Origin: Pseudomonas sp. KBW05
GTDB taxonomy: Bacteria; Pseudomonadota; Gammaproteobacteria; Pseudomonadales; Pseudomonadaceae
Assembly: GCF_003852405.1 (NCBI RefSeq)
Contig: NZ_QAJM01000016.1
Coordinates: 386,071 to 450,070, forward strand
DNA length: 64,000 nt
Direction of reading: 5' to 3'
Each line of letters starts with the position of its first letter. The first letter of the stretch is position 1. Shown here one piece after another: positions 1 through 64,000 of this stretch. Below the pieces are notes generated by a model, which had not been told where the DNA came from, did no database searches, and worked only from the letters and a program-made list of their open reading frames with translations. The translations under genes were made by a program, and so were the position numbers.

Positions 1-1791
1 AACGTCTGTGCCCTTGAGCACGGCAACGTAGTACGACAGCAGTTGCAGCGGGATGGTGTAGAGGATCGGCGACAGGATGTCGTGGATATGCGGAACGTTG
101 ATGACGTGGGTGCCTTCGCCGTTGGTCATGCCGGCTTTTTCGTCGGCGAATACCACCAGTTGGCCACCACGGGCGCGCACTTCCTGCAGGTTGGACTTGA
201 GCTTCTCCAGCAGTTCGTTGTTGGGTGCAACGGTGACCACCGGCATGTCGTCGTCCACCAAGGCCAATGGGCCGTGCTTCAACTCGCCGGCTGGGTATGC
301 TTCGGCGTGGATGTAGGAGATTTCCTTGAGCTTGAGCGCGCCCTCCATTGCCACTGGGTATTGCGCGCCACGGCCGAGGAACAGGGTGTGGTTCTTGTCG
401 GCAAACAGCTCGGCGACTTTTTCCACGGTGCTGTCCATGGCCAGGGCTTCGCCGAGGCGAGTGGGCAGGCGGCGCAGTTCTTCGACCAGGGTGGCTTCGA
501 TGCCTTCGGCGAGGGTGCCCCGCACTTGGCCCAGGGACAGGGTCAGCAGCAACAAGCCAACGAGCTGGGTGGTGAAAGCCTTGGTGGAGGCGACGCCGAT
601 TTCACGGCCGGCCTGGGTCAGCAGGGTCAGGTCGGATTCACGCACCAGGGAGCTGATGCTCACGTTGCAGATCGCCAGGCTGGCGAGGAAGCCCAGTTCC
701 TTGGCGTTACGCAGGGCGGCCAGGGTGTCGGCGGTTTCGCCGGACTGGGAAATGGTCACGAACAGGGTGTCGGGCTGCACCACCACCTTGCGGTAGCGGA
801 ACTCGCTGGCGACTTCGACCTGGCACGGGATGCCGGCCAGTTCTTCCAGCCAGTAACGGGCAACCATGCCGGCGTGGTAGCTGGTGCCACAGGCGACGAT
901 CTGCACGTTGCGCACTTTGGCAAACAACTCGGCAGCTTGTGGACCGAAGGCGTTGACCAGCACCTGGTTCTGGCTCAGGCGCCCTTCCAGAGTGCGTTGC
1001 ACCACAGCCGGTTGCTCATGGATTTCCTTGAGCATGAAGTGGCGGAACTCGCCTTTGTCGGCCGCTTCGGCGCCGTCGCGGTACTGCACGGCTTCGCGCT
1101 CGACGGTGTTGCCGTTTACGTCCCAGATCTGCACGCTTTCACGGCGGATGTCGGCAATATCGCCTTCCTCCAGGTACATGAAGCGGTCAGTGACCTGGCG
1201 CAGGGCCAGTTGGTCGGAGGCGAGGAAGTTTTCCCCCAGGCCCAGGCCAATCACCAGCGGGCTGCCACTACGGGCGGCGACGACGCGGTCGGGTTGGCTG
1301 GCGCTGACCACGGCCAGGCCGTAGGCGCCGTGCAGTTCCTTGACCGTGGCCTTGAGGGCGGTGGTCAGGTCGCTGTGGTCCTTGAGTTTGTGGTTGAGCA
1401 GGTGGGCGATGACTTCGGTGTCGGTGTCCGAGGTGAACACGTAGCCCAGGCCCTTGAGTTGTTCGCGCAGCACTTCGTGGTTTTCGATGATGCCGTTGTG
1501 CACCACCGCCAGGTCGCCGGAGAAGTGTGGGTGGGCGTTACGCTCGCACGGCGCGCCGTGGGTGGCCCAGCGGGTGTGGGCGATGCCCAGACGACCGACC
1601 AGCGGCTCGCCTGCCAGGGCCTGTTCCAACTCGCTGACCTTGCCCGGACGGCGCATGCGCTCCAGTTTGCCGGCGTTGGTGAAGACGGCCACACCGGCGC
1701 TGTCGTAGCCACGGTATTCCAGGCGCTTGAGGCCTTCGAGCAGGATGGCGGTTACGTTACGTTCGGCGACTGCGCCAACAATTCCACACAT
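1..1791 (-). CDS. glmS: Glutamine-fructose-6-phosphate aminotransferase (3' end cut by window)
   Basis: This enzyme converts fructose-6-phosphate and glutamine to glucosamine-6-phosphate, the first step of UDP-GlcNAc synthesis for peptidoglycan and LPS. The frame starts [12 protein letters not shown], so Cys2 is the N-terminal nucleophile of the class II glutaminase domain (about 1-230). Two SIS sugar-isomerase domains follow; the motifs CGTSYHAG and SQSGETADT are visible. 597 codons are present. The family is about 610 residues long, so only roughly the last 13 lie outside the window. The start was chosen because the nucleophile Cys must be residue 2. The gene sits 10 nt downstream of the DeoR-type regulator and is probably cotranscribed with it. 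Confidence 0.97.
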
Positions 1792-1801
1792 GATGTTTCT
1801 C

Positions 1802-2569
1802 CTAGATGATTGCCGCGCATATCAGCGTAATGCCGCGGGCTTGGATCTGGTCGCGGGCCTCAAGCGGCAGGCGATCATCGGTAATAAGGGTATGGACGCT
1901 GCTCCAGGGCAGTTCCAGGTTGGGAATCTTGCGGCCGATCTTGTCGGATTCGACCATCACCACCACTTCCCGGGCGACCTCGGCCATCACGCGGCTCAGG
2001 CCCAGCAATTCGTTGAAGGTGGTGGTACCGCGCTGCAGGTCGATGCCATCGGCACCGATAAACAGCTGATCAAAGTCATAGGACCGTAGCACCTGCTCCG
2101 CGACCTGGCCTTGGAACGAATCCGAGTGAGGGTCCCAGGTGCCGCCGGTCATCAACAGCACCGGCTCGTGTTCCAGTTCGCTCAAGGCGCTGGCCACGTG
2201 CAGGGAGTTGGTCATCACCACCAGGCCGGGCTGGTGGCCCAGTTCGGGGATCATCGCGGCGGTGGTGCTGCCGCTGTCGATGATGATGCGTGCGTGTTCG
2301 CGCAGGCGCAGCACGGCGGCACGGGCGATGGCGCGCTTGTACACCGAGATGGGCTGGGCGGCGTCGCCGACCAATTCCTGGGGCATGGTGATGGCGCCAC
2401 CGTAGCGACGCAGCAACAGGCCGTTGCTTTCGAGGGCCGCCAGGTCCTTGCGGATGGTCACTTCCGAAGTTTCGAAATGCTTGGCCAATTCGTCCACGCT
2501 CACTTCGCCCTGTTCATTGAGCAAGGTCAGAATGTTGTGGCGTCGTTGGGGTGTATTTCGTTTCGACAT
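1802..2569 (-). CDS. glmR: DeoR-family transcriptional regulator of the glmS locus
   Basis: A 255-residue DeoR-family repressor. The N-terminal winged helix-turn-helix spans about residues 5-57 ([20 protein letters not shown]), and a sugar-phosphate-sensing DeoRC domain follows (about 75-230, with the typical ESDKIG motif). The ATG at 2569 ([11 protein letters not shown]) matches where family members begin. An in-frame TTG at 2608 would add 13 residues but runs through a likely operator, so I did not use it. Direct linkage to glmS supports control of amino-sugar synthesis; the ligand is inferred, probably an amino-sugar phosphate. The symbol follows the usual Pseudomonas naming for this position. 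Confidence 0.85.
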
Positions 2570-2580
2570 GGTGATGATAA

Positions 2581-2603
2581 GTTTCGTTTCGAAAGATAAC
2601 GAA
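2581..2603. promoter_or_regulatory. Candidate DeoR-type operator upstream of glmR
   Basis: Just upstream of the chosen glmR start lies GTTTCGTTTCGAAAGATAAC, followed by GAA. It contains the palindrome TTTCGAAA and repeated TTTCG/CGAAA units. Related DeoR/GlpR-type repressors bind this kind of TTTCG-rich site, so autoregulation of the glmR-glmS unit is a reasonable inference. No promoter hexamers were assigned. Confidence 0.4.
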
Positions 2604-2672
2604 GGCAATCAAAACCTATTGGCGAAAGATCGTCAAGCGGGGTGCAACAAATTTTTGCGTCGACGCAGGTCA

Positions 2673-2765
2673 AATGTGGGAGCGGGCTTGCTCGCGAATG
2701 CGGTGTATCAGTCGAATCATCGGTGACTGATACTCCGCATTCGCGAGCAAGCCCGCTCCCACATT
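2673..2765. repeat. REPIN (paired inverted REP), glmR-glmU gap
   Basis: Two REP copies in inverted orientation flank a short loop. The left arm begins AATGTGGGAGCGGGCTTGC and the right arm is its reverse complement ending in CCCACATT. The symmetry extends inward through GCGAATGCGG and GTATCAGTC. This is the common fluorescent-pseudomonad REP type mobilised in trans by RAYT transposases. No RAYT gene lies in this window. Confidence 0.93.
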
Positions 2766-2797
2766 GGATATTTGTCGCAGGTGAAATTGTGGGTAAC

Positions 2798-4165
2798 TCA
2801 GGTCTTTTTGATTTTGACCGGACGCTTCCAACCATCGATGTTGCGTTGGCGGGCGCGGGCTACCGCCAGTTGAGACTTATCCACATCCTGATTGATCGTT
2901 GAGCCGGCGGCGGTGTTCGAGCCATCACCAATAGAGACAGGCGCAATCAGTGAGTTATTGGAGCCGATGAAGACGTCCTCACCAATAGTCGTCTGGTATT
3001 TGTTGGCGCCATCGTAATTGCAGGTAATGGCGCCCGCACCAATGTTACTGCGTGCACCAATCACCGCATCACCGAGGTAGGCCAAGTGGCCGGCCTTGGC
3101 ATCGTCACCCATTCGGGCGTTCTTTAGTTCGACGAAATTGCCCACATGCGCCCTGGCACCCATCACGGTTCCCGGACGCAGTCGCGCAAACGGACCGGCA
3201 TCGCTGCCCTCCCCCATCACCGCACCGTCCAGGTGACTGTTGGCCTTGACCACCACGCCTTTGCGCAGGGTGCTGTCCTTGATCACGCAGTTCGGGCCGA
3301 TCACCACGTCGTCTTCGATGATCACGCGGCCTTCGAGGATCACGTTGATGTCGATCAGCACGTCGCGGCCCACGGTCACTTCGCCGCGTACATCGAAACG
3401 CGCCGGGTCGCGCAGGGTCACGCCCTGGGCCATCAGGCGGCGGCCTTCACGCAGCTGGTAGTGACGCTCCAGTTCGGCGAGTTGCTTGCGGTCGTTGGCG
3501 CCCTGCACTTCCATGGGGTCGAGGGGCTGCTCGGTGGCGACCAACAGGCCATCGCTCACGGCCATCTCAATCACGTCGGTGAGGTAGTACTCGCCCTGGG
3601 CGTTGTTGTTGGACAGACGGCTCATCCAGTCGGCGAGCTTATTGCCCGGCACCGCCATGATTCCGGTGTTGCCTTCGGTGATGGCGCGCTGGGCTTCGCT
3701 GGCATCTTTGTGCTCGACGATGGCCGCGACCTTGCCGTCAGCGTTGCGCACGATACGGCCATAGCCGGTAGGATCATCCAGCTCGACGGTGAGCAGGCCC
3801 ATCTGCCCTGGCACCACGTGCTTGAGCAGGCGTTGCAGGGTTTCCACTTCGATCAGCGGTACGTCACCGTAGAGGATCAGCACGGTGTCGGCAGTGATGA
3901 ACGGCACGGCTTGCGCGGTGGCGTGGCCGGTGCCGAGTTGCTTGTCTTGCAATACGAAATTCAGGTCATCCGCGGCCAGGCGTTCACGCACAACATCGGC
4001 ACCGTGGCCGATCACCACGTGAATGCGCTGTGGATCGAGCTGCCGCGCGCTGTGGATAACATGGCCAAGCATGGAATTGCCGGCAACCGGATGCAGCACC
4101 TTGGGCAGGGCCGAACGCATGCGGGTGCCTTGGCCTGCGGCGAGAATGACGATTTCAAGAGACAT
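2798..4165 (-). CDS. glmU: Bifunctional UDP-GlcNAc pyrophosphorylase / GlcN-1-P acetyltransferase
   Basis: This enzyme makes UDP-N-acetylglucosamine in two steps: acetylation of glucosamine-1-phosphate and uridylyl transfer. The 455-residue protein has the N-terminal nucleotidyltransferase motif [18 protein letters not shown] (about 8-25). The C-terminal half is a left-handed beta-helix of hexapeptide repeats carrying the acetyltransferase His in the [10 protein letters not shown] segment. Length and both halves are normal for GlmU. The gene lies between the glmR-glmS pair and the ATP synthase operon, which is the conserved Pseudomonas order. The strong terminator at 4226-4253 lies upstream and separates it from atpC. 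Confidence 0.97.
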
Positions 4166-4225
4166 GAATGGCTACCAATCCTGGGCGGTCCGACGTCAGA
4201 CCAGAGAAGTGTATTGCTGAAAAAG

Positions 4226-4253
4226 AAAAAGGGTAGCCGAGGCTACCCTTTTT
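4226..4253 (-). terminator. Rho-independent terminator of the atp operon
   Basis: A 12-bp perfect stem (AAAAAGGGTAGC paired with GCTACCCTTTTT) surrounds the tetraloop CGAG. On the minus strand the stem runs directly into a T-rich tract (TTTTTCTTTTT). It lies 35 bp past the atpC stop, so it ends the ATP synthase transcript before glmU. Confidence 0.9.
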
Positions 4254-4288
4254 AATCAATCGCACATGAAACAAGACGGCGTGGCCGC

Positions 4289-4705
4289 TTACTTCTTGCG
4301 GATCTGCTGGAGCGTGCGCAGCTGGGCTGCAGCCTCGGCCAGACGTACAGCAGCAGCGCTGTAGTCGAAGTCCGCACCCTTTTCGTTCAGGGCCTTCTCG
4401 GCAGCCTTGACGGCTTCCTGAGCGGAGGCTTCATCCAGGTCGCCAGCACGTTGCACGGTGTCGGCAAGTACCTTGACCATGTTCGGCTGAACCTCAAGGA
4501 AACCACCGGAGATGTAAAACACCTCCTTTTCCCCGCCTTGCTTGGTCAGAGTGATCGGACCCGGCTTCAAGCTGGTGATCAACGGCGCGTGACCCATGGC
4601 AATACCAAGGTCACCGAGTTCGCCGTGTGCAATCACCATCTCTACCAGACCGGAGAAGATTTCCCCTTCCGCGCTGACGATATCGCAATGGACTGTCATA
4701 GCCAT
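4289..4705 (-). CDS. atpC: ATP synthase F1 epsilon subunit
   Basis: Epsilon subunit of the F1 central stalk. It couples gamma rotation to the c-ring and inhibits ATP hydrolysis through its C-terminal helices. The 138-residue protein has the N-terminal beta-sandwich with the family motif [19 protein letters not shown] and a C-terminal helical hairpin rich in Ala, Glu and Lys. It is the last gene of the atpIBEFHAGDC operon and starts 44 nt after atpD. Confidence 0.97.
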
Positions 4706-4749
4706 CTGATTGCCTCAACCTGATGAGCGCCCGTTTCCGGGCGCTTGGA

Positions 4750-6153
<1,404 letters not shown>

Positions 6154-7014
6154 TTAAACCGCGGCAGCGCCGCCGACGATTTCCGAGATCTCTTGGGTGA
6201 TCGCAGCCTGACGCGCCTTGTTGTAGATCAGCTGCAAATCGCTGATCAGATCACCGGCGTTATCGGTAGCGTTTTTCATCGCGATCATCCGCGCCGCTTG
6301 TTCAGCTGCGTTGTTCTCGACCACCGCCTGGTACACCTGCGACTCCACGTAGCGCACCATCAAGCCGTCAAGCAGCTCTTTGGCGTCTGGTTCGTAGAGG
6401 TAGTCCCAGTGGTGCTTGAGTTCCTGATCCGGAGTCGCCACCAGTGGAATCAATTGCTCCACGGTTGGCTGCTGGGTCATGGTGTTGATGAACTTGTTGG
6501 ATACCACGGAGAGGCGGTCAATCCGGCCTTCCAGGTATGCATCCAGCATCACCTTCACACTGCCGATCAAATCATTGATCGACGGCTCTTCACCCAGGTG
6601 GCTGATAGCTGCTACGACGTTGCCGCCGAAGTTACGGAAAAAGGCCGCACCCTTGCTACCAACTACACACAGATCGATCTCGACGCCGTTTTCGCGGTTT
6701 ACCGCCATGTCCTTGACCAGGGCCTTGAACAGGTTGGTATTCAAACCACCGCACAAACCACGGTCACTGCTCACAACCACATAACCCACACGCTTAACTT
6801 CGCGGTCGATCATGAATGGGTGGCGGTATTCCGGGTTGGCGTTGGCCAGATGCCCAATTACCTGGCGGATACGCTCCGCATAAGGACGGCTAGCAGCCAT
6901 GCGCATTTGTGCCTTGCGCATTTTGCTGACCGCCACTTTTTCCATGGCGCTGGTAATTTTTTGCGTGCTTTTGATGCTCGCAATCTTACTGCGAATCTCT
7001 TTTGCGCCTGCCAT
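6154..7014 (-). CDS. atpG: ATP synthase F1 gamma subunit
   Basis: Gamma subunit, the rotating shaft of F1. The N-terminal helix [20 protein letters not shown] and the C-terminal helix ending near [18 protein letters not shown] form the coiled coil that passes through the alpha3beta3 ring. The conserved [11 protein letters not shown] motif is present. Its 286 residues match the family. It starts 50 nt after atpA and is followed by atpD. Confidence 0.97.
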
Positions 7015-7064
7015 GTAACACCTATCAGGTTAGCAAGCGGGAGCCTTGCGGCCCCCGCTGCGGC

Positions 7065-8609
7065 TTACCAGGTTTGGGTGGCCTTGAACTTCTCGATACC
7101 GGCTTTCAGGCCAGCGTCGATTTCGTCATTGAAGTCACCCTTCACGTTGATCTTGGCCAACAAGTCGGCGTGATCGCGGTTGAAGTAAGCAATCAGCGCT
7201 TGTTCAAAGCTGCCAACCTTGGCGATTTCAACGTCAGTCAGGAACCCACGCTCAGCGGCATACAGCGACAACGCCATGTCAGCGATCGACATTGGGGCGT
7301 ATTGCTTCTGCTTCATCAGCTCGGTAACGCGCTGACCATGCTCAAGTTGCTTACGGGTCGCTTCGTCCAGGTCAGAAGCGAACTGGGCGAATGCCGCCAG
7401 TTCACGGTACTGAGCCAGAGCGGTACGGATACCACCGGAGAGCTTCTTGATGATCTTGGTCTGAGCGGCACCACCCACACGGGATACCGAAACACCGGCG
7501 TTCACTGCAGGGCGGATGCCCGAGTTGAACATGGCCGATTCCAGGAAGATCTGACCGTCGGTGATGGAAATCACGTTGGTCGGAACGAACGCGGAAACGT
7601 CGCCAGCCTGGGTTTCGATGATCGGCAGTGCGGTCAGGGAACCGGTTTTGCCGGTCACTGCGCCGTTGGTGAACTTCTCTACGTACTCTTCCGAAACGCG
7701 GGATGCGCGCTCCAGCAGACGGGAGTGGAGATAGAACACGTCGCCTGGGTAGGCTTCACGGCCTGGTGGACGGCGCAGCAGCAGGGAAATCTGGCGGTAA
7801 GCCACTGCTTGCTTGGACAGATCGTCATAAACGATCAGCGCGTCTTCACCGCGGTCGCGGAAGAATTCACCCATGGTGCAACCGGCATACGGAGCCAGGT
7901 ATTGCAGCGCAGGAGATTCCGAAGCACTGGCAGCCACGATGATCGTGTTTTTCAGTGCGCCGTTCTCTTCCAGCTTGCGAACTACGTTGGCGATGGTCGA
8001 TTGCTTCTGACCGATGGCTACGTAGACGCAGAAAATGCCGCTGTCTTTCTGGTTGATGATCGCGTCGATGGCCAGAGCGGTTTTACCGATCTGACGGTCA
8101 CCGATGATCAGCTCACGCTGGCCACGGCCGACAGGGATCATGGCATCGACAGCCTTGTAGCCAGTCTGTACAGGCTGGTCTACCGACTTACGCCAGATCA
8201 CGCCTGGAGCAACTTTCTCGACCGCGTCGGTCTCGGTGTTGCCCAGTGGACCTTTACCGTCAACAGGGTTACCCAGTGCGTCGACTACGCGACCCAGCAG
8301 TTCCTTACCAACCGGAACTTCCAGGATGCGGCCAGTGCACTTGGCGCTCATGCCTTCAGCCAGGGACTGGTATGCGCCGAGAATAACGGCACCTACGGAG
8401 TCCTGCTCCAGGTTGAGAGCCATACCGAAGACGCCGCCCGGAAACTCGATCATCTCGCCGGACATTACGTCGGCCAGACCGTGAATCCGCACGATACCGT
8501 CAGATACGCTGACGACAGTGCCTTCGTTACGGGCTTGGGAGGTCACATCGAGCTTGTCGATGCGGCCCTTGATAATTTCACTTATTTCGGAAGGATTGAG
8601 TTGCTGCAT
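7065..8609 (-). CDS. atpA: ATP synthase F1 alpha subunit
   Basis: Regulatory alpha subunit of F1 with non-catalytic nucleotide sites. The Walker A motif GDRQIGKT is at residues 170-177. The [10 protein letters not shown] segment carries the Arg that completes the catalytic site on the beta subunit. The 514-residue length is typical. It is in the middle of the operon, 21 nt downstream of atpH. Confidence 0.98.
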
Positions 8610-8630
8610 TGCTCTGCTGCCCCTTCAAAC

Positions 8631-9167
8631 TCAAGATTTCAATGCTTCGGCAAGATTCGCGAGTTTGCCGCGAATCGAGCCATCGATAACCAGGTCGCCG
8701 GCGCGAATGACAATGCCCCCAATGAGGGATTTGTCTTCCGCAACTTGCAGGCGCACTTCCCGGTCGAGTCGTGCACTGAGAACCTTGGCGAGTTTGTCTT
8801 GCTGTTCTTGGTTCAATGCGAAAGCACTGGTCACTTCAACGTCTACCGATTTCTCTTGCTCGGCCTTGTACAGGTCGAACAGAGCGGCAATCTCCGGCAA
8901 AAGCAGGAGACGGTCGTTTTCGGCAACGACGTGCAAGAAGTTCTGCACTTTCACATCAAACTTGTCGCCGCACACTTCAATAAAAGTGGCGGCCTTGTCT
9001 GCGCTCGTCAGTCGCGGGGCCTTGAGCACGCGCTGCATGGTGTCGTCTTGCGACACTGCTGCAGCCAGGCCGAGCATGGCTGACCAAGAGGCCAGCTGCT
9101 GGTGGGCCTGGGCGTGCTCGAAGGCTGCCTTAGCGTAAGGTCGGGCCAACGTGGTCAATTCTGCCAT
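8631..9167 (-). CDS. atpH: ATP synthase F1 delta subunit
   Basis: Delta subunit, which ties the top of F1 to the peripheral b-subunit stalk. The 178-residue protein has the N-terminal helical bundle ([15 protein letters not shown]) and the C-terminal signature [20 protein letters not shown]. It starts 12 nt after atpF, consistent with coupled translation in the operon. Confidence 0.97.
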
Positions 9168-9179
9168 GATCGCCCTCGC

Positions 9180-9650
9180 TTAAATTTCAGCAGCCAGTTT
9201 GTTAACCAGCTCCGCGTGCGCGTTTTGATCGATTGTGGCACCCAGGATCTTCTCAGCACCGCCAACGGCCAGGGCACCCAGTTGGGCACGCAGCGCGTCT
9301 TTGACACTATTCAGTTCCTGCTCGATCTCGGCCTGAGCCTGAACCTTCACACGGTCAGCGTCGATACGGGCTTTTTCAACAGCCTCTTCAACAATCTGGT
9401 TACCGCGTTTCTTGGCTTGCTCAATGATTTCGGCTGCTTGAGCTTTCGCTTCGCGCAGTTGTTGACCCGCTTTATCTTGGGCCAACTCCAGGTCGCGAGC
9501 TGCTCGTGCTGCAGCGTCCAGTCCATCCGCAATCTTCTTCTGACGTTCGTGCAGAGCTGCGATGACCGGAGGCCATACGAACTTCATGCAGAAAACGACA
9601 AAAATCAAGAACGCTAAGGACTGACCAATAATGGTTGCATTAATGTTCAC
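9180..9650 (-). CDS. atpF: ATP synthase Fo subunit b
   Basis: Subunit b forms the peripheral stalk. One N-terminal membrane helix (about residues 5-27) precedes a long charged coiled coil. I chose the GTG start at 9650 ([14 protein letters not shown]), which gives 156 residues as in other pseudomonads. A GAGG Shine-Dalgarno lies upstream on the minus strand. An upstream in-frame extension has no such support. Confidence 0.95.
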
Positions 9651-9706
9651 GCCAATACCTCGCTCATTCGTTGCACAACACACCAATCACTCGAAAAGAC
9701 GAGTGA

Positions 9707-9979
<273 letters not shown>

Positions 9980-10098
9980 TTACGTCGTATGGTTTAGGTT
10001 TTTTAGATTTTAAAGCGGTAAAACAAATCGTTTCATAGCCCGGTAGGGCCTACCTTCCCGTTTTACCGGGAAGGACATCAGACTAGTCGAGACTGGTC

Positions 10099-11392
<1,294 letters not shown>

Positions 11393-11540
11393 CACTCTTG
11401 CTCCTCAATGGTCGGCTGCCGGAAATCAATAACTTGGCATAATTTGTGCCGACAAAATGCGCGCAGAGTATAGGGGCGGTTCTGCCCCTATTCAACTGCC
11501 GGGTAGTGATTTCCGATCACACGCTACATGAGTAAATGTT

Positions 11541-12413
11541 TCAGCGGATGTGGGCAAGGACGCCCTGCAGCTCATCGAGAGAGTTATAGCCGATGACCAA
11601 TTGGCCTTTGCCTTTCTTCCCGTGGCGAATCTGCACCGCAGAGCCTAGGCGTTCGGCCAGGCGCTGTTCGAGACGGGCGATATCCGGATCAGGTTTGCTC
11701 GTTTCGACCGGTGCAGGTTTGCCGCTCAGCCACTGGCGAACCAGGGCCTCGGTCTGACGAACGGTGAGCCCTCGTGCGACAACGTGTCGCGCCCCTTCAA
11801 CCTGTTGATTTTCCGGCAAACCCAGCAAAGCACGGGCGTGACCCATTTCCAGGTCGCCATGGGACAGCATGGTCTTGATGACTTCCGGCAAGGCGATCAG
11901 GCGCAGCAGGTTGGACACGGTCACGCGGGACTTGCCCACCGCGTCAGCCACTTGTTGCTGGGTCAGCTGGAATTCCTGCTGCAAGCGCTGCAACGCAATC
12001 GCTTCTTCGACCGGGTTGAGGTCTTCCCGCTGGATGTTCTCGATCAACGCCATGGCGATCGCGGTTTCATCCGGCACATCGCGCACCATCGCCGGGATGG
12101 TGTCCTTGCCGGCCTGCTGGCTGGCACGCCAGCGGCGCTCACCGGCGATGATCTCAAAGCGCCCGCCACCGATCGGGCGAACCACGATCGGCTGCATCAC
12201 GCCCTGGGCCTTGATCGAGTTGGCCAGTTCTTCCAGCGCCTGGGGGTCCATGTCCCGGCGTGGCTGGTATTTACCGCGCTGGATCAAGTCCAGGGGCAGG
12301 TGTTGCAGCTCGCGCTCGTCGGCCTGCACCGCTTGCTCTTCAAGCGATGTGACGGTCGGACCACTCAACAGTGCATCCAGTCCACGTCCGAGACCTCGTT
12401 TCTTGACGGCCAT
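11541..12413 (-). CDS. parB: Chromosome-partitioning protein ParB
   Basis: ParB binds parS sites near the origin and spreads as a CTP-dependent clamp for chromosome segregation. The 290-residue protein has the CTP-binding GERRWRA motif in the N-terminal domain. A helix-turn-helix follows (QQVADAVGKSRVTVSNLLRL), and a C-terminal dimerisation domain ends the protein. It starts 9 nt after parA, in a likely mnmG-rsmG-parA-parB unit. Its targets are the parS sites at 27944, 28574 and 31130. Confidence 0.97.
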   Translation of the reverse strand: MAVKKRGLGRGLDALLSGPTVTSLEEQAVQADERELQHLPLDLIQRGKYQPRRDMDPQALEELANSIKAQGVMQPIVVRPIGGGRFEIIAGERRWRASQQAGKDTIPAMVRDVPDETAIAMALIENIQREDLNPVEEAIALQRLQQEFQLTQQQVADAVGKSRVTVSNLLRLIALPEVIKTMLSHGDLEMGHARALLGLPENQQVEGARHVVARGLTVRQTEALVRQWLSGKPAPVETSKPDPDIARLEQRLAERLGSAVQIRHGKKGKGQLVIGYNSLDELQGVLAHIR

Positions 12414-12422
12414 GGGGATTCC

Positions 12423-13220
12423 TTAAGTTGGCTGGGCTGCAGCGGTGCGTGAGTTGCGGCGTTGACGGCGAACCATCTCGCCAGCCAGGGCCAGGTAGGC
12501 AATGGCGCCACGCGAGGATTTGTCGTACGCCAGCGCGGGCATGCCGTAGCTTGGCGCTTCGGCCAGACGGATGTTGCGCGGTATCACGGTGTCGTAGAGC
12601 TGGTCGCCAAAGTGTTCCTTGAGCTGTGCCGACACGTCGTTCATCAGGCTCAGGCGCGGATCGAACATGGTCCGCAACAGGCCTTCGATCTGCAGGTTCG
12701 GGTTGAGCAGCTCGGCGATGCGCTTGATGTTATCCACAAGGTCGCTCAAACCTTCCAGCGCGTAGTACTCGCACTGCATGGGGATAATCACCCCATCGGC
12801 CGCCACCAACGCATTCAGCGTGAGCATCGACAGCGACGGCGGGCAGTCGATCAAAATGTAATCGTAGTTCTCGCGGATCGGTGCCAAGGCGCTGCGCAGA
12901 CGGCTTTCTTTCATCTGCATTTCCAGCAGCACCACTTCCGCCGCGGTCAAATCGCGGTTGGCCGGCAGCAGTTGGTAACCACCGTGCTCGGAGAAGTGCA
13001 TGGCCTGGGCCAGGTCGCACTCGCCGATGAGCAAGTCGTAGACCGAGTTTTCCAGGCCGTGTTTATCCACACCGCTACCCATGGTGGCGTTGCCCTGTGG
13101 ATCGAGATCGATCAACAGCACCCGGCGCTTGGTAGCCACCAGGGATGCTGCGAGGTTGATGCAGGTGGTGGTTTTGCCCACGCCACCTTTCTGGTTCGCT
13201 ATCGCGAATACCTTAGCCAT
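12423..13220 (-). CDS. parA: Chromosome-partitioning ATPase ParA (Soj)
   Basis: A Walker-type ATPase that works with ParB to move origins. The deviant Walker A motif KGGVGKTT is at residues 11-18, and the YILIDCPPSLS segment follows later. I chose the ATG at 13220 (MAKVFAIANQKGG), giving 265 residues. Six extra in-frame codons upstream are not conserved family sequence. Two perfect DnaA boxes (12730 and 13063) lie inside the gene. Confidence 0.97.
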   Translation of the reverse strand: MAKVFAIANQKGGVGKTTTCINLAASLVATKRRVLLIDLDPQGNATMGSGVDKHGLENSVYDLLIGECDLAQAMHFSEHGGYQLLPANRDLTAAEVVLLEMQMKESRLRSALAPIRENYDYILIDCPPSLSMLTLNALVAADGVIIPMQCEYYALEGLSDLVDNIKRIAELLNPNLQIEGLLRTMFDPRLSLMNDVSAQLKEHFGDQLYDTVIPRNIRLAEAPSYGMPALAYDKSSRGAIAYLALAGEMVRRQRRNSRTAAAQPT

Positions 13221-13238
13221 TCTTGCTTGTGTTCCCAA

Positions 13239-13883
13239 TCATGCCGTGCGGCGCAGTATCAGCAGATGGCGTTGGCCTTGGCAACCGGGTACGGCCAAGG
13301 CGTGTTCGCTATCGAGGTGGAAGTCTGCCGGCAATGCTAACAGCTCGTCGCTTGGATGGACGCCCTTCATTGCCAGCCAGCGGGTGTCACGGTCGCCGAG
13401 GTGGCGAGTCCAGTTGCTGAAGTTCTCCATGCTGCTGAAGGCCCGGGAAACAATTCCGTTGAAGGGCTGTTCAGGCGTGAAGGCTTCGACGCGACTGTGG
13501 ATAACTTGCAGGTTATCCAACTTGAGTTCGAGTTTGACCTGGGTCAGGAAGCGGGTTTTCTTGCCGTTGCTGTCCAGGCAGGTCACTTGCGACTCGGGAA
13601 ACAGGATGGCCAATGGAATGCCAGGCATGCCGCCGCCACTGCCGACGTCGAGCCAGCGACCGTTTTCGATAAACGGCATCACGCTCAAGCTGTCGAGCAA
13701 GTGGCGTGAAACCATTTCGTCTGGATCACGCACGGCGGTCAGGTTGTAGGCCTTGTTCCATTTGATCAACAGGGCCAGGTAACCCAGCAGCAATTCGTGC
13801 TGGGCCGGGGTCAGGTCGACGCCCAACTGGCGCGCACCTGTGGATAACTCTTCGGCGTGTTGCGAGGTGACCAACGAACTCAA
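13239..13883 (-). CDS. rsmG: 16S rRNA (guanine527-N7)-methyltransferase
   Basis: RsmG (GidB) methylates G527 of 16S rRNA using S-adenosylmethionine. The SAM-binding glycine motif [15 protein letters not shown] is present, and the 214-residue length is normal. Its ATG overlaps the mnmG stop by 4 nt, so translation is probably coupled. Two perfect DnaA boxes (13496 and 13839) lie within it. Confidence 0.97.
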
Positions 13884-15775
13884 GCGCTTTGCTCCAACTG
13901 ACGGCCCGCGCCGCGTTTTTTCAAATGAATCATCAACAGCGAAATGGCTGCCGGGGTGACGCCGGGGATACGTGAAGCCTGGCCCAGGGTTTCTGGCCGA
14001 GTTATCCCCAGCTTGCTTTGAATTTCTTTCGACAACCCGGAAATCCCGGTGTAATCGATATCCACAGGCAGCTTGGTGTCTTCACTGGCGCGCAGGCGAG
14101 CGATCTCATCCTGCTGGCGATCGATGTAACCGGCGTACTTGGTCTTGATCTCGACCTGTTCGGCGACCTGTGGGTCTTCTGCGCCACCGCCGGTCACTTC
14201 GACCAGACCAGCGTAGTCGATTTCCGGGCGCGACAGCAGGTTGAGCAAGTTGTACTCGTGGGTCAGCGGCGTGCCGAATTTCTCGGCAATCGCATCGCCC
14301 TGCTCGGTGCCCGGGCGAACCCAGGTGCTTTTCAGGCGTTGCTCTTCCAGGGTGATGCTTTCGCGTTTCTTGCAGAAGGCTTCCCAACGCGCGTCATCGA
14401 CCAAGCCCAGCTCGCGACCTTTTTCGGTCAAGCGCAGGTCGGCGTTGTCTTCGCGCAGGATCAGACGGTATTCCGCCCGGGAAGTGAACATCCGGTACGG
14501 TTCCTGGGTACCCAGGGTAATCAGGTCATCCACCAACACGCCGATGTACGCTTCGTCGCGACGCGGGCACCAGCTGTCTTTGCCCTGTGCACGCAGTGCG
14601 GCGTTGGTCCCGGCCAGCAAACCTTGGGCGCCGGCTTCTTCGTAACCGGTGGTGCCGTTGATTTGGCCGGCGAAGAACAAACCGCCGATCACTTTGGTTT
14701 CCAGGCTGTACTTCAGGTCACGCGGATCAAAATAGTCGTACTCGATGGCGTAGCCCGGACGCACGATGTGCGCGTTTTCCATGCCACGAATCGATTGCAC
14801 GATCTGGATTTGCACGTCGAACGGCAGGGAAGTGGAAATGCCGTTCGGGTACAGCTCATGGGTAGTCAAGCCTTCGGGCTCGATAAAGACCTGGTGGCTT
14901 TCCTTGTCGGCAAAGCGGTGGATCTTGTCTTCGATCGACGGGCAATAACGCGGGCCAATACCTTCGATTACCCCGGAATACATCGGCGAACGGTCGAGGT
15001 TCGCGGCAATGATTTCGTGGGTACGCGCGTTCGTGTGGGTAATCCAGCAGCTCACCTGTTTCGGGTGCTGCTCTTTGGAACCCATGAACGACATCACCGG
15101 AATCGGTGTATCACCGGCTTGTTCGGTCATGACCGAGAAATCCACAGAACGCCCGTCGATACGCGGCGGGGTCCCGGTTTTCAGGCGACCGACGCGCAGC
15201 GGCAATTCACGCAGGCGTTTTGCCAGGGCAATCGACGGCGGATCACCGGCGCGACCGCCGGAATAGTTCTGCATACCTATGTGGATAAGTCCGCCGAGGA
15301 ACGTACCGGTGGTCAACACCACGGATTCTGCGAAGAAACGCAGGCCCATCTGAGTGACAACACCGCGTACCTGGTCTTGCTCGACGATCAGGTCATCCGC
15401 AGCTTGTTGAAATATCCACAGGTTCGGTTGGTTTTCCAGGGTTTCGCGTACAGCCGCCTTGTACAGGATGCGGTCGGCTTGTGCCCGAGTGGCACGCACG
15501 GCCGGGCCTTTACGGCTGTTCAGCACGCGAAATTGAATACCACCCTTGTCGGTAGCCATGGCCATCACGCCGCCAAGGGCGTCGATTTCTTTAACCAAAT
15601 GGCTTTTGCCGATCCCACCAATGGCGGGGTTGCAACTCATTGCACCGAGGGTTTCCACGTTGTGCGTGAGCAACAGGGTTTTTACGCCCATGCGTGCTGA
15701 CGCCAGTGCTGCCTCGGTACCGGCATGACCGCCGCCGATGACGATCACTTCAAAACGGGAAGGGAAATCCACCAC
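13880..15775 (-). CDS. mnmG: tRNA uridine-34 carboxymethylaminomethyl modification enzyme MnmG
   Basis: An FAD-dependent enzyme that, with MnmE, installs the cmnm5 group on wobble uridine 34. The dinucleotide motif [10 protein letters not shown] is at residues 14-23, and the [12 protein letters not shown] segment follows. The length of 631 is normal. The start is GTG at 15775, preceded by an AGGTG ribosome-binding site. A perfect DnaA box (15280) is inside. Its partner gene mnmE is not adjacent: an origin-like region and an iron-uptake cassette lie between them. Confidence 0.97.
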
Positions 15776-15844
15776 GCACCTCGTGCCTGCTTATGTAGGT
15801 AATCAGGAATTGTCTGTTGAAAGGGTTTTGGAGCTTTGGCGGCA

Positions 15845-15850
15845 AGTATA
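15845..15850 (-). promoter_or_regulatory. Candidate -10 element for the mnmG operon
   Basis: On the minus strand the hexamer TATACT lies about 70 nt upstream of the mnmG start. The region 17 nt further upstream (TTCTTT) is a poor -35 match, so this is a weak call based on the -10 alone. Confidence 0.3.
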
Positions 15851-16101
15851 GGGACTTAGCCCTTCCTAAAGAACCCTTTGCACAAAATTTAACCAGCTGT
15901 GGATGAATCACAGACAATAGAAATTAAAAGAGAGAAATTTATTAAATCTTTGTTTTTATGTTTATTTCTACTGAGCCTACTTTCTGTGGATAGATCTCTA
16001 CAGGCCTTTATTTACGTTGTGTACAGCGATTCAAAAGTCTGTGGTCATGTGCCAATGAGGGCCTTGGATAAGTGCTTTAAGCCTGTGGATTAAACAGGTG
16101 G

Positions 16102-16110
16102 TTATCCACA
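16102..16110 (+). promoter_or_regulatory. DnaA box (perfect)
   Basis: Exact TTATCCACA in the mnmG-proximal intergenic region, with several near-matches around it. Confidence 0.8.
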
Positions 16111-16297
16111 GACGGGTTTATCTTCAGTTTTCAAGCCCTGTTATCAACTGGGCACAGGGGCGGTTATTCACAGGGCTTAATCCACAGAAATCGATGAATC
16201 GCTGGGTATTTCGGGCGTAACGAAGCCGCCGTAATCTTTCGATTCGCAGCTGGGCACGTAAAAGAGAGACCTATTGTGAGAAAACCGCAGTGCAGTT

Positions 16298-16316
16298 AAT
16301 AATAGCGATTATCATT
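16298..16316. promoter_or_regulatory. Fur box upstream of the FecI-type sigma gene
   Basis: AATAATAGCGATTATCATT resembles the 19-bp Fur consensus GATAATGATAATCATTATC, with the right half nearly exact. It ends 20 bp before the sigma-factor start, as expected for iron repression of a FecI-type regulator. Confidence 0.75.
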
Positions 16317-16335
16317 AACCTGCCTGTCGCGCCCT

Positions 16336-16842
16336 ATGTCCCCTCCTTCACACACGGCCGCCGTCCAGCACATCTACGAACAGCACCATTCGTGGCTGCA
16401 GGGATGGCTCAAAGGCAAATTGCATGACGCTTGCGATGCGGCCGACGTAGCACACGATACGTTTGTGCGAATCCTGGCCGGGCGCCATGCTGCGCAGATC
16501 ATGGAACCGCGTGACTATCTGGCGACCATTGCCAGAGGCCTGGTGATCGACCGTTATCGTCGGCATGCCGTCGAACAGGCTTATAAGCAAACCCTGGCCG
16601 AGCGCCCTGACGCCACAGCCATCAGTGAAGAAGACAAGGCAATCATCATCGAAACCCTGGTGGCTGTGGATAAAGCACTGTCTGGCCTGGGGGAGCGAGC
16701 GCGGCGGATTTTCATGCTGTCGCAGATCGACGGGCTGACTTATCAACAAATCGCCGATCAACTGCAGGTTTCCCTGACCACCGTGAAAAAACACATGGTC
16801 CGCGCGCTGACCGAGTGCGCGTTGATCATGGCCAGCCTCTGA
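16336..16842 (+). CDS. FecI-family ECF sigma factor (iron uptake)
   Basis: A 168-residue ECF sigma factor. Region 2 lies at about 10-75 (DAADVAHDTFVRILAGR, with the promoter-recognition helix YLATIARGLVIDRYRR). Region 4 lies at about 110-160 (LTYQQIADQLQVSLTTVKKH). The order sigma, FecR-type anti-sigma, TonB-dependent transducer and the upstream Fur box point to cell-surface signalling for a siderophore. The expected target is the receptor gene at 17877. The stop overlaps the next start by 1 nt. A perfect DnaA box (16665) lies inside. The specific siderophore is unknown. Confidence 0.92.
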   Translation: MSPPSHTAAVQHIYEQHHSWLQGWLKGKLHDACDAADVAHDTFVRILAGRHAAQIMEPRDYLATIARGLVIDRYRRHAVEQAYKQTLAERPDATAISEEDKAIIIETLVAVDKALSGLGERARRIFMLSQIDGLTYQQIADQLQVSLTTVKKHMVRALTECALIMASL

Positions 16843-17786
16843 TGGCAGCGCCTGACCGCAAGACCTTCGAGGCGGCTGCCAGCTGGTATGTGCAGTTTCA
16901 GTCACAACCGCCAACACCTGCCGAACGATACGCCTGGCAACAATGGCTCAATGGCGATCCGTCTCATCAAGCGGCGTGGAACCAGATGGAACAATTGCAG
17001 CGCAGTCTTGGTGCCCTGCCCCAGGACGTTACCCGCCGAGCCTTGTCGACCACGCAACAACGCCGGGAGGTGCTCAAGTGGATGCTGGCACTCGGCGGCG
17101 CTGGGTATCTCGGTTGGAATGTTCAGCAACACACGCCCCTGGGCAACGTATGGGCCGACTACCGCACTGCTGTAGGACAGCGGCGGCGTATCGAACTGGC
17201 CGATGGAACGCAGATTGACCTCAATACCGGCACCGCCATCGATGTCGCGTTCGATGGACGCCAGCGCCTGATTCGTCTGCGCGAAGGTGAAGTACTTATC
17301 CACACCGGTAAATTGGGTGGCCAAACGCCCTTTTATGTCGACACTCGCCAAGGCCGGGTCCAGGCATTGGGTACGCGGTTCAGCGTACGCCAACTGGCGG
17401 ATTCCACCCGGGTCGGTGTGTTGGAGGACACGGTAAGCGTGTCGCCAGGTGATCAGCCTTCACACCGCCGTGTGCTCGTCGCCGGCGAAAGTGCTGACTT
17501 CGATCGGCAGAACGTCGGACCGGATCAACAGTATTTTCGTACTCAAGCTGCTTGGGTTGATGGCCAGTTGATCGTTTTGGACGCCCGCCTTGGTGACGTC
17601 ATCGACGAACTGGCCCGTTACCGCCCCGGCACCCTCCAGTGCGACCGGGCTTCGCAGCGCCTGCGCGTGTCCGGCACGTTTCGCCTGGATTCCACCGATG
17701 CCGTGCTGGCCAACCTGCAGGCGACGCTGCCGATCCAGGTGAAATACTTCACCCGCTATTGGGTGTCGGTGCAGCGAATCGGCTGA
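16842..17786 (+). CDS. FecR-family anti-sigma regulator
   Basis: A 314-residue transmembrane regulator that relays the signal from the outer-membrane transducer to the sigma factor. The N-terminal cytoplasmic domain (about 8-50, ASWYVQFQSQPPTPAERYAW) resembles the sigma-binding domain of the family. RRxxLKWxLALGG at 74-86, a twin-arginine-like motif, leads into a short membrane segment. The periplasmic FecR domain (about 110-205) and a C-terminal signalling domain follow. I chose the ATG at 16842 because it overlaps the sigma stop (TGATG). A DnaA box at 17296 lies inside. Confidence 0.92.
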   Translation: MAAPDRKTFEAAASWYVQFQSQPPTPAERYAWQQWLNGDPSHQAAWNQMEQLQRSLGALPQDVTRRALSTTQQRREVLKWMLALGGAGYLGWNVQQHTPLGNVWADYRTAVGQRRRIELADGTQIDLNTGTAIDVAFDGRQRLIRLREGEVLIHTGKLGGQTPFYVDTRQGRVQALGTRFSVRQLADSTRVGVLEDTVSVSPGDQPSHRRVLVAGESADFDRQNVGPDQQYFRTQAAWVDGQLIVLDARLGDVIDELARYRPGTLQCDRASQRLRVSGTFRLDSTDAVLANLQATLPIQVKYFTRYWVSVQRIG

Positions 17787-17876
17787 CAAAAAAATAGTCC
17801 ACAAGGGGGTTATCTTTTTTCTACCTGGCGCGGCCCTACAGGTAATTACGACGCAACCTTCAGGGCTTCCTCACAC

Positions 17877-20303
17877 ATGCGCCTTCCTAACCAGCTTCGC
17901 CAGCGACTCTCCTGCCACGGCATTACGTACGGTCTACTGTTGAGCGCCGCCACTGCCGTCGGGGTGTTCCTGCCTTCCAGTGCGATGGCTGCGCACTACA
18001 GCATTGCCGCCGGCCCGCTGGACAGCGCCTTGAGCCAATTCGCCGCCAGGGCCAATATCATTCTGTCTTTTTCCCCACAGCAAACCGCACGATTGCGCAC
18101 TCCGGGGTTGGTTGGGGATTACTCGGTAGAGCAGGGTTTCGCACAGCTACTGCGTGAATCTGGCCTACAAGCCGTCGTCCAGGCGCCGGGCAGTTATGTA
18201 TTACAAGCCGCACCCACCGGGGAATTGACGTTGGCCCCGACCACCATCAGTACTTATCAACAGGCTGGTTTCACTCAAGAGATCGCCGGGGACGTCGGCT
18301 ACAAGGCACAAAACAGTCGGGTCGGCACCAAGACCAGTACGCCTTTGTCGGAAACCCCGCGTTCGGTATCAGTAGTCACCGGACAGCGCATCAAGGACCA
18401 GAAGTCCCAGACCCTGACCGAAGTGCTCGGTTATGTGCCCGGTATCTTCGCACCGCCGTTCGCTGCCGGTGATGGTCTGGCGGGTGACCTGTTTTTCATT
18501 CGCGGTTTCAACGCCACCGATTACGGCTACGGATTGCTGCGCGATGGCCTACGCGTACAAGGCAATCGGTACGACACTACCAGCGAGCCCTATGGCCTGG
18601 AACGGGTCGAGATCTTCCGTGGCCCGTCGTCCCTGCTTTATGGCGAAAACGCTCCCGGCGGCCTGGTGAACCTGGTGAGCAAGCACCCAACCGCTGCGCC
18701 ACAGGGCGAGGTGCAACTGGGTTATGGCTCGAATAACCGTCGCCAACTGGGTGTGGATATCTCCGGCCCGCTCACGGATGCCGGCAATATCCTGGGTCGC
18801 GTGGTGATGCTTGGCCGCAAGTCTGAGACCCAAACGGACCATGTCCCGGATGACCGCCTCTACATCGCGCCGTCCCTGACCCTGAATTTCGACGATTACA
18901 ACACCCTGACGCTGTTGGCCAACTACCAGAAAGACCACACCAACCTGGAGCTTGGCTTACCCGCCGCGGGCACTTTGCTGACCAACCCGAATGGCAAGTT
19001 ATCCAAGCACACCATGCTCGGTGATCCGGACTGGAACACCTTTGAGCGGGAAGCCTGGAGCACCGGCTACGAGTTCAGTCACAGCTTCAACGACGAATGG
19101 CAGTTCCGCCAGAACTCGCGTTACATGCAGTCACGCATCAACCGTCATGAGACCTGGCCGGGCGACCTGAACAACCAAGGCTTCGGCACTCAGCTGAACA
19201 TGAACGCCTACGACCGCTACAACAAGTCGATGGTGTACTCCCTGGATAACCAACTGGAAGGAAAATTCCAGCTGGGCGAACTGGAAAACACTGTGCTGTT
19301 CGGCGCGAGCTACGACCGGACCTCGTTCAACCAGGATTGGGACGCTGGTTTCGCCGGAACCATCAATGTGTATAACCCGGTTTACCTGCGCGAACCGACC
19401 ACACCGCTCGCTATCCAAAACACCCTGCTGGAACAGCAGATGAAAGGGGTTTATGCACAGATCCAGAGTAAGTATGACCACTGGTTGTTCTTGCTTGGCG
19501 GTCGTCAGGATTGGGTAGACAGTGACTTCCGCGACAAGGTGAAGCCTTCGACCGACTCCAGCACCACGGAACAGAAGTTCACCTACCAAGGTGGCGTGAT
19601 GTACCAATTCGACAACGGCCTGACGCCGTATGTCAGCTACTCCACCGCATTTGTGCCGGTGCAGCAGATCTCGGTGACAGGCTCACCGCTCAAGCCGATC
19701 ACCAGTCGTCAATACGAAGTGGGTTTGAAGTACGAGCCGATTGGCTGGGACACGGCGATGACACTGTCGGTGTATGACTTGCGCAAGGAGGACGATACCT
19801 ACCTCGATTCCACGACCAACACGTACCGCCAAGTGGGCGAGAGTCGCGCCAAAGGTGCGGAAGTCGAGATCAACAGCAACCTCACGCCGAACCTGAATGT
19901 GACGGCGGCTTACACCTATACCGACGCTCGGATAACCAAGGATACGGTCGGTTCCCTGGTAGAAGGCCGGCAGATGACGGGAGTTCCCCGCAACCAGGCG
20001 TCGATCTGGGGCAAATACCGCATGCTCGATGGCCCACTCAAGGGGCTGTCTTTTGGCGGCGGCGTGCGTTACTTCGACAGCGCGTTTTCCTACAGCAAGC
20101 CGAGCTTGTACGGCAAGCTCGACCCTGGAAGCGTCACATTGGTGGATGCGGTTGTGGGTTATCAGATCGACCCGCACTGGTCGCTGGACCTGAACGCCAA
20201 GAACCTGTTCGACAAAGAATATGTGTCAGGGTGCAACGATGCGGGGCGTTGCTACTGGGGCGACAGCCGTACCTTGCTGGGTACGGTGTCGTATAACTGG
20301 TAA
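17877..20303 (+). CDS. TonB-dependent siderophore receptor / signal transducer
   Basis: An outer-membrane ferric-siderophore receptor of 808 residues. A signal peptide ends near residue 38 (SSAMA). The N-terminal STN signalling domain (about 40-110, YSIAAGPLDSALSQFAARAN) marks it as a transducer that talks to the FecR protein. The plug domain (about 155-270) and 22-strand barrel follow, ending in the aromatic VSYNW. Two Cys near the C terminus (SGCNDAGRC) occur in FhuA/FiuA-type hydroxamate receptors, so a ferrichrome-like ligand is possible but unproven. Expression is probably driven by the upstream ECF sigma factor. Confidence 0.92.
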   Translation: MRLPNQLRQRLSCHGITYGLLLSAATAVGVFLPSSAMAAHYSIAAGPLDSALSQFAARANIILSFSPQQTARLRTPGLVGDYSVEQGFAQLLRESGLQAVVQAPGSYVLQAAPTGELTLAPTTISTYQQAGFTQEIAGDVGYKAQNSRVGTKTSTPLSETPRSVSVVTGQRIKDQKSQTLTEVLGYVPGIFAPPFAAGDGLAGDLFFIRGFNATDYGYGLLRDGLRVQGNRYDTTSEPYGLERVEIFRGPSSLLYGENAPGGLVNLVSKHPTAAPQGEVQLGYGSNNRRQLGVDISGPLTDAGNILGRVVMLGRKSETQTDHVPDDRLYIAPSLTLNFDDYNTLTLLANYQKDHTNLELGLPAAGTLLTNPNGKLSKHTMLGDPDWNTFEREAWSTGYEFSHSFNDEWQFRQNSRYMQSRINRHETWPGDLNNQGFGTQLNMNAYDRYNKSMVYSLDNQLEGKFQLGELENTVLFGASYDRTSFNQDWDAGFAGTINVYNPVYLREPTTPLAIQNTLLEQQMKGVYAQIQSKYDHWLFLLGGRQDWVDSDFRDKVKPSTDSSTTEQKFTYQGGVMYQFDNGLTPYVSYSTAFVPVQQISVTGSPLKPITSRQYEVGLKYEPIGWDTAMTLSVYDLRKEDDTYLDSTTNTYRQVGESRAKGAEVEINSNLTPNLNVTAAYTYTDARITKDTVGSLVEGRQMTGVPRNQASIWGKYRMLDGPLKGLSFGGGVRYFDSAFSYSKPSLYGKLDPGSVTLVDAVVGYQIDPHWSLDLNAKNLFDKEYVSGCNDAGRCYWGDSRTLLGTVSYNW

Positions 20304-20308
20304 AGCGC

Positions 20309-20317
20309 TGTGGATAA
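20309..20317 (-). promoter_or_regulatory. DnaA box (perfect) in a 19-bp convergent gap
   Basis: Exact TGTGGATAA (TTATCCACA on the minus strand) lies between the convergent stops of the receptor gene and mnmE. Confidence 0.7.
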
Positions 20318-20322
20318 CTCGG

Positions 20323-21693
20323 CTATTTGCCGATGCAGAAACTGGAAAAGATCCGCCCCAACAAATCATCAGAGCTAAATGCCCCGGTGATTTCCCCCAA
20401 CAGCTGCTGCGCCTGGCGTAAATCTTCGGCCAGCAGCTCTCCTGCGCCCGCCAAGGTCAGCTGTGCCCGACCATGTTCCAGCGCCGCGCTGGCATGGCGC
20501 AGCGCCTCCAGGTGCCTGCGGCGCGCACTGAAGCTGCTTTCCGAGGTCTGCTCGTAGCCCATGCAGGCCTTGAGATGGTCGCGAAGCAGTTCCAGGCCAT
20601 CACCCGCTGACTTGGCGCTCAGGCTGATGGTGACGTGGCCATCCTCGCTGGTTTCCATGGCAATCGCCTCGCCCGTCAGGTCAGCCTTGTTACGGATTAA
20701 CGTGACTTTGGCCGGGTCTGGCCGCTGTTCGAGGAATTCCGGCCACAGGGCAAAGGGGTCCACTGCCTCAGGCGCGGTGGCATCCACCACCAGCAACACG
20801 CGATCGGCCTCACTGATGGCCTTGAGCGCCCGTTCCACGCCGATTTTCTCGACCTGGTCATCCGTATCACGCAAACCGGCGGTGTCGACCACATGCAGCG
20901 GCATGCCATCGATGTGGATATGTTCGCGCAGGATATCCCGCGTCGTGCCGGCAATCTCAGTGACGATCGCCGCTTCGCGCCCTGCCAGGGCGTTGAGCAG
21001 GCTGGATTTGCCGGCATTGGGGCGCCCGGCGATCACCACGGTCATGCCATCACGCAGCAAGGCACCCTGCCCGGCTTCGCGCAGCACTGTGGATAATTCC
21101 TCGCGGACTTTATCCAGCATCGCCAGCACGTGGCCATCGGCGAGGAAGTCGATTTCCTCTTCGGGAAAATCAATCGCCGCCTCGACATAGATGCGCAAGC
21201 TGATCAGTTGCTCGGTCAAGTTATGCACACGCAGGGAAAACGCGCCCTGCAACGAGCGCAACGCATTACGCGCAGCCTGTGCAGAACTGGCCTCGATCAA
21301 GTCGGCAATCGCTTCGGCCTGGGCCAGGTCGAGCTTGTCGTTGAGAAACGCGCGCTCGCTGAATTCCCCCGGCCGCGCCAGGCGGCAGCCCAATTGCAGG
21401 CAGCGTTGCAGCAACATATCCAGGACGACCGGGCCACCGTGGCCCTGCAATTCCAGGACATCTTCACCGGTAAACGAATTTGGCCCTGGGAAATAAAGGG
21501 CCAGGCCTTCGTCCAACACGCTTTTGTCAGCATCCAGGAAGGGGCCGTAATGTGCGTACCGCGGTTTCAACTCCCGCCCGCTGATGGCCTGGGCAGCCAC
21601 ACCGGCAAGCGGCCCGGAAATACGCACAATACCGACACCGCCGCGACCTTGAGCGGTAGCGACAGCAGCGATGGTTTCACGAGGAGCACTCAT
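20323..21693 (-). CDS. mnmE: tRNA modification GTPase MnmE
   Basis: Partner of MnmG in cmnm5 modification of wobble uridine. The protein has an N-terminal formyl-THF-binding domain and a helical domain. An inserted G domain carries the P-loop [11 protein letters not shown] and NKAD-type motifs. The C-terminal motif CIGK provides catalytic Cys453. With the ATG at 21693 ([11 protein letters not shown]) the protein is 456 residues, the usual length; six upstream codons are possible but unlikely. A DnaA box (21088) lies inside. Confidence 0.97.
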
Positions 21694-21728
21694 CAGCAGG
21701 TTCCAGAACAAAAGTGACGGAAAGCAAA

Positions 21729-21747
21729 ACGCCCCACTAGGGGGCGT
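21729..21747 (-). terminator. Terminator after yidC
   Basis: A 7-bp GC-rich stem (ACGCCCC paired with GGGGCGT) encloses the loop ACTAG. On the minus strand TTTTGCTTT follows. It lies between yidC and mnmE. Confidence 0.75.
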
Positions 21748-21772
21748 CTTGAGTGGTTACCCACAGAGTAAA

Positions 21773-23476
21773 TTACGCTTCGGCTTTTTTGGTAGCCGCT
21801 TCGATTTTACGTGTGATGTACCACTGTTGAGAGATCGACAACACGTTGTTGACTACCCAGTACAGCACCAGACCAGCTGGGAACCACAGGAAGAAGAAGG
21901 TGAAGATGATTGGCATCATTTTCATTACCTTGGCCTGCATCGGATCCGGCGGAGTCGGGTTCAGACGCTGCTGGATAAACATGGTCGCGCCCATGATGAT
22001 CGGCAGAATAAAGAACGGGTCTTTGATCGACAGGTCAGTAATCCACAGGATGAACGGCGCCTGGCGCATTTCCACGCTTTCCAGGAGAACCCAGTAAAGC
22101 GACAGGAATACTGGCATCTGTACCAGAATCGGCAAGCATCCACCCAGCGGGTTGATCTTCTCTTTCTTGTACAGCTCCATCATGGCCTGCGACATTTTCT
22201 GCCGGTCGTCACCATGTTGCTCTTTCAACGCTGCCAGTTTCGGCGCCACGGCACGCATGCGCGCCATCGACTTGTAGCTGGCTGCCGACAGAGGGAAGAA
22301 GATCCCTTTGATCAGCATGGTCAAGAAGATGATCGAGAAGCCCCAGTTACCGACGATGCTGTGGATATGTTGCAGCAGCCAGAAAATCGGCTGGGCAATG
22401 AACCACAGAATGCCGTAGTCCACAGTCAGTTCCAGACCTGGGGACAACTCTTTGAGCACAGCCTGGCTTTTCGGGCCGGCGTACAGAGTGGCGCTGGTTT
22501 CAGCCTTGGCACCTGGTGCGACGGTCAACGCCGGGCCAGTGTAGCCAATGATGTAGTTGCCTTTGGTGTCCTTGCGCGCCGCAACCAGGTTGTTCTGGCC
22601 AGGCTGAGGAATCCACGCGGTCACGAAGTAGTGTTGCAACCAAGCAACCCAGCCGCCGTTCACGTTGTAGGTGATCGGTGCCTTTTGTTTGTCTTCGGCA
22701 ACCTTGTCGATATCTTTCATCGACACTTTTTTGTACGGCTCCGAACTTGTCCACAGGGCAGCGCCCAGGTAAGTCGCGGTGCCAGTAGCGGTGCTGGACG
22801 ACGGATCGGAGCTGGCATCACGCTTGAGCTGGGCAAACATTGCGCCAGTCCAAGGCTGCGCGCTCTGGTTGTCGATCAAGTAGGTGACAACGATGTCGTA
22901 CAGACCGCGTTTCAGAGTGAAACGCTTGATGTAGTTGACGCCATCCTTGCTGAACTTAAGGTCGACGACCAACTGGTCCTGGCCATCGGCCAGCTGATAA
23001 CTCTTCTTCTCCGAGGAGAAAACCGGACGACCGGTAGGGCTCGCATCAGGGCCGTTGGTGCCGATCAAGCCACTTTGAGCCTGATAAACACGTTCGCCAC
23101 CGTTATCGAACAACTGGAATGGAATTTCCGGGTGATCCTGACGACGCGGGTACAGAGGAAGTGTCAGTTTGGCGACATCGCCACCTTGCGGGTCGATAGC
23201 CAGGTCCAATACATCCGTTTTTACCTGGATGAGGTCTGTGCTGGCGGCAACTGGTACTTCGGCGGGTGCGTTTGTTTCGCCCGCTGCGCGTGGAATGTCA
23301 TCACTGGCGGCAGTGTTGGTGCCACTCACTGTATCGGGAAGCCCCGCTGGAACAGCATTGGCAGCAACATTCTGAGTCGGCAGGGCAGCTTGGCCGTAGT
23401 CCTGGTTCCAATTAAGGACCATGACGTAGGACACGATTGCCAGGGCGACGATCAGGATCGTGCGTTTAATATCCAT
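21773..23476 (-). CDS. yidC: Membrane protein insertase YidC
   Basis: An insertase of the inner membrane that works alone or with SecYEG. The 567-residue protein has an N-terminal membrane anchor (about 5-22). A large periplasmic domain follows, with a variable Ala/Pro-rich linker near residues 35-80. Five conserved C-terminal membrane helices end in a Lys-rich tail (TRKIEAATKKAEA). It starts 2 nt after yidD, in the conserved rpmH-rnpA-yidD-yidC order. Confidence 0.97.
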   Translation of the reverse strand: MDIKRTILIVALAIVSYVMVLNWNQDYGQAALPTQNVAANAVPAGLPDTVSGTNTAASDDIPRAAGETNAPAEVPVAASTDLIQVKTDVLDLAIDPQGGDVAKLTLPLYPRRQDHPEIPFQLFDNGGERVYQAQSGLIGTNGPDASPTGRPVFSSEKKSYQLADGQDQLVVDLKFSKDGVNYIKRFTLKRGLYDIVVTYLIDNQSAQPWTGAMFAQLKRDASSDPSSSTATGTATYLGAALWTSSEPYKKVSMKDIDKVAEDKQKAPITYNVNGGWVAWLQHYFVTAWIPQPGQNNLVAARKDTKGNYIIGYTGPALTVAPGAKAETSATLYAGPKSQAVLKELSPGLELTVDYGILWFIAQPIFWLLQHIHSIVGNWGFSIIFLTMLIKGIFFPLSAASYKSMARMRAVAPKLAALKEQHGDDRQKMSQAMMELYKKEKINPLGGCLPILVQMPVFLSLYWVLLESVEMRQAPFILWITDLSIKDPFFILPIIMGATMFIQQRLNPTPPDPMQAKVMKMMPIIFTFFFLWFPAGLVLYWVVNNVLSISQQWYITRKIEAATKKAEA

Positions 23477-23478
23477 GA

Positions 23479-23724
23479 TTACTCGGCCATCGAAGAAGAA
23501 CGGGAGGTAGGGATAGGCGGAACCGGGTCATAACCACCGGGATTCCACGGATGACAGCGACCTAAACGACGAAAGGTCAGCCAGCCACCGCGCAGAAGAC
23601 CATGATTTTCTATGGCCTCTAACGCGTAGCAGGAACAACTGGGGTAGAAACGACAGTGGTTGGCCATCAGGGGACTAATGGCATAGCGGTAAAACTGGAT
23701 CGGAACGATTGCCAGTTTACGCAT
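23479..23724 (-). CDS. yidD: Membrane protein insertion efficiency factor YidD
   Basis: A small 81-residue protein thought to assist YidC-dependent insertion. The conserved core is FYRYAISP followed by the Cys-rich [15 protein letters not shown], with the typical [12 protein letters not shown] end. The start overlaps the rnpA stop by 8 nt, suggesting coupled translation. Confidence 0.93.
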
Positions 23725-24121
23725 CAGGACTGTCTACCCCTACAGTTTCGGTGCTGACTGCTGGTGCTGGCTTGTTGGTACGCGCCAAACGTTTCCAGAG
23801 CTTGCCGAAATGCTGAATCAATTCGGGGTTTTCTACGTCCCCCAAGCCTTTGCGCGCGACGATAACAATATCCCAACCAACCAGAGTGTCCTGGTGGAGG
23901 CGAAACGATTCGCGCATCAGACGCTTGAGGCGATTGCGCTCAACGGAGAGCTTTACGCTCTTCTTGCCGATCACCAACCCGAGACGGGGGTGATCCAGAT
24001 CGTTGTTACGCGCAAGGAGCAGGAGATTTTTCCCCGGAACCTTGCCGGTGGGGGAGTCAAAGACTGCCTTGAAGTGCCGGGGGGTTAGCAGACGCTTTTC
24101 CCGACTGAAGTCCTGACTCAC
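23717..24121 (-). CDS. rnpA: Ribonuclease P protein component
   Basis: The protein subunit of RNase P, which processes tRNA 5' ends. The family RNR motif reads [17 protein letters not shown] chose a GTG start at 24121 ([18 protein letters not shown]), giving 134 residues; an adjacent GTG at 24124 is equally possible. The longer open frame upstream overlaps rpmH and is not used. The gene is 16 nt downstream of rpmH. The C-terminal tail ([17 protein letters not shown]) is low-complexity. Confidence 0.93.
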
Positions 24122-24137
24122 CACAGGTACCGGATTA

Positions 24138-24272
24138 TCAAACTGCCAGACGTGCACGACCTTTGGCGCGACGACGCGACAGGACAGCACGGCCGTTCTT
24201 GGTAGCCATGCGAGCACGGAAACCGTGGGTGCGGGCGCGTTTGATGGTGCTTGGTTGGAAAGTACGTTTCAT
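24138..24272 (-). CDS. rpmH: 50S ribosomal protein L34
   Basis: The 44-residue, highly basic ribosomal protein L34. It starts [20 protein letters not shown] and ends in RARLAV. Length and sequence are typical of the family. It is the first gene of the rpmH-rnpA-yidD-yidC unit, which reads away from the origin region. Confidence 0.98.
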
Positions 24273-24333
24273 GGCGTTGTTACCTGGTTCGTCCACAACG
24301 GGCCGGAATGGCCCCCGTTTTAAGAGACCGGCG

Positions 24334-24362
24334 ATTCTAGAGAAAGCAAGCCTCTAGGTCAA
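24334..24362 (-). promoter_or_regulatory. Sigma-70 promoter of rpmH
   Basis: On the minus strand, -35 TTGACC (24357-24362) and -10 TAGAAT (24334-24339) are separated by exactly 17 bp. The start of transcription would be about 50-55 nt upstream of the rpmH ATG. It is one of the best promoter matches in the window and reads away from oriC. Confidence 0.8.
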
Positions 24363-24519
24363 TTTCCAACCAGCTTTTCCTTCAATTAGATCTCTATAGG
24401 GCAAAGCGTCCTTTTCTATCCGCTCGGCTTTCACGGGTAATGCCATAGATATAAAAATAAAGAAGGAAGTTATTTAAAGCTTTTCTGTAAAGCTTATAAA
24501 AGCTAGGGCGGCGATCATC

Positions 24520-24528
24520 TGTGGATAA
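24520..24528 (-). promoter_or_regulatory. DnaA box (perfect), oriC
   Basis: TGTGGATAA on plus, next to the AT-rich unwinding candidate. Confidence 0.85.
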
Positions 24529-24636
24529 CTGCCTTGAGGCCATATTCCACCTGATGTACAGAGAATGACAACACGGGGGAGAAACTGGGCTCTGCCTGTG
24601 CTGCACTGTCGGATAAGCTGTGGGTGGAATGGGTTG

Positions 24637-24645
24637 TTATCCACA
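24637..24645 (+). promoter_or_regulatory. DnaA box (perfect), oriC
   Basis: TTATCCACA, followed 6 nt later by the variant TTACCCACA. Confidence 0.85.
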
Positions 24646-24698
24646 GGCCAGTTACCCACAGACTTTCGCCCCCACTTGTACAACGACCTTAGGTGCGC

Positions 24699-24707
24699 TT
24701 ATCCACA
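24699..24707 (+). promoter_or_regulatory. DnaA box (perfect), oriC
   Basis: TTATCCACA, followed 4 nt later by the variant TTATGCACA. Confidence 0.85.
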
Positions 24708-24783
24708 GAGCTTATGCACAGACCATTGGTCGCTTTTTTTGTGGTTAACGCGTTGATTTTGGCTGCCTTGTGCGCAACCTACA

Positions 24784-24814
24784 TGTGGATAAGTGGGCAG
24801 CGCGCCGCTACAAT
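24784..24814 (+). promoter_or_regulatory. Candidate dnaA promoter with a DnaA box at the -35 region
   Basis: A good -10 hexamer, TACAAT (24809-24814), lies 45 bp before the dnaA GTG. The position of its -35 region coincides with the perfect DnaA box TGTGGATAA (24784-24792), and no strong -35 is seen. DnaA bound there would block its own transcription, the familiar autoregulation pattern. Confidence 0.5.
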
Positions 24815-24858
24815 GGCGGCTGTTTTTGCCTCACCGGCTTTCAACTTAGGGGATATCC

Positions 24859-26370
24859 GTGTCAGTGGAACTTTGGCAGCAGTGCGTGGAGCTTTTGCGC
24901 GAGGAGCTGCCTGCCCAGCAATTCAACACCTGGATCCGTCCACTACAAGTCGAAGCCGAAGGCGACGAGTTGCGTGTCTACGCACCCAATCGGTTTGTTC
25001 TCGACTGGGTCAACGAGAAGTACCTGAGCCGCGTTCTCGAGTTGCTCGACGAACACGGTAACGGCGTCGCGCCCGTGCTCTCCTTATTAATAGGTAGCAA
25101 ACGCAGCTCCGCCCCTCGTGCTGCGCCGAATGCGCCGCTGGCGGCTGCCGCTTCGCAAGCCCAGGTCGCGACTGCACCGGCTGCGCCGGCTCCAGCCCCC
25201 GCGCCATCCAAGTCCTCCGCGCAAAAAAGCGCGCCTGAGAACGAGGAACCGTCACGCGACAGCTTCGATCCGATGGCTGGCGCCAGCTCCCAGCAAGCAC
25301 CGGTTCGCGCCGAACAGCGCACCGTGCAAGTCGAAGGCGCGCTCAAGCACACCAGCTACCTGAATCGTACCTTTACCTTTGAGAACTTTGTCGAAGGTAA
25401 ATCCAACCAGCTGGCCCGCGCCGCTGCCTGGCAGGTCGCCGACAACCCCAAGCATGGTTACAACCCGCTCTTCCTTTATGGTGGCGTTGGCTTGGGTAAG
25501 ACCCACTTGATGCACGCTGTGGGTAACCACCTATTAAAGAAGAACCCGAATGCCAAGGTCGTGTACCTGCACTCGGAGCGCTTCGTGGCTGACATGGTCA
25601 AGGCCTTGCAGCTGAACGCCATCAACGAGTTCAAACGGTTCTACCGTTCCGTTGATGCCTTGCTGATCGATGACATTCAATTCTTCGCGCGCAAGGAACG
25701 TTCCCAGGAAGAGTTCTTCCACACCTTCAACGCCCTGCTCGAAGGCGGCCAACAGGTCATCTTGACCAGTGACCGCTACCCGAAGGAAATCGAAGGCCTG
25801 GAAGAGCGCTTGAAGTCGCGCTTCGGCTGGGGCCTGACCGTTGCGGTAGAGCCGCCGGAACTGGAAACCCGCGTCGCGATCCTGATGAAAAAGGCTGACC
25901 AGGCGAAGGTCGACCTGCCCCACGACGCTGCCTTCTTTATCGCCCAGCGCATTCGTTCCAACGTGCGCGAGCTGGAAGGCGCACTCAAGCGGGTCATCGC
26001 CCACTCGCACTTCATGGGCCGCGATATCACCATCGAGCTTATTCGCGAATCCCTGAAAGACCTGCTGGCGCTGCAAGATAAACTGGTGAGTGTGGATAAC
26101 ATTCAGCGCACGGTTGCCGAATACTACAAAATCAAGATTTCCGACCTGCTCTCCAAGCGCCGTTCGCGCTCGGTGGCACGTCCACGGCAAGTGGCCATGG
26201 CGCTCTCCAAAGAGTTGACCAACCACAGCCTGCCGGAAATCGGCGATGTGTTTGGTGGCCGCGATCACACCACCGTGTTGCACGCGTGCCGCAAGATTAA
26301 CGAACTCAAGGAATCCGACGCGGATATTCGCGAGGACTACAAGAACCTGCTGCGTACACTGACAACGTGA
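24859..26370 (+). CDS. dnaA: Chromosomal replication initiator DnaA
   Basis: The AAA+ initiator that binds DnaA boxes and opens oriC. Domain I covers about 1-85 ([20 protein letters not shown]). A long Ala/Pro-rich domain II linker spans about 90-150. The AAA+ domain has Walker A GGVGLGKT at 208-215 and a LLIDDIQFF Walker B. The C-terminal helix-turn-helix contains [13 protein letters not shown]. The GTG start is preceded by AGGGG at 24848. The 503-residue length fits pseudomonads. A perfect DnaA box (26091) lies inside the gene. Confidence 0.98.
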
Positions 26371-26408
26371 TGACACCAGCGCAGCTTATTAAGGCAAGGG
26401 ACTAGACC

Positions 26409-27512
26409 ATGCATTTCACCATTCAACGCGAAGCCCTGTTGAAACCCCTGCAACTGGTCGCAGGCGTCGTCGAGCGCCGACAGACCTTGCCGGTGCTTTC
26501 CAACGTATTGCTGGTGGTCGAAGGCCAGCAATTGTCCCTGACCGGTACCGACCTGGAAGTCGAACTGGTCGGTCGTGTGCAGTTGGAAGAGCCCGCCGAA
26601 CCTGGCGAGATCACCGTGCCGGCGCGCAAGCTGATGGATATCTGCAAAAGCCTGCCGAACGACGCGCTGATCGATATCAAGGTTGATGACGCCAAGCTGG
26701 TGGTCAAGGCCGGCCGTAGCCGTTTTACCCTGTCCACCCTGCCAGCCAATGACTTCCCAACCGTGGAAGAAGGCCCGGGCTCGCTGACCTGCAGCCTGGA
26801 GCAGAGCAAGCTGCGTCGTTTGATCGAACGCACCAGCTTCGCCATGGCGCAACAGGATGTGCGTTACTACCTCAACGGCATGCTGCTGGAAGTGTCTGAA
26901 GGCATCATCCGCGCCGTGGCCACCGACGGTCACCGCCTGGCCATGTGCTCCATGAAAGCCGATATCGGCCAACCGGACCGTCACCAGGTGATCGTGCCGC
27001 GCAAAGGTATCCTCGAACTGGCGCGCCTGCTCACCGAGCCGGACGGCAATGTCAGCATCGTCTTGGGCCAACACCACATCCGCGCCACCACCGGCGAGTT
27101 CACCTTCACCTCCAAGCTGGTTGACGGCAAGTTCCCGGATTACGAGCGCGTACTGCCCAAGGGCGGCGACAAGCTGGTGATCGGCGACCGTCAGGCCTTG
27201 CGTGAAGCATTCAGCCGTACGGCGATTCTGTCCAACGAGAAGTACCGGGGTATTCGTCTGCAACTGGCCAACGGTCAGCTGAAAATCCAGGCCAACAACC
27301 CGGAGCAGGAAGAAGCGGAAGAAGAAGTGGGCGTTGACTACAACGGCGGCTCCCTCGAAATCGGCTTCAACGTGAGCTACTTGCTCGACGTGCTGGGTGT
27401 GATGACCACCGAACAGGTTCGCCTGATTCTGTCGGACTCCAACAGCAGCGCCCTCGTGCAGGAATCTGACAACGACGACTCGGCTTACGTTGTTATGCCG
27501 ATGCGCCTGTAA
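26409..27512 (+). CDS. dnaN: DNA polymerase III beta sliding clamp
   Basis: The ring-shaped processivity clamp of the replicative polymerase. The 367-residue protein starts MHFTIQREALLKPLQLVAGV and ends YVVMPMRL, the conserved clamp tail. Three clamp domains are accounted for by the length. It follows dnaA by 38 nt and precedes recF by 10 nt. Confidence 0.98.
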   Translation: MHFTIQREALLKPLQLVAGVVERRQTLPVLSNVLLVVEGQQLSLTGTDLEVELVGRVQLEEPAEPGEITVPARKLMDICKSLPNDALIDIKVDDAKLVVKAGRSRFTLSTLPANDFPTVEEGPGSLTCSLEQSKLRRLIERTSFAMAQQDVRYYLNGMLLEVSEGIIRAVATDGHRLAMCSMKADIGQPDRHQVIVPRKGILELARLLTEPDGNVSIVLGQHHIRATTGEFTFTSKLVDGKFPDYERVLPKGGDKLVIGDRQALREAFSRTAILSNEKYRGIRLQLANGQLKIQANNPEQEEAEEEVGVDYNGGSLEIGFNVSYLLDVLGVMTTEQVRLILSDSNSSALVQESDNDDSAYVVMPMRL

Positions 27513-27522
27513 TAGAAGCTAG

Positions 27523-31048
<3,526 letters not shown>

Positions 31049-31068
31049 TCCAGGCATACCGCTAAACC

Positions 31069-31100
31069 AAAAAGGCCAACGCTTAGCGTTGGCCTTTTTT
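31069..31100 (+). terminator. Terminator after gyrB
   Basis: A 9-bp GC-rich stem (GGCCAACGC paired with GCGTTGGCC) with loop TTA, flanked by an A-run before and a T-run after. It works for gyrB and could act on the opposite strand too. Confidence 0.93.
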
Positions 31101-31129
31101 ATTGGGTGAAAACAACGTCTATTCCAAAA

Positions 31130-31145
31130 TGCTCCACGTGGAACA
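31130..31145. other. parS-like site 3, downstream of gyrB
   Basis: TGCTCCACGTGGAACA differs from the canonical 16-bp parS at one position. It lies in the 97-bp gap between gyrB and the response-regulator gene, so no protein-coding constraint explains it. Confidence 0.8.
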
Positions 31146-31865
31146 TCACGGCGAAGTCGTCGACACACTCTCCAACCGATACCCATACCCGTAGATCGTC
31201 AACAGCTGCCAACCCCTGTCTGCAGTGAGCCCCAGCTTGTTTCGCAGCCGGTAGATATGCGTGTCCAGTGGCCGCGATGACACCATCTCTTCATGGGTCC
31301 AAAACCGCTCATACAGGTACTCACGGGACAGTGGCCGTGCCAGGTTGGCAAATAGGCAACTGGCCAATCGGTATTCACGCTCAGTGAGGTTGATCGGCTT
31401 CCCTGCTCGGGTCACGGTCAATTCGGCGTCGTCAAAGGTCAGGTCATTGAAGCTCTGCACTTCATGGGTTGCCGACCTTTGCAGGCCGTGCCGGCGCAAC
31501 ACCGCTGTGACCCGGGCCTTCAGTTCGTTGGGCCGAAAAGGCTTGCTGACGTAATCATCGGCGCCGCTGTTCAATGCGGTAACGATGTCACTCTCGGCAT
31601 CCCGGCTGGTGAGCATGATGACGGCGGGCGGCGACTCCATGTGTTCGCGGGTCCAGCGCAGCAAAGCAATGCCGGTGATATCCGGCAGTTGCCAGTCGAG
31701 GATCAGCAGGTCGAAGGTTTCCCGGCGCAGTTGACGCAGCAGGTCTTCACCGCGTTCAAAGCAGTGCAGGGTCCAAGGCTGTTCGGCGGTGCTGGGGATC
31801 TGTCGCAGTGTCTGTTCCACCCGGCGCAGTTCGGCGGGTTCGTCATCCAGTATTGCGACACGCAT
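31146..31865 (-). CDS. OmpR/PhoB-type response regulator
   Basis: A 239-residue two-component regulator. The receiver domain has acidic residues at 8-9 (ILDDEP), phosphoacceptor Asp57 (LLILDWQLPD), Thr86 (IMLTSRD) and Lys108 (YVSKPF). The C-terminal winged helix (about 145-235) contains the typical LTEREYRLASCLF and THIYRLRNKLG motifs. I chose the ATG at 31865 (MRVAILDDEP), preceded by AAAGGA. It is divergent from the CHASE2 kinase at 32191, its likely partner. Target genes are unknown. Confidence 0.92.
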   Translation of the reverse strand: MRVAILDDEPAELRRVEQTLRQIPSTAEQPWTLHCFERGEDLLRQLRRETFDLLILDWQLPDITGIALLRWTREHMESPPAVIMLTSRDAESDIVTALNSGADDYVSKPFRPNELKARVTAVLRRHGLQRSATHEVQSFNDLTFDDAELTVTRAGKPINLTEREYRLASCLFANLARPLSREYLYERFWTHEEMVSSRPLDTHIYRLRNKLGLTADRGWQLLTIYGYGYRLESVSTTSP

Positions 31866-32190
31866 GGGTGGTCCTTTCGTCTTGAAAAGTATGGCAGCCG
31901 TTGGCCTGTTTCGAATAAGGGCACGTGCTGCATAGATGCCGGTCGTTGAATCTGAAGAATTGTGCGCAGATTCATCGACCCCTTGGATCTCTCGGTACGC
32001 TGGGATCAATCAGCGGTTAAGCCTTTGAAAGTCCTCGGTACCTGTGTGGGAAAGATACCGGCTCCTGACCGTAAGTAAAAGGATCAGCCGACGCGTGCGC
32101 TGTCGTAAACTCCAGTGTCGTCCTACGATGAGCAAAGCCACGGTCCATGACCTCGTCCACTACTCAACAACAGCACAGGCACGTTGACCT
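31866..32190. promoter_or_regulatory. Divergent promoter region of the response regulator and CHASE2 kinase
   Basis: 325 bp without a convincing gene. It must hold the promoters of both divergent genes, but I found no clear consensus hexamers. A 15-codon frame (ATG at 32147) ends in a TGA at 32192-32194 that overlaps the kinase start codons. It has no clear ribosome-binding site. Confidence 0.4.
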
Positions 32191-34473
32191 ATGATGCTCT
32201 GGGGCAAGCCCGAAAAACGCCAACCCACCCACGCCCAACGGCTGTTCCATGGCCTGGTACGCGAGTGGTTGTGGATTGGTCTGCTGTTGTTGCCCATCAC
32301 CGCGTACTTGTCCATGAGCCCAGGCCTGGCGTTGAACAACCCGCTTTACGACAGCCTTCGCCGCCTTACGCCCTTACCGGTAGACCCGCGCATTCTGTTG
32401 GTGACCATCGACGGCCCCAGCCTCAAGAAGTTGGGGCAATGGCCTTGGCCGCGCAGCTTGCACGCCGACTTGATCGACCGCCTGAGCGCCGCGCAACCGG
32501 CCGCGATCCTGTTCGACGTGGTCTTCAGCGAGCCGGGCAACCCTGCCAATGACAAACGCCTGGCCGATGCGGTGTGCAACGCCGGCAACGTGCTGTTGCC
32601 GTTGCTGCGTGAAGGGCCGGCGAGTTACATCCAACCTGCTGAACAAATGCAGCCGCTGCTCAAATGCGCCAAGGGCGTGGGGCATATCAATGTCGAGGCA
32701 GACAATGACGGCGTCGTGCGCAGCCTGTATTTGCGTGAGGGCCCATTGGATGCCATGGCACCGCAACTGGCTTGGCTGGCCTATCAGATGGGCACCCAGG
32801 AGCCCACGCCGATGCCCGCTGAATCCCATGGCAAAGTCAGTGAACAATGGCACCGTGAGCATGGCATTCGCATTCCGTTCATCGCGGCCCACAGCCACTT
32901 CCCCAGTGTGTCCTACGTCAGCGTATTGCGGGGTGAAGTCTCCCCTGAGTTGCTACGCAATCGTCTGATCCTGGTCGGGGCGACCGCATCTGGAATGGGT
33001 GATCGTTTCGCCACACCTATTTCTTCCACGCTGGGTACCACGGCGGGTGTCGAGATCCAGGCCAACGTGCTCAACGGTTTGCTGCAGGAGCGCAGCATTG
33101 TTGATCTGCCTGGGTGGCTGGCGGCGCTGATGGCGACGTCCGTGGTGGCGTTGCTGCTCGGCCTGTTGCTCTATCGCCCACGTTACGCACTGTGGATGAC
33201 GCTGGGCTGCATGGCCGCTGCGCTGGTCGGGTCTCTGGCATTGTTGCGCCTGGGCCATTGGTGGTCCCCTGCCGCCTGCCTGATCGGTTTGCTGCTCAGC
33301 TACCTGATCTGGAACTGGCGGCGCCTCAGCGTGATCCTGGCCTACTTCGGCTGGGAACTGGCGCGCCTGGACAACGAACCCAAAGTGCTGCCCGAACGCC
33401 GTCGTGCACCCGCCAGCAAAGGCGATGTCTTGCAGGGCCGTATCTTTGCCCTGGAGCAGGCCGTCAGCCGCACACGCGACACCCGGCGCTTCATGGCCGA
33501 TGGCCTGGAGTGCCTGCCGGTGGCGACGCTGATTACCGACCCCAAGGGCAATATCCTGCTGGCCAACCGCATCGCCCGAGAAGTGTTCGGTAATGATCTA
33601 GTCAGTGAAAACCTCCTCGAACAACTGGCCGATCTTGGCTACCCACCGCTGCACAATGGTGTGCGCCCTGCCCTCTCGGCGTTGGAGTTGATCGAATTCC
33701 GGGATATCCACCAGCGCAGCCTGCGCATGGAACTCGCGCCGCTGCTGCCCGCAGAAGGTGACGTTGCACTGGGCTGGCTGCTGAGCCTGACGGACTTGAG
33801 CAAGGAGCGCGAAGCCCAGCAGCACCGCGAGACGATGCTGCGTTTCCTCTCCCATGACTTGCGTGCGCCGCACTCGGCGATCCTGGCGCTGCTGGATGTA
33901 CACGGCAGCGAGTCGCCGGTATTTGCCCAAATCGAGCAACAGGTACGCCGTGCCTTGAGCCTCACCGAATCCTTTGTGCAACTGGCGAAGGCCGAGGCGG
34001 ACGGCTACCACTTCCAGCCGACATTGTTTGCCATGCTGGTGATGGATGCGTTTGACCAGGTCGCGTTGCTGGCCCAGCTCAAGGGCATTCATCTGGTCCA
34101 TGACCTGGATGAGGCTGACGAGGGCATGGTGTCGGCCGATCAATCGCTGCTGACCCGTGCATTGTTCAACGTCCTGGAAAACGCCATCAAGTATTCGCCT
34201 TCCGGCACCACCGTCAGGTTGCGCCACGGCACCACAGAGGGCTGGCTGGAATGCCGCATCAGCGATCAGGGGCCGGGGATTGCCGCCGAGGACTTGCCGG
34301 AGTTGTTCAGCCAATACCGACGCTTTGAATCGGCCCAGGGCAGCGATGGCCTGGGGTTGGGGTTGACCATGGTCAAGGCCGTCGTGGAGCGCCATGGCGG
34401 GCGTATCAGCTGCGAGAGCACGGTGGGCAAGGGCACCACGTTCAGCCTGCAATTGCCGTTGCTTGACGACTGA
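32191..34473 (+). CDS. CHASE2-domain sensor histidine kinase
   Basis: A 760-residue inner-membrane kinase. An N-terminal membrane helix (about 25-42) precedes a periplasmic CHASE2 sensor domain (about 45-300). Three membrane helices follow (about 308-385) and then a PAS-like segment (about 435-540). The kinase core has H-box Phe-Leu-Ser-His555-Asp, N-box LFNVLENAIKYSP, G1 SDQGPGI and G2 GLGLGLTMVK. Two Met codons stand together at the start (32191 and 32194). It is divergently transcribed from a response regulator, its likely partner. The signal sensed by CHASE2 is unknown. Confidence 0.9.
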   Translation: MMLWGKPEKRQPTHAQRLFHGLVREWLWIGLLLLPITAYLSMSPGLALNNPLYDSLRRLTPLPVDPRILLVTIDGPSLKKLGQWPWPRSLHADLIDRLSAAQPAAILFDVVFSEPGNPANDKRLADAVCNAGNVLLPLLREGPASYIQPAEQMQPLLKCAKGVGHINVEADNDGVVRSLYLREGPLDAMAPQLAWLAYQMGTQEPTPMPAESHGKVSEQWHREHGIRIPFIAAHSHFPSVSYVSVLRGEVSPELLRNRLILVGATASGMGDRFATPISSTLGTTAGVEIQANVLNGLLQERSIVDLPGWLAALMATSVVALLLGLLLYRPRYALWMTLGCMAAALVGSLALLRLGHWWSPAACLIGLLLSYLIWNWRRLSVILAYFGWELARLDNEPKVLPERRRAPASKGDVLQGRIFALEQAVSRTRDTRRFMADGLECLPVATLITDPKGNILLANRIAREVFGNDLVSENLLEQLADLGYPPLHNGVRPALSALELIEFRDIHQRSLRMELAPLLPAEGDVALGWLLSLTDLSKEREAQQHRETMLRFLSHDLRAPHSAILALLDVHGSESPVFAQIEQQVRRALSLTESFVQLAKAEADGYHFQPTLFAMLVMDAFDQVALLAQLKGIHLVHDLDEADEGMVSADQSLLTRALFNVLENAIKYSPSGTTVRLRHGTTEGWLECRISDQGPGIAAEDLPELFSQYRRFESAQGSDGLGLGLTMVKAVVERHGGRISCESTVGKGTTFSLQLPLLDD

Positions 34474-34496
34474 AAAACGTATTTTTCGCTGTGCAT

Positions 34497-34527
34497 AAAA
34501 AACCGGTCACAAGGACCGGTTTTTTTA
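34497..34527. terminator. Bidirectional terminator between the CHASE2 kinase and plsC
   Basis: An 8-bp stem (AACCGGTC paired with GACCGGTT, loop ACAAG) has A's on the left and seven or more T's on the right. It lies between convergent genes and has T-runs on both strands, so it probably stops both transcripts. Confidence 0.9.
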
Positions 34528-34640
34528 TGCGGGAAAAAACTTATGCACCTTTTTCCGAATTTTATGACCTCGGGAAATATGTAAGTAAATCAGCTTGTTA
34601 TGAAGCAAAAAAGCCAATTCGCCAACAATCCGTACACAGG

Positions 34641-34649
34641 TTATCCACA
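34641..34649 (+). promoter_or_regulatory. DnaA box (perfect), about 9.8 kb from oriC
   Basis: Exact TTATCCACA in the 181-bp gap before the plsC stop. It is isolated from other boxes. Confidence 0.65.
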
Positions 34650-34654
34650 GAAGC

Positions 34655-35425
34655 TCAAGCCGCAGGGACCTGCGTCACTACCGGCTCCGGTGGCAGGGAG
34701 CCCATGGCGCGTTGCTGAGCCTCATTCCAGGCCGCAGCCCGGTCATTCAGCGTAGCGATAGCCCGTGGGCCTTCGCCTTCGGCATACATCGGTTCACCAA
34801 TCACCACGGTGATGGTGCCGGCGCGCTTGGCCCAGCCTTCCTTGGGCCAGAACTTGCCGGCGTTGTGTGCGATCGGCAGTACCGGCAGGTTGGCATTGAC
34901 CGCCAATGCCGTACCGCCCCGGGAGAATTTGCCCACGGTGCCAAACGGCACTCGTGTACCTTCCGGGAAGATCAGTACCCACACGCCATCCTTGAGCAGC
35001 TCGTCACCCTTCTTGGCCACGTGCTTGAGCGCAGCCTTGGGGTTGTCACGGTCGATCGCGATCGGACGCAACATGGCCATGGCCCAGCCAAAGAACGGCA
35101 CATACAGCAACTCACGCTTGAGCACCTGGCTCAGGGGCGAGAAGTACGCCGAGAGGAAGAACGTCTCCCAGGTGCTCTGGTGGTTCGACAGAATCACGCA
35201 GGGCTGGTCCGGGACGTTTTCAGCACCCTTGATCTCGAAGCGAATGCCCAGGAACACCTTGGACAGCCACAACGCACAGCGGCACCAATAAACGTTGATA
35301 AAGCGATAGCGCGCCTTGAACGGCAAAAAGGGCGCAATAAAAAAGCTCAGGGTGCACCAGAGAAACGAACTGGTGCCCAGCAGCAGGTAAAAGAAAAAGG
35401 TTCTGATGGCCTGCAAGATCGACAT
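34655..35425 (-). CDS. plsC: 1-acyl-sn-glycerol-3-phosphate acyltransferase (HdtS-like)
   Basis: An inner-membrane acyltransferase that makes phosphatidic acid from lysophosphatidic acid. The catalytic motif is NHQSTWET (HX4E in place of the more common HX4D), and the FPEGTRV motif follows. An N-terminal hydrophobic segment (about 5-35) anchors it. I chose the ATG at 35425 (MSILQAIRTFFFYLLLG), giving 256 residues. The homologue at this locus in P. fluorescens F113 is HdtS, reported both as an acyl-homoserine-lactone synthase and as a lysophosphatidate acyltransferase. It is part of a minus-strand run with gmhB, glyS and glyQ. Confidence 0.92.
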   Translation of the reverse strand: MSILQAIRTFFFYLLLGTSSFLWCTLSFFIAPFLPFKARYRFINVYWCRCALWLSKVFLGIRFEIKGAENVPDQPCVILSNHQSTWETFFLSAYFSPLSQVLKRELLYVPFFGWAMAMLRPIAIDRDNPKAALKHVAKKGDELLKDGVWVLIFPEGTRVPFGTVGKFSRGGTALAVNANLPVLPIAHNAGKFWPKEGWAKRAGTITVVIGEPMYAEGEGPRAIATLNDRAAAWNEAQQRAMGSLPPEPVVTQVPAA

Positions 35426-35507
35426 GGCGGCATTTACCGTTGCGGGGCATGGCCCGCCTGTTAAAAGCGCACTCCCGAACACTCCTTGGTCAGGATGTCG
35501 AGGGCGA

Positions 35508-36044
35508 CTAGTTGTTGATAAGTTCTGCGGCAACCGCCGCCAGATCGTCAAAAATCAAGGTGCCCACCGGCAGGGTTTTCGCCTGGGTCTTTTCGCCTTT
35601 TCCGGTTTTCACCAAAACTGGCTGAGAATCGACGGCTTTGGCCGCCTCCAGGTCACCGAGGCTGTCCCCGACGAACCATATCCCAGCCAACGGCACCTTG
35701 TAATGTTCTGCAATGGTTTTCAACATGCCAGGTTTGGGCTTGCGGCAATCGCAGCCCTCATCCGGCCCGTGGGGGCAGTACACCACCAGCCCCACCTCAC
35801 CGCCCTGCTCGGCCACCAACGTGCGCAAGCGCGCGTGCATGGCGTCCAGGGTGGCGATGTCGTAGTAACCGCGGGCGATGCCGGACTGGTTGGTGGCGAT
35901 GGCCACCGTCCAGCCGGCTTTGCTCAACTGCGCGATGGCCTCGATCGAACCGGGCAGTGGCACCCACTCCGCCACCGACTTGATGTAAGCGTCGGAGTCG
36001 TAATTGATCACCCCGTCCCGATCGAGAATCAGCAGTTTCAACAT
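35508..36044 (-). CDS. gmhB: D-glycero-beta-D-manno-heptose-1,7-bisphosphate 7-phosphatase
   Basis: A HAD-family phosphatase in ADP-heptose synthesis for the LPS inner core. The nucleophile motif has Asp8 and acid/base Asp10 (LDRDGVIN). The zinc-binding Cys cluster is CPHGPDEGCDCRKPKPGM. The length of 178 residues is typical. It starts 2 nt after the glyS stop and is probably cotranscribed with it. Confidence 0.95.
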   Translation of the reverse strand: MLKLLILDRDGVINYDSDAYIKSVAEWVPLPGSIEAIAQLSKAGWTVAIATNQSGIARGYYDIATLDAMHARLRTLVAEQGGEVGLVVYCPHGPDEGCDCRKPKPGMLKTIAEHYKVPLAGIWFVGDSLGDLEAAKAVDSQPVLVKTGKGEKTQAKTLPVGTLIFDDLAAVAAELINN

Positions 36045-36046
36045 GG

Positions 36047-38101
36047 TCAGCTCAGCGTCGAAATGTCAGCGATGTTGACGAACAGACCACGCAGGCGCGC
36101 CAGCATGGCGTAGCGGTTTTTACGCACACCCGCATCTTCGGCATTGATCATCACGGCTTCGAAGAACGCATCCACCGGGTCACGCAAGGTGGCCAGGCGC
36201 GCCAACGCTTCGGCGTAGTTGCGCTCGGCGATCAGCGGTTTCACCGCCGTCTCTGCCTTGGCGATGGCCGAGTTCAGCGAGAACTCCTTGGCGTCGGCAA
36301 ACAGGCCAGGGTCGACGTCCGCATTGCCCAGGCCTTCGGCCTTGCTCAACAGGTTCGACACACGCTTGTTCACGGCGGCCAGGGCGTCGGCTTCCGGCAG
36401 TTTGCGGAAGGCCTGCACGGCTTGTACGCGCTGATCGAAGTCCAGCGCCGAACCCGGTTGCAGGGCACGCACCGCCAGGTACACCGACACGTCCACGCCT
36501 TCGTCTTCGTAACGCGCACGCAGGCGGTCAAACACGAATTCCAGCACTTGCTCGGCCAGGCCGGCTTGCTTGACCTTGGCCCCGAACTGGCCAACCGCGA
36601 ACACCACGGCCTGGGTCAGGTCGAGGTCGAGCTTCTTGTCGATCAGGATACGCAGCACGCCCAGGGCTGCACGGCGCAGGGCATACGGGTCTTTGCTGCC
36701 GGTGGGCAGCATGCCGATACCGAAGATACCCACGAGGGTGTCCAGTTTGTCGGCGATGGCCACGGCCGCACCGGTCAGGGTGCTTGGCAGCTCAGCGCCA
36801 GCACCGCGCGGCATGTACTGCTCGTTCAGGGCCAGGGCCACATCGTCCGGCTCGCCGTCGTTGAGGGCGTAGTAGTAGCCGGCAACGCCTTGCATCTCCG
36901 GGAACTCGCCGACCATCTCGGTGGCCAGGTCGCACTTGGACAGCAGGCCCGCACGTGCGGCCCAGGCGGAATCACCGCCAATGCGCGGCGCAATGTAGGC
37001 CGCCAGCTTGGAAACGCGCACAGCCTTGTCGTAGACGCTGCCGAGCTTCTCCTGGAACACCACGTTCTGCAGGCGCAGGTTGAAGTCTTCCAGCTTCTGC
37101 TTCTTGTCTTGCTTGAAGAAGAACTCGGCGTCGGTCAGGCGCGGGCGCACGACTTTTTCGTTACCGGCGATGATCTGCTGTGGGTCTTTGCTTTCGATGT
37201 TGGCCACGGTGATAAAGCGCGGCAGCAACTTGCCGTCCACATCCAGCAGGCAGAAATACTTCTGGTTGTCCTGCATGGTGGTAATCAGGGCTTCTTGCGG
37301 CACGTCGAGGAAACGCTCTTCGAACGAGCACACCAGCGGCACCGGCCATTCAACCAGGGCGGTCACTTCGTCCAGCAGGCTTGGCGGCACGATGGCGGTG
37401 CCTTCCTGCAGACGGGCCAGCTCTTCGGTGCGCTTGCTGATCAGCTCGCGACGCTCATTGGCATCAGCCAGCACGTAGGCCGCACGCAGGTCGGCAGCGT
37501 AGTTGGCCGGCGACGTGATGCGCACCGCTTCTGGATGATGGAAGCGATGGCCACGGGACTCACGACCGGCCTTCTGGGCGAGGATGGTGCAGTCGATGAC
37601 CTGGTCACCGAGCAGCATCACCAGCCATTGGGTCGGACGCACGAACTCTTCCTTGCGCGCACCCCAGCGCATGCGCTTGGGGATCGGCAGGTCGTTCAGG
37701 GAATCTTCAACGATGGTCGGCAACAGGCTCGCGGTCGGCTTGCCGGTGATGACCTGGCTGAAGCGCAGTTTCGGGCCGCTCTGGTCGATCTCGCTCAGCT
37801 CGACGCCGCACTTCTTGGCGAAGCCCAGCGCGGCTTGAGTCGGGTTGCCTTCGGCATCGAAAGCCGCCTGGCGTGGCGGGCCGTCGAGGTTGATGCTGCG
37901 GTCCGGCTGCTGGGTTTCCAGCGCGGTCAGCAACACGGCCAGGCGACGTGGCGCGGCGTAGACTTTTTTCGCGGCGAACTTCAGGCCAGCGCTGTGCAGG
38001 CCTTTTTCGATACCGGCCAGGAACGCGTCGGCCAGGGTATTCAGTGCCTTGGGTGGCAGCTCTTCGGTGCCCAGTTCAACCAGGAAATCTTGAGCACTCA
38101 T
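36047..38101 (-). CDS. glyS: Glycyl-tRNA synthetase beta subunit
   Basis: The beta subunit of the bacterial alpha2beta2 glycyl-tRNA synthetase, needed for tRNA recognition. It starts [20 protein letters not shown], the family signature, and ends in an anticodon-binding helical domain. The 684-residue length is normal. Its start overlaps the glyQ stop by 4 nt (ATGA), giving translational coupling of the two subunits. Confidence 0.97.
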
Positions 38102-39051
38102 TGTGCAGCCTCCAGCTTAGCCAACACTTCATCACGCAGGTCCGGGGTAGCCATCGGGAAGCCCAGCTTGGCGCGAGCCAGCAGGTAGGCTTGGGCGACG
38201 GAACGCGCCAGGGTGCGTACGCGCAGGATGTATTGCTGACGCGCGGTTACCGAGATCGCCCGGCGCGCATCCAGCAGGTTGAAGGTATGGGACGCCTTCA
38301 ACACCATTTCGTAGCTCGGCAACGGCAGCGGCTGGTCGAGTTCGATCAGGCGCTTGGCTTCGCTTTCATAGAAGTCGAACAGTTCGAACAGCTTGTCGAC
38401 GTTGGCGTGTTCGAAGTTGTAGGTGGATTGCTCCACTTCGTTCTGGTGGAACACGTCGCCGTAGGTCACTTTGCCGAACGGGCCGTCAGCCCACACCAGG
38501 TCGTAGACCGAGTCCACGCCTTGCAGGTACATGGCCAGGCGCTCGAGGCCGTAGGTGATTTCGCCGGTCACCGGGTAGCACTCGATGCCGCCCGCTTGCT
38601 GGAAGTAAGTGAACTGCGTCACTTCCATGCCGTTGAGCCAGACTTCCCAGCCCAGGCCCCAGGCGCCGAGCGTTGGCGACTCCCAGTTGTCTTCGACGAA
38701 GCGGATGTCGTGGACCAACGGGTCCAGGCCAACGTGCTTGAGCGAGCCCAGGTACAGTTCCTGGAAGTTGTCCGGGTTCGGCTTCAGTACCACCTGGAAC
38801 TGGTAGTAGTGCTGCAGACGGTTCGGGTTTTCGCCGTAGCGGCCGTCAGTCGGGCGCCGACTGGGCTGCACATAAGCGGCGTTCCAGGTTTCCGGGCCGA
38901 TGGCCCGCAGGAATGTAGCGGTGTGGAAAGTGCCGGCGCCTACTTCCATATCGTAGGGCTGAAGTACCACACAACCTTGCTCGGCCCAGTATTGCTGGAG
39001 GGCGAGGATCAAGTCTTGGAAGGTACGCACGGCTGGCGTAGGCTGGCTCAC
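38098..39051 (-). CDS. glyQ: Glycyl-tRNA synthetase alpha subunit
   Basis: The catalytic alpha subunit of glycyl-tRNA synthetase. The sequence [20 protein letters not shown] and the [17 protein letters not shown] motif are diagnostic. I chose the GTG at 39051 ([11 protein letters not shown]), which has AGGTG 7 nt upstream and gives the usual 317 residues; a GTG at 39060 would add three residues. It is divergent from tag. Confidence 0.96.
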
Positions 39052-39132
39052 GAAATTCACCTGTTACTTGGGCTGCGATTTAAAGAGCGGGAGTATACCC
39101 GATTCGGCCGCGCCACCATCCCCTGGAGCCTT

Positions 39133-39690
39133 ATGCCACGCTGCTTTTGGTGTTCTGAAGATCCGCTATACATGGCATATCACGATCAGGAGTGGGGAAC
39201 GCCGCTGCGCGATGCGCAGGGCTTGTTCGAGTTGCTTTTGCTCGAAGGGTTCCAGGCGGGCCTTTCCTGGATCACCGTTTTACGCAAACGCGAGCATTAT
39301 CGAAAGGTCTTGTTTGGTTTTGATGCACAACGCCTGGCGCGGCTCACCGATGCCGAAATCGAAGCGCTGATGCTCGACCCGGGCATCGTGCGCAATCGCC
39401 TCAAGCTCAACGCCACCCGGCGCAATGCCGCTGCCTGGCTGGCGCTGGAGGACCCGGTGAAGTTGCTCTGGTCGTTTGTCGGCGGCGTGCCCAAGGTCAA
39501 TCACTTCAAGGACCGCAGCGAAGTCCCGGCGATCACCGCCGAGGCCGAAGCGATGAGCAAAGCCTTGAAAAAAGCCGGTTTCACCTTTGTTGGCCCGACC
39601 ATTTGCTACGCGTTCATGCAGGCCAGCGGCATGGTCATGGACCACACCCAGGACTGCGACCGTTACGCGGACCTGGCCAACGCCGGTTAG
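39133..39690 (+). CDS. tag: DNA-3-methyladenine glycosylase I
   Basis: A base-excision glycosylase that removes 3-methyladenine. The zinc site can be read directly: Cys4, His17, His171 and Cys175. Catalytic Glu38 and Trp46 lie in the segment LLLLEGFQAGLSW. The ATG at 39133 is preceded by GGAG, and the protein is 185 residues. The open frame extends far upstream but that part is antisense to glyQ and glyS. Confidence 0.95.
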   Translation: MPRCFWCSEDPLYMAYHDQEWGTPLRDAQGLFELLLLEGFQAGLSWITVLRKREHYRKVLFGFDAQRLARLTDAEIEALMLDPGIVRNRLKLNATRRNAAAWLALEDPVKLLWSFVGGVPKVNHFKDRSEVPAITAEAEAMSKALKKAGFTFVGPTICYAFMQASGMVMDHTQDCDRYADLANAG

Positions 39691-39730
39691 AATGCCGGCT
39701 TTGCGCACCACACACGATCAGGAGTGACCT

Positions 39731-40618
39731 GTGGAAAAGTTGAAAGGCGCCTTGCTGGTAGGCGCTCTCCGGTTATTTGCCCTGCTGCCTTGGCGCGCCG
39801 TCCAGGCCGTCGGCACGGCCATTGGCTGGGTCATGTGGAAAACCCCCAACCGCTCCCGCGACACGGTGCGGATCAACCTGTCCAAATGCTTCCCCGACAT
39901 GGACCCGGCCGCCCGCGAGCGCCTGGTGGGCCAGAGCCTGATGGACATCGGCAAATCCCTCACCGAAAGCGCGTGTGCCTGGATCTGGCCGGCCCAACGC
40001 TCGATTGACCTGGTCCGCGAAGTCGAAGGCCTGGAAGTGCTGCACGAAGCCCTAGCCTCCGGCAAAGGCGTGGTCGGCATCACCAGTCACCTGGGCAACT
40101 GGGAGGTGTTGAACCACTTCTATTGCAGCCAGTGCAAACCGATCATTTTCTACCGTCCGCCCAAGCTCAAGGCGGTGGATGAACTGCTGCGCAAACAGCG
40201 CGTGCAGTTGGGCAACCGTGTGGCGGCGTCGACCAAGGAAGGCATTCTCAGCGTGATCAAGGAAGTGCGCCGTGGCGGCCAGGTGGGCATTCCCGCCGAC
40301 CCGGAGCCGGCCGAATCCGCGGGGATCTTCGTGCCGTTCTTCGCCACCCAGGCCCTCACCAGCAAGTTCGTGCCGAACATGCTCGCCGGCCACAAGGCCG
40401 TGGGTGTTTTCCTGCATGCCCTGCGGCTGCCGGATGGTTCGGGTTACAAAGTGATCCTGGAAGCGGCGCCGGAAGACATGTACAGCACCGACACCGCTAC
40501 GTCCTGCGCGGCGATGAGCAAGGTGGTGGAACGGTATGTCGGCGCGTATCCGAGCCAGTACATGTGGAGCATGAAGCGCTTCAAGAAGCGCCCGCCGGGT
40601 GAGGAGCGGTGGTACTGA
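39731..40618 (+). CDS. lpxL: Lipid A lauroyl-type acyltransferase
   Basis: An inner-membrane lipid A secondary acyltransferase (HtrB/LpxL family). The catalytic motif is His120-Leu-Gly-Asn-Trp-Glu125 (HX4E). An N-terminal hydrophobic segment (about 7-30) anchors it. The GTG start is preceded by AGGAG. The 295-residue length is typical. It follows tag by 40 nt. Which acyl chain it transfers cannot be told from sequence; the Pseudomonas homologue at this locus is assigned a laurate-type activity. Confidence 0.9.
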   Translation: MEKLKGALLVGALRLFALLPWRAVQAVGTAIGWVMWKTPNRSRDTVRINLSKCFPDMDPAARERLVGQSLMDIGKSLTESACAWIWPAQRSIDLVREVEGLEVLHEALASGKGVVGITSHLGNWEVLNHFYCSQCKPIIFYRPPKLKAVDELLRKQRVQLGNRVAASTKEGILSVIKEVRRGGQVGIPADPEPAESAGIFVPFFATQALTSKFVPNMLAGHKAVGVFLHALRLPDGSGYKVILEAAPEDMYSTDTATSCAAMSKVVERYVGAYPSQYMWSMKRFKKRPPGEERWY

Positions 40619-40652
40619 TTAACCGCTGATCTCCCTGCCAATGGAGATCAAA

Positions 40653-40739
40653 TGTGGGAGCTGGCTTGCCTGCGATGCGGGCAACTCGGTGTTTCAGTTA
40701 CACCGGTGTGATGCTATCGCAGGCAAGCCAGCTCCCACA
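40653..40739. repeat. REPIN, lpxL / TPR-gene convergent gap
   Basis: Inverted pair of a REP variant: TGTGGGAGCTGGCTTGCCTG at 40653 and its reverse complement ending at 40739. The core has CTGGCTTGCCTGCGAT instead of the CGGGCTTGCTCGCGAA seen elsewhere, so it belongs to a different subfamily. Confidence 0.92.
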
Positions 40740-40748
40740 GGGATCACC

Positions 40749-41069
40749 TCAGGCCTGACGGTCGAGTTTCTTCAGGAACACCGTCATCTCTTTTTCGGCC
40801 TGTTTGTCGCCATGGGCCTGAGCCGCCACGATCCCTTGTTCCCAGGCCAACCTTGCTGCTGCACGATCCTCCAAACCCAGTTGGGCCTTACCCAACAACT
40901 TCCACGCCGCCGAATACTTCGGATCGAACTCGACGCATTTCTGCAAATGCTCCGCCGCCTTGGCGTTGTCCTTCAAATCCAAATAACCCTTGCCCAAACC
41001 AAAGCGCAGCAACGAGTTATCCACACCCTTGGCGAGCATTTTTTCCAGGGAATCGAGCATGTCGGTCAC
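40749..41069 (-). CDS. Tetratricopeptide-repeat protein, function unknown
   Basis: A small 106-residue soluble protein made of TPR-like helices. One clear repeat spans about 31-64 (NAKAAEHLQKCVEFDPKYSAAWKLLGKAQLG) and a second is partly visible after it. It probably serves as a protein-binding scaffold. It lies 9 nt downstream of trkA and may be cotranscribed with it. A homologue stands at the equivalent place in P. aeruginosa, and I know of no assigned function. A DnaA box (41017) is in the coding sequence. Confidence 0.85.
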   Translation of the reverse strand: MTDMLDSLEKMLAKGVDNSLLRFGLGKGYLDLKDNAKAAEHLQKCVEFDPKYSAAWKLLGKAQLGLEDRAAARLAWEQGIVAAQAHGDKQAEKEMTVFLKKLDRQA

Positions 41070-41078
41070 TCCGTCAAA

Positions 41079-42452
41079 TCAGAAAAAGCTCAGGCCCACG
41101 TGGAACAGCTTCTCCACATCGCGGATATGTTTTTTATCCACAAGGAACAGGATTACATGGTCGCCGGTCTCGATGACGGTATCGTCGTGGGCAATGATCA
41201 CCTCTTCATCGCGAATAATCGCGCCGATGGTGGTGCCCGGCGGCAGGCCGATATCGCGGATGGCCTTGCCGATGACCTTGCTCGATTTCGCGTCACCGTG
41301 GGCGATCGCCTCGATGGCTTCCGCCGCGCCCCGGCGCAAGGAGTGCACGCTGACGATGTCGCCACGGCGCACGTGGGCGAGCAAGGTGCCGATGGTGGCC
41401 AGCTGCGGGCTGATGGCGATGTCGATATCGCCGCCCTGGATCAGGTCAACGTAGGCCGGGTTGTTGATGATGGTCATCACCTTCTTCGCCCCCAGCCGCT
41501 TGGCCAGCAACGACGACATGATGTTGGCCTCGTCGTCGTTGGTCAGGGCCAGGAAGATGTCGGCGTCGGCGATGTTTTCTTCCATCAGCAGATCGCGGTC
41601 CGAGGCACTGCCTTGCAGTACGACGGTGCTGTCGAGGGTGTCGGACAAATGCCGGCAGCGTGCCGGGTTCATCTCGATGATCTTCACCTGATAGCGGCTT
41701 TCAATGGCCTCGGCCAGGCGCTCACCAATCTGCCCGCCACCGGCGATGACGATGCGCTTGTAGCTCTCGTCGAGCCGACGCATTTCACTCATGACCGCGC
41801 GAATATTCGCCTTGGCGGCGATGAAAAATACTTCGTCGTCCGCTTCGATCACCGTATCGCCCTGGGGCAGGATCGGCCGGTCCCGGCGGAAGATGGCCGC
41901 CACGCGGGTTTCCACATTCGGCATGTGTTCACGCAGCTGGCGCAGTTGCTGGCCCACCAACGGCCCGCCGTAGTAAGCCTTCACGGCCACCAGTTGCGCC
42001 TTGCCCTCGGCGAAGTCGATCACCTGCAAGGCGCCGGGGATTTCGATCAGGCGCTTGATGTAGTGGGTCACCACCTGTTCCGGGCTGATCAGCACGTCCA
42101 CCGGAATCGCGTCGTTGTCGAACAGGCCGGCGCGGGTCAGGTAGGCGGCTTCGCGCACGCGGGCGATCTTGGTCGGGGTGTGGAACAGGGTGTGGGCGAC
42201 CTGGCACGCGACCATATTGGTCTCGTCGCTGTTGGTCACCGCCACCAGCATGTCGGCGTCGTCGGCACCGGCCTGGCGCAGTACCGTGGGAAACGAGGCG
42301 CGTCCTTGCACGGTGCGGATATCGAGGCGGTCGCCGAGGTTGCGCAGGCGCTCGCTGTCGGTGTCCACCACGGTGATGTCGTTGGCTTCGCTGGCCAAGT
42401 GTTCAGCCAGCGTGCCGCCGACCTGCCCTGCCCCAAGGATGATGATTTTCAT
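41079..42452 (-). CDS. trkA: Trk potassium-uptake regulator TrkA
   Basis: The peripheral membrane NAD-binding subunit that gates Trk K+ transporters. The 457-residue protein is a tandem of two RCK units. The first Rossmann motif is [13 protein letters not shown] (about 7-19) and the second is [13 protein letters not shown] (about 238-250). Each is followed by a TrkA_C domain. It sits in the conserved fmt-rsmB-trkA order. A DnaA box (41134) lies near its 3' end. Confidence 0.96.
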
Positions 42453-42475
42453 CCGGTCACTCCCTTAAACCCGTT

Positions 42476-43786
42476 TCAGCCGCGCGCGGCGGCGATCTTG
42501 ATCAGTTTGGCGTAGTAGAAGCCGTCGTGTCCGCCTTCTTGCGCGAGCAATTGGCGGCCATGGGGCTGCTTGATGCCGGCCGCGGTCGCGAGGTCCAGCT
42601 CCCGTGCGCCGCTGGTGCGAGCGAGGAAGGCTTCGATCACTTCGGTGTTTTCCGTCGGCAAGGTCGAGCACGTGGCATAGAGCAGGATGCCGCCGACTTC
42701 CAGGGTTGGCCACAGGGCGTCGAGCAGTTCGCCTTGCAGCACGGCCAGGGCGGCGATGTCGTCGGGTTGGCGGGTGAGCTTGATGTCCGGGTGGCGGCGG
42801 ATCACGCCGGTGGCGGAGCATGGCGCGTCGAGCAGGATGCGCTGGAAGGGCTTGCCGTCCCACCAGGTGGCGGTGTCGCGGCCGTCGGCGGCGATCAGCT
42901 CGGCGCTGAGGCCCAGGCGGGCGAGGTTCTCGCGCACGCGCACCAGGCGCTTGGCTTCCAGGTCAACAGCGACTACACCGGCGAGGTCTTTTTCGACCTC
43001 CAGGATGTGACACGTCTTGCCGCCCGGTGCGCAGCAGGCGTCGAGCACACGCTGGCCGGGCGCCAGGTCGAGCAGGTCGGCGGCCAGTTGTGCGGCTTCG
43101 TCCTGCACGCTGATCCAGCCTTCGGCAAAGCCCGGCAGGCTGCGCACGTCGGTGGCGGCTTCGAGCACGATGCCGTCAACGCTGTACACGCAGGGCGTGG
43201 CGTTGATGCCGGCGGCGCTGAGCAATTGCAGGTAGGCGTCACGGCTGTGATGGCGACGGTTGACCCGCAGGATCATCGGCGGATGCGCGTTGTTCGCCGC
43301 GCAAATGGCTTCCCATTGCTCAGGCCAGAACGCCTTTAAGGATTTTTGCAGCCAGCGCGGATGGGCGGTGCGCACCACCGGGTCATGTTCCAGCTCGGCC
43401 AGCAGCGCTTCGCTTTCACGCTGGGCGCGGCGCAGTACGGCGTTGAGCAGGGCCTTGGCCCAGGGCTTTTTCAGCTTGTCGGCGCAACCAACCGTTTCGC
43501 CGATGGCGGCGTGGGCCGGTACGCGGGTGTAGAGCAATTGATAGAGGCCGACCAGCAGCAGCGCTTCCACATCCGCGTCCGCCGCCTTGAACGGCTTTTG
43601 CAGCAACTTGGCCGCCAGCGCCGACAAGCGCGGCTGCCAACGGGCGGTGCCAAACGCCAGGTCCTGGGTAAAACCACGGTCGCGGTCTTCTACCTTGTCC
43701 ATCTGCGTGGGCAACGAACTGTTCAACGACGCCTTGCCATTGAGGACGGCGGCGAGAGCCTTGGCGGCAGCCAGACGAGGGTTCAT
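42476..43786 (-). CDS. rsmB: 16S rRNA (cytosine967-C5)-methyltransferase
   Basis: RsmB (Sun/Fmu) methylates C967 of 16S rRNA. The N-terminal NusB-like domain covers about 1-140. The SAM site includes [11 protein letters not shown], and the catalytic region has [15 protein letters not shown]. Its start overlaps the fmt stop by 4 nt, so it is probably coupled to fmt. The 436-residue length is normal. Confidence 0.96.
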
Positions 43787-44736
43787 TGCGCGACCACCCC
43801 GAGCACGGTGCCGACGGCAAATTTCTCACGACGGCTATTGAACAAATCGCTGAAATTCAGCGCCTTGCCACCGGGCAATTGCAGGCGGGTCAGACACAGC
43901 GCTTGTGCACCGCAGGCGACCAACAGGCCGTCTTTGCTGGCGCTGATGATTTCACCGGGTGCGCCGTTGCCTTCGGCCAAGGTCGCGGCCAGCACTTTCA
44001 GGGCTTCTCCGTTGAGGGTGCTGTGGCAGATCGGCCACGGGTTGAACGCACGCACCAGGCGCTCCAGCTCCACGGCCGGGCGGCTCCAGTCGATGCGCGC
44101 TTCGTCTTTGTTCAGTTTGTGAGCGTAGGTGGCCAGGCTGTCGTCCTGCACTTCGCCTTCCAGGGTGCCCGCCGCGAGACCGGCGATGGCCTGGAGCACG
44201 GCCGGCGGGCCCAGCTCGGCGAGGCGATCGTGCAGGCTGCCGCCGGTGTCCTGGGCGGTGATCGGGGTGGTGACTTTGAGCAGCATCGGACCGGTATCCA
44301 GGCCCAGTTCCATGCGCATCACGGTCACGCCGCTTTCGCTGTCGCCGGCTTCCACGGCGCGTTGGATCGGCGCCGCACCGCGCCAGCGTGGCAGCAACGA
44401 GGCGTGGCTGTTGATGCAGCCCAGGCGTGGGATATCCAGCACCACTTGCGGCAGGATCAAGCCATAGGCCACCACCACCAGCAGGTCCGGTTGCAGCGCA
44501 GCCAGTTCGGCCTGGGCCTCGGCATTGCGCAGGGTCGGCGGTTGCAGCACGGGAATGTTGTGCTCCAGCGCCAGCTGCTTGACCGGGCTTGGCATCAGTT
44601 TTTGCCCGCGACCGGCCGGGCGATCCGGCTGGGTGTACACCGCGACGATGTCATAAGGGCTGGCGAGCAGCGCCTTGAGGTGTTCGGCGGCAAATTCGGG
44701 TGTACCGGCAAAAACAATGCGCAGTGGCTCGGTCAT
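43783..44736 (-). CDS. fmt: Methionyl-tRNA formyltransferase
   Basis: Formylates initiator Met-tRNA using 10-formyl-tetrahydrofolate. The N-terminal Rossmann domain starts [15 protein letters not shown]. The catalytic region contains [19 protein letters not shown]. The 317-residue length is standard. It lies downstream of def but is separated from it by a hairpin terminator (44770-44793). Confidence 0.97.
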
Positions 44737-44769
44737 GGGAGGTCTCGGTTAAAAACAGTCACAAAAGAA

Positions 44770-44793
44770 AAAGGCTTGCCGCAGCAAGCCTTT
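44770..44793 (-). terminator. Hairpin terminator between def and fmt
   Basis: A 10-bp perfect stem (AAAGGCTTGC paired with GCAAGCCTTT, loop CGCA) is followed on the minus strand by TTCTTTTG. It lies between two genes usually treated as one operon, so it may be an attenuator or leave fmt with its own promoter. Confidence 0.7.
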
Positions 44794-44805
44794 GGAAGAC
44801 GGGCA

Positions 44806-45312
44806 TCAAGCTTGCTGGCGATGCTTTTTTTCCAGCTTCTTCTTGATCCGGTCACGCTTGAGCGTGGACAGGTAATCGACAAACAGCTTGCCGTTGAGGT
44901 GGTCGCATTCGTGCTGGATGCACACCGCCAGCAGGCCTTCGGCAATCAGCTCGAACGGCTTGCCGTCGCGGTCCAGGGCCTTGATCTTCACGCGCAGCGG
45001 GCGCTCGACGTTCTCGTAGAACTCCGGCACCGACAGGCAGCCTTCCTGGTACTCGCCCATCTCTTCGGTCAGCGGTTCGAACTCTGGGTTGATGTACACC
45101 ATCGGCTCGCTGCGATCTTCCGACAGGTCCATGACCACGACACGCTGATGCACGTTGACCTGGGTCGCGGCGAGGCCGATGCCCGGGGCTTCATACATTG
45201 TTTCAAACATGTCATCGACCAACTGACGAACCTTGTCGTCCACTACGGCCACCGGTTTGGCGACAGTGCGCAGGCGCGAGTCGGGGAATTCGAGGATGTT
45301 CAAAATAGCCAT
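44806..45312 (-). CDS. def: Peptide deformylase
   Basis: A metalloenzyme that removes the formyl group from nascent proteins. All three family motifs are visible: [17 protein letters not shown] and HECDHLNG, which provide the Cys and two His metal ligands. I chose the ATG at 45312 ([16 protein letters not shown]), giving 168 residues; the longer frame upstream is not conserved. It is divergent from the gene at 45448. Confidence 0.97.
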
Positions 45313-45447
45313 AAGCGTAATTGCTGCACATGTGAGGTAAAGGCAAATCGGCGTTGGGATGGACCCAAACGACCGGTGTGAAACCCTTAAAAGCCGCGAA
45401 GGCCAAGGCATTTCACGCGAACGCACATAATAAAGGAGATTCACCCC

Positions 45448-46224
45448 ATGAGGAAATCGCTGCTCGTCTTACTGTTGTGGGCCCCGTTCGCCATGGCCCT
45501 GCTGCCATCACCGGGCCAGCGCCTGGATCAGCCGACGCAACAGGCCATCCAGCGCTTTTTATTGCATAACCGCGTGCTGGATTCCCTTCAAGACCTGGAC
45601 AACGCGCCCTACATCGTCGCGGCTGACGCCGGCCGGGTGCTGGGCGCGCCGGGTGAGCAGGTGCATGCGCGAGGCGTGCTGGACCCTTCCCAACCGCTCC
45701 ACGGAATATTCCGACGCGGCAAGGTTTACATCGATCCACAGACCCACGAACTGCTGGGTATCAACGCCGATGACATCGGCACCGCGCGCTTTGTGACGGC
45801 GGGCGATCTCTCCACCCTGACCGTGCAGCGGGTGACCCAAGAGGTACGCCCCGGCGATCGCTTGCTTCGCGCCCAGACACCCGTAGATCTGACACGCCTG
45901 GAGGTGTCGGAGCCTGCGAACTTCATTGAAGGAACAATCATCGATATCCCCAGGGGCGTCACCCAGATCGGCGTGCTGGATGCCGTGACCCTGAATAAAG
46001 GCCGGCGCGATGGCCTGATCGAAGGGCAACGGTTGGCAGTGATCAAAACCGGAGCCAGCGTACGCGACCCTCTCACCGGCGCACCGTTGAAACTTCCCGA
46101 TGAGCGCGCGGGCACTCTGCTGGTGTTTCGCACCTACGAAAAGCTCAGTTACGGCCTTGTCCTCAGTGCCTCACGCCCCCTGGCGGTCATGGACCGTTTC
46201 GAGACTGCCCATCAAACACAATAA
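45448..46224 (+). CDS. Periplasmic LysM-family protein lacking its LysM domain
   Basis: A 258-residue exported protein with a signal peptide ([17 protein letters not shown], about 1-17). From about residue 30 it resembles the C-terminal part of the pseudomonad LysM protein between def and dpr[51 protein letters not shown] and [22 protein letters not shown]. Those homologues have an N-terminal LysM peptidoglycan-binding domain of about 50-80 residues, absent here although the signal peptide remains. AAGGAG precedes the ATG. The role is unknown; it may have lost wall anchoring. Confidence 0.8.
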
Positions 46225-46253
46225 ATAGCCTGCTAAATAAGTTACCAACAGAG

Positions 46254-46262
46254 TTATCCACA
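46254..46262 (+). promoter_or_regulatory. DnaA box (perfect) upstream of dprA
   Basis: Exact TTATCCACA in the 63-bp gap before dprA, 26 bp from its start codon. It could affect dprA expression or simply titrate DnaA. Confidence 0.6.
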
Positions 46263-46287
46263 GCTTATTCCGGTCAAGGATGATCAG

Positions 46288-47382
46288 ATGTATCCGACAA
46301 ACAGCCATGAAATATCCCCAGCAGAACTGGAAGCACGACTACGCTTGCACAGGCTGCCGGAACTGGGTCCCAAGCGTTTTCGCTTGTTGATCGAAGCATT
46401 CGGTAATGCGTCAAAAGCCATCAGTGCCCCCGCCAGTGCCTGGCGTTCCCTGGGGTTGCCAGCCATCAGCGCGGATGCCCGGCGCAGTCATGAGGTGCGC
46501 GACGGCGCCAGCGCGGCACTGGCCTGGCTGGCGCGCCCGGCCCAGCATTTGTTGATGTGGGACCAGCCCGAGTACCCCGCGTTGCTCGCCCAGATCGACG
46601 ACGCGCCGCCCTTGTTATTCGTCGCCGGCGACCCTCGGATCCTGGAAAAACCGCAATTGGCGGTGGTCGGCAGTCGCCGTGCTTCGCGTCCCGGCATGGA
46701 CACCGCCGCCGCGTTTTCGCGCAGTTTGGCGAGCGCTGGTTTTGTCATCACCAGCGGCCTTGCGTTGGGTATTGATGGTGCGGCGCATCAGGCGGCATTA
46801 GATGTCGGTGGTCAGACAATCGGCGTACTCGGTACCGGCCTCGAAAATTTTTATCCACAGCGCAACAAACGGCTTGCGGCAACGATGATTGAGCAGGGCA
46901 GCGCCGTGGTTTCCGAGTTCCCGCTGGACACCGCGCCCCAGGCCGGCAACTTTCCCCGGCGCAACCGGATCATCAGCGGCCTGTCCCTCGGCGTGCTGGT
47001 GGTGGAAGCCAGCATGGCCAGCGGTTCGCTGATCACCGCAAAGCTCGCTGCCGAGCAAGGCCGCGAGGTGTATGCGATCCCGGGTTCCATTCACCATCCC
47101 GGCGCCAAGGGCTGTCACCAGTTGATCCGCGAGGGTGCGGTGCTGGTGGAAACCATCGAGCACATCCTGGAAGCCTTGCGCGGCTGGCAGGCGTTGTCGC
47201 GCCCGGCACCGGTGCCAGTCACCCATCCGTTGGTGGCGCTGCTGCACGCGGCGCCCCACACCAGCGAAGCCCTGGCGACTGCCAGCGGGCGGCCGTTGTC
47301 CCAGGTGCTGGCGACCCTCACCGAGCTGGAACTGGAGGGTCGCGTGACTTGTGAAAGCGGGCGCTGGCTCGCGCGCTGCTAG
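46288..47382 (+). CDS. dprA: DNA-processing protein DprA
   Basis: A DNA-binding protein that protects incoming single-stranded DNA and loads RecA during transformation. The 364-residue protein has an N-terminal helical SAM-like domain, the Rossmann-like core (VVGSRRASRPG, GLALGIDGAAH, IGVLGTGLENFYP) and a C-terminal winged-helix DML1 domain. AAGGA precedes the ATG. A DnaA box (46851) lies inside. tsaC follows after 54 nt. Confidence 0.95.
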   Translation: MYPTNSHEISPAELEARLRLHRLPELGPKRFRLLIEAFGNASKAISAPASAWRSLGLPAISADARRSHEVRDGASAALAWLARPAQHLLMWDQPEYPALLAQIDDAPPLLFVAGDPRILEKPQLAVVGSRRASRPGMDTAAAFSRSLASAGFVITSGLALGIDGAAHQAALDVGGQTIGVLGTGLENFYPQRNKRLAATMIEQGSAVVSEFPLDTAPQAGNFPRRNRIISGLSLGVLVVEASMASGSLITAKLAAEQGREVYAIPGSIHHPGAKGCHQLIREGAVLVETIEHILEALRGWQALSRPAPVPVTHPLVALLHAAPHTSEALATASGRPLSQVLATLTELELEGRVTCESGRWLARC

Positions 47383-47436
47383 GTTTTGTAACAGAGATCG
47401 GTAAACTGCCCAGAGCTTTGGTCTGGAGAGTAAACA

Positions 47437-47994
47437 ATGGTCAACAGGTGGCGTGTGCTGGAAGCCGCACGAGAAATTCGCGCAGGTGCGGTGATTGCCT
47501 ACCCAACCGAGGCGGTGTGGGGTCTGGGCTGCGACCCTTGGAATGAAGAAGCGGTGGACCGCTTGCTGGCGATCAAGAACCGTTCAGTGGACAAAGGCTT
47601 GATCGTGGTCGCGGATAGCATTCGCCAGTTCGACTTTTTGTTCGAAGACTTCCCGCAAGACTGGATCGACCGCATGGCCAGCACCTGGCCGGGGCCGAAC
47701 ACCTGGTTGGTGCCCCATCAGGGCTTGCTGCCGGAGTGGGTTACCGGTGTGCACGACACGGTGGCGTTGCGGGTCAGTGATCATCCGTTGGTGCGGGATT
47801 TGTGTGCAGAAGTTGGGCCGTTGATTTCCACCTCGGCCAACCCGCAGGGCCGCCCGGCGGCGCGTACGCGGATTCGCGTGGAGCAGTATTTCCGTGGTCA
47901 GGTGGATCTGGTGCTGGGTGGCGCCCTGGGTGGGCGCAAGAACCCGAGCCTGATTCGCGATTTGGCCACGGGTAGGGTGATGCGCCCCTCTTGA
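47437..47994 (+). CDS. tsaC: Threonylcarbamoyl-AMP synthase
   Basis: TsaC (YrdC/RimN) makes threonylcarbamoyl-AMP from threonine, bicarbonate and ATP for the t6A37 modification of tRNA. The family motif [18 protein letters not shown] is near the N terminus and [13 protein letters not shown] is further on. The 185-residue length fits. It follows dprA, as in other gammaproteobacteria. Confidence 0.95.
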
Positions 47995-48008
47995 GACCGA
48001 GGTGCGGC

Positions 48009-48094
48009 CATCGCGGGCAAGCCCGCTCCCACAGGTTGATCGGGTTCCAACTGGAGAAACTCGGTCAAATGTGGGAGCGGGCTTGCCCGCGATG
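48009..48094. repeat. REP pair in reversed arrangement, tsaC / qor convergent gap
   Basis: Two REP copies with core CGGGCTTGCCCGCGATG. Here the TGTGGGAG ends point inward (48031-48033 and 48070), whereas in the other four pairs they point outward. The arms are 48009-48033 and 48070-48094. Confidence 0.9.
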
Positions 48095-48124
48095 AGGCCC
48101 TTGAATCAGTAGAGTCCTGAAGCC

Positions 48125-49102
48125 TTACGGCAACAAGATCGTCGACCCCGTCGTGCGCCGCCCCGACAACTCCGTCTGCGCCTTCGCTGCATCCGCCAGC
48201 GCATACCGCTGGTTGATATCAATGCGCACCTTGCCGCTCTTGATCATCGAGAACAGATCATCCGCCATCGCCTGCAAGTTCTGCGGGTTGTTGGCGTAGG
48301 TGGCCAAGGTCGGTCGGGTCACGTACAGCGAACCTTTCGCCGACAAAATCCCCAGGTTCACCCCATCCACCGCCCCCGACGCATTGCCGAAGCTCACCAC
48401 CAAACCGCGTGGTGCGACGCTGTCCAGCGAGGTCAGCCAAGTGTCCTTGCCGACGCCGTCGTACACCACCGGCACCTTTTTACCGTCGGTCAATTCCAGC
48501 ACGCGTTGTGCGACGTTTTCCTTGCTGTAGTCGATGGTTTCCCAGGCACCGAGGGATTTCGCCAGGGCGGCTTTTTCCGGCGAACTGACCGTACCGATCA
48601 GCTTCACGCCCAAGGCCTTGGCCCACTGGCACGCCAGGGAGCCCACGCCACCGGCAGCGGCGTGGAACAGGATGGTCTCGCCACCTTTCAACTCATAGGT
48701 CTGGCGCAGCAGGTATTGCACCGTCAGGCCCTTTAGCATGGCGCCGGCCGCTTGTTCGAAGCTGATCTCGTCCGGCAGGTGCACCAGGTTGGCGGCCGGC
48801 AGTACATGCAGTTCGCTGTACGCACCCAGCGGCCCACTGCCGTAGGCCACGCGGTCGCCGACCTTGAACTGGGTGACTTCGCTGCCGACGGCATCGACCA
48901 AACCGGCACCTTCCGCACCCAACCCCGATGGCAACGCAGGCGGTGCGTACAAACCGCTGCGGAAATAGGTGTCGATAAAATTCAGGCCAATCGCCTGGTT
49001 ACGTACGCGAACCTGTTGTGGGCCGGGTTCCGCAGGCGTGTAGTCCACATACTCAAGCACGTCGGGACCGCCATGGGCGCTGAACTGGATACGTTTTGCC
49101 AT
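48125..49102 (-). CDS. qor: Quinone oxidoreductase, NADPH-dependent
   Basis: A zinc-independent medium-chain dehydrogenase/reductase that reduces quinones with NADPH. The 325-residue protein has the GLGAEGAG segment and the Rossmann motif AAAGGVGSLACQWAK. No structural zinc Cys cluster is seen, as expected for Qor. It is divergent from hemF, with a 159-bp regulatory gap between them. Confidence 0.93.
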   Translation of the reverse strand: MAKRIQFSAHGGPDVLEYVDYTPAEPGPQQVRVRNQAIGLNFIDTYFRSGLYAPPALPSGLGAEGAGLVDAVGSEVTQFKVGDRVAYGSGPLGAYSELHVLPAANLVHLPDEISFEQAAGAMLKGLTVQYLLRQTYELKGGETILFHAAAGGVGSLACQWAKALGVKLIGTVSSPEKAALAKSLGAWETIDYSKENVAQRVLELTDGKKVPVVYDGVGKDTWLTSLDSVAPRGLVVSFGNASGAVDGVNLGILSAKGSLYVTRPTLATYANNPQNLQAMADDLFSMIKSGKVRIDINQRYALADAAKAQTELSGRRTTGSTILLP

Positions 49103-49153
49103 CTGCCTTCTCCTCTGGTCGAATTCGCGTAGTTGGCTATCGAACTCCTAAGC

Positions 49154-49167
49154 TTGATCTTCGTCAA
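49154..49167. promoter_or_regulatory. ANR/DNR (FNR-type) box upstream of hemF
   Basis: TTGATCTTCGTCAA matches the TTGAT-N4-ATCAA consensus at 9 of 10 defined positions. A -10-like TATCCT (49192-49197) lies about 31 bp from its centre, the spacing of an activator bound near -41.5. Anaerobic regulation of hemF by ANR and DNR is known in P. aeruginosa. Confidence 0.7.
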
Positions 49168-49237
49168 CTGCGGCGCAACGGGGTGCGGTGGTATCCTGTG
49201 CGCCCATTTGCCGCCGACGCCCAATGGCCTCGCGTAG

Positions 49238-50193
<956 letters not shown>

Positions 50194-50194
<1 letters not shown>

Positions 50195-51012
50195 TGGACC
50201 GTTATGTGGTGTTCGGCAACCCCATCGGCCATAGCAAGTCGCCGCTGATCCACCGGATGTTCGCCGAGCAGACTGGCGAACAACTGGACTACAGCACCTT
50301 GCTAGCGCCGCTGGAGGATTTCACCGGCTGTGCCCGTGAGTTTTTTCAGCAAGGCCGTGGCGCCAACGTCACCGTGCCGTTCAAGGAAGACGCCTACCGC
50401 CTGGCCAACAGCCTCACCGAGCGCGCCCAGCGCGCTGGTGCGGTGAACACCCTGAGCAAGCTCGCCGACGGCAGCCTGCTGGGTGACAACACCGACGGCG
50501 CCGGCCTGGTGCGCGACCTCACGGTCAACGCCGGGCTGAGCCTGCACGGTAAACGCATCTTGCTGTTGGGCGCTGGCGGCGCCGTGCGTGGCGCGCTGGA
50601 GCCGTTGCTGGCCGAGCGGCCGGCCTCGCTGATCATTGCCAACCGCACCGTGGAAAAAGCCGAAATGCTCGCCGAGTTGTTTGACGACCTGGGCCCGGTG
50701 TCTGCCAGCGGATTCGACTGGCTGCGTGAGCCGGTGGACGTCATCATCAATGCCACGTCCGCCAGCCTGTCAGGCGATGTACCGCCGATTGCCGGCAGCC
50801 TGATCGAGCCGGGCAAGACGTTTTGCTACGACATGATGTATGGCAAGGAGCCAACGGCCTTTTGCCGGTGGGCGACGGAGCAAGGTGCAGCCGTGGCGAT
50901 GGATGGCTTGGGTATGTTGGTGGAGCAGGCGGCGGAGGCGTTTTTCCTGTGGCGCGGCGTGCGCCCGGAATCGGCGCCGGTGTTGGCCGAGCTGCGCCGC
51001 CAGATGATCTAA
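50194..51012 (+). CDS. aroE: Shikimate 5-dehydrogenase
   Basis: An NADPH-dependent reductase that converts 3-dehydroshikimate to shikimate. The substrate site has [13 protein letters not shown] and [10 protein letters not shown] (catalytic Lys), and the cofactor motif is [10 protein letters not shown]. The 272-residue length is normal. It is coupled to hemF. Confidence 0.97.
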
Positions 51013-51024
51013 CACAGATCCAAA

Positions 51025-51113
51025 TGTGGGAGCGGGCTTGCTCGCGAAGGCGGTGGTTCAGTCACTGATGTGTCGACTGATACACAGCCTTCGCGAGCAA
51101 GCCCGCTCCCACA
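51025..51113. repeat. REPIN, aroE / sulP convergent gap
   Basis: Inverted REP pair with core TGTGGGAGCGGGCTTGCTCG at 51025 and its reverse complement ending at 51113. It lies between convergent genes. Confidence 0.93.
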
Positions 51114-51126
51114 GTTTTAACCGTGT

Positions 51127-52695
51127 TTAGTCTTCAAAATGGATGGGGCACCTGTCGGCCCCTTCCAGCTTCTTCAGTTCTTCAACGACCTGCGGCCGCG
51201 CCCGGCGCAACGTCAAACTCCGCCCCAACCCCCGCAATCGCCGTGCCTCCTGGTGCAACATCTCCACCCCGGAATAGTCGATAAAGTTGATCTGCTGCGC
51301 CTCGATCACCACCCGCTCGCCCTGTAACCGTTGCAGGCGCACTTGCAGGTAATGGCTGGCGCCAAAAAAGATCGAGCCGCCGACCCGCAGTACATCTTCA
51401 TCGCCATCGCGCCACTGCTGTACTCGCGGCTGCGACGTGCGCTTGAGGTAGAAAAACAACGAGGCCAGCACCCCCGCATAAATCGCCGTTTGCAGCTCCA
51501 GCAACAAGGTCGCGACGCAGGTCAGGCCCATCACCACAAACTCGGCGCGGCTCACGCGAAACAGGGCGCGAATGCCTCGGTGATCCACCAGCCCCCAGCA
51601 AATCAGGAGGATGCTCGCGGCCATGCTCGGGATCGGGATATGGGCGATCAACGCCGCGCCAAACAGCGCAAACAGCGCCACCCACAGGGCCGAGAACACC
51701 CCGGCCAGGGGCGAGCACGCACCGGCTTCATAGCTGAGCCCGGAGCGGGTAAAGGAACCGGCTGACAAGTATCCGGAGAAAAATCCGCCGGCGATATTGG
51801 ATAAGCCCTGCGCACGGACTTCCTGGTTGGCATCGAGCAATTGTTGCGAACGGGCCGACAGAGAGCGGGCAATCGACAGGCTGGTCACCAGCCCCAGCAT
51901 GCCCACCGCCACGGCGCTGGGCAGCAGGCGCAGGAGCATGTCCAGGTCCATCGGCAACGGGCTGAACGGCGGCAGCTTGCCGACAAACGAACTGACCCGC
52001 GCCACATGCCCGAACATCGCCGGCCACAGCCACGCCACCAGGCTGCCGAGCGCCAACGCGATCAGCAGCGTCGGCCAACGTGGCAGCAGGTATTTGAGCA
52101 ATGCGCCCACCAGCAACGTGCCGAGGCCCAGGGCGAGCGAGGCGTGGTCCCACTCCCCGCCGTGATCCACCAGCGCCAGCAGACTCTTGATCGCCGTGGC
52201 CTGGCTCGGCAGCTCCAGCCCCAGCAGGTTGGGCAACTGCCCCAGGGCAATCACCACGGCAGCCCCCAGGGTGAAGCCCAGCACCACCGAATGGGAGACG
52301 AAATTCACCAGCGCGCCGAAGCGCAGCATGCCCAGCAACCACTGGAAAACCCCGGCGAGGAAGGTCAGCAGCAGGATCAACGTGATGTAGTCCTGCGACC
52401 CCGGCACGGCCAGTGGGCTGACGCTGGCGTAGAGCACGATGGAGATTGCCGCCGTGGGGCCGCAGATCAGGTGCCAGGACGAACCCCACAGGCACGCGAT
52501 CAACACCGGAATGATGGCGGCATACAGCCCATATTCCGGTGGGAGACCGGCGATGAGTGCGTAGGCAATCGACTGCGGCAGGGCCAGCACCGCGCCGCTG
52601 AGGCCGACGATGGCATCCCGGCCAACGCTGGCGCGGGTTTGGCGCGGCAGCCAGCGCAGAAAGGGGAAGAGTGTGTGGCGGGTGGGCCGGGGCAT
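51127..52695 (-). CDS. SulP-family anion (sulfate) transporter
   Basis: A 522-residue inner-membrane permease with about 10-12 hydrophobic helices and a cytoplasmic C-terminal STAS domain (about 425-520, VVIEAQQINFIDYSGVEMLH). SulP proteins move sulfate, bicarbonate or related anions. It lies close to the choline sulfatase gene, whose reaction releases sulfate. P. aeruginosa has a SulP gene at the equivalent place. The substrate here is inferred, not shown. Confidence 0.9.
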   Translation of the reverse strand: MPRPTRHTLFPFLRWLPRQTRASVGRDAIVGLSGAVLALPQSIAYALIAGLPPEYGLYAAIIPVLIACLWGSSWHLICGPTAAISIVLYASVSPLAVPGSQDYITLILLLTFLAGVFQWLLGMLRFGALVNFVSHSVVLGFTLGAAVVIALGQLPNLLGLELPSQATAIKSLLALVDHGGEWDHASLALGLGTLLVGALLKYLLPRWPTLLIALALGSLVAWLWPAMFGHVARVSSFVGKLPPFSPLPMDLDMLLRLLPSAVAVGMLGLVTSLSIARSLSARSQQLLDANQEVRAQGLSNIAGGFFSGYLSAGSFTRSGLSYEAGACSPLAGVFSALWVALFALFGAALIAHIPIPSMAASILLICWGLVDHRGIRALFRVSRAEFVVMGLTCVATLLLELQTAIYAGVLASLFFYLKRTSQPRVQQWRDGDEDVLRVGGSIFFGASHYLQVRLQRLQGERVVIEAQQINFIDYSGVEMLHQEARRLRGLGRSLTLRRARPQVVEELKKLEGADRCPIHFED

Positions 52696-52746
52696 CAGGG
52701 TCTCGGTTTGAAGGTTTGCCGCAGAATATCAGCACAGGCTGGCCCC

Positions 52747-52835
52747 TGTGGGAGCGGGCTTGCTCGCGAAAGCGGTCTGTCAGCCAAAAATGTTCCAACT
52801 GACCCACCGCATTCGCGAGCAAGCCCGCTCCCACA
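52747..52835. repeat. REPIN, upstream of sulP
   Basis: Inverted REP pair TGTGGGAGCGGGCTTGCTCG (52747) and its reverse complement ending at 52835. It lies between sulP and the downstream end of choX, both on the minus strand. Confidence 0.93.
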
Positions 52836-52853
52836 TTTGAATAGCATCAGGCC

Positions 52854-53768
52854 TTAGAGTTTGGCTTTTACCGCTGGCAATGCATCTTTGCCATCCACGG
52901 TTTTCACCCCCTCCAACCACTTATCCAGCACCGCCGGATTCGCCTTGATCCACGCCTTCGCCGCCTCGGCATTGCTGACCTTGTTATTGGCCACCTCAGC
53001 CATGATGCTGTTCTCCATCTCCTGGGTGAAACTCAGGTTGGTCAGCAGTTTTCCTACGTTCGGGCAGGCTTGTGCGTACCCCTTGCGGGTCAGGGTGTAC
53101 ACGCCGCCGGTGTCGCCGAAGTACTTCTCGCCGCCCTTGAGGTAGTGCATTTTCAACTGCACGTTCATCGGGTGCGGTGTCCAGCCGAGGAAGGTGACAA
53201 AGCGCTGTTTCTTCACCGCCCGTGACACTTCGGCGAGCATCGCCTGTTCGCTGGACTCGATCAGCTTCCACTGGCCGAGGTCGAAGTCGTTCTTCTTGAT
53301 GATCTCCTGTAACGAGATGTTCGCTGGCGCGCCGGAGCCGATGCCGTAGATCTTCTTGTCGAACTTGTCGGCGAATTTGTTCAAGTCGGCAAAGTCATGC
53401 ACACCGGCGTCCCACACATAGTCCGGCACGGCGAGGGTGAACTCGGTGCCGTCGAGGTTTTTCGCCAACTGCACCACCTCGCCATTGGCGACGAACTTGT
53501 CATAGAAGCCCTGCTGCGCCGGCATCCAGTTGCCGAGGAACACATCCACCTGGCCGTCCTTGAGCCCGCCAAAGGTGATCGGCACCGCCAGGGTATCGAC
53601 CTTGGGTTTGTAGCCCATGCCCGTCAGCAGAAAACCGGTGATGGCATTGGTGGCGGCGATATCGCTCCAGCCTGGATCGGCCATTTTTACCGTTTCACAG
53701 CTTGTGTCCGCGTACACATTGGCGCTGCCGAGCGCCAACATGCCCAGTATCACAGTCAACTTTTGCAT
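52854..53768 (-). CDS. choX: Choline/betaine ABC transporter substrate-binding protein
   Basis: A 304-residue periplasmic binding protein of the ChoX/ProX (OpuAC) type. A signal peptide ends at about residue 20 (VYA-DTSCE). Family features include MADPGWSDIAATNAITGFLL, VDVFLGNWMPA and the aromatic FLGWTPHPMN segment used to cage the quaternary amine. The gene follows betC by 15 nt, so it probably binds choline released from choline-O-sulfate, or choline sulfate itself. No permease or ATPase gene is next to it, so it must share a distant transporter. Confidence 0.88.
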   Translation of the reverse strand: MQKLTVILGMLALGSANVYADTSCETVKMADPGWSDIAATNAITGFLLTGMGYKPKVDTLAVPITFGGLKDGQVDVFLGNWMPAQQGFYDKFVANGEVVQLAKNLDGTEFTLAVPDYVWDAGVHDFADLNKFADKFDKKIYGIGSGAPANISLQEIIKKNDFDLGQWKLIESSEQAMLAEVSRAVKKQRFVTFLGWTPHPMNVQLKMHYLKGGEKYFGDTGGVYTLTRKGYAQACPNVGKLLTNLSFTQEMENSIMAEVANNKVSNAEAAKAWIKANPAVLDKWLEGVKTVDGKDALPAVKAKL

Positions 53769-53783
53769 GGCCTTCCCTCAGTT

Positions 53784-55298
53784 TTATTGGTGTTGGCAGG
53801 GTTGTGGATAACGTGCCTTGCGCTCCAGGTCGTCGAGGTCGATATGGTTGCGCATGTACTGCTGACTGGCGTCCACCAGTGGCTGGTGATCCCAGCTCTT
53901 CAGCTTGCCCTGGGTCAGTGCTTCAAACACCAGGCGACGGCGGCGTTGGCTGGCGAGCACCTGCTGGTGGATCGCCGGGATGTCCCATTTGGCCCGCGCT
54001 TCCTTCAAAAACGCCTCGAACAGCGGCCGGTGTTCCGGTGACTGGCTGAGGTTTTCCCGCTCGTGCGGGTCATTTTGGACATCGAACAGCAGGCAAGGGT
54101 CGTCTTCGCTGTAGATGAATTTGTAGGCGCCCCGGCGAATCATCATCAACGGGCTGATCGTGCCTTCGGCCATGTATTCGCCAAACACTTCGTCGTGCCC
54201 GCCCTGCCCTTGCAAGTGCGGGACCAGTGAGCGGCCGTCCAGTGGCAGGCGCGGGTCGAGCGTGCCGCCGGCCAGTTCCACCAACGTTGGCAGCAGGTCG
54301 GCGGTGGACACGGCCTGGCTGACACGGCCCGATGCAAACTGCCCTGGCGCACTCACCAGCAGCGGCACGCGGGCGGCCATTTCAAACCAGTGCATTTTGT
54401 ACCAGAGGCCGCGTTCGCCGAGCATGTCGCCATGGTCACCGGAAAAAATGATGATGGTGTCGTCGGCCAGGCCGGTGTCTTCCAGGGTTTGCAGGAGTTT
54501 TCCGACATTGCTGTCGATGTAACTGCACGCGCCGAAGTAGGCACGGCGCGCATCGCGGATCTTATCCACAGGTAGCGGCTTATCCCACAGGTCGTAGACC
54601 TTGAGTAGGCGCTGGGAGTGCGGGTCGAGATTCGCTTGCGTCGGCGTTGTAGGCAGTGGGATGTCGGCGTCGTCGTACAGATCCCAGAACGGCTTGGGAA
54701 TGGTGTACGGGTCATGGGGATGGGTCATCGACACGGTCAGGCAGAACGGCTGGTCGCTGTCCTCGCGGATATGGTCGAACAGGTACTGCTGGGCCTTGAA
54801 CACCACCTCTTCATCGAAATCCAGCTGGTTGGTGCGCACGCACGGGCCGGCTTGCAGCACCGACGACATGTTGTGGTACCAACTGGGGCGCACGTCCGGT
54901 TCATCCCAGTTCACTGCCCAGCCGTAGTCGGCGGGGTAGATGTCGCTGGTCAGGCGTTCTTCATAGCCGTGCAACTGGTCGGGGCCGCAGAAATGCATCT
55001 TGCCCGACAGCGCCGTACGGTAGCCGAGGCGACGCAGGTAGTGGGCATAGGTCGGTACATCGGCGGGGAAATCAGCCGCGTTGTCGTAGGCGCCGATCTT
55101 GCTCGGCAATTGGCCACTGACCAGGGTAAAACGCGACGGCGCGCACAATGGGCTGTTGCAATAGGCGGCGTCGAACACCACGCCCTGTGCGGCGAGGCGG
55201 CTCAAATTGGGCAACTTGATCGGCGAAGAACCGTAGAACGGCAGCAACGGGGCGGCCATTTGATCGGCCATGATGAAAAGAATGTTCTTGCGCTTCAT
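53784..55298 (-). CDS. betC: Choline sulfatase
   Basis: Hydrolyses choline-O-sulfate to choline and sulfate. It is a type I sulfatase: the formylglycine motif is Cys52-Ala-Pro-Ser-Arg (NSPLCAPSR), and metal-binding Asp12 lies in LFIMADQM. The 504-residue length (ATG at 55298, MKRKNILFIM) fits BetC. An upstream ATG at 55316 would add six residues but has no ribosome-binding site. It is divergent from a LysR regulator and upstream of choX. Confidence 0.95.
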   Translation of the reverse strand: MKRKNILFIMADQMAAPLLPFYGSSPIKLPNLSRLAAQGVVFDAAYCNSPLCAPSRFTLVSGQLPSKIGAYDNAADFPADVPTYAHYLRRLGYRTALSGKMHFCGPDQLHGYEERLTSDIYPADYGWAVNWDEPDVRPSWYHNMSSVLQAGPCVRTNQLDFDEEVVFKAQQYLFDHIREDSDQPFCLTVSMTHPHDPYTIPKPFWDLYDDADIPLPTTPTQANLDPHSQRLLKVYDLWDKPLPVDKIRDARRAYFGACSYIDSNVGKLLQTLEDTGLADDTIIIFSGDHGDMLGERGLWYKMHWFEMAARVPLLVSAPGQFASGRVSQAVSTADLLPTLVELAGGTLDPRLPLDGRSLVPHLQGQGGHDEVFGEYMAEGTISPLMMIRRGAYKFIYSEDDPCLLFDVQNDPHERENLSQSPEHRPLFEAFLKEARAKWDIPAIHQQVLASQRRRRLVFEALTQGKLKSWDHQPLVDASQQYMRNHIDLDDLERKARYPQPCQHQ

Positions 55299-55401
55299 GG
55301 GTTGTCGGCATTCCATAGGCGGTGTTTATGCGAATGAGCATGCAGCCCATGCAAATTGGGGTAAAGCCCATGAAAAGCAATGTCTAGGATAAGCACAGCT
55401 T

Positions 55402-56352
55402 ATGTATGAAGCCCTCGGTGATGTGTCCCTCGACCTGTTGCGCGCCTTTGAAGCGGCCGCGCGACACCGCAGCTTTACCGCGGCCGCGATGGAGTTGGGC
55501 ACCACCCAGCCGGCCATCAGCCAGCAGATCAAGCGCCTGGAGGAACAGCTGGCGATTCGCCTGTTTGACCGCATTTATCGTGGCATCGAGTTGACCGACG
55601 CCGGCGCGTTGCTGTTCGACCATGTGCAGGGCGGCTTGCAGAGCATCAACGCCGGCCTGAGTGCTATCACCCAGCAGGACCAGCACGAAGTGCTGCAAGT
55701 GGCCACCGACTTTGCTTTCGCCGCCTATTGGCTGATGCCGCGCCTGCACCGCTTCCACCAGGCCAACCCGCAAGTCGACGTGAGCCTGGTGACCAGCGAA
55801 CGCAACCACGCCACCCTGCGCAGCGATATCGACGTGGCGGTGTTGTTTGGCGACGGGCGCTTCAAGCAGGGCGAGAGCTTGTGGTTGTTCAACGAGGAAG
55901 TGTTCCCGGTGTGCAGCCCGCAGTGGCTGAAGGAGCAGGTCACGCCACTGACTGTACAAAATTTGCACGATTTCCCGTTGCTGCACCTGCGCCAGGAAAA
56001 CAATAGCCAGTGGTTCGACTGGAGCGGCGTATTCCGCGAACTGGGCATCAGCGCGGCGCCCACCCCCGGCCAGCTGCGTTTCGACAACTACACCTTGCTG
56101 ATCCAGGCAGCGATTGCCGGCCAGGGCGTGGCCATCGGCTGGCGCCACCTGGTGGACAACCTGCTGGAGCAGAACTGGCTGTGCCGGCCGGTCAGCGACA
56201 CGGTGATTTCGCGGTTTGGCTATTACGTGGTGCAACCCCAGCGTAAACGCCGAGGCCAGTTGGTGGAGCGCTTTGTCGAGTGGCTGCTGGCCGAGCAAGC
56301 CAGCAGTGCGCAGTCGTTGACCGGGCTGGCTCTGCCGTCGATTGCGGTCTAG
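55402..56352 (+). CDS. betR: LysR-type regulator of choline sulfate use
   Basis: A 316-residue LysR-family regulator. The N-terminal helix-turn-helix is FTAAAMELGTTQPAISQQIKRLE (about 25-47), followed by an effector-binding domain. Divergence from betC across a 103-bp gap is the usual arrangement for its control. The inducer is presumably choline-O-sulfate or choline. A TTATG start is used, without a strong ribosome-binding site. Confidence 0.88.
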   Translation: MYEALGDVSLDLLRAFEAAARHRSFTAAAMELGTTQPAISQQIKRLEEQLAIRLFDRIYRGIELTDAGALLFDHVQGGLQSINAGLSAITQQDQHEVLQVATDFAFAAYWLMPRLHRFHQANPQVDVSLVTSERNHATLRSDIDVAVLFGDGRFKQGESLWLFNEEVFPVCSPQWLKEQVTPLTVQNLHDFPLLHLRQENNSQWFDWSGVFRELGISAAPTPGQLRFDNYTLLIQAAIAGQGVAIGWRHLVDNLLEQNWLCRPVSDTVISRFGYYVVQPQRKRRGQLVERFVEWLLAEQASSAQSLTGLALPSIAV

Positions 56353-56383
56353 GATTTGCCGCTTACTGGATCCGGAGTCCGTC

Positions 56384-56713
56384 ATGCAACGTATCAAGGG
56401 CTACCACGCCCATATCTACTTCGACGCGAGCACCATAGAACAAGCGCGCACCCTGTGCGAAGACGCCGCCAAACTGTTCCCGCTGCGCATGGGCCGTGTC
56501 CACGAAAAACCCGTCGGCCCGCACCCGGACTGGAGCTGCCAGCTGGCGTTCGATCCCGAGTACATCGGCGTGGTGCTGCCGTGGCTGGTGATCCATCGCA
56601 ATGGGCTGGTGGTGTTCCTGCACCCCGATACCGGCGATGACCTGAAGGATCACACCGACTACGCGGTCTGGATGGGGGCGATGCGGGAACTGAATTTGTC
56701 AGCTTTTTCCTAA
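56384..56713 (+). CDS. DOPA 4,5-dioxygenase family protein
   Basis: A small 109-residue protein of the DOPA 4,5-dioxygenase family. It is rich in conserved His (GYHAHIYFD near residues 5-13, PVGPHPDW, VFLHPDTGDDLKDHTDYAVW). These probably bind a metal or substrate, but most bacterial members have no proven activity. GGAG precedes the ATG at 56384. It lies between the LysR gene and the galactonate operon and could belong with either or neither. Confidence 0.85.
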   Translation: MQRIKGYHAHIYFDASTIEQARTLCEDAAKLFPLRMGRVHEKPVGPHPDWSCQLAFDPEYIGVVLPWLVIHRNGLVVFLHPDTGDDLKDHTDYAVWMGAMRELNLSAFS

Positions 56714-56717
56714 ATAA

Positions 56718-56736
56718 AATCCCTAAATATGGGATT
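56718..56736. promoter_or_regulatory. Inverted repeat upstream of dgoK, candidate operator
   Basis: AATCCC and GGGATT are separated by 7 bp in an AT-rich stretch (TAAATAT) before dgoK. There is no T-run, so it looks more like an operator than a terminator. No galactonate regulator gene lies in the cluster. Confidence 0.4.
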
Positions 56737-56808
56737 GATATTTATATATTGAGACTTTCGCTCGCGTAGGTTTATATTCCTGCATCCGCTCATAACTCAG
56801 GTGAAGCG

Positions 56809-57768
56809 ATGCAGGCGCAATTGATCGCGCTCGATTGGGGGACCAGCTCCCTTCGTGCTTACAAATTAGGACCGGCAGGTGTCGTGCTGGAACACCGCGC
56901 GCTGGCGTGCGGGATCATGCATTTGCCCAGCGAGCCCCGGGACATTGCCGGCGTGCATTGCAGCAATGGCTTCGAACTGGCCTTCGACGCAGCCTGCGGC
57001 GATTGGCTCGACGCCCAGCCCGGCCTGCCGGTGATTGCCTGCGGCATGGTCGGCAGTGCCCAGGGCTGGAGCGAAGCGGCCTACCGCCATACGCCGGTGG
57101 ATGTCGCCCGCCTGGGCCAGGCGCTGCATTGCGTGCGCAGCCTGCGCGGTGTGGATGTACATATCGTGCCCGGCGTGATCGAGCAGGCTGGTTTGCCCAA
57201 TGTGATGCGTGGCGAAGAAACCCAAGTGCTGGGCGTGCTGCAAGGCCTCGGTGCGGAGGTGTTGATCGGCCTGCCGGGCAGCCATTCCAAGTGGGTCGAG
57301 GTGGTCGATGGCTGCATCACCCACTTCGATACCTTCATGACCGGCGAAGTCTTCGCGGTACTGAGCAAACACAGCATCCTCGGGCGCACCCAACTGCCGA
57401 CCGAACATTTCCAGGCCGAGGCCTTTGACCGTGGCGTGCAGGTGGCGCTCTCGCAAGACGGCCAACGCGGCGTGCTGTCCACCCTGTTCAGTGCCCGCAC
57501 CCTTGGCCTGACCGGCGAACTCGCCCCCGAGCAGCAGCCGGATTACCTTTCCGGGTTGCTGATTGGCCATGAACTCGCCGGCTTGCCGGCCCGCGCCAAG
57601 CAGCAGTCGATCATTCTGGTCGGCGCCGCCGCCCTCTGCACCCGCTATCAACGCGCCCTCGCCCTCTGCGGTTTCGCCCACGTCAGCCTGGCGCCGGAGG
57701 CCAGCGAACGTGGCCTGTGGCAATTGGCCGTGGCCGCCGGGCTCACTCAACCTGCATCGGAGGCCTGA
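56809..57768 (+). CDS. dgoK: 2-dehydro-3-deoxygalactonokinase
   Basis: Phosphorylates 2-keto-3-deoxygalactonate to the 6-phosphate in De Ley-Doudoroff D-galactonate catabolism. The 319-residue protein starts MQAQLIALDWGTSSLRAYKL, an ASKHA-type phosphate-binding motif. GLPGSHSKWVEV and FDTFMTGEVFAVLS are family features. It is the first gene of dgoK-dgoA-dgoD-dgoT, and its stop is 1 nt from the dgoA start. Confidence 0.95.
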   Translation: MQAQLIALDWGTSSLRAYKLGPAGVVLEHRALACGIMHLPSEPRDIAGVHCSNGFELAFDAACGDWLDAQPGLPVIACGMVGSAQGWSEAAYRHTPVDVARLGQALHCVRSLRGVDVHIVPGVIEQAGLPNVMRGEETQVLGVLQGLGAEVLIGLPGSHSKWVEVVDGCITHFDTFMTGEVFAVLSKHSILGRTQLPTEHFQAEAFDRGVQVALSQDGQRGVLSTLFSARTLGLTGELAPEQQPDYLSGLLIGHELAGLPARAKQQSIILVGAAALCTRYQRALALCGFAHVSLAPEASERGLWQLAVAAGLTQPASEA

Positions 57769-57769
57769 G

Positions 57770-58390
57770 ATGCTCAAGCACGCACTCGCACAAAACGGTT
57801 TGATCGCCATCCTGCGCGGTATTCGCCCGGACGAAGCCCAGGCCGTCGGCCAGGTGTTGTACCAGGCCGGGTTTCGCGTGATCGAAGTGCCGCTCAACTC
57901 GCCGGACCCGTACACCAGCATCCGCACCCTGCGCGACAGCCTGCCCGCCGATTGCCTGATCGGTGCCGGCACGGTGTTGACGCCCGAGCAGGTCGAGCAG
58001 GTCAAGGCGGCCGGGGGCCAGGTAATCGTCATGCCCCACAGCGACGCCAAGGTGCTGCGCGCAGCGAAAGCGGCGGGGCTGTTTTTGTCGCCGGGCGTTG
58101 CCACGCCCACGGAAGCCTTCGCCGCCCTGGCTGAAGGTGCTGACGTATTGAAGCTGTTTCCCGCCGAGCAAATGGGCCCGGCGGTGATCAAGGCGTGGCT
58201 GGCGGTCTTGCCGGCGGGCACGTTGCTGCTGCCGGTGGGCGGCATCACCCCGGACAACATGCAGGTGTTTGTCGACGCCGGCGCCAAAGGCTTCGGGTTG
58301 GGTTCCGGTTTGTTCAAACCGGGTATGAGCGTGGATCAGGTAGCGAGCCGTGCCCAGGCTTATGTCGCCGCCTGGAAAGCCCTGAACTGA
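57770..58390 (+). CDS. dgoA: 2-dehydro-3-deoxy-6-phosphogalactonate aldolase
   Basis: Cleaves KDPGal to pyruvate and glyceraldehyde-3-phosphate. The 206-residue class I aldolase has Glu39 (RVIEVPLNSP) and the Schiff-base Lys128 (DVLKLFPAEQ); GAGTVLTPEQ is also present. I chose the ATG at 57770, directly after the dgoK stop. The open frame reaches further upstream but overlaps dgoK. Confidence 0.95.
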   Translation: MLKHALAQNGLIAILRGIRPDEAQAVGQVLYQAGFRVIEVPLNSPDPYTSIRTLRDSLPADCLIGAGTVLTPEQVEQVKAAGGQVIVMPHSDAKVLRAAKAAGLFLSPGVATPTEAFAALAEGADVLKLFPAEQMGPAVIKAWLAVLPAGTLLLPVGGITPDNMQVFVDAGAKGFGLGSGLFKPGMSVDQVASRAQAYVAAWKALN

Positions 58391-58437
58391 ATCAAGCTTC
58401 GCGCCCACAGGCGCTGCATCTATAAGAGAGATAACAG

Positions 58438-59586
58438 ATGAAAATCACCAAACTGACGACTTTTATCGTCCCGCCGCGCTGGTGCTTCCTGAAGGTTGAG
58501 ACCGACCTGGGCGTGACCGGCTGGGGTGAGCCCGTAGTCGAAGGCCGCGCTCACACCGTTGCTGCTGCCGTTGAAGAACTGTCCGACTACCTGATCGGCA
58601 AAGACCCACGCAACATCGAAGACATCTGGACCGTGCTCTATCGCGGCGGCTTCTACCGCGGCGGCGCCGTGCACATGAGCGCTCTCGCCGGCATCGACCA
58701 GGCGCTGTGGGACATCAAGGGCAAGGCCCTCGGCGTGTCGGTCAGCGATCTGCTCGGCGGCCAGGTGCGTGACAAGATCCGCGTGTACTCCTGGATCGGC
58801 GGCGACCGCCCGGCCGACACTGCCCGCGCCGCCAAAGAGGCCGTGGCCCGTGGTTTCACTGCCGTGAAGATGAACGGCACGGAAGAATTGCAGTTCGTCG
58901 ACAGCTTCGAAAAAGTCGACCTGGCCCTGGCCAACGTCGCCGCCGTGCGTGACGCGGTGGGCCCGAACGTCGGCATCGGCGTGGACTTCCATGGCCGGGT
59001 GCACAAGCCCATGGCCAAGGTGCTGATGAAAGAGTTGGACCCGTACAAACTGATGTTTATCGAAGAACCAGTGCTCAGCGAAAACTACGAAGCGCTAAAA
59101 GAGCTGGCGCCGCTGACCAGCACGCCGATTGCCCTCGGCGAGCGGCTGTTCTCGCGCTGGGACTTCAAGCGCGTGCTCAGCGAAGGCTACGTTGACATCA
59201 TCCAGCCCGATGCTTCCCACGCGGGTGGCATCACCGAAACCCGCAAGATCGCCAACATGGCCGAAGCCTACGACGTGGCCCTGGCCCTGCACTGCCCGCT
59301 GGGCCCGATTGCCCTGGCGGCATGCCTGCAACTGGACGCGGTTTGCTACAACGCGTTTATCCAGGAGCAAAGCCTGGGCATTCACTACAACGAGAGCAAC
59401 GACCTGCTCGACTATGTGAAAGACCCGGGCGTGTTCGACTACGACCAAGGTTTTGTGAAGATCCCCAACGGGCCGGGCCTGGGTATCGAGATCAACGAGG
59501 AATACGTGATCGAACGCGCGGCTATCGGCCACCGCTGGCGCAACCCGATCTGGCGCCATGCCGACGGCAGCTTTGCCGAGTGGTGA
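58438..59586 (+). CDS. dgoD: D-galactonate dehydratase
   Basis: Dehydrates D-galactonate to 2-keto-3-deoxygalactonate, the first pathway step. It is an enolase-superfamily enzyme of 382 residues. The metal ligands Asp183, Glu209 and Glu235 and the catalytic His185 and His285 can be read directly (GVDFHGR, FIEEPV, ALGERLF, LHCPLGP). It follows dgoA by 47 nt, with AGAGAG before the ATG. Confidence 0.96.
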
Positions 59587-59602
59587 TAACCCCCTGACGG
59601 AA

Positions 59603-59614
59603 CCGGCTCCCACA
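59603..59614. repeat. REP remnant in the dgoD-dgoT gap
   Basis: CCGGCTCCCACA resembles the outer end of the local REP family. Only this fragment is recognisable, so it is either a decayed REP or a chance match. Confidence 0.35.
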
Positions 59615-59680
59615 CTGACCGCGTTCCTCCAGTGAGTTTTTTCCTCAGTCCTCAATAAACATAAGAAGAGGCACCCCCTC

Positions 59681-60991
59681 ATGCATCCTGAATCCTTCAC
59701 CGGCCAGGCTTCTTTAGTCACGCCTACCCGAAAGCGCTACTTCATCATGGTGCTGCTGTTTATCACCGTGGTCATCAACTACCTCGACCGCAGCAACCTG
59801 TCGATTGCCGCCCCGGCACTGACCAGTGACTTGGGGATCGACCCGGTGCACGTCGGGCTGATTTTCTCCGCGTTCGGCTGGACCTACGCTGCGATGCAGA
59901 TCCCCGGTGGTTGGCTGGTGGACCGTGTGCCGCCGCGCATTCTCTATACCGCTGCCCTGTTGCTGTGGTCCATCGCCACCGTGATGCTCGGGTTTGCCGC
60001 CAGTTTTATCGCGCTGTTTGTGCTGCGCATGGCCGTGGGTGCGCTGGAAGCCCCGGCCTACCCGATCAACAGCCGAGTGGTCACCACGTGGTTCCCTGAG
60101 CGTGAACGTGCCACGGCGATTGGCTTCTACACCTCCGGGCAATTTGTCGGGCTGGCGTTTCTGACGCCGGTACTGGCCTGGCTGCAACACCACTACGGCT
60201 GGCACATGGTGTTTGTGGTCACCGGTGGCGTGGGCATCTTGTGGGCGGCGATCTGGTACGCGGTGTACCGCGAGCCCAAGGATTTCAAAGGTGCCAACGC
60301 TGCGGAAATCGAGCTGATCCGTGAAGGCGGCGGCCTGGTGGACATGCAGGAAAAAGCCGCGAAGGCGCCGTTCAGCTGGGTCGATCTGGGCATTGTGTTG
60401 AGCAAGCGCAAACTCTGGGGCATTTACCTGGGGCAGTTTTGCCTGAACTCCACGCTGTGGTTTTTCCTGACGTGGTTCCCCACCTACCTGGTGAAATATC
60501 GCGGCATGGACTTCATCAAATCCGGCCTGCTGGCGTCGCTGCCGTTTCTCGCAGCGTTTGTCGGCGTGCTGTGTTCCGGGATCTTTTCCGACTGGCTGAT
60601 TCGCCGGGGCGCCTCGGTGGGCTTTGCGCGCAAGTTGCCGATCATTGGCGGGTTGCTGATCTCCACGGCAATCATCGGCGCCAACTATGTGGACTCGACG
60701 GCGTGGGTGATCGCGTTCCTGGCGCTGGCGTTCTTTGGTAACGGGTTGGCGTCGATTACCTGGTCCTTGGTGTCGACCCTGGCACCGGCGCGCCTGTTGG
60801 GGCTGACCGGTGGGGTCTTCAACTTCATTGGTAATTTGTCGGCGATCGCCACGCCGATCGTGATTGGCTTTTTGGCCAGTGGTGATTCGTTTGCGCCGGC
60901 GATTACCTATATCGCGGTGCTGGCGTTGCTTGGGGCGCTTTCCTACATACTGCTGGTGGGTAAGGTCGAGCGCATCGAACTCAACGAATAA
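59681..60991 (+). CDS. dgoT: D-galactonate MFS transporter
   Basis: A 12-helix major-facilitator permease of the anion:cation symporter family (436 residues), the likely D-galactonate importer. The N-terminal signature YLDRSNLSIAAPAL and the RxxxGxxEAP-type motif (RMAVGALEAPAYPINSR) fit the DgoT/GudP group. It ends the galactonate operon. AAGAGG precedes the ATG. Confidence 0.92.
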   Translation: MHPESFTGQASLVTPTRKRYFIMVLLFITVVINYLDRSNLSIAAPALTSDLGIDPVHVGLIFSAFGWTYAAMQIPGGWLVDRVPPRILYTAALLLWSIATVMLGFAASFIALFVLRMAVGALEAPAYPINSRVVTTWFPERERATAIGFYTSGQFVGLAFLTPVLAWLQHHYGWHMVFVVTGGVGILWAAIWYAVYREPKDFKGANAAEIELIREGGGLVDMQEKAAKAPFSWVDLGIVLSKRKLWGIYLGQFCLNSTLWFFLTWFPTYLVKYRGMDFIKSGLLASLPFLAAFVGVLCSGIFSDWLIRRGASVGFARKLPIIGGLLISTAIIGANYVDSTAWVIAFLALAFFGNGLASITWSLVSTLAPARLLGLTGGVFNFIGNLSAIATPIVIGFLASGDSFAPAITYIAVLALLGALSYILLVGKVERIELNE

Positions 60992-61010
60992 CCGGTGGCA
61001 GGGGCGCTTG

Positions 61011-61042
61011 TTGTGGCGAGGGAGCTTGCTCCCTCGCCACAA
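61011..61042. repeat. REP-type hairpin, dgoT / cigR-like convergent gap
   Basis: TTGTGGCGAGGGAGC and its exact reverse complement are separated by TT, a 15-bp inverted repeat. This GTGGCGAGGGAGCTTGCTCC type is another common Pseudomonas REP family, different from the five pairs elsewhere. It probably also blocks read-through between the convergent genes. Confidence 0.85.
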
Positions 61043-61051
61043 GGTCAGTGT

Positions 61052-61495
61052 TCAGTTCAGTACGCCGTCGAGAATCTCGTAGACGATGCCGGTTCCTACG
61101 GCAATCAACACCACATCCGGCCCCGAACGGCGCCACTCATAACCTTGGTACACCGGCAGGCGTGCCAAGGCGCGGCTGTCCAGGCGTTCGCCGTAGTAAC
61201 CATGGGGCAGTGGCTGGCCCCGCACCAGGCGCACATTCGGCGGTGGCGGTGCGCCACGGGAGAACTGGCCGTGGTTGTCGCGGATCACCTGGCGTACCGG
61301 GCCGAAGTCCTGGGGCGGGCCGCCGCGACGGTTGTCCTGCGGGCCGCGATGGTCGTTGCCACGCTGCTGTTCGTGCTGGCCTTGCGGGCCGCCACGGTCA
61401 GGACCGCCCTGATCATTCGGCGCGGCCTGCACCAGGGCGCTGGCGCCGAGGACCAGCACGCCAAGACTGGCAATCACGGTTTTAGGCATTTTCAT
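61052..61495 (-). CDS. CigR/RcnB-like secreted protein
   Basis: A 147-residue exported protein with a signal peptide (MKMPKTVIASLGVLVLG, cleaved near ALVQA-APND). A low-complexity Gly/Gln/Arg/Asp-rich segment follows (about 25-65). The C-terminal region, RGQPLPHGYYGERLD through VLIAVGTGIVYEILDGVL, resembles the RcnB-like fold of CigR-type proteins. I chose the ATG at 61495, with GAGG upstream. The function in pseudomonads is not known; CigR in Salmonella is described as an antivirulence factor. Confidence 0.75.
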   Translation of the reverse strand: MKMPKTVIASLGVLVLGASALVQAAPNDQGGPDRGGPQGQHEQQRGNDHRGPQDNRRGGPPQDFGPVRQVIRDNHGQFSRGAPPPPNVRLVRGQPLPHGYYGERLDSRALARLPVYQGYEWRRSGPDVVLIAVGTGIVYEILDGVLN

Positions 61496-61526
61496 TGGGG
61501 GCTTCCTCAACTGCACAAACAACAAA

Positions 61527-61557
61527 AAGGGATTTCGAACGAGGTTCGAAATCCCTT
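61527..61557 (-). terminator. Terminator of the trpBA operon
   Basis: A 14-bp perfect stem (AAGGGATTTCGAAC paired with GTTCGAAATCCCTT, loop GAG) runs on the minus strand into TTTTTGTTGTTTG. It lies 78 bp past the trpA stop. Confidence 0.9.
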
Positions 61558-61634
61558 GGTCTTGTCAGTTTAGGTAGCGGATCGACAGGATGATTCCTCT
61601 GTATCAGGAACTTTACCTACCGCTTACGAGCCGC

Positions 61635-62444
61635 TTACTTACGGGCGCTGCGGACACCTTCCGACAGCGCTGCGCACAGCCCCAGCACGCCATCAATCGC
61701 TTGCTGATCATTTTTCGCAGTGGCGATGTGATCGATCAACGCCGAACCGACCACTACGCCGTCAGCCAAACGGGCGATCGCCGCCGCTTGCTCCGGGGTG
61801 CGGATACCAAAACCGATGCTGATCGGCAGGTCGGTATGGCGACGCAGGCGGGTCACGGCCTCTTCGACGTGTTCCAGGGTGGCGGCACCGGCACCGGTCA
61901 CACCGGCCACCGACACGTAGTACACAAAGCCGGAGCTGCCGTTGAGCACGGTAGGCAGGCGCACGTCGTCGGTGGTTGGCGTGGTCAGGCGGATAAAGTC
62001 GATACCTGCGGCCTGGGCCGGGTCGCACAGCTCGCCGTTATGCTCGGGTGGCATGTCGACCACGATCAGGCCGTCGACGCCGGCTTCCTTGGCGTCGGCG
62101 ATGAACTTCGGCACGCCATATTTGTGGATCGGGTTGAAGTAACCCATCAGCACCAGCGGGGTTTCGCTGTTGTCCTTGCGGAACTCGCGGACCATTTGCA
62201 GGGTTTTCAGCAGGTTCTGCTTGGCTTCCAGCGCGCGGATGTTGGCCAGCTGGATCGCCGGGCCGTCGGCCATCGGGTCGGTGAAGGGCATGCCCAACTC
62301 TATCACGTCGGCGCCAGCGGCGGGCAGGCCTTTCAGGATGGCCAGCGAGGTGTCATAACCCGGGTCGCCAGCGGTGACGAAGGTCACCAGGGCGGCGCGG
62401 TTTTGTTCTTTAAGCTGGGCGAAGCGGGTTTGCAGGCGGCTCAT
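61635..62444 (-). CDS. trpA: Tryptophan synthase alpha subunit
   Basis: Cleaves indole-3-glycerol phosphate to indole, which is channelled to TrpB. The catalytic segment [19 protein letters not shown] holds the conserved Glu and Asp. The 269-residue length is normal. The ATG directly abuts the trpB stop (no gap), so the subunits are translationally coupled. Confidence 0.97.

Positions 62445-64000
<1,556 letters not shown>

Follow-up and report, generated by a model that had tools for sequence, protein, structure and literature searches.

Exact DnaA boxes crowd around the replication origin of Pseudomonas and probably form a DnaA titration field

The chromosome of Pseudomonas sp. KBW05 carries a field of exact DnaA boxes around its putative origin, whose density falls with distance from oriC and which is conserved among relatives, with boxes replaced at held density in one distant relative. 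Judging from these sequence comparisons, the boxes probably constitute an origin-proximal titration field for DnaA. We infer that DnaA binds the field boxes, that it is titrated there and that refiring is prevented. The original prediction invoked selection acting across tens of kilobases, either for titrating DnaA or for the architecture of an origin domain; this agrees with our data, and titration appears to be the better-supported function.

Box counts and their distribution along the chromosome

The window, i.e. the whole stretch of 64,000 nt that was analysed (NZ_QAJM01000016.1, positions 386,071-450,070), contains 24 exact copies of TTATCCACA on its two strands, a sequence that Table 1 of PMC4285127 gives as the P. 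putida box of high affinity. Dinucleotide shuffling of the window predicts 0.14 boxes, with a top count of 3 among 100 shuffles, and Markov models of order 2, 3 and 4 predict 0.16, 0.26 and 0.92. Fifteen of the 24 lie at 12730-26099, two each in parA and rsmG, one each in mnmG, a FecI-type sigma gene, a fecR-type gene, mnmE and dnaA, and six between genes. The number and coordinates of all 24 had been predicted exactly, as had the gene placement of these fifteen and the box-free stretch from 54.6 to 64 kb: past 54570, where the last box ends, the remainder of the window holds no exact box. At the left edge the excess continues, with 7 further exact boxes up to 11.2 kb left of base 1. The features are listed below, with conservation given for 35 relatives, for the eight of these picked for their long contigs (wide relatives), or for the aligned cases.

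2877..54570, no strand assigned: the portion of the DnaA-box field that falls in the window (24 exact boxes), with an extension left of base 1
2877..2885, +: box in glmU, kept in 4/7 aligned wide relatives
4051..4059, -: box in glmU, kept in 7/8 wide relatives
12730..12738, +: box in parA, kept in 27/35 relatives
13063..13071, +: box in parA, kept in 28/35 relatives
13496..13504, -: box in rsmG, kept in 29/35 relatives
13839..13847, -: box in rsmG, in-frame TTA TCC ACA, kept in 18/35, alone not exceptional
15280..15288, -: box in mnmG, kept in 34/35 relatives
15870..16190, no strand assigned: second origin-like element upstream of mnmG, with the AT-richest 60-mer of the window (15911, 82% AT), 1 perfect and 5 one-mismatch boxes
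16102..16110, +: intergenic box in the mnmG-upstream element, kept in 5/6 aligned
16665..16673, -: box in the FecI-type sigma gene of a fecI-fecR-receptor cassette, kept in 2/2 aligned
17296..17304, +: box in the fecR-type gene of the same cassette, kept in 1/2 aligned
20309..20317, -: intergenic box flanked by the receptor gene and mnmE, kept in 1/2 aligned
21088..21096, -: box in mnmE, in-frame TTA TCC ACA, kept in 26/35 relatives
24420..24858, +: oriC-like DNA upstream of dnaA, with an AT-rich 60-mer at 24441 (77% AT), 4 perfect and 3 one-mismatch boxes
24520..24528, -: box upstream of dnaA, kept in 6/6 aligned
24637..24645, +: box upstream of dnaA, kept in 6/6 aligned
24699..24707, +: box upstream of dnaA, kept in 6/6 aligned
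24784..24792, -: box upstream of dnaA, kept in 7/7 aligned
26091..26099, -: box in dnaA, kept in 28/35 relatives
34641..34649, +: intergenic box, kept in 4/4 aligned
41017..41025, +: box beside trkA, where the sole ORF is weak (106 aa), kept in 4/5 aligned
41134..41142, +: box in trkA, kept in 4/7 aligned
46254..46262, +: intergenic box upstream of dprA, kept in 4/4 aligned
46851..46859, +: box in dprA, kept in 6/7 aligned
53803..53811, -: box in the choline-sulfatase gene, kept in 4/6 aligned
54562..54570, +: box in the choline-sulfatase gene, kept in 1/6 aligned

Nearby genes are presumably dnaN, recF and gyrB, names that we assigned from gene order. A search for RNA families found none at gathering thresholds in the window, L100, L105 and L106, and no tRNAs were found in L100, L101 and L105-L108.

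Genome-wide there are 137 exact boxes, and the nearer to oriC, the denser they are: 0.53/kb up to 15 kb away, then 0.37 at 15-30 kb, 0.10 at 30-50 kb and 0.04 at 50-100 kb. The other contigs of this genome have 0.016/kb, so that the density near oriC is not matched away from the origin. In the 60 kb around oriC, 27 true boxes compare with a mean of 0.11 for permuted motifs. Taken together, shuffles, Markov models, codon shuffles and permuted motifs rule out chance or composition as the source of the boxes. Whole-chromosome counts were made in three relatives assembled as single contigs, G032 (for which places are those of the xG subset, 74/133), G020 and G012. The first 3% of both arms holds 31 of the 84 boxes of G020 and 19 of the 50 of G012, and the last fifth of the arms, near the terminus, has 1.6-3.6/Mb in G032 (xG subset) and G020 and 0-2.2/Mb in G012, or roughly 2/Mb across the three. 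In G032 the density drops out to about 1.2 Mb from the origin; in G012 the long slope past the first 3% falls short of significance (p 0.053). Near oriC there is likewise an excess of one-mismatch variants whose change is at positions 1-5 (28 in 60 kb versus 14 in 243 kb), whereas variants changed in the last two letters show none (0 versus 6 in the same intervals), a pattern that fits DnaA binding as the selected trait.

Conservation, turnover and codon-level tests

Among the eight wide relatives, 127 of 158 aligned box cases are kept, compared to 52.1 predicted from words of equal GC content. All 36 genus genomes have a 29-100-fold core excess (median 40), figures for which core stretches of 18.4-20 kb were taken as 20 kb and genome sizes were rounded. 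Among the best 80 of 586 confirmed matches, which lean to close relatives, 54 named Pseudomonas loci carry 1-19 boxes each, with a median of 6.7 per 10 kb; these loci and the 36 genomes may overlap, and L245, a bin titled Pseudomonas sp. with 74% identity, was counted among other gammaproteobacteria. G012, the most divergent relative, keeps only 2 of 11 aligned boxes and still carries 19 boxes per 100 kb, where permuted motifs give 0.14. Since positions are lost there while density is held, density itself seems to be under selection, with the proviso that turnover at held density is clear in G012 only and that the relatives share ancestry, so that the counts are not phylogenetically independent.

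Most of the field lies in coding DNA; besides the genes of the core, the boxes at 2877, 4051, 41134, 46851, 53803 and 54562 are within called genes too. Counting genes with their midpoint up to 30 kb from oriC, as called by a simple, purpose-made gene caller, there are 18 coding boxes, including the one at 41017 with its weak ORF, whereas shuffling synonymous codons inside each gene leaves about 1.06. Of the 529 Leu codons in ten genes of the region, just 11 are TTA. Among the seven coding boxes tested, five rank in the top 4% for conservation when compared with words of the same gene and frame at equal amino acids, and the seven combined give p 2e-5, or p 5e-5 given the same amino acids. The boxes do not vanish while the codons stay, and conservation of the protein sequence or of slow genes is not supported as a cause, given the same-frame windows with identical amino acids and the equal-GC words. 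The selection claimed in the original prediction is supported by the gradient, the codon-shuffle null, conservation beyond same-frame and equal-GC words, and the density of G012 despite turnover.

Titration and its alternatives

In a titration field, DnaA would occupy the perfect boxes strewn over about ±30 kb around oriC, which the replication forks would duplicate early, after no more than a few percent of the replication period. Free DnaA would drop immediately as the field doubled, and new origins would be blocked from refiring until resynthesis of DnaA had filled the field again. Such a function would hang on how many boxes lie close to oriC, whatever their exact place, so any gene may host boxes, and these would be held against synonymous drift while being losable and replaceable. 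A search of 34 genomes for SeqA (PF03925) found none, with the E. coli control detected. Its absence as the sole cause of the field is not supported, since other families lack it too and have few boxes: in 20 genomes outside the family but within the order, the count near mnmG is 1-3 in 16 genomes, 0 in 2 and 5-6 in 2, and SeqA is missing in all 9 of the 20 that were searched. Several points count against titration, among them the missing lagging-strand bias and the non-significant long slope of G012. Hda is present, so that RIDA could do the job assigned to the field. ChIP-seq in E. coli found only 13 of the 32 perfect boxes occupied, with a preference for pairs spaced by 2-3 bp (PMC11317965). 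In that species single boxes often go unbound, and the boxes of the field are single, which argues against strong binding to them.

Two elements in the window resemble an origin. Only 24420-24858 combines an AT-rich element with a DnaA-box array near dnaA, making it the candidate origin, and Yee and Smith reportedly found in 1990 that the Pseudomonas origin adjoins dnaA. Of 36 genomes, 35 have the AT-richest 60-mer of the core in the mnmG-upstream element, about 8.5 kb away, where 3-8 boxes are exact or off by one letter. Both recall the box arrays of an oriC orisome in their AT-rich DNA and box arrays, but the Pseudomonas field reaches far past them, mostly into coding DNA. An extended, bipartite oriC with the boxes between the elements as part of the orisome would draw on the presence of both across the genus, and on the title of Jiang et al. 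2006 on two putative P. aeruginosa origins (as cited in PMC4285127); this reading covers 12.7-26.1 kb, leaving out the excess at 15-50 kb from oriC and the chromosome-wide gradient, and we regard it as quite improbable. The same pair of elements would suit an origin-domain architecture, in which dispersed DnaA-bound boxes bridge or loop the origin region, or store DnaA for orisome assembly, together with ParB/parS and without lowering free DnaA. The field is centred near oriC and includes parA and two exact matches to the parS core motif, at 27945 and 28575. However, neither spacing nor orientation is constant among the 24 boxes of the window, boxes turn over in G012, and a density that in G032 keeps falling as far as about 1.2 Mb out suits dosage more than local structure, which makes architecture as the main function unlikely.

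The boxes might instead control the transcription of genes close to the origin, as promoter elements regulated by DnaA or as roadblocks. Those at 16102, 20309, 24520-24784, 34641 and 46254 are indeed intergenic, and the literature describes regulation of dnaA by DnaA (PMC8203912) and roadblocking (PMC11317965), but the 18 coding boxes occur in both orientations and positions are replaced in G012 with density held, so transcription control seems improbable as a general explanation. That the field is a compositional or protein-coding side effect, or reflects slow evolution near the origin, we consider highly improbable: no supporting point was found, and the permuted motifs as well as the codon-shuffle, same-frame and equal-GC controls speak against it.

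Relation to E. coli systems and wider meaning

DnaA boxes accumulate near the origin in E. coli and Salmonella (PMC12371093), and an initiator-titration model has been described (PMC5835720). The Pseudomonas field shares the excess around oriC beyond composition, for which early titration of DnaA after initiation would be the simplest reading, but compared to the broad bias in E. coli (PMC12371093) it is sharper and built from single boxes. As in a titration region in the E. coli sense, the boxes exceed uniform and permuted-motif controls and are conserved among related genomes, but a lagging-strand preference is not seen in G032 (xG subset), G020 and G012: leading to lagging counts are 35:37, 50:29 and 21:27, with no consistent bias and with G020 by itself leaning to the leading strand (p 0.024). 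There is no clear signal of E. coli-type double boxes with a gap of 2-3 bp, the mean best partner matching 3.35/8 positions versus 2.77-3.26 at six control gap pairs, and a partner match of 6/8 occurring for 2 of 31 boxes, equal to gaps 5-6.

E. coli datA is described as a box cluster that titrates DnaA and promotes DnaA ATP hydrolysis (PMC11317965). Outside the window and away from oriC, a tight array of 3-5 exact boxes (criterion, at least 3 in 700 bp) lies near a gbcA-like gene in 25 of 30 genomes scanned, the gene being present in 31 of 57 genomes with G008 left out of the scan; in the stretches fetched from G024, G026, G003, G001 and G012 there are fewer than 3 boxes in 700 bp. Like datA, it is an origin-distal cluster whose position is kept among relatives; it differs in its spacings of about 150-180 bp. 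In datA, an IHF site lies between the boxes, and the IHF consensus has no match at the array in the 13 loci scanned.

It is possible, if tentative, that the main guard against refiring in Pseudomonas, where SeqA was not found, is a position-free titration selected for density, made of isolated boxes in synonymous freedom and a datA-like array near the gbcA-like gene. If so, an initiation timer would be encoded as a gradient of motif density rather than in fixed loci. It has been debated for decades whether chromosomal boxes control initiation through titration, and the E. coli signal is diffuse; the putative sponge described here is sharp and countable. Since most of its boxes lie in coding sequence, where synonymous recoding would leave the protein intact, the titration model is directly testable in a tractable Pseudomonas. 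The field also appears to be a clear case of a non-coding function, with exact position apparently free, selected within coding sequence.

The fecR-type gene offers a natural control on a small scale. Five other FecR matches in this genome (G000, E <= 1e-60) have no exact box within 4 kb, whereas the origin-side cassette has one box in its sigma gene and one in its fecR gene. The comparison is suggestive, though the cases are few.

Box distribution around the origin

The original prediction had located 24 exact 9-nt DnaA boxes (TTATCCACA) in the window, and a recount returned all of them in place, with 15 between 12730 and 26099 (nine coding and six intergenic, as predicted). The anticipated excess over chance was also borne out, since dinucleotide shuffling gave a mean of 0.14 and Markov models of order 2-4 an expectation of 0.16-0.92. 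PMC4285127 lists TTATCCACA as the high-affinity DnaA box of P. putida. By NCBIfam, genes of the core region encode ParB and ParA family proteins, RsmG, MnmG, MnmE, YidC and DnaA, the cassette between mnmG and mnmE a FecI-type sigma factor, a FecR-type regulator and a TonB siderophore receptor, and the flanks GlmU, TrkA, DprA and choline-sulfatase. Among the matches listed, the closest ParA proteins in named records were from Pseudomonas, where five loci, headed by P. palleroniana, reach 99% identity.

Features in the window and its genome
Window 15870-16190: mnmG-upstream element, the second to look like an origin, holding a box array and the window's AT-richest 60-mer
Window 16336-20303: fecI-fecR-TonB receptor cassette, between mnmG and mnmE
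Window ORF 27523-28626: contains exact parS cores at 27945 and 28575
Contig C10:78566-79089 (locus L100:12567-13090): five exact boxes in ~520 bp, all oriented alike, on the downstream side of a gbcA-like gene

In the draft genome (6.52 Mb, 69 contigs) we found 137 exact boxes versus 27 for the reversed motif. A genome-wide count, proposed as a check on the original prediction, did not reveal similar density away from the origin; density drops with distance from oriC, the putative origin upstream of dnaA. The densest spot on the other contigs has 8 boxes per 13.5 kb, versus 15 at the core.

Exact boxes on the window's contig, outward from oriC
Nearest 30 kb: 16 boxes, 0.53/kb
Next 30 kb: 11 boxes, 0.37/kb
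Then 40 kb: 4 boxes, 0.10/kb
Following 100 kb: 4 boxes, 0.04/kb
Following 118 kb: 4 boxes, 0.034/kb
Outermost 200 kb counted: 5 boxes, 0.025/kb
All remaining contigs, pooled: 0.0155/kb

In three single-contig relatives box density likewise peaks over the initial 1.5-3% of the arms and is lower beyond, falling from 254 to 1.8/Mb in G020, from 195 to 2.2/Mb in G012 and from 143 to 1.6/Mb in G032 (74 xG sites out of 133). Past the first 3%, 53/59 sites in G032 and 41/53 in G020 lie in the origin half; the 20/31 in G012 are not significant (p 0.053).

Throughout 36 genomes of the genus, the core stretch of 20 kb contains 5-18 boxes, a density 29-100 times that found elsewhere in the genome concerned, and core and remaining counts are correlated (Spearman 0.58). 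Whole-genome counts reached three times those of the reversed motif or more in 33/36 (exceptions G014, G027 and G028), and in a 150-genome sample of the genus every genome was listed with a match, low cases such as G077 (16 vs 9) among them. Among 80 named loci around parA (the best 80 of 586 matches), median boxes per 10 kb were 6.7 for 54 Pseudomonas loci (1-19 per locus), 2.2 for four Stutzerimonas loci and 0.96 for 22 others, with 0.05-0.08 per locus for permuted motifs. In other families of the order, 18/20 genomes have at least one exact box within the 11-20 kb fetched around mnmG, counts across the 20 being only 0-6, and local density in those 18 still exceeds that of the rest of the genome. 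In E. coli MG1655, the 50 kb surrounding oriC hold two exact boxes (25058 and 25238 of locus L170), adjoining the annotated oriC at 25001-25232. Thus, the dense field is a Pseudomonas trait atop a weaker general tendency.

Selection on box sites

The predicted selection on the sites is well supported. When synonymous codons were shuffled within genes, the called coding DNA up to 30 kb from oriC was expected to retain 1.06 boxes, versus 18 observed (one in a weak ORF). The seven coding core sites in parA, rsmG, mnmG, mnmE and dnaA are each kept in 18 to 34 of 35 genus relatives. Fisher's combination of the seven gives 2e-5, or 5e-5 given identical amino acids; sites 13839 and 13063 taken singly are unexceptional against same-gene, same-phase words in the 35 relatives.

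Share of same-gene, same-phase words conserved at least as well as the box (in brackets, given identical amino acids)
parA 12730: 0.093 (0.032)
parA 13063: 0.067 (0.124)
rsmG 13496: 0.028 (0.034)
rsmG 13839: 0.231 (0.168)
mnmG: 0.005 (0.022)
mnmE: 0.009 (0.017)
dnaA: 0.048 (0.026)

Nor do the sites vanish in relatives: across eight, with 100-180 kb fetched from each, 127/158 alignable site-by-genome cases are identical versus 52.1 expected from 1500 control words of equal GC count (kept/aligned: G032 22/24, G017 26/31, G034 21/23, G029 18/21, G005 15/15, G020 13/18, G003 10/15, G012 2/11). G012, which at 88% ranks last among the 35 relatives in MnmG identity, retains few positions but has 19 boxes per 100 kb versus a mean of 0.14 for permuted motifs; here box density outlasts box position.

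Probable titration and the two origin-like elements

The array upstream of dnaA comprises four perfect and three one-mismatch boxes, and its AT maximum (77%) is matched at one other place in the window, 56691. The mnmG-upstream element has six boxes with at most one mismatch (one perfect, five one-mismatch); its layout recurs across the genus, and in 35/36 genomes the 60-mer with the highest AT content in the fetched core is found upstream of mnmG. A 2006 paper cited in PMC4285127 reportedly described two putative P. aeruginosa origins. Such a double origin-like core, with origin-like elements upstream of both genes, would be an unlikely and partial rival reading for the boxes there, and fails to reach the boxes farther out.

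The original prediction offered titration or origin-domain architecture, and we consider origin-proximal DnaA titration, with moderate confidence, the best explanation of the field. The box layout close to oriC is what the titration model predicts: the first 3% of the arms hold 31/84 boxes in G020, 19/50 in G012 and 15/74 in the G032 xG subset, and forks crossing this stretch would double them, creating many new DnaA sinks at once after firing. An E. coli paper argues titration likewise, for a box bias broader than the Pseudomonas field (PMC12371093). The system is a variant of an already known kind, DnaA-box accumulation near the origin; titles and abstract openings among the matches listed did not mention such a field around a Pseudomonas origin, which is weak evidence for novelty.

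The weakest link in the titration reading is binding at single boxes. The 31 boxes within 45 kb are single, and the best partner match at 2-3 bp spacing averaged 3.35 of 8 versus 2.77-3.26 at control gaps; this differs from E. coli, where 13/32 perfect boxes were bound and pairs at 2-3 bp predominate (PMC11317965). Single perfect boxes would either suffice for Pseudomonas DnaA, or be bound briefly and act by number. One-mismatch variants altered at positions 1-5 are overrepresented close to oriC, where 60 kb hold 28, versus 14 over 243 kb; ATATCCACA and TTACCCACA are examples, each with 5 near and 0 far. Changes at position 6 (4 versus 3) or 7 (2 versus 6) show less enrichment or none; those changed in the last two letters are not enriched (0 in 60 kb versus 6 in 243 kb).

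Regarding other guards against refiring, SeqA also protects E. coli, according to PMC11317965. SeqA (PF03925) was found in 0/34 genomes, 23 of them in the genus, with a positive E. coli control; the 11 outside the genus include nine of the 20 few-box genomes, so SeqA loss alone gives no field. Hda is present (289 bits), and RIDA-like inactivation therefore probably acts beside titration.

Other box clusters and neighbouring features

The gene just upstream of the C10 array is presumably gbcA, encoding a Rieske oxygenase. Three to five exact boxes in 700 bp occur near the gbcA-like gene in 25/30 genomes scanned, in several of them ~2-8 kb from it with similar box spacing. The gene lies ~0.33 Mb from oriC in G020, 0.5-0.66 Mb in G032, G017, G034 and G005, and 1.1 Mb in G029; in G003 (0.48 Mb) it has no array. 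The array resembles datA in kind and is a candidate datA-like locus.

In G020, six exact boxes lie within 1.2 kb ~51 kb from oriC (C1:1670089-1671290, locus L107). Several boxes distant from oriC on contigs C2, C22, C51, C55 and C69 of the window's genome form close pairs, 13-60 bp apart and mostly opposed (e.g. C69:430879/430895), perhaps regulatory sites. FecR matches above 60% identity (E <= 1e-60) adjoin mnmG only, in 10/36 genus genomes. The cores at 27945 and 28575 we take to be parS from the motif, and the ORF containing them is recF by gene order.
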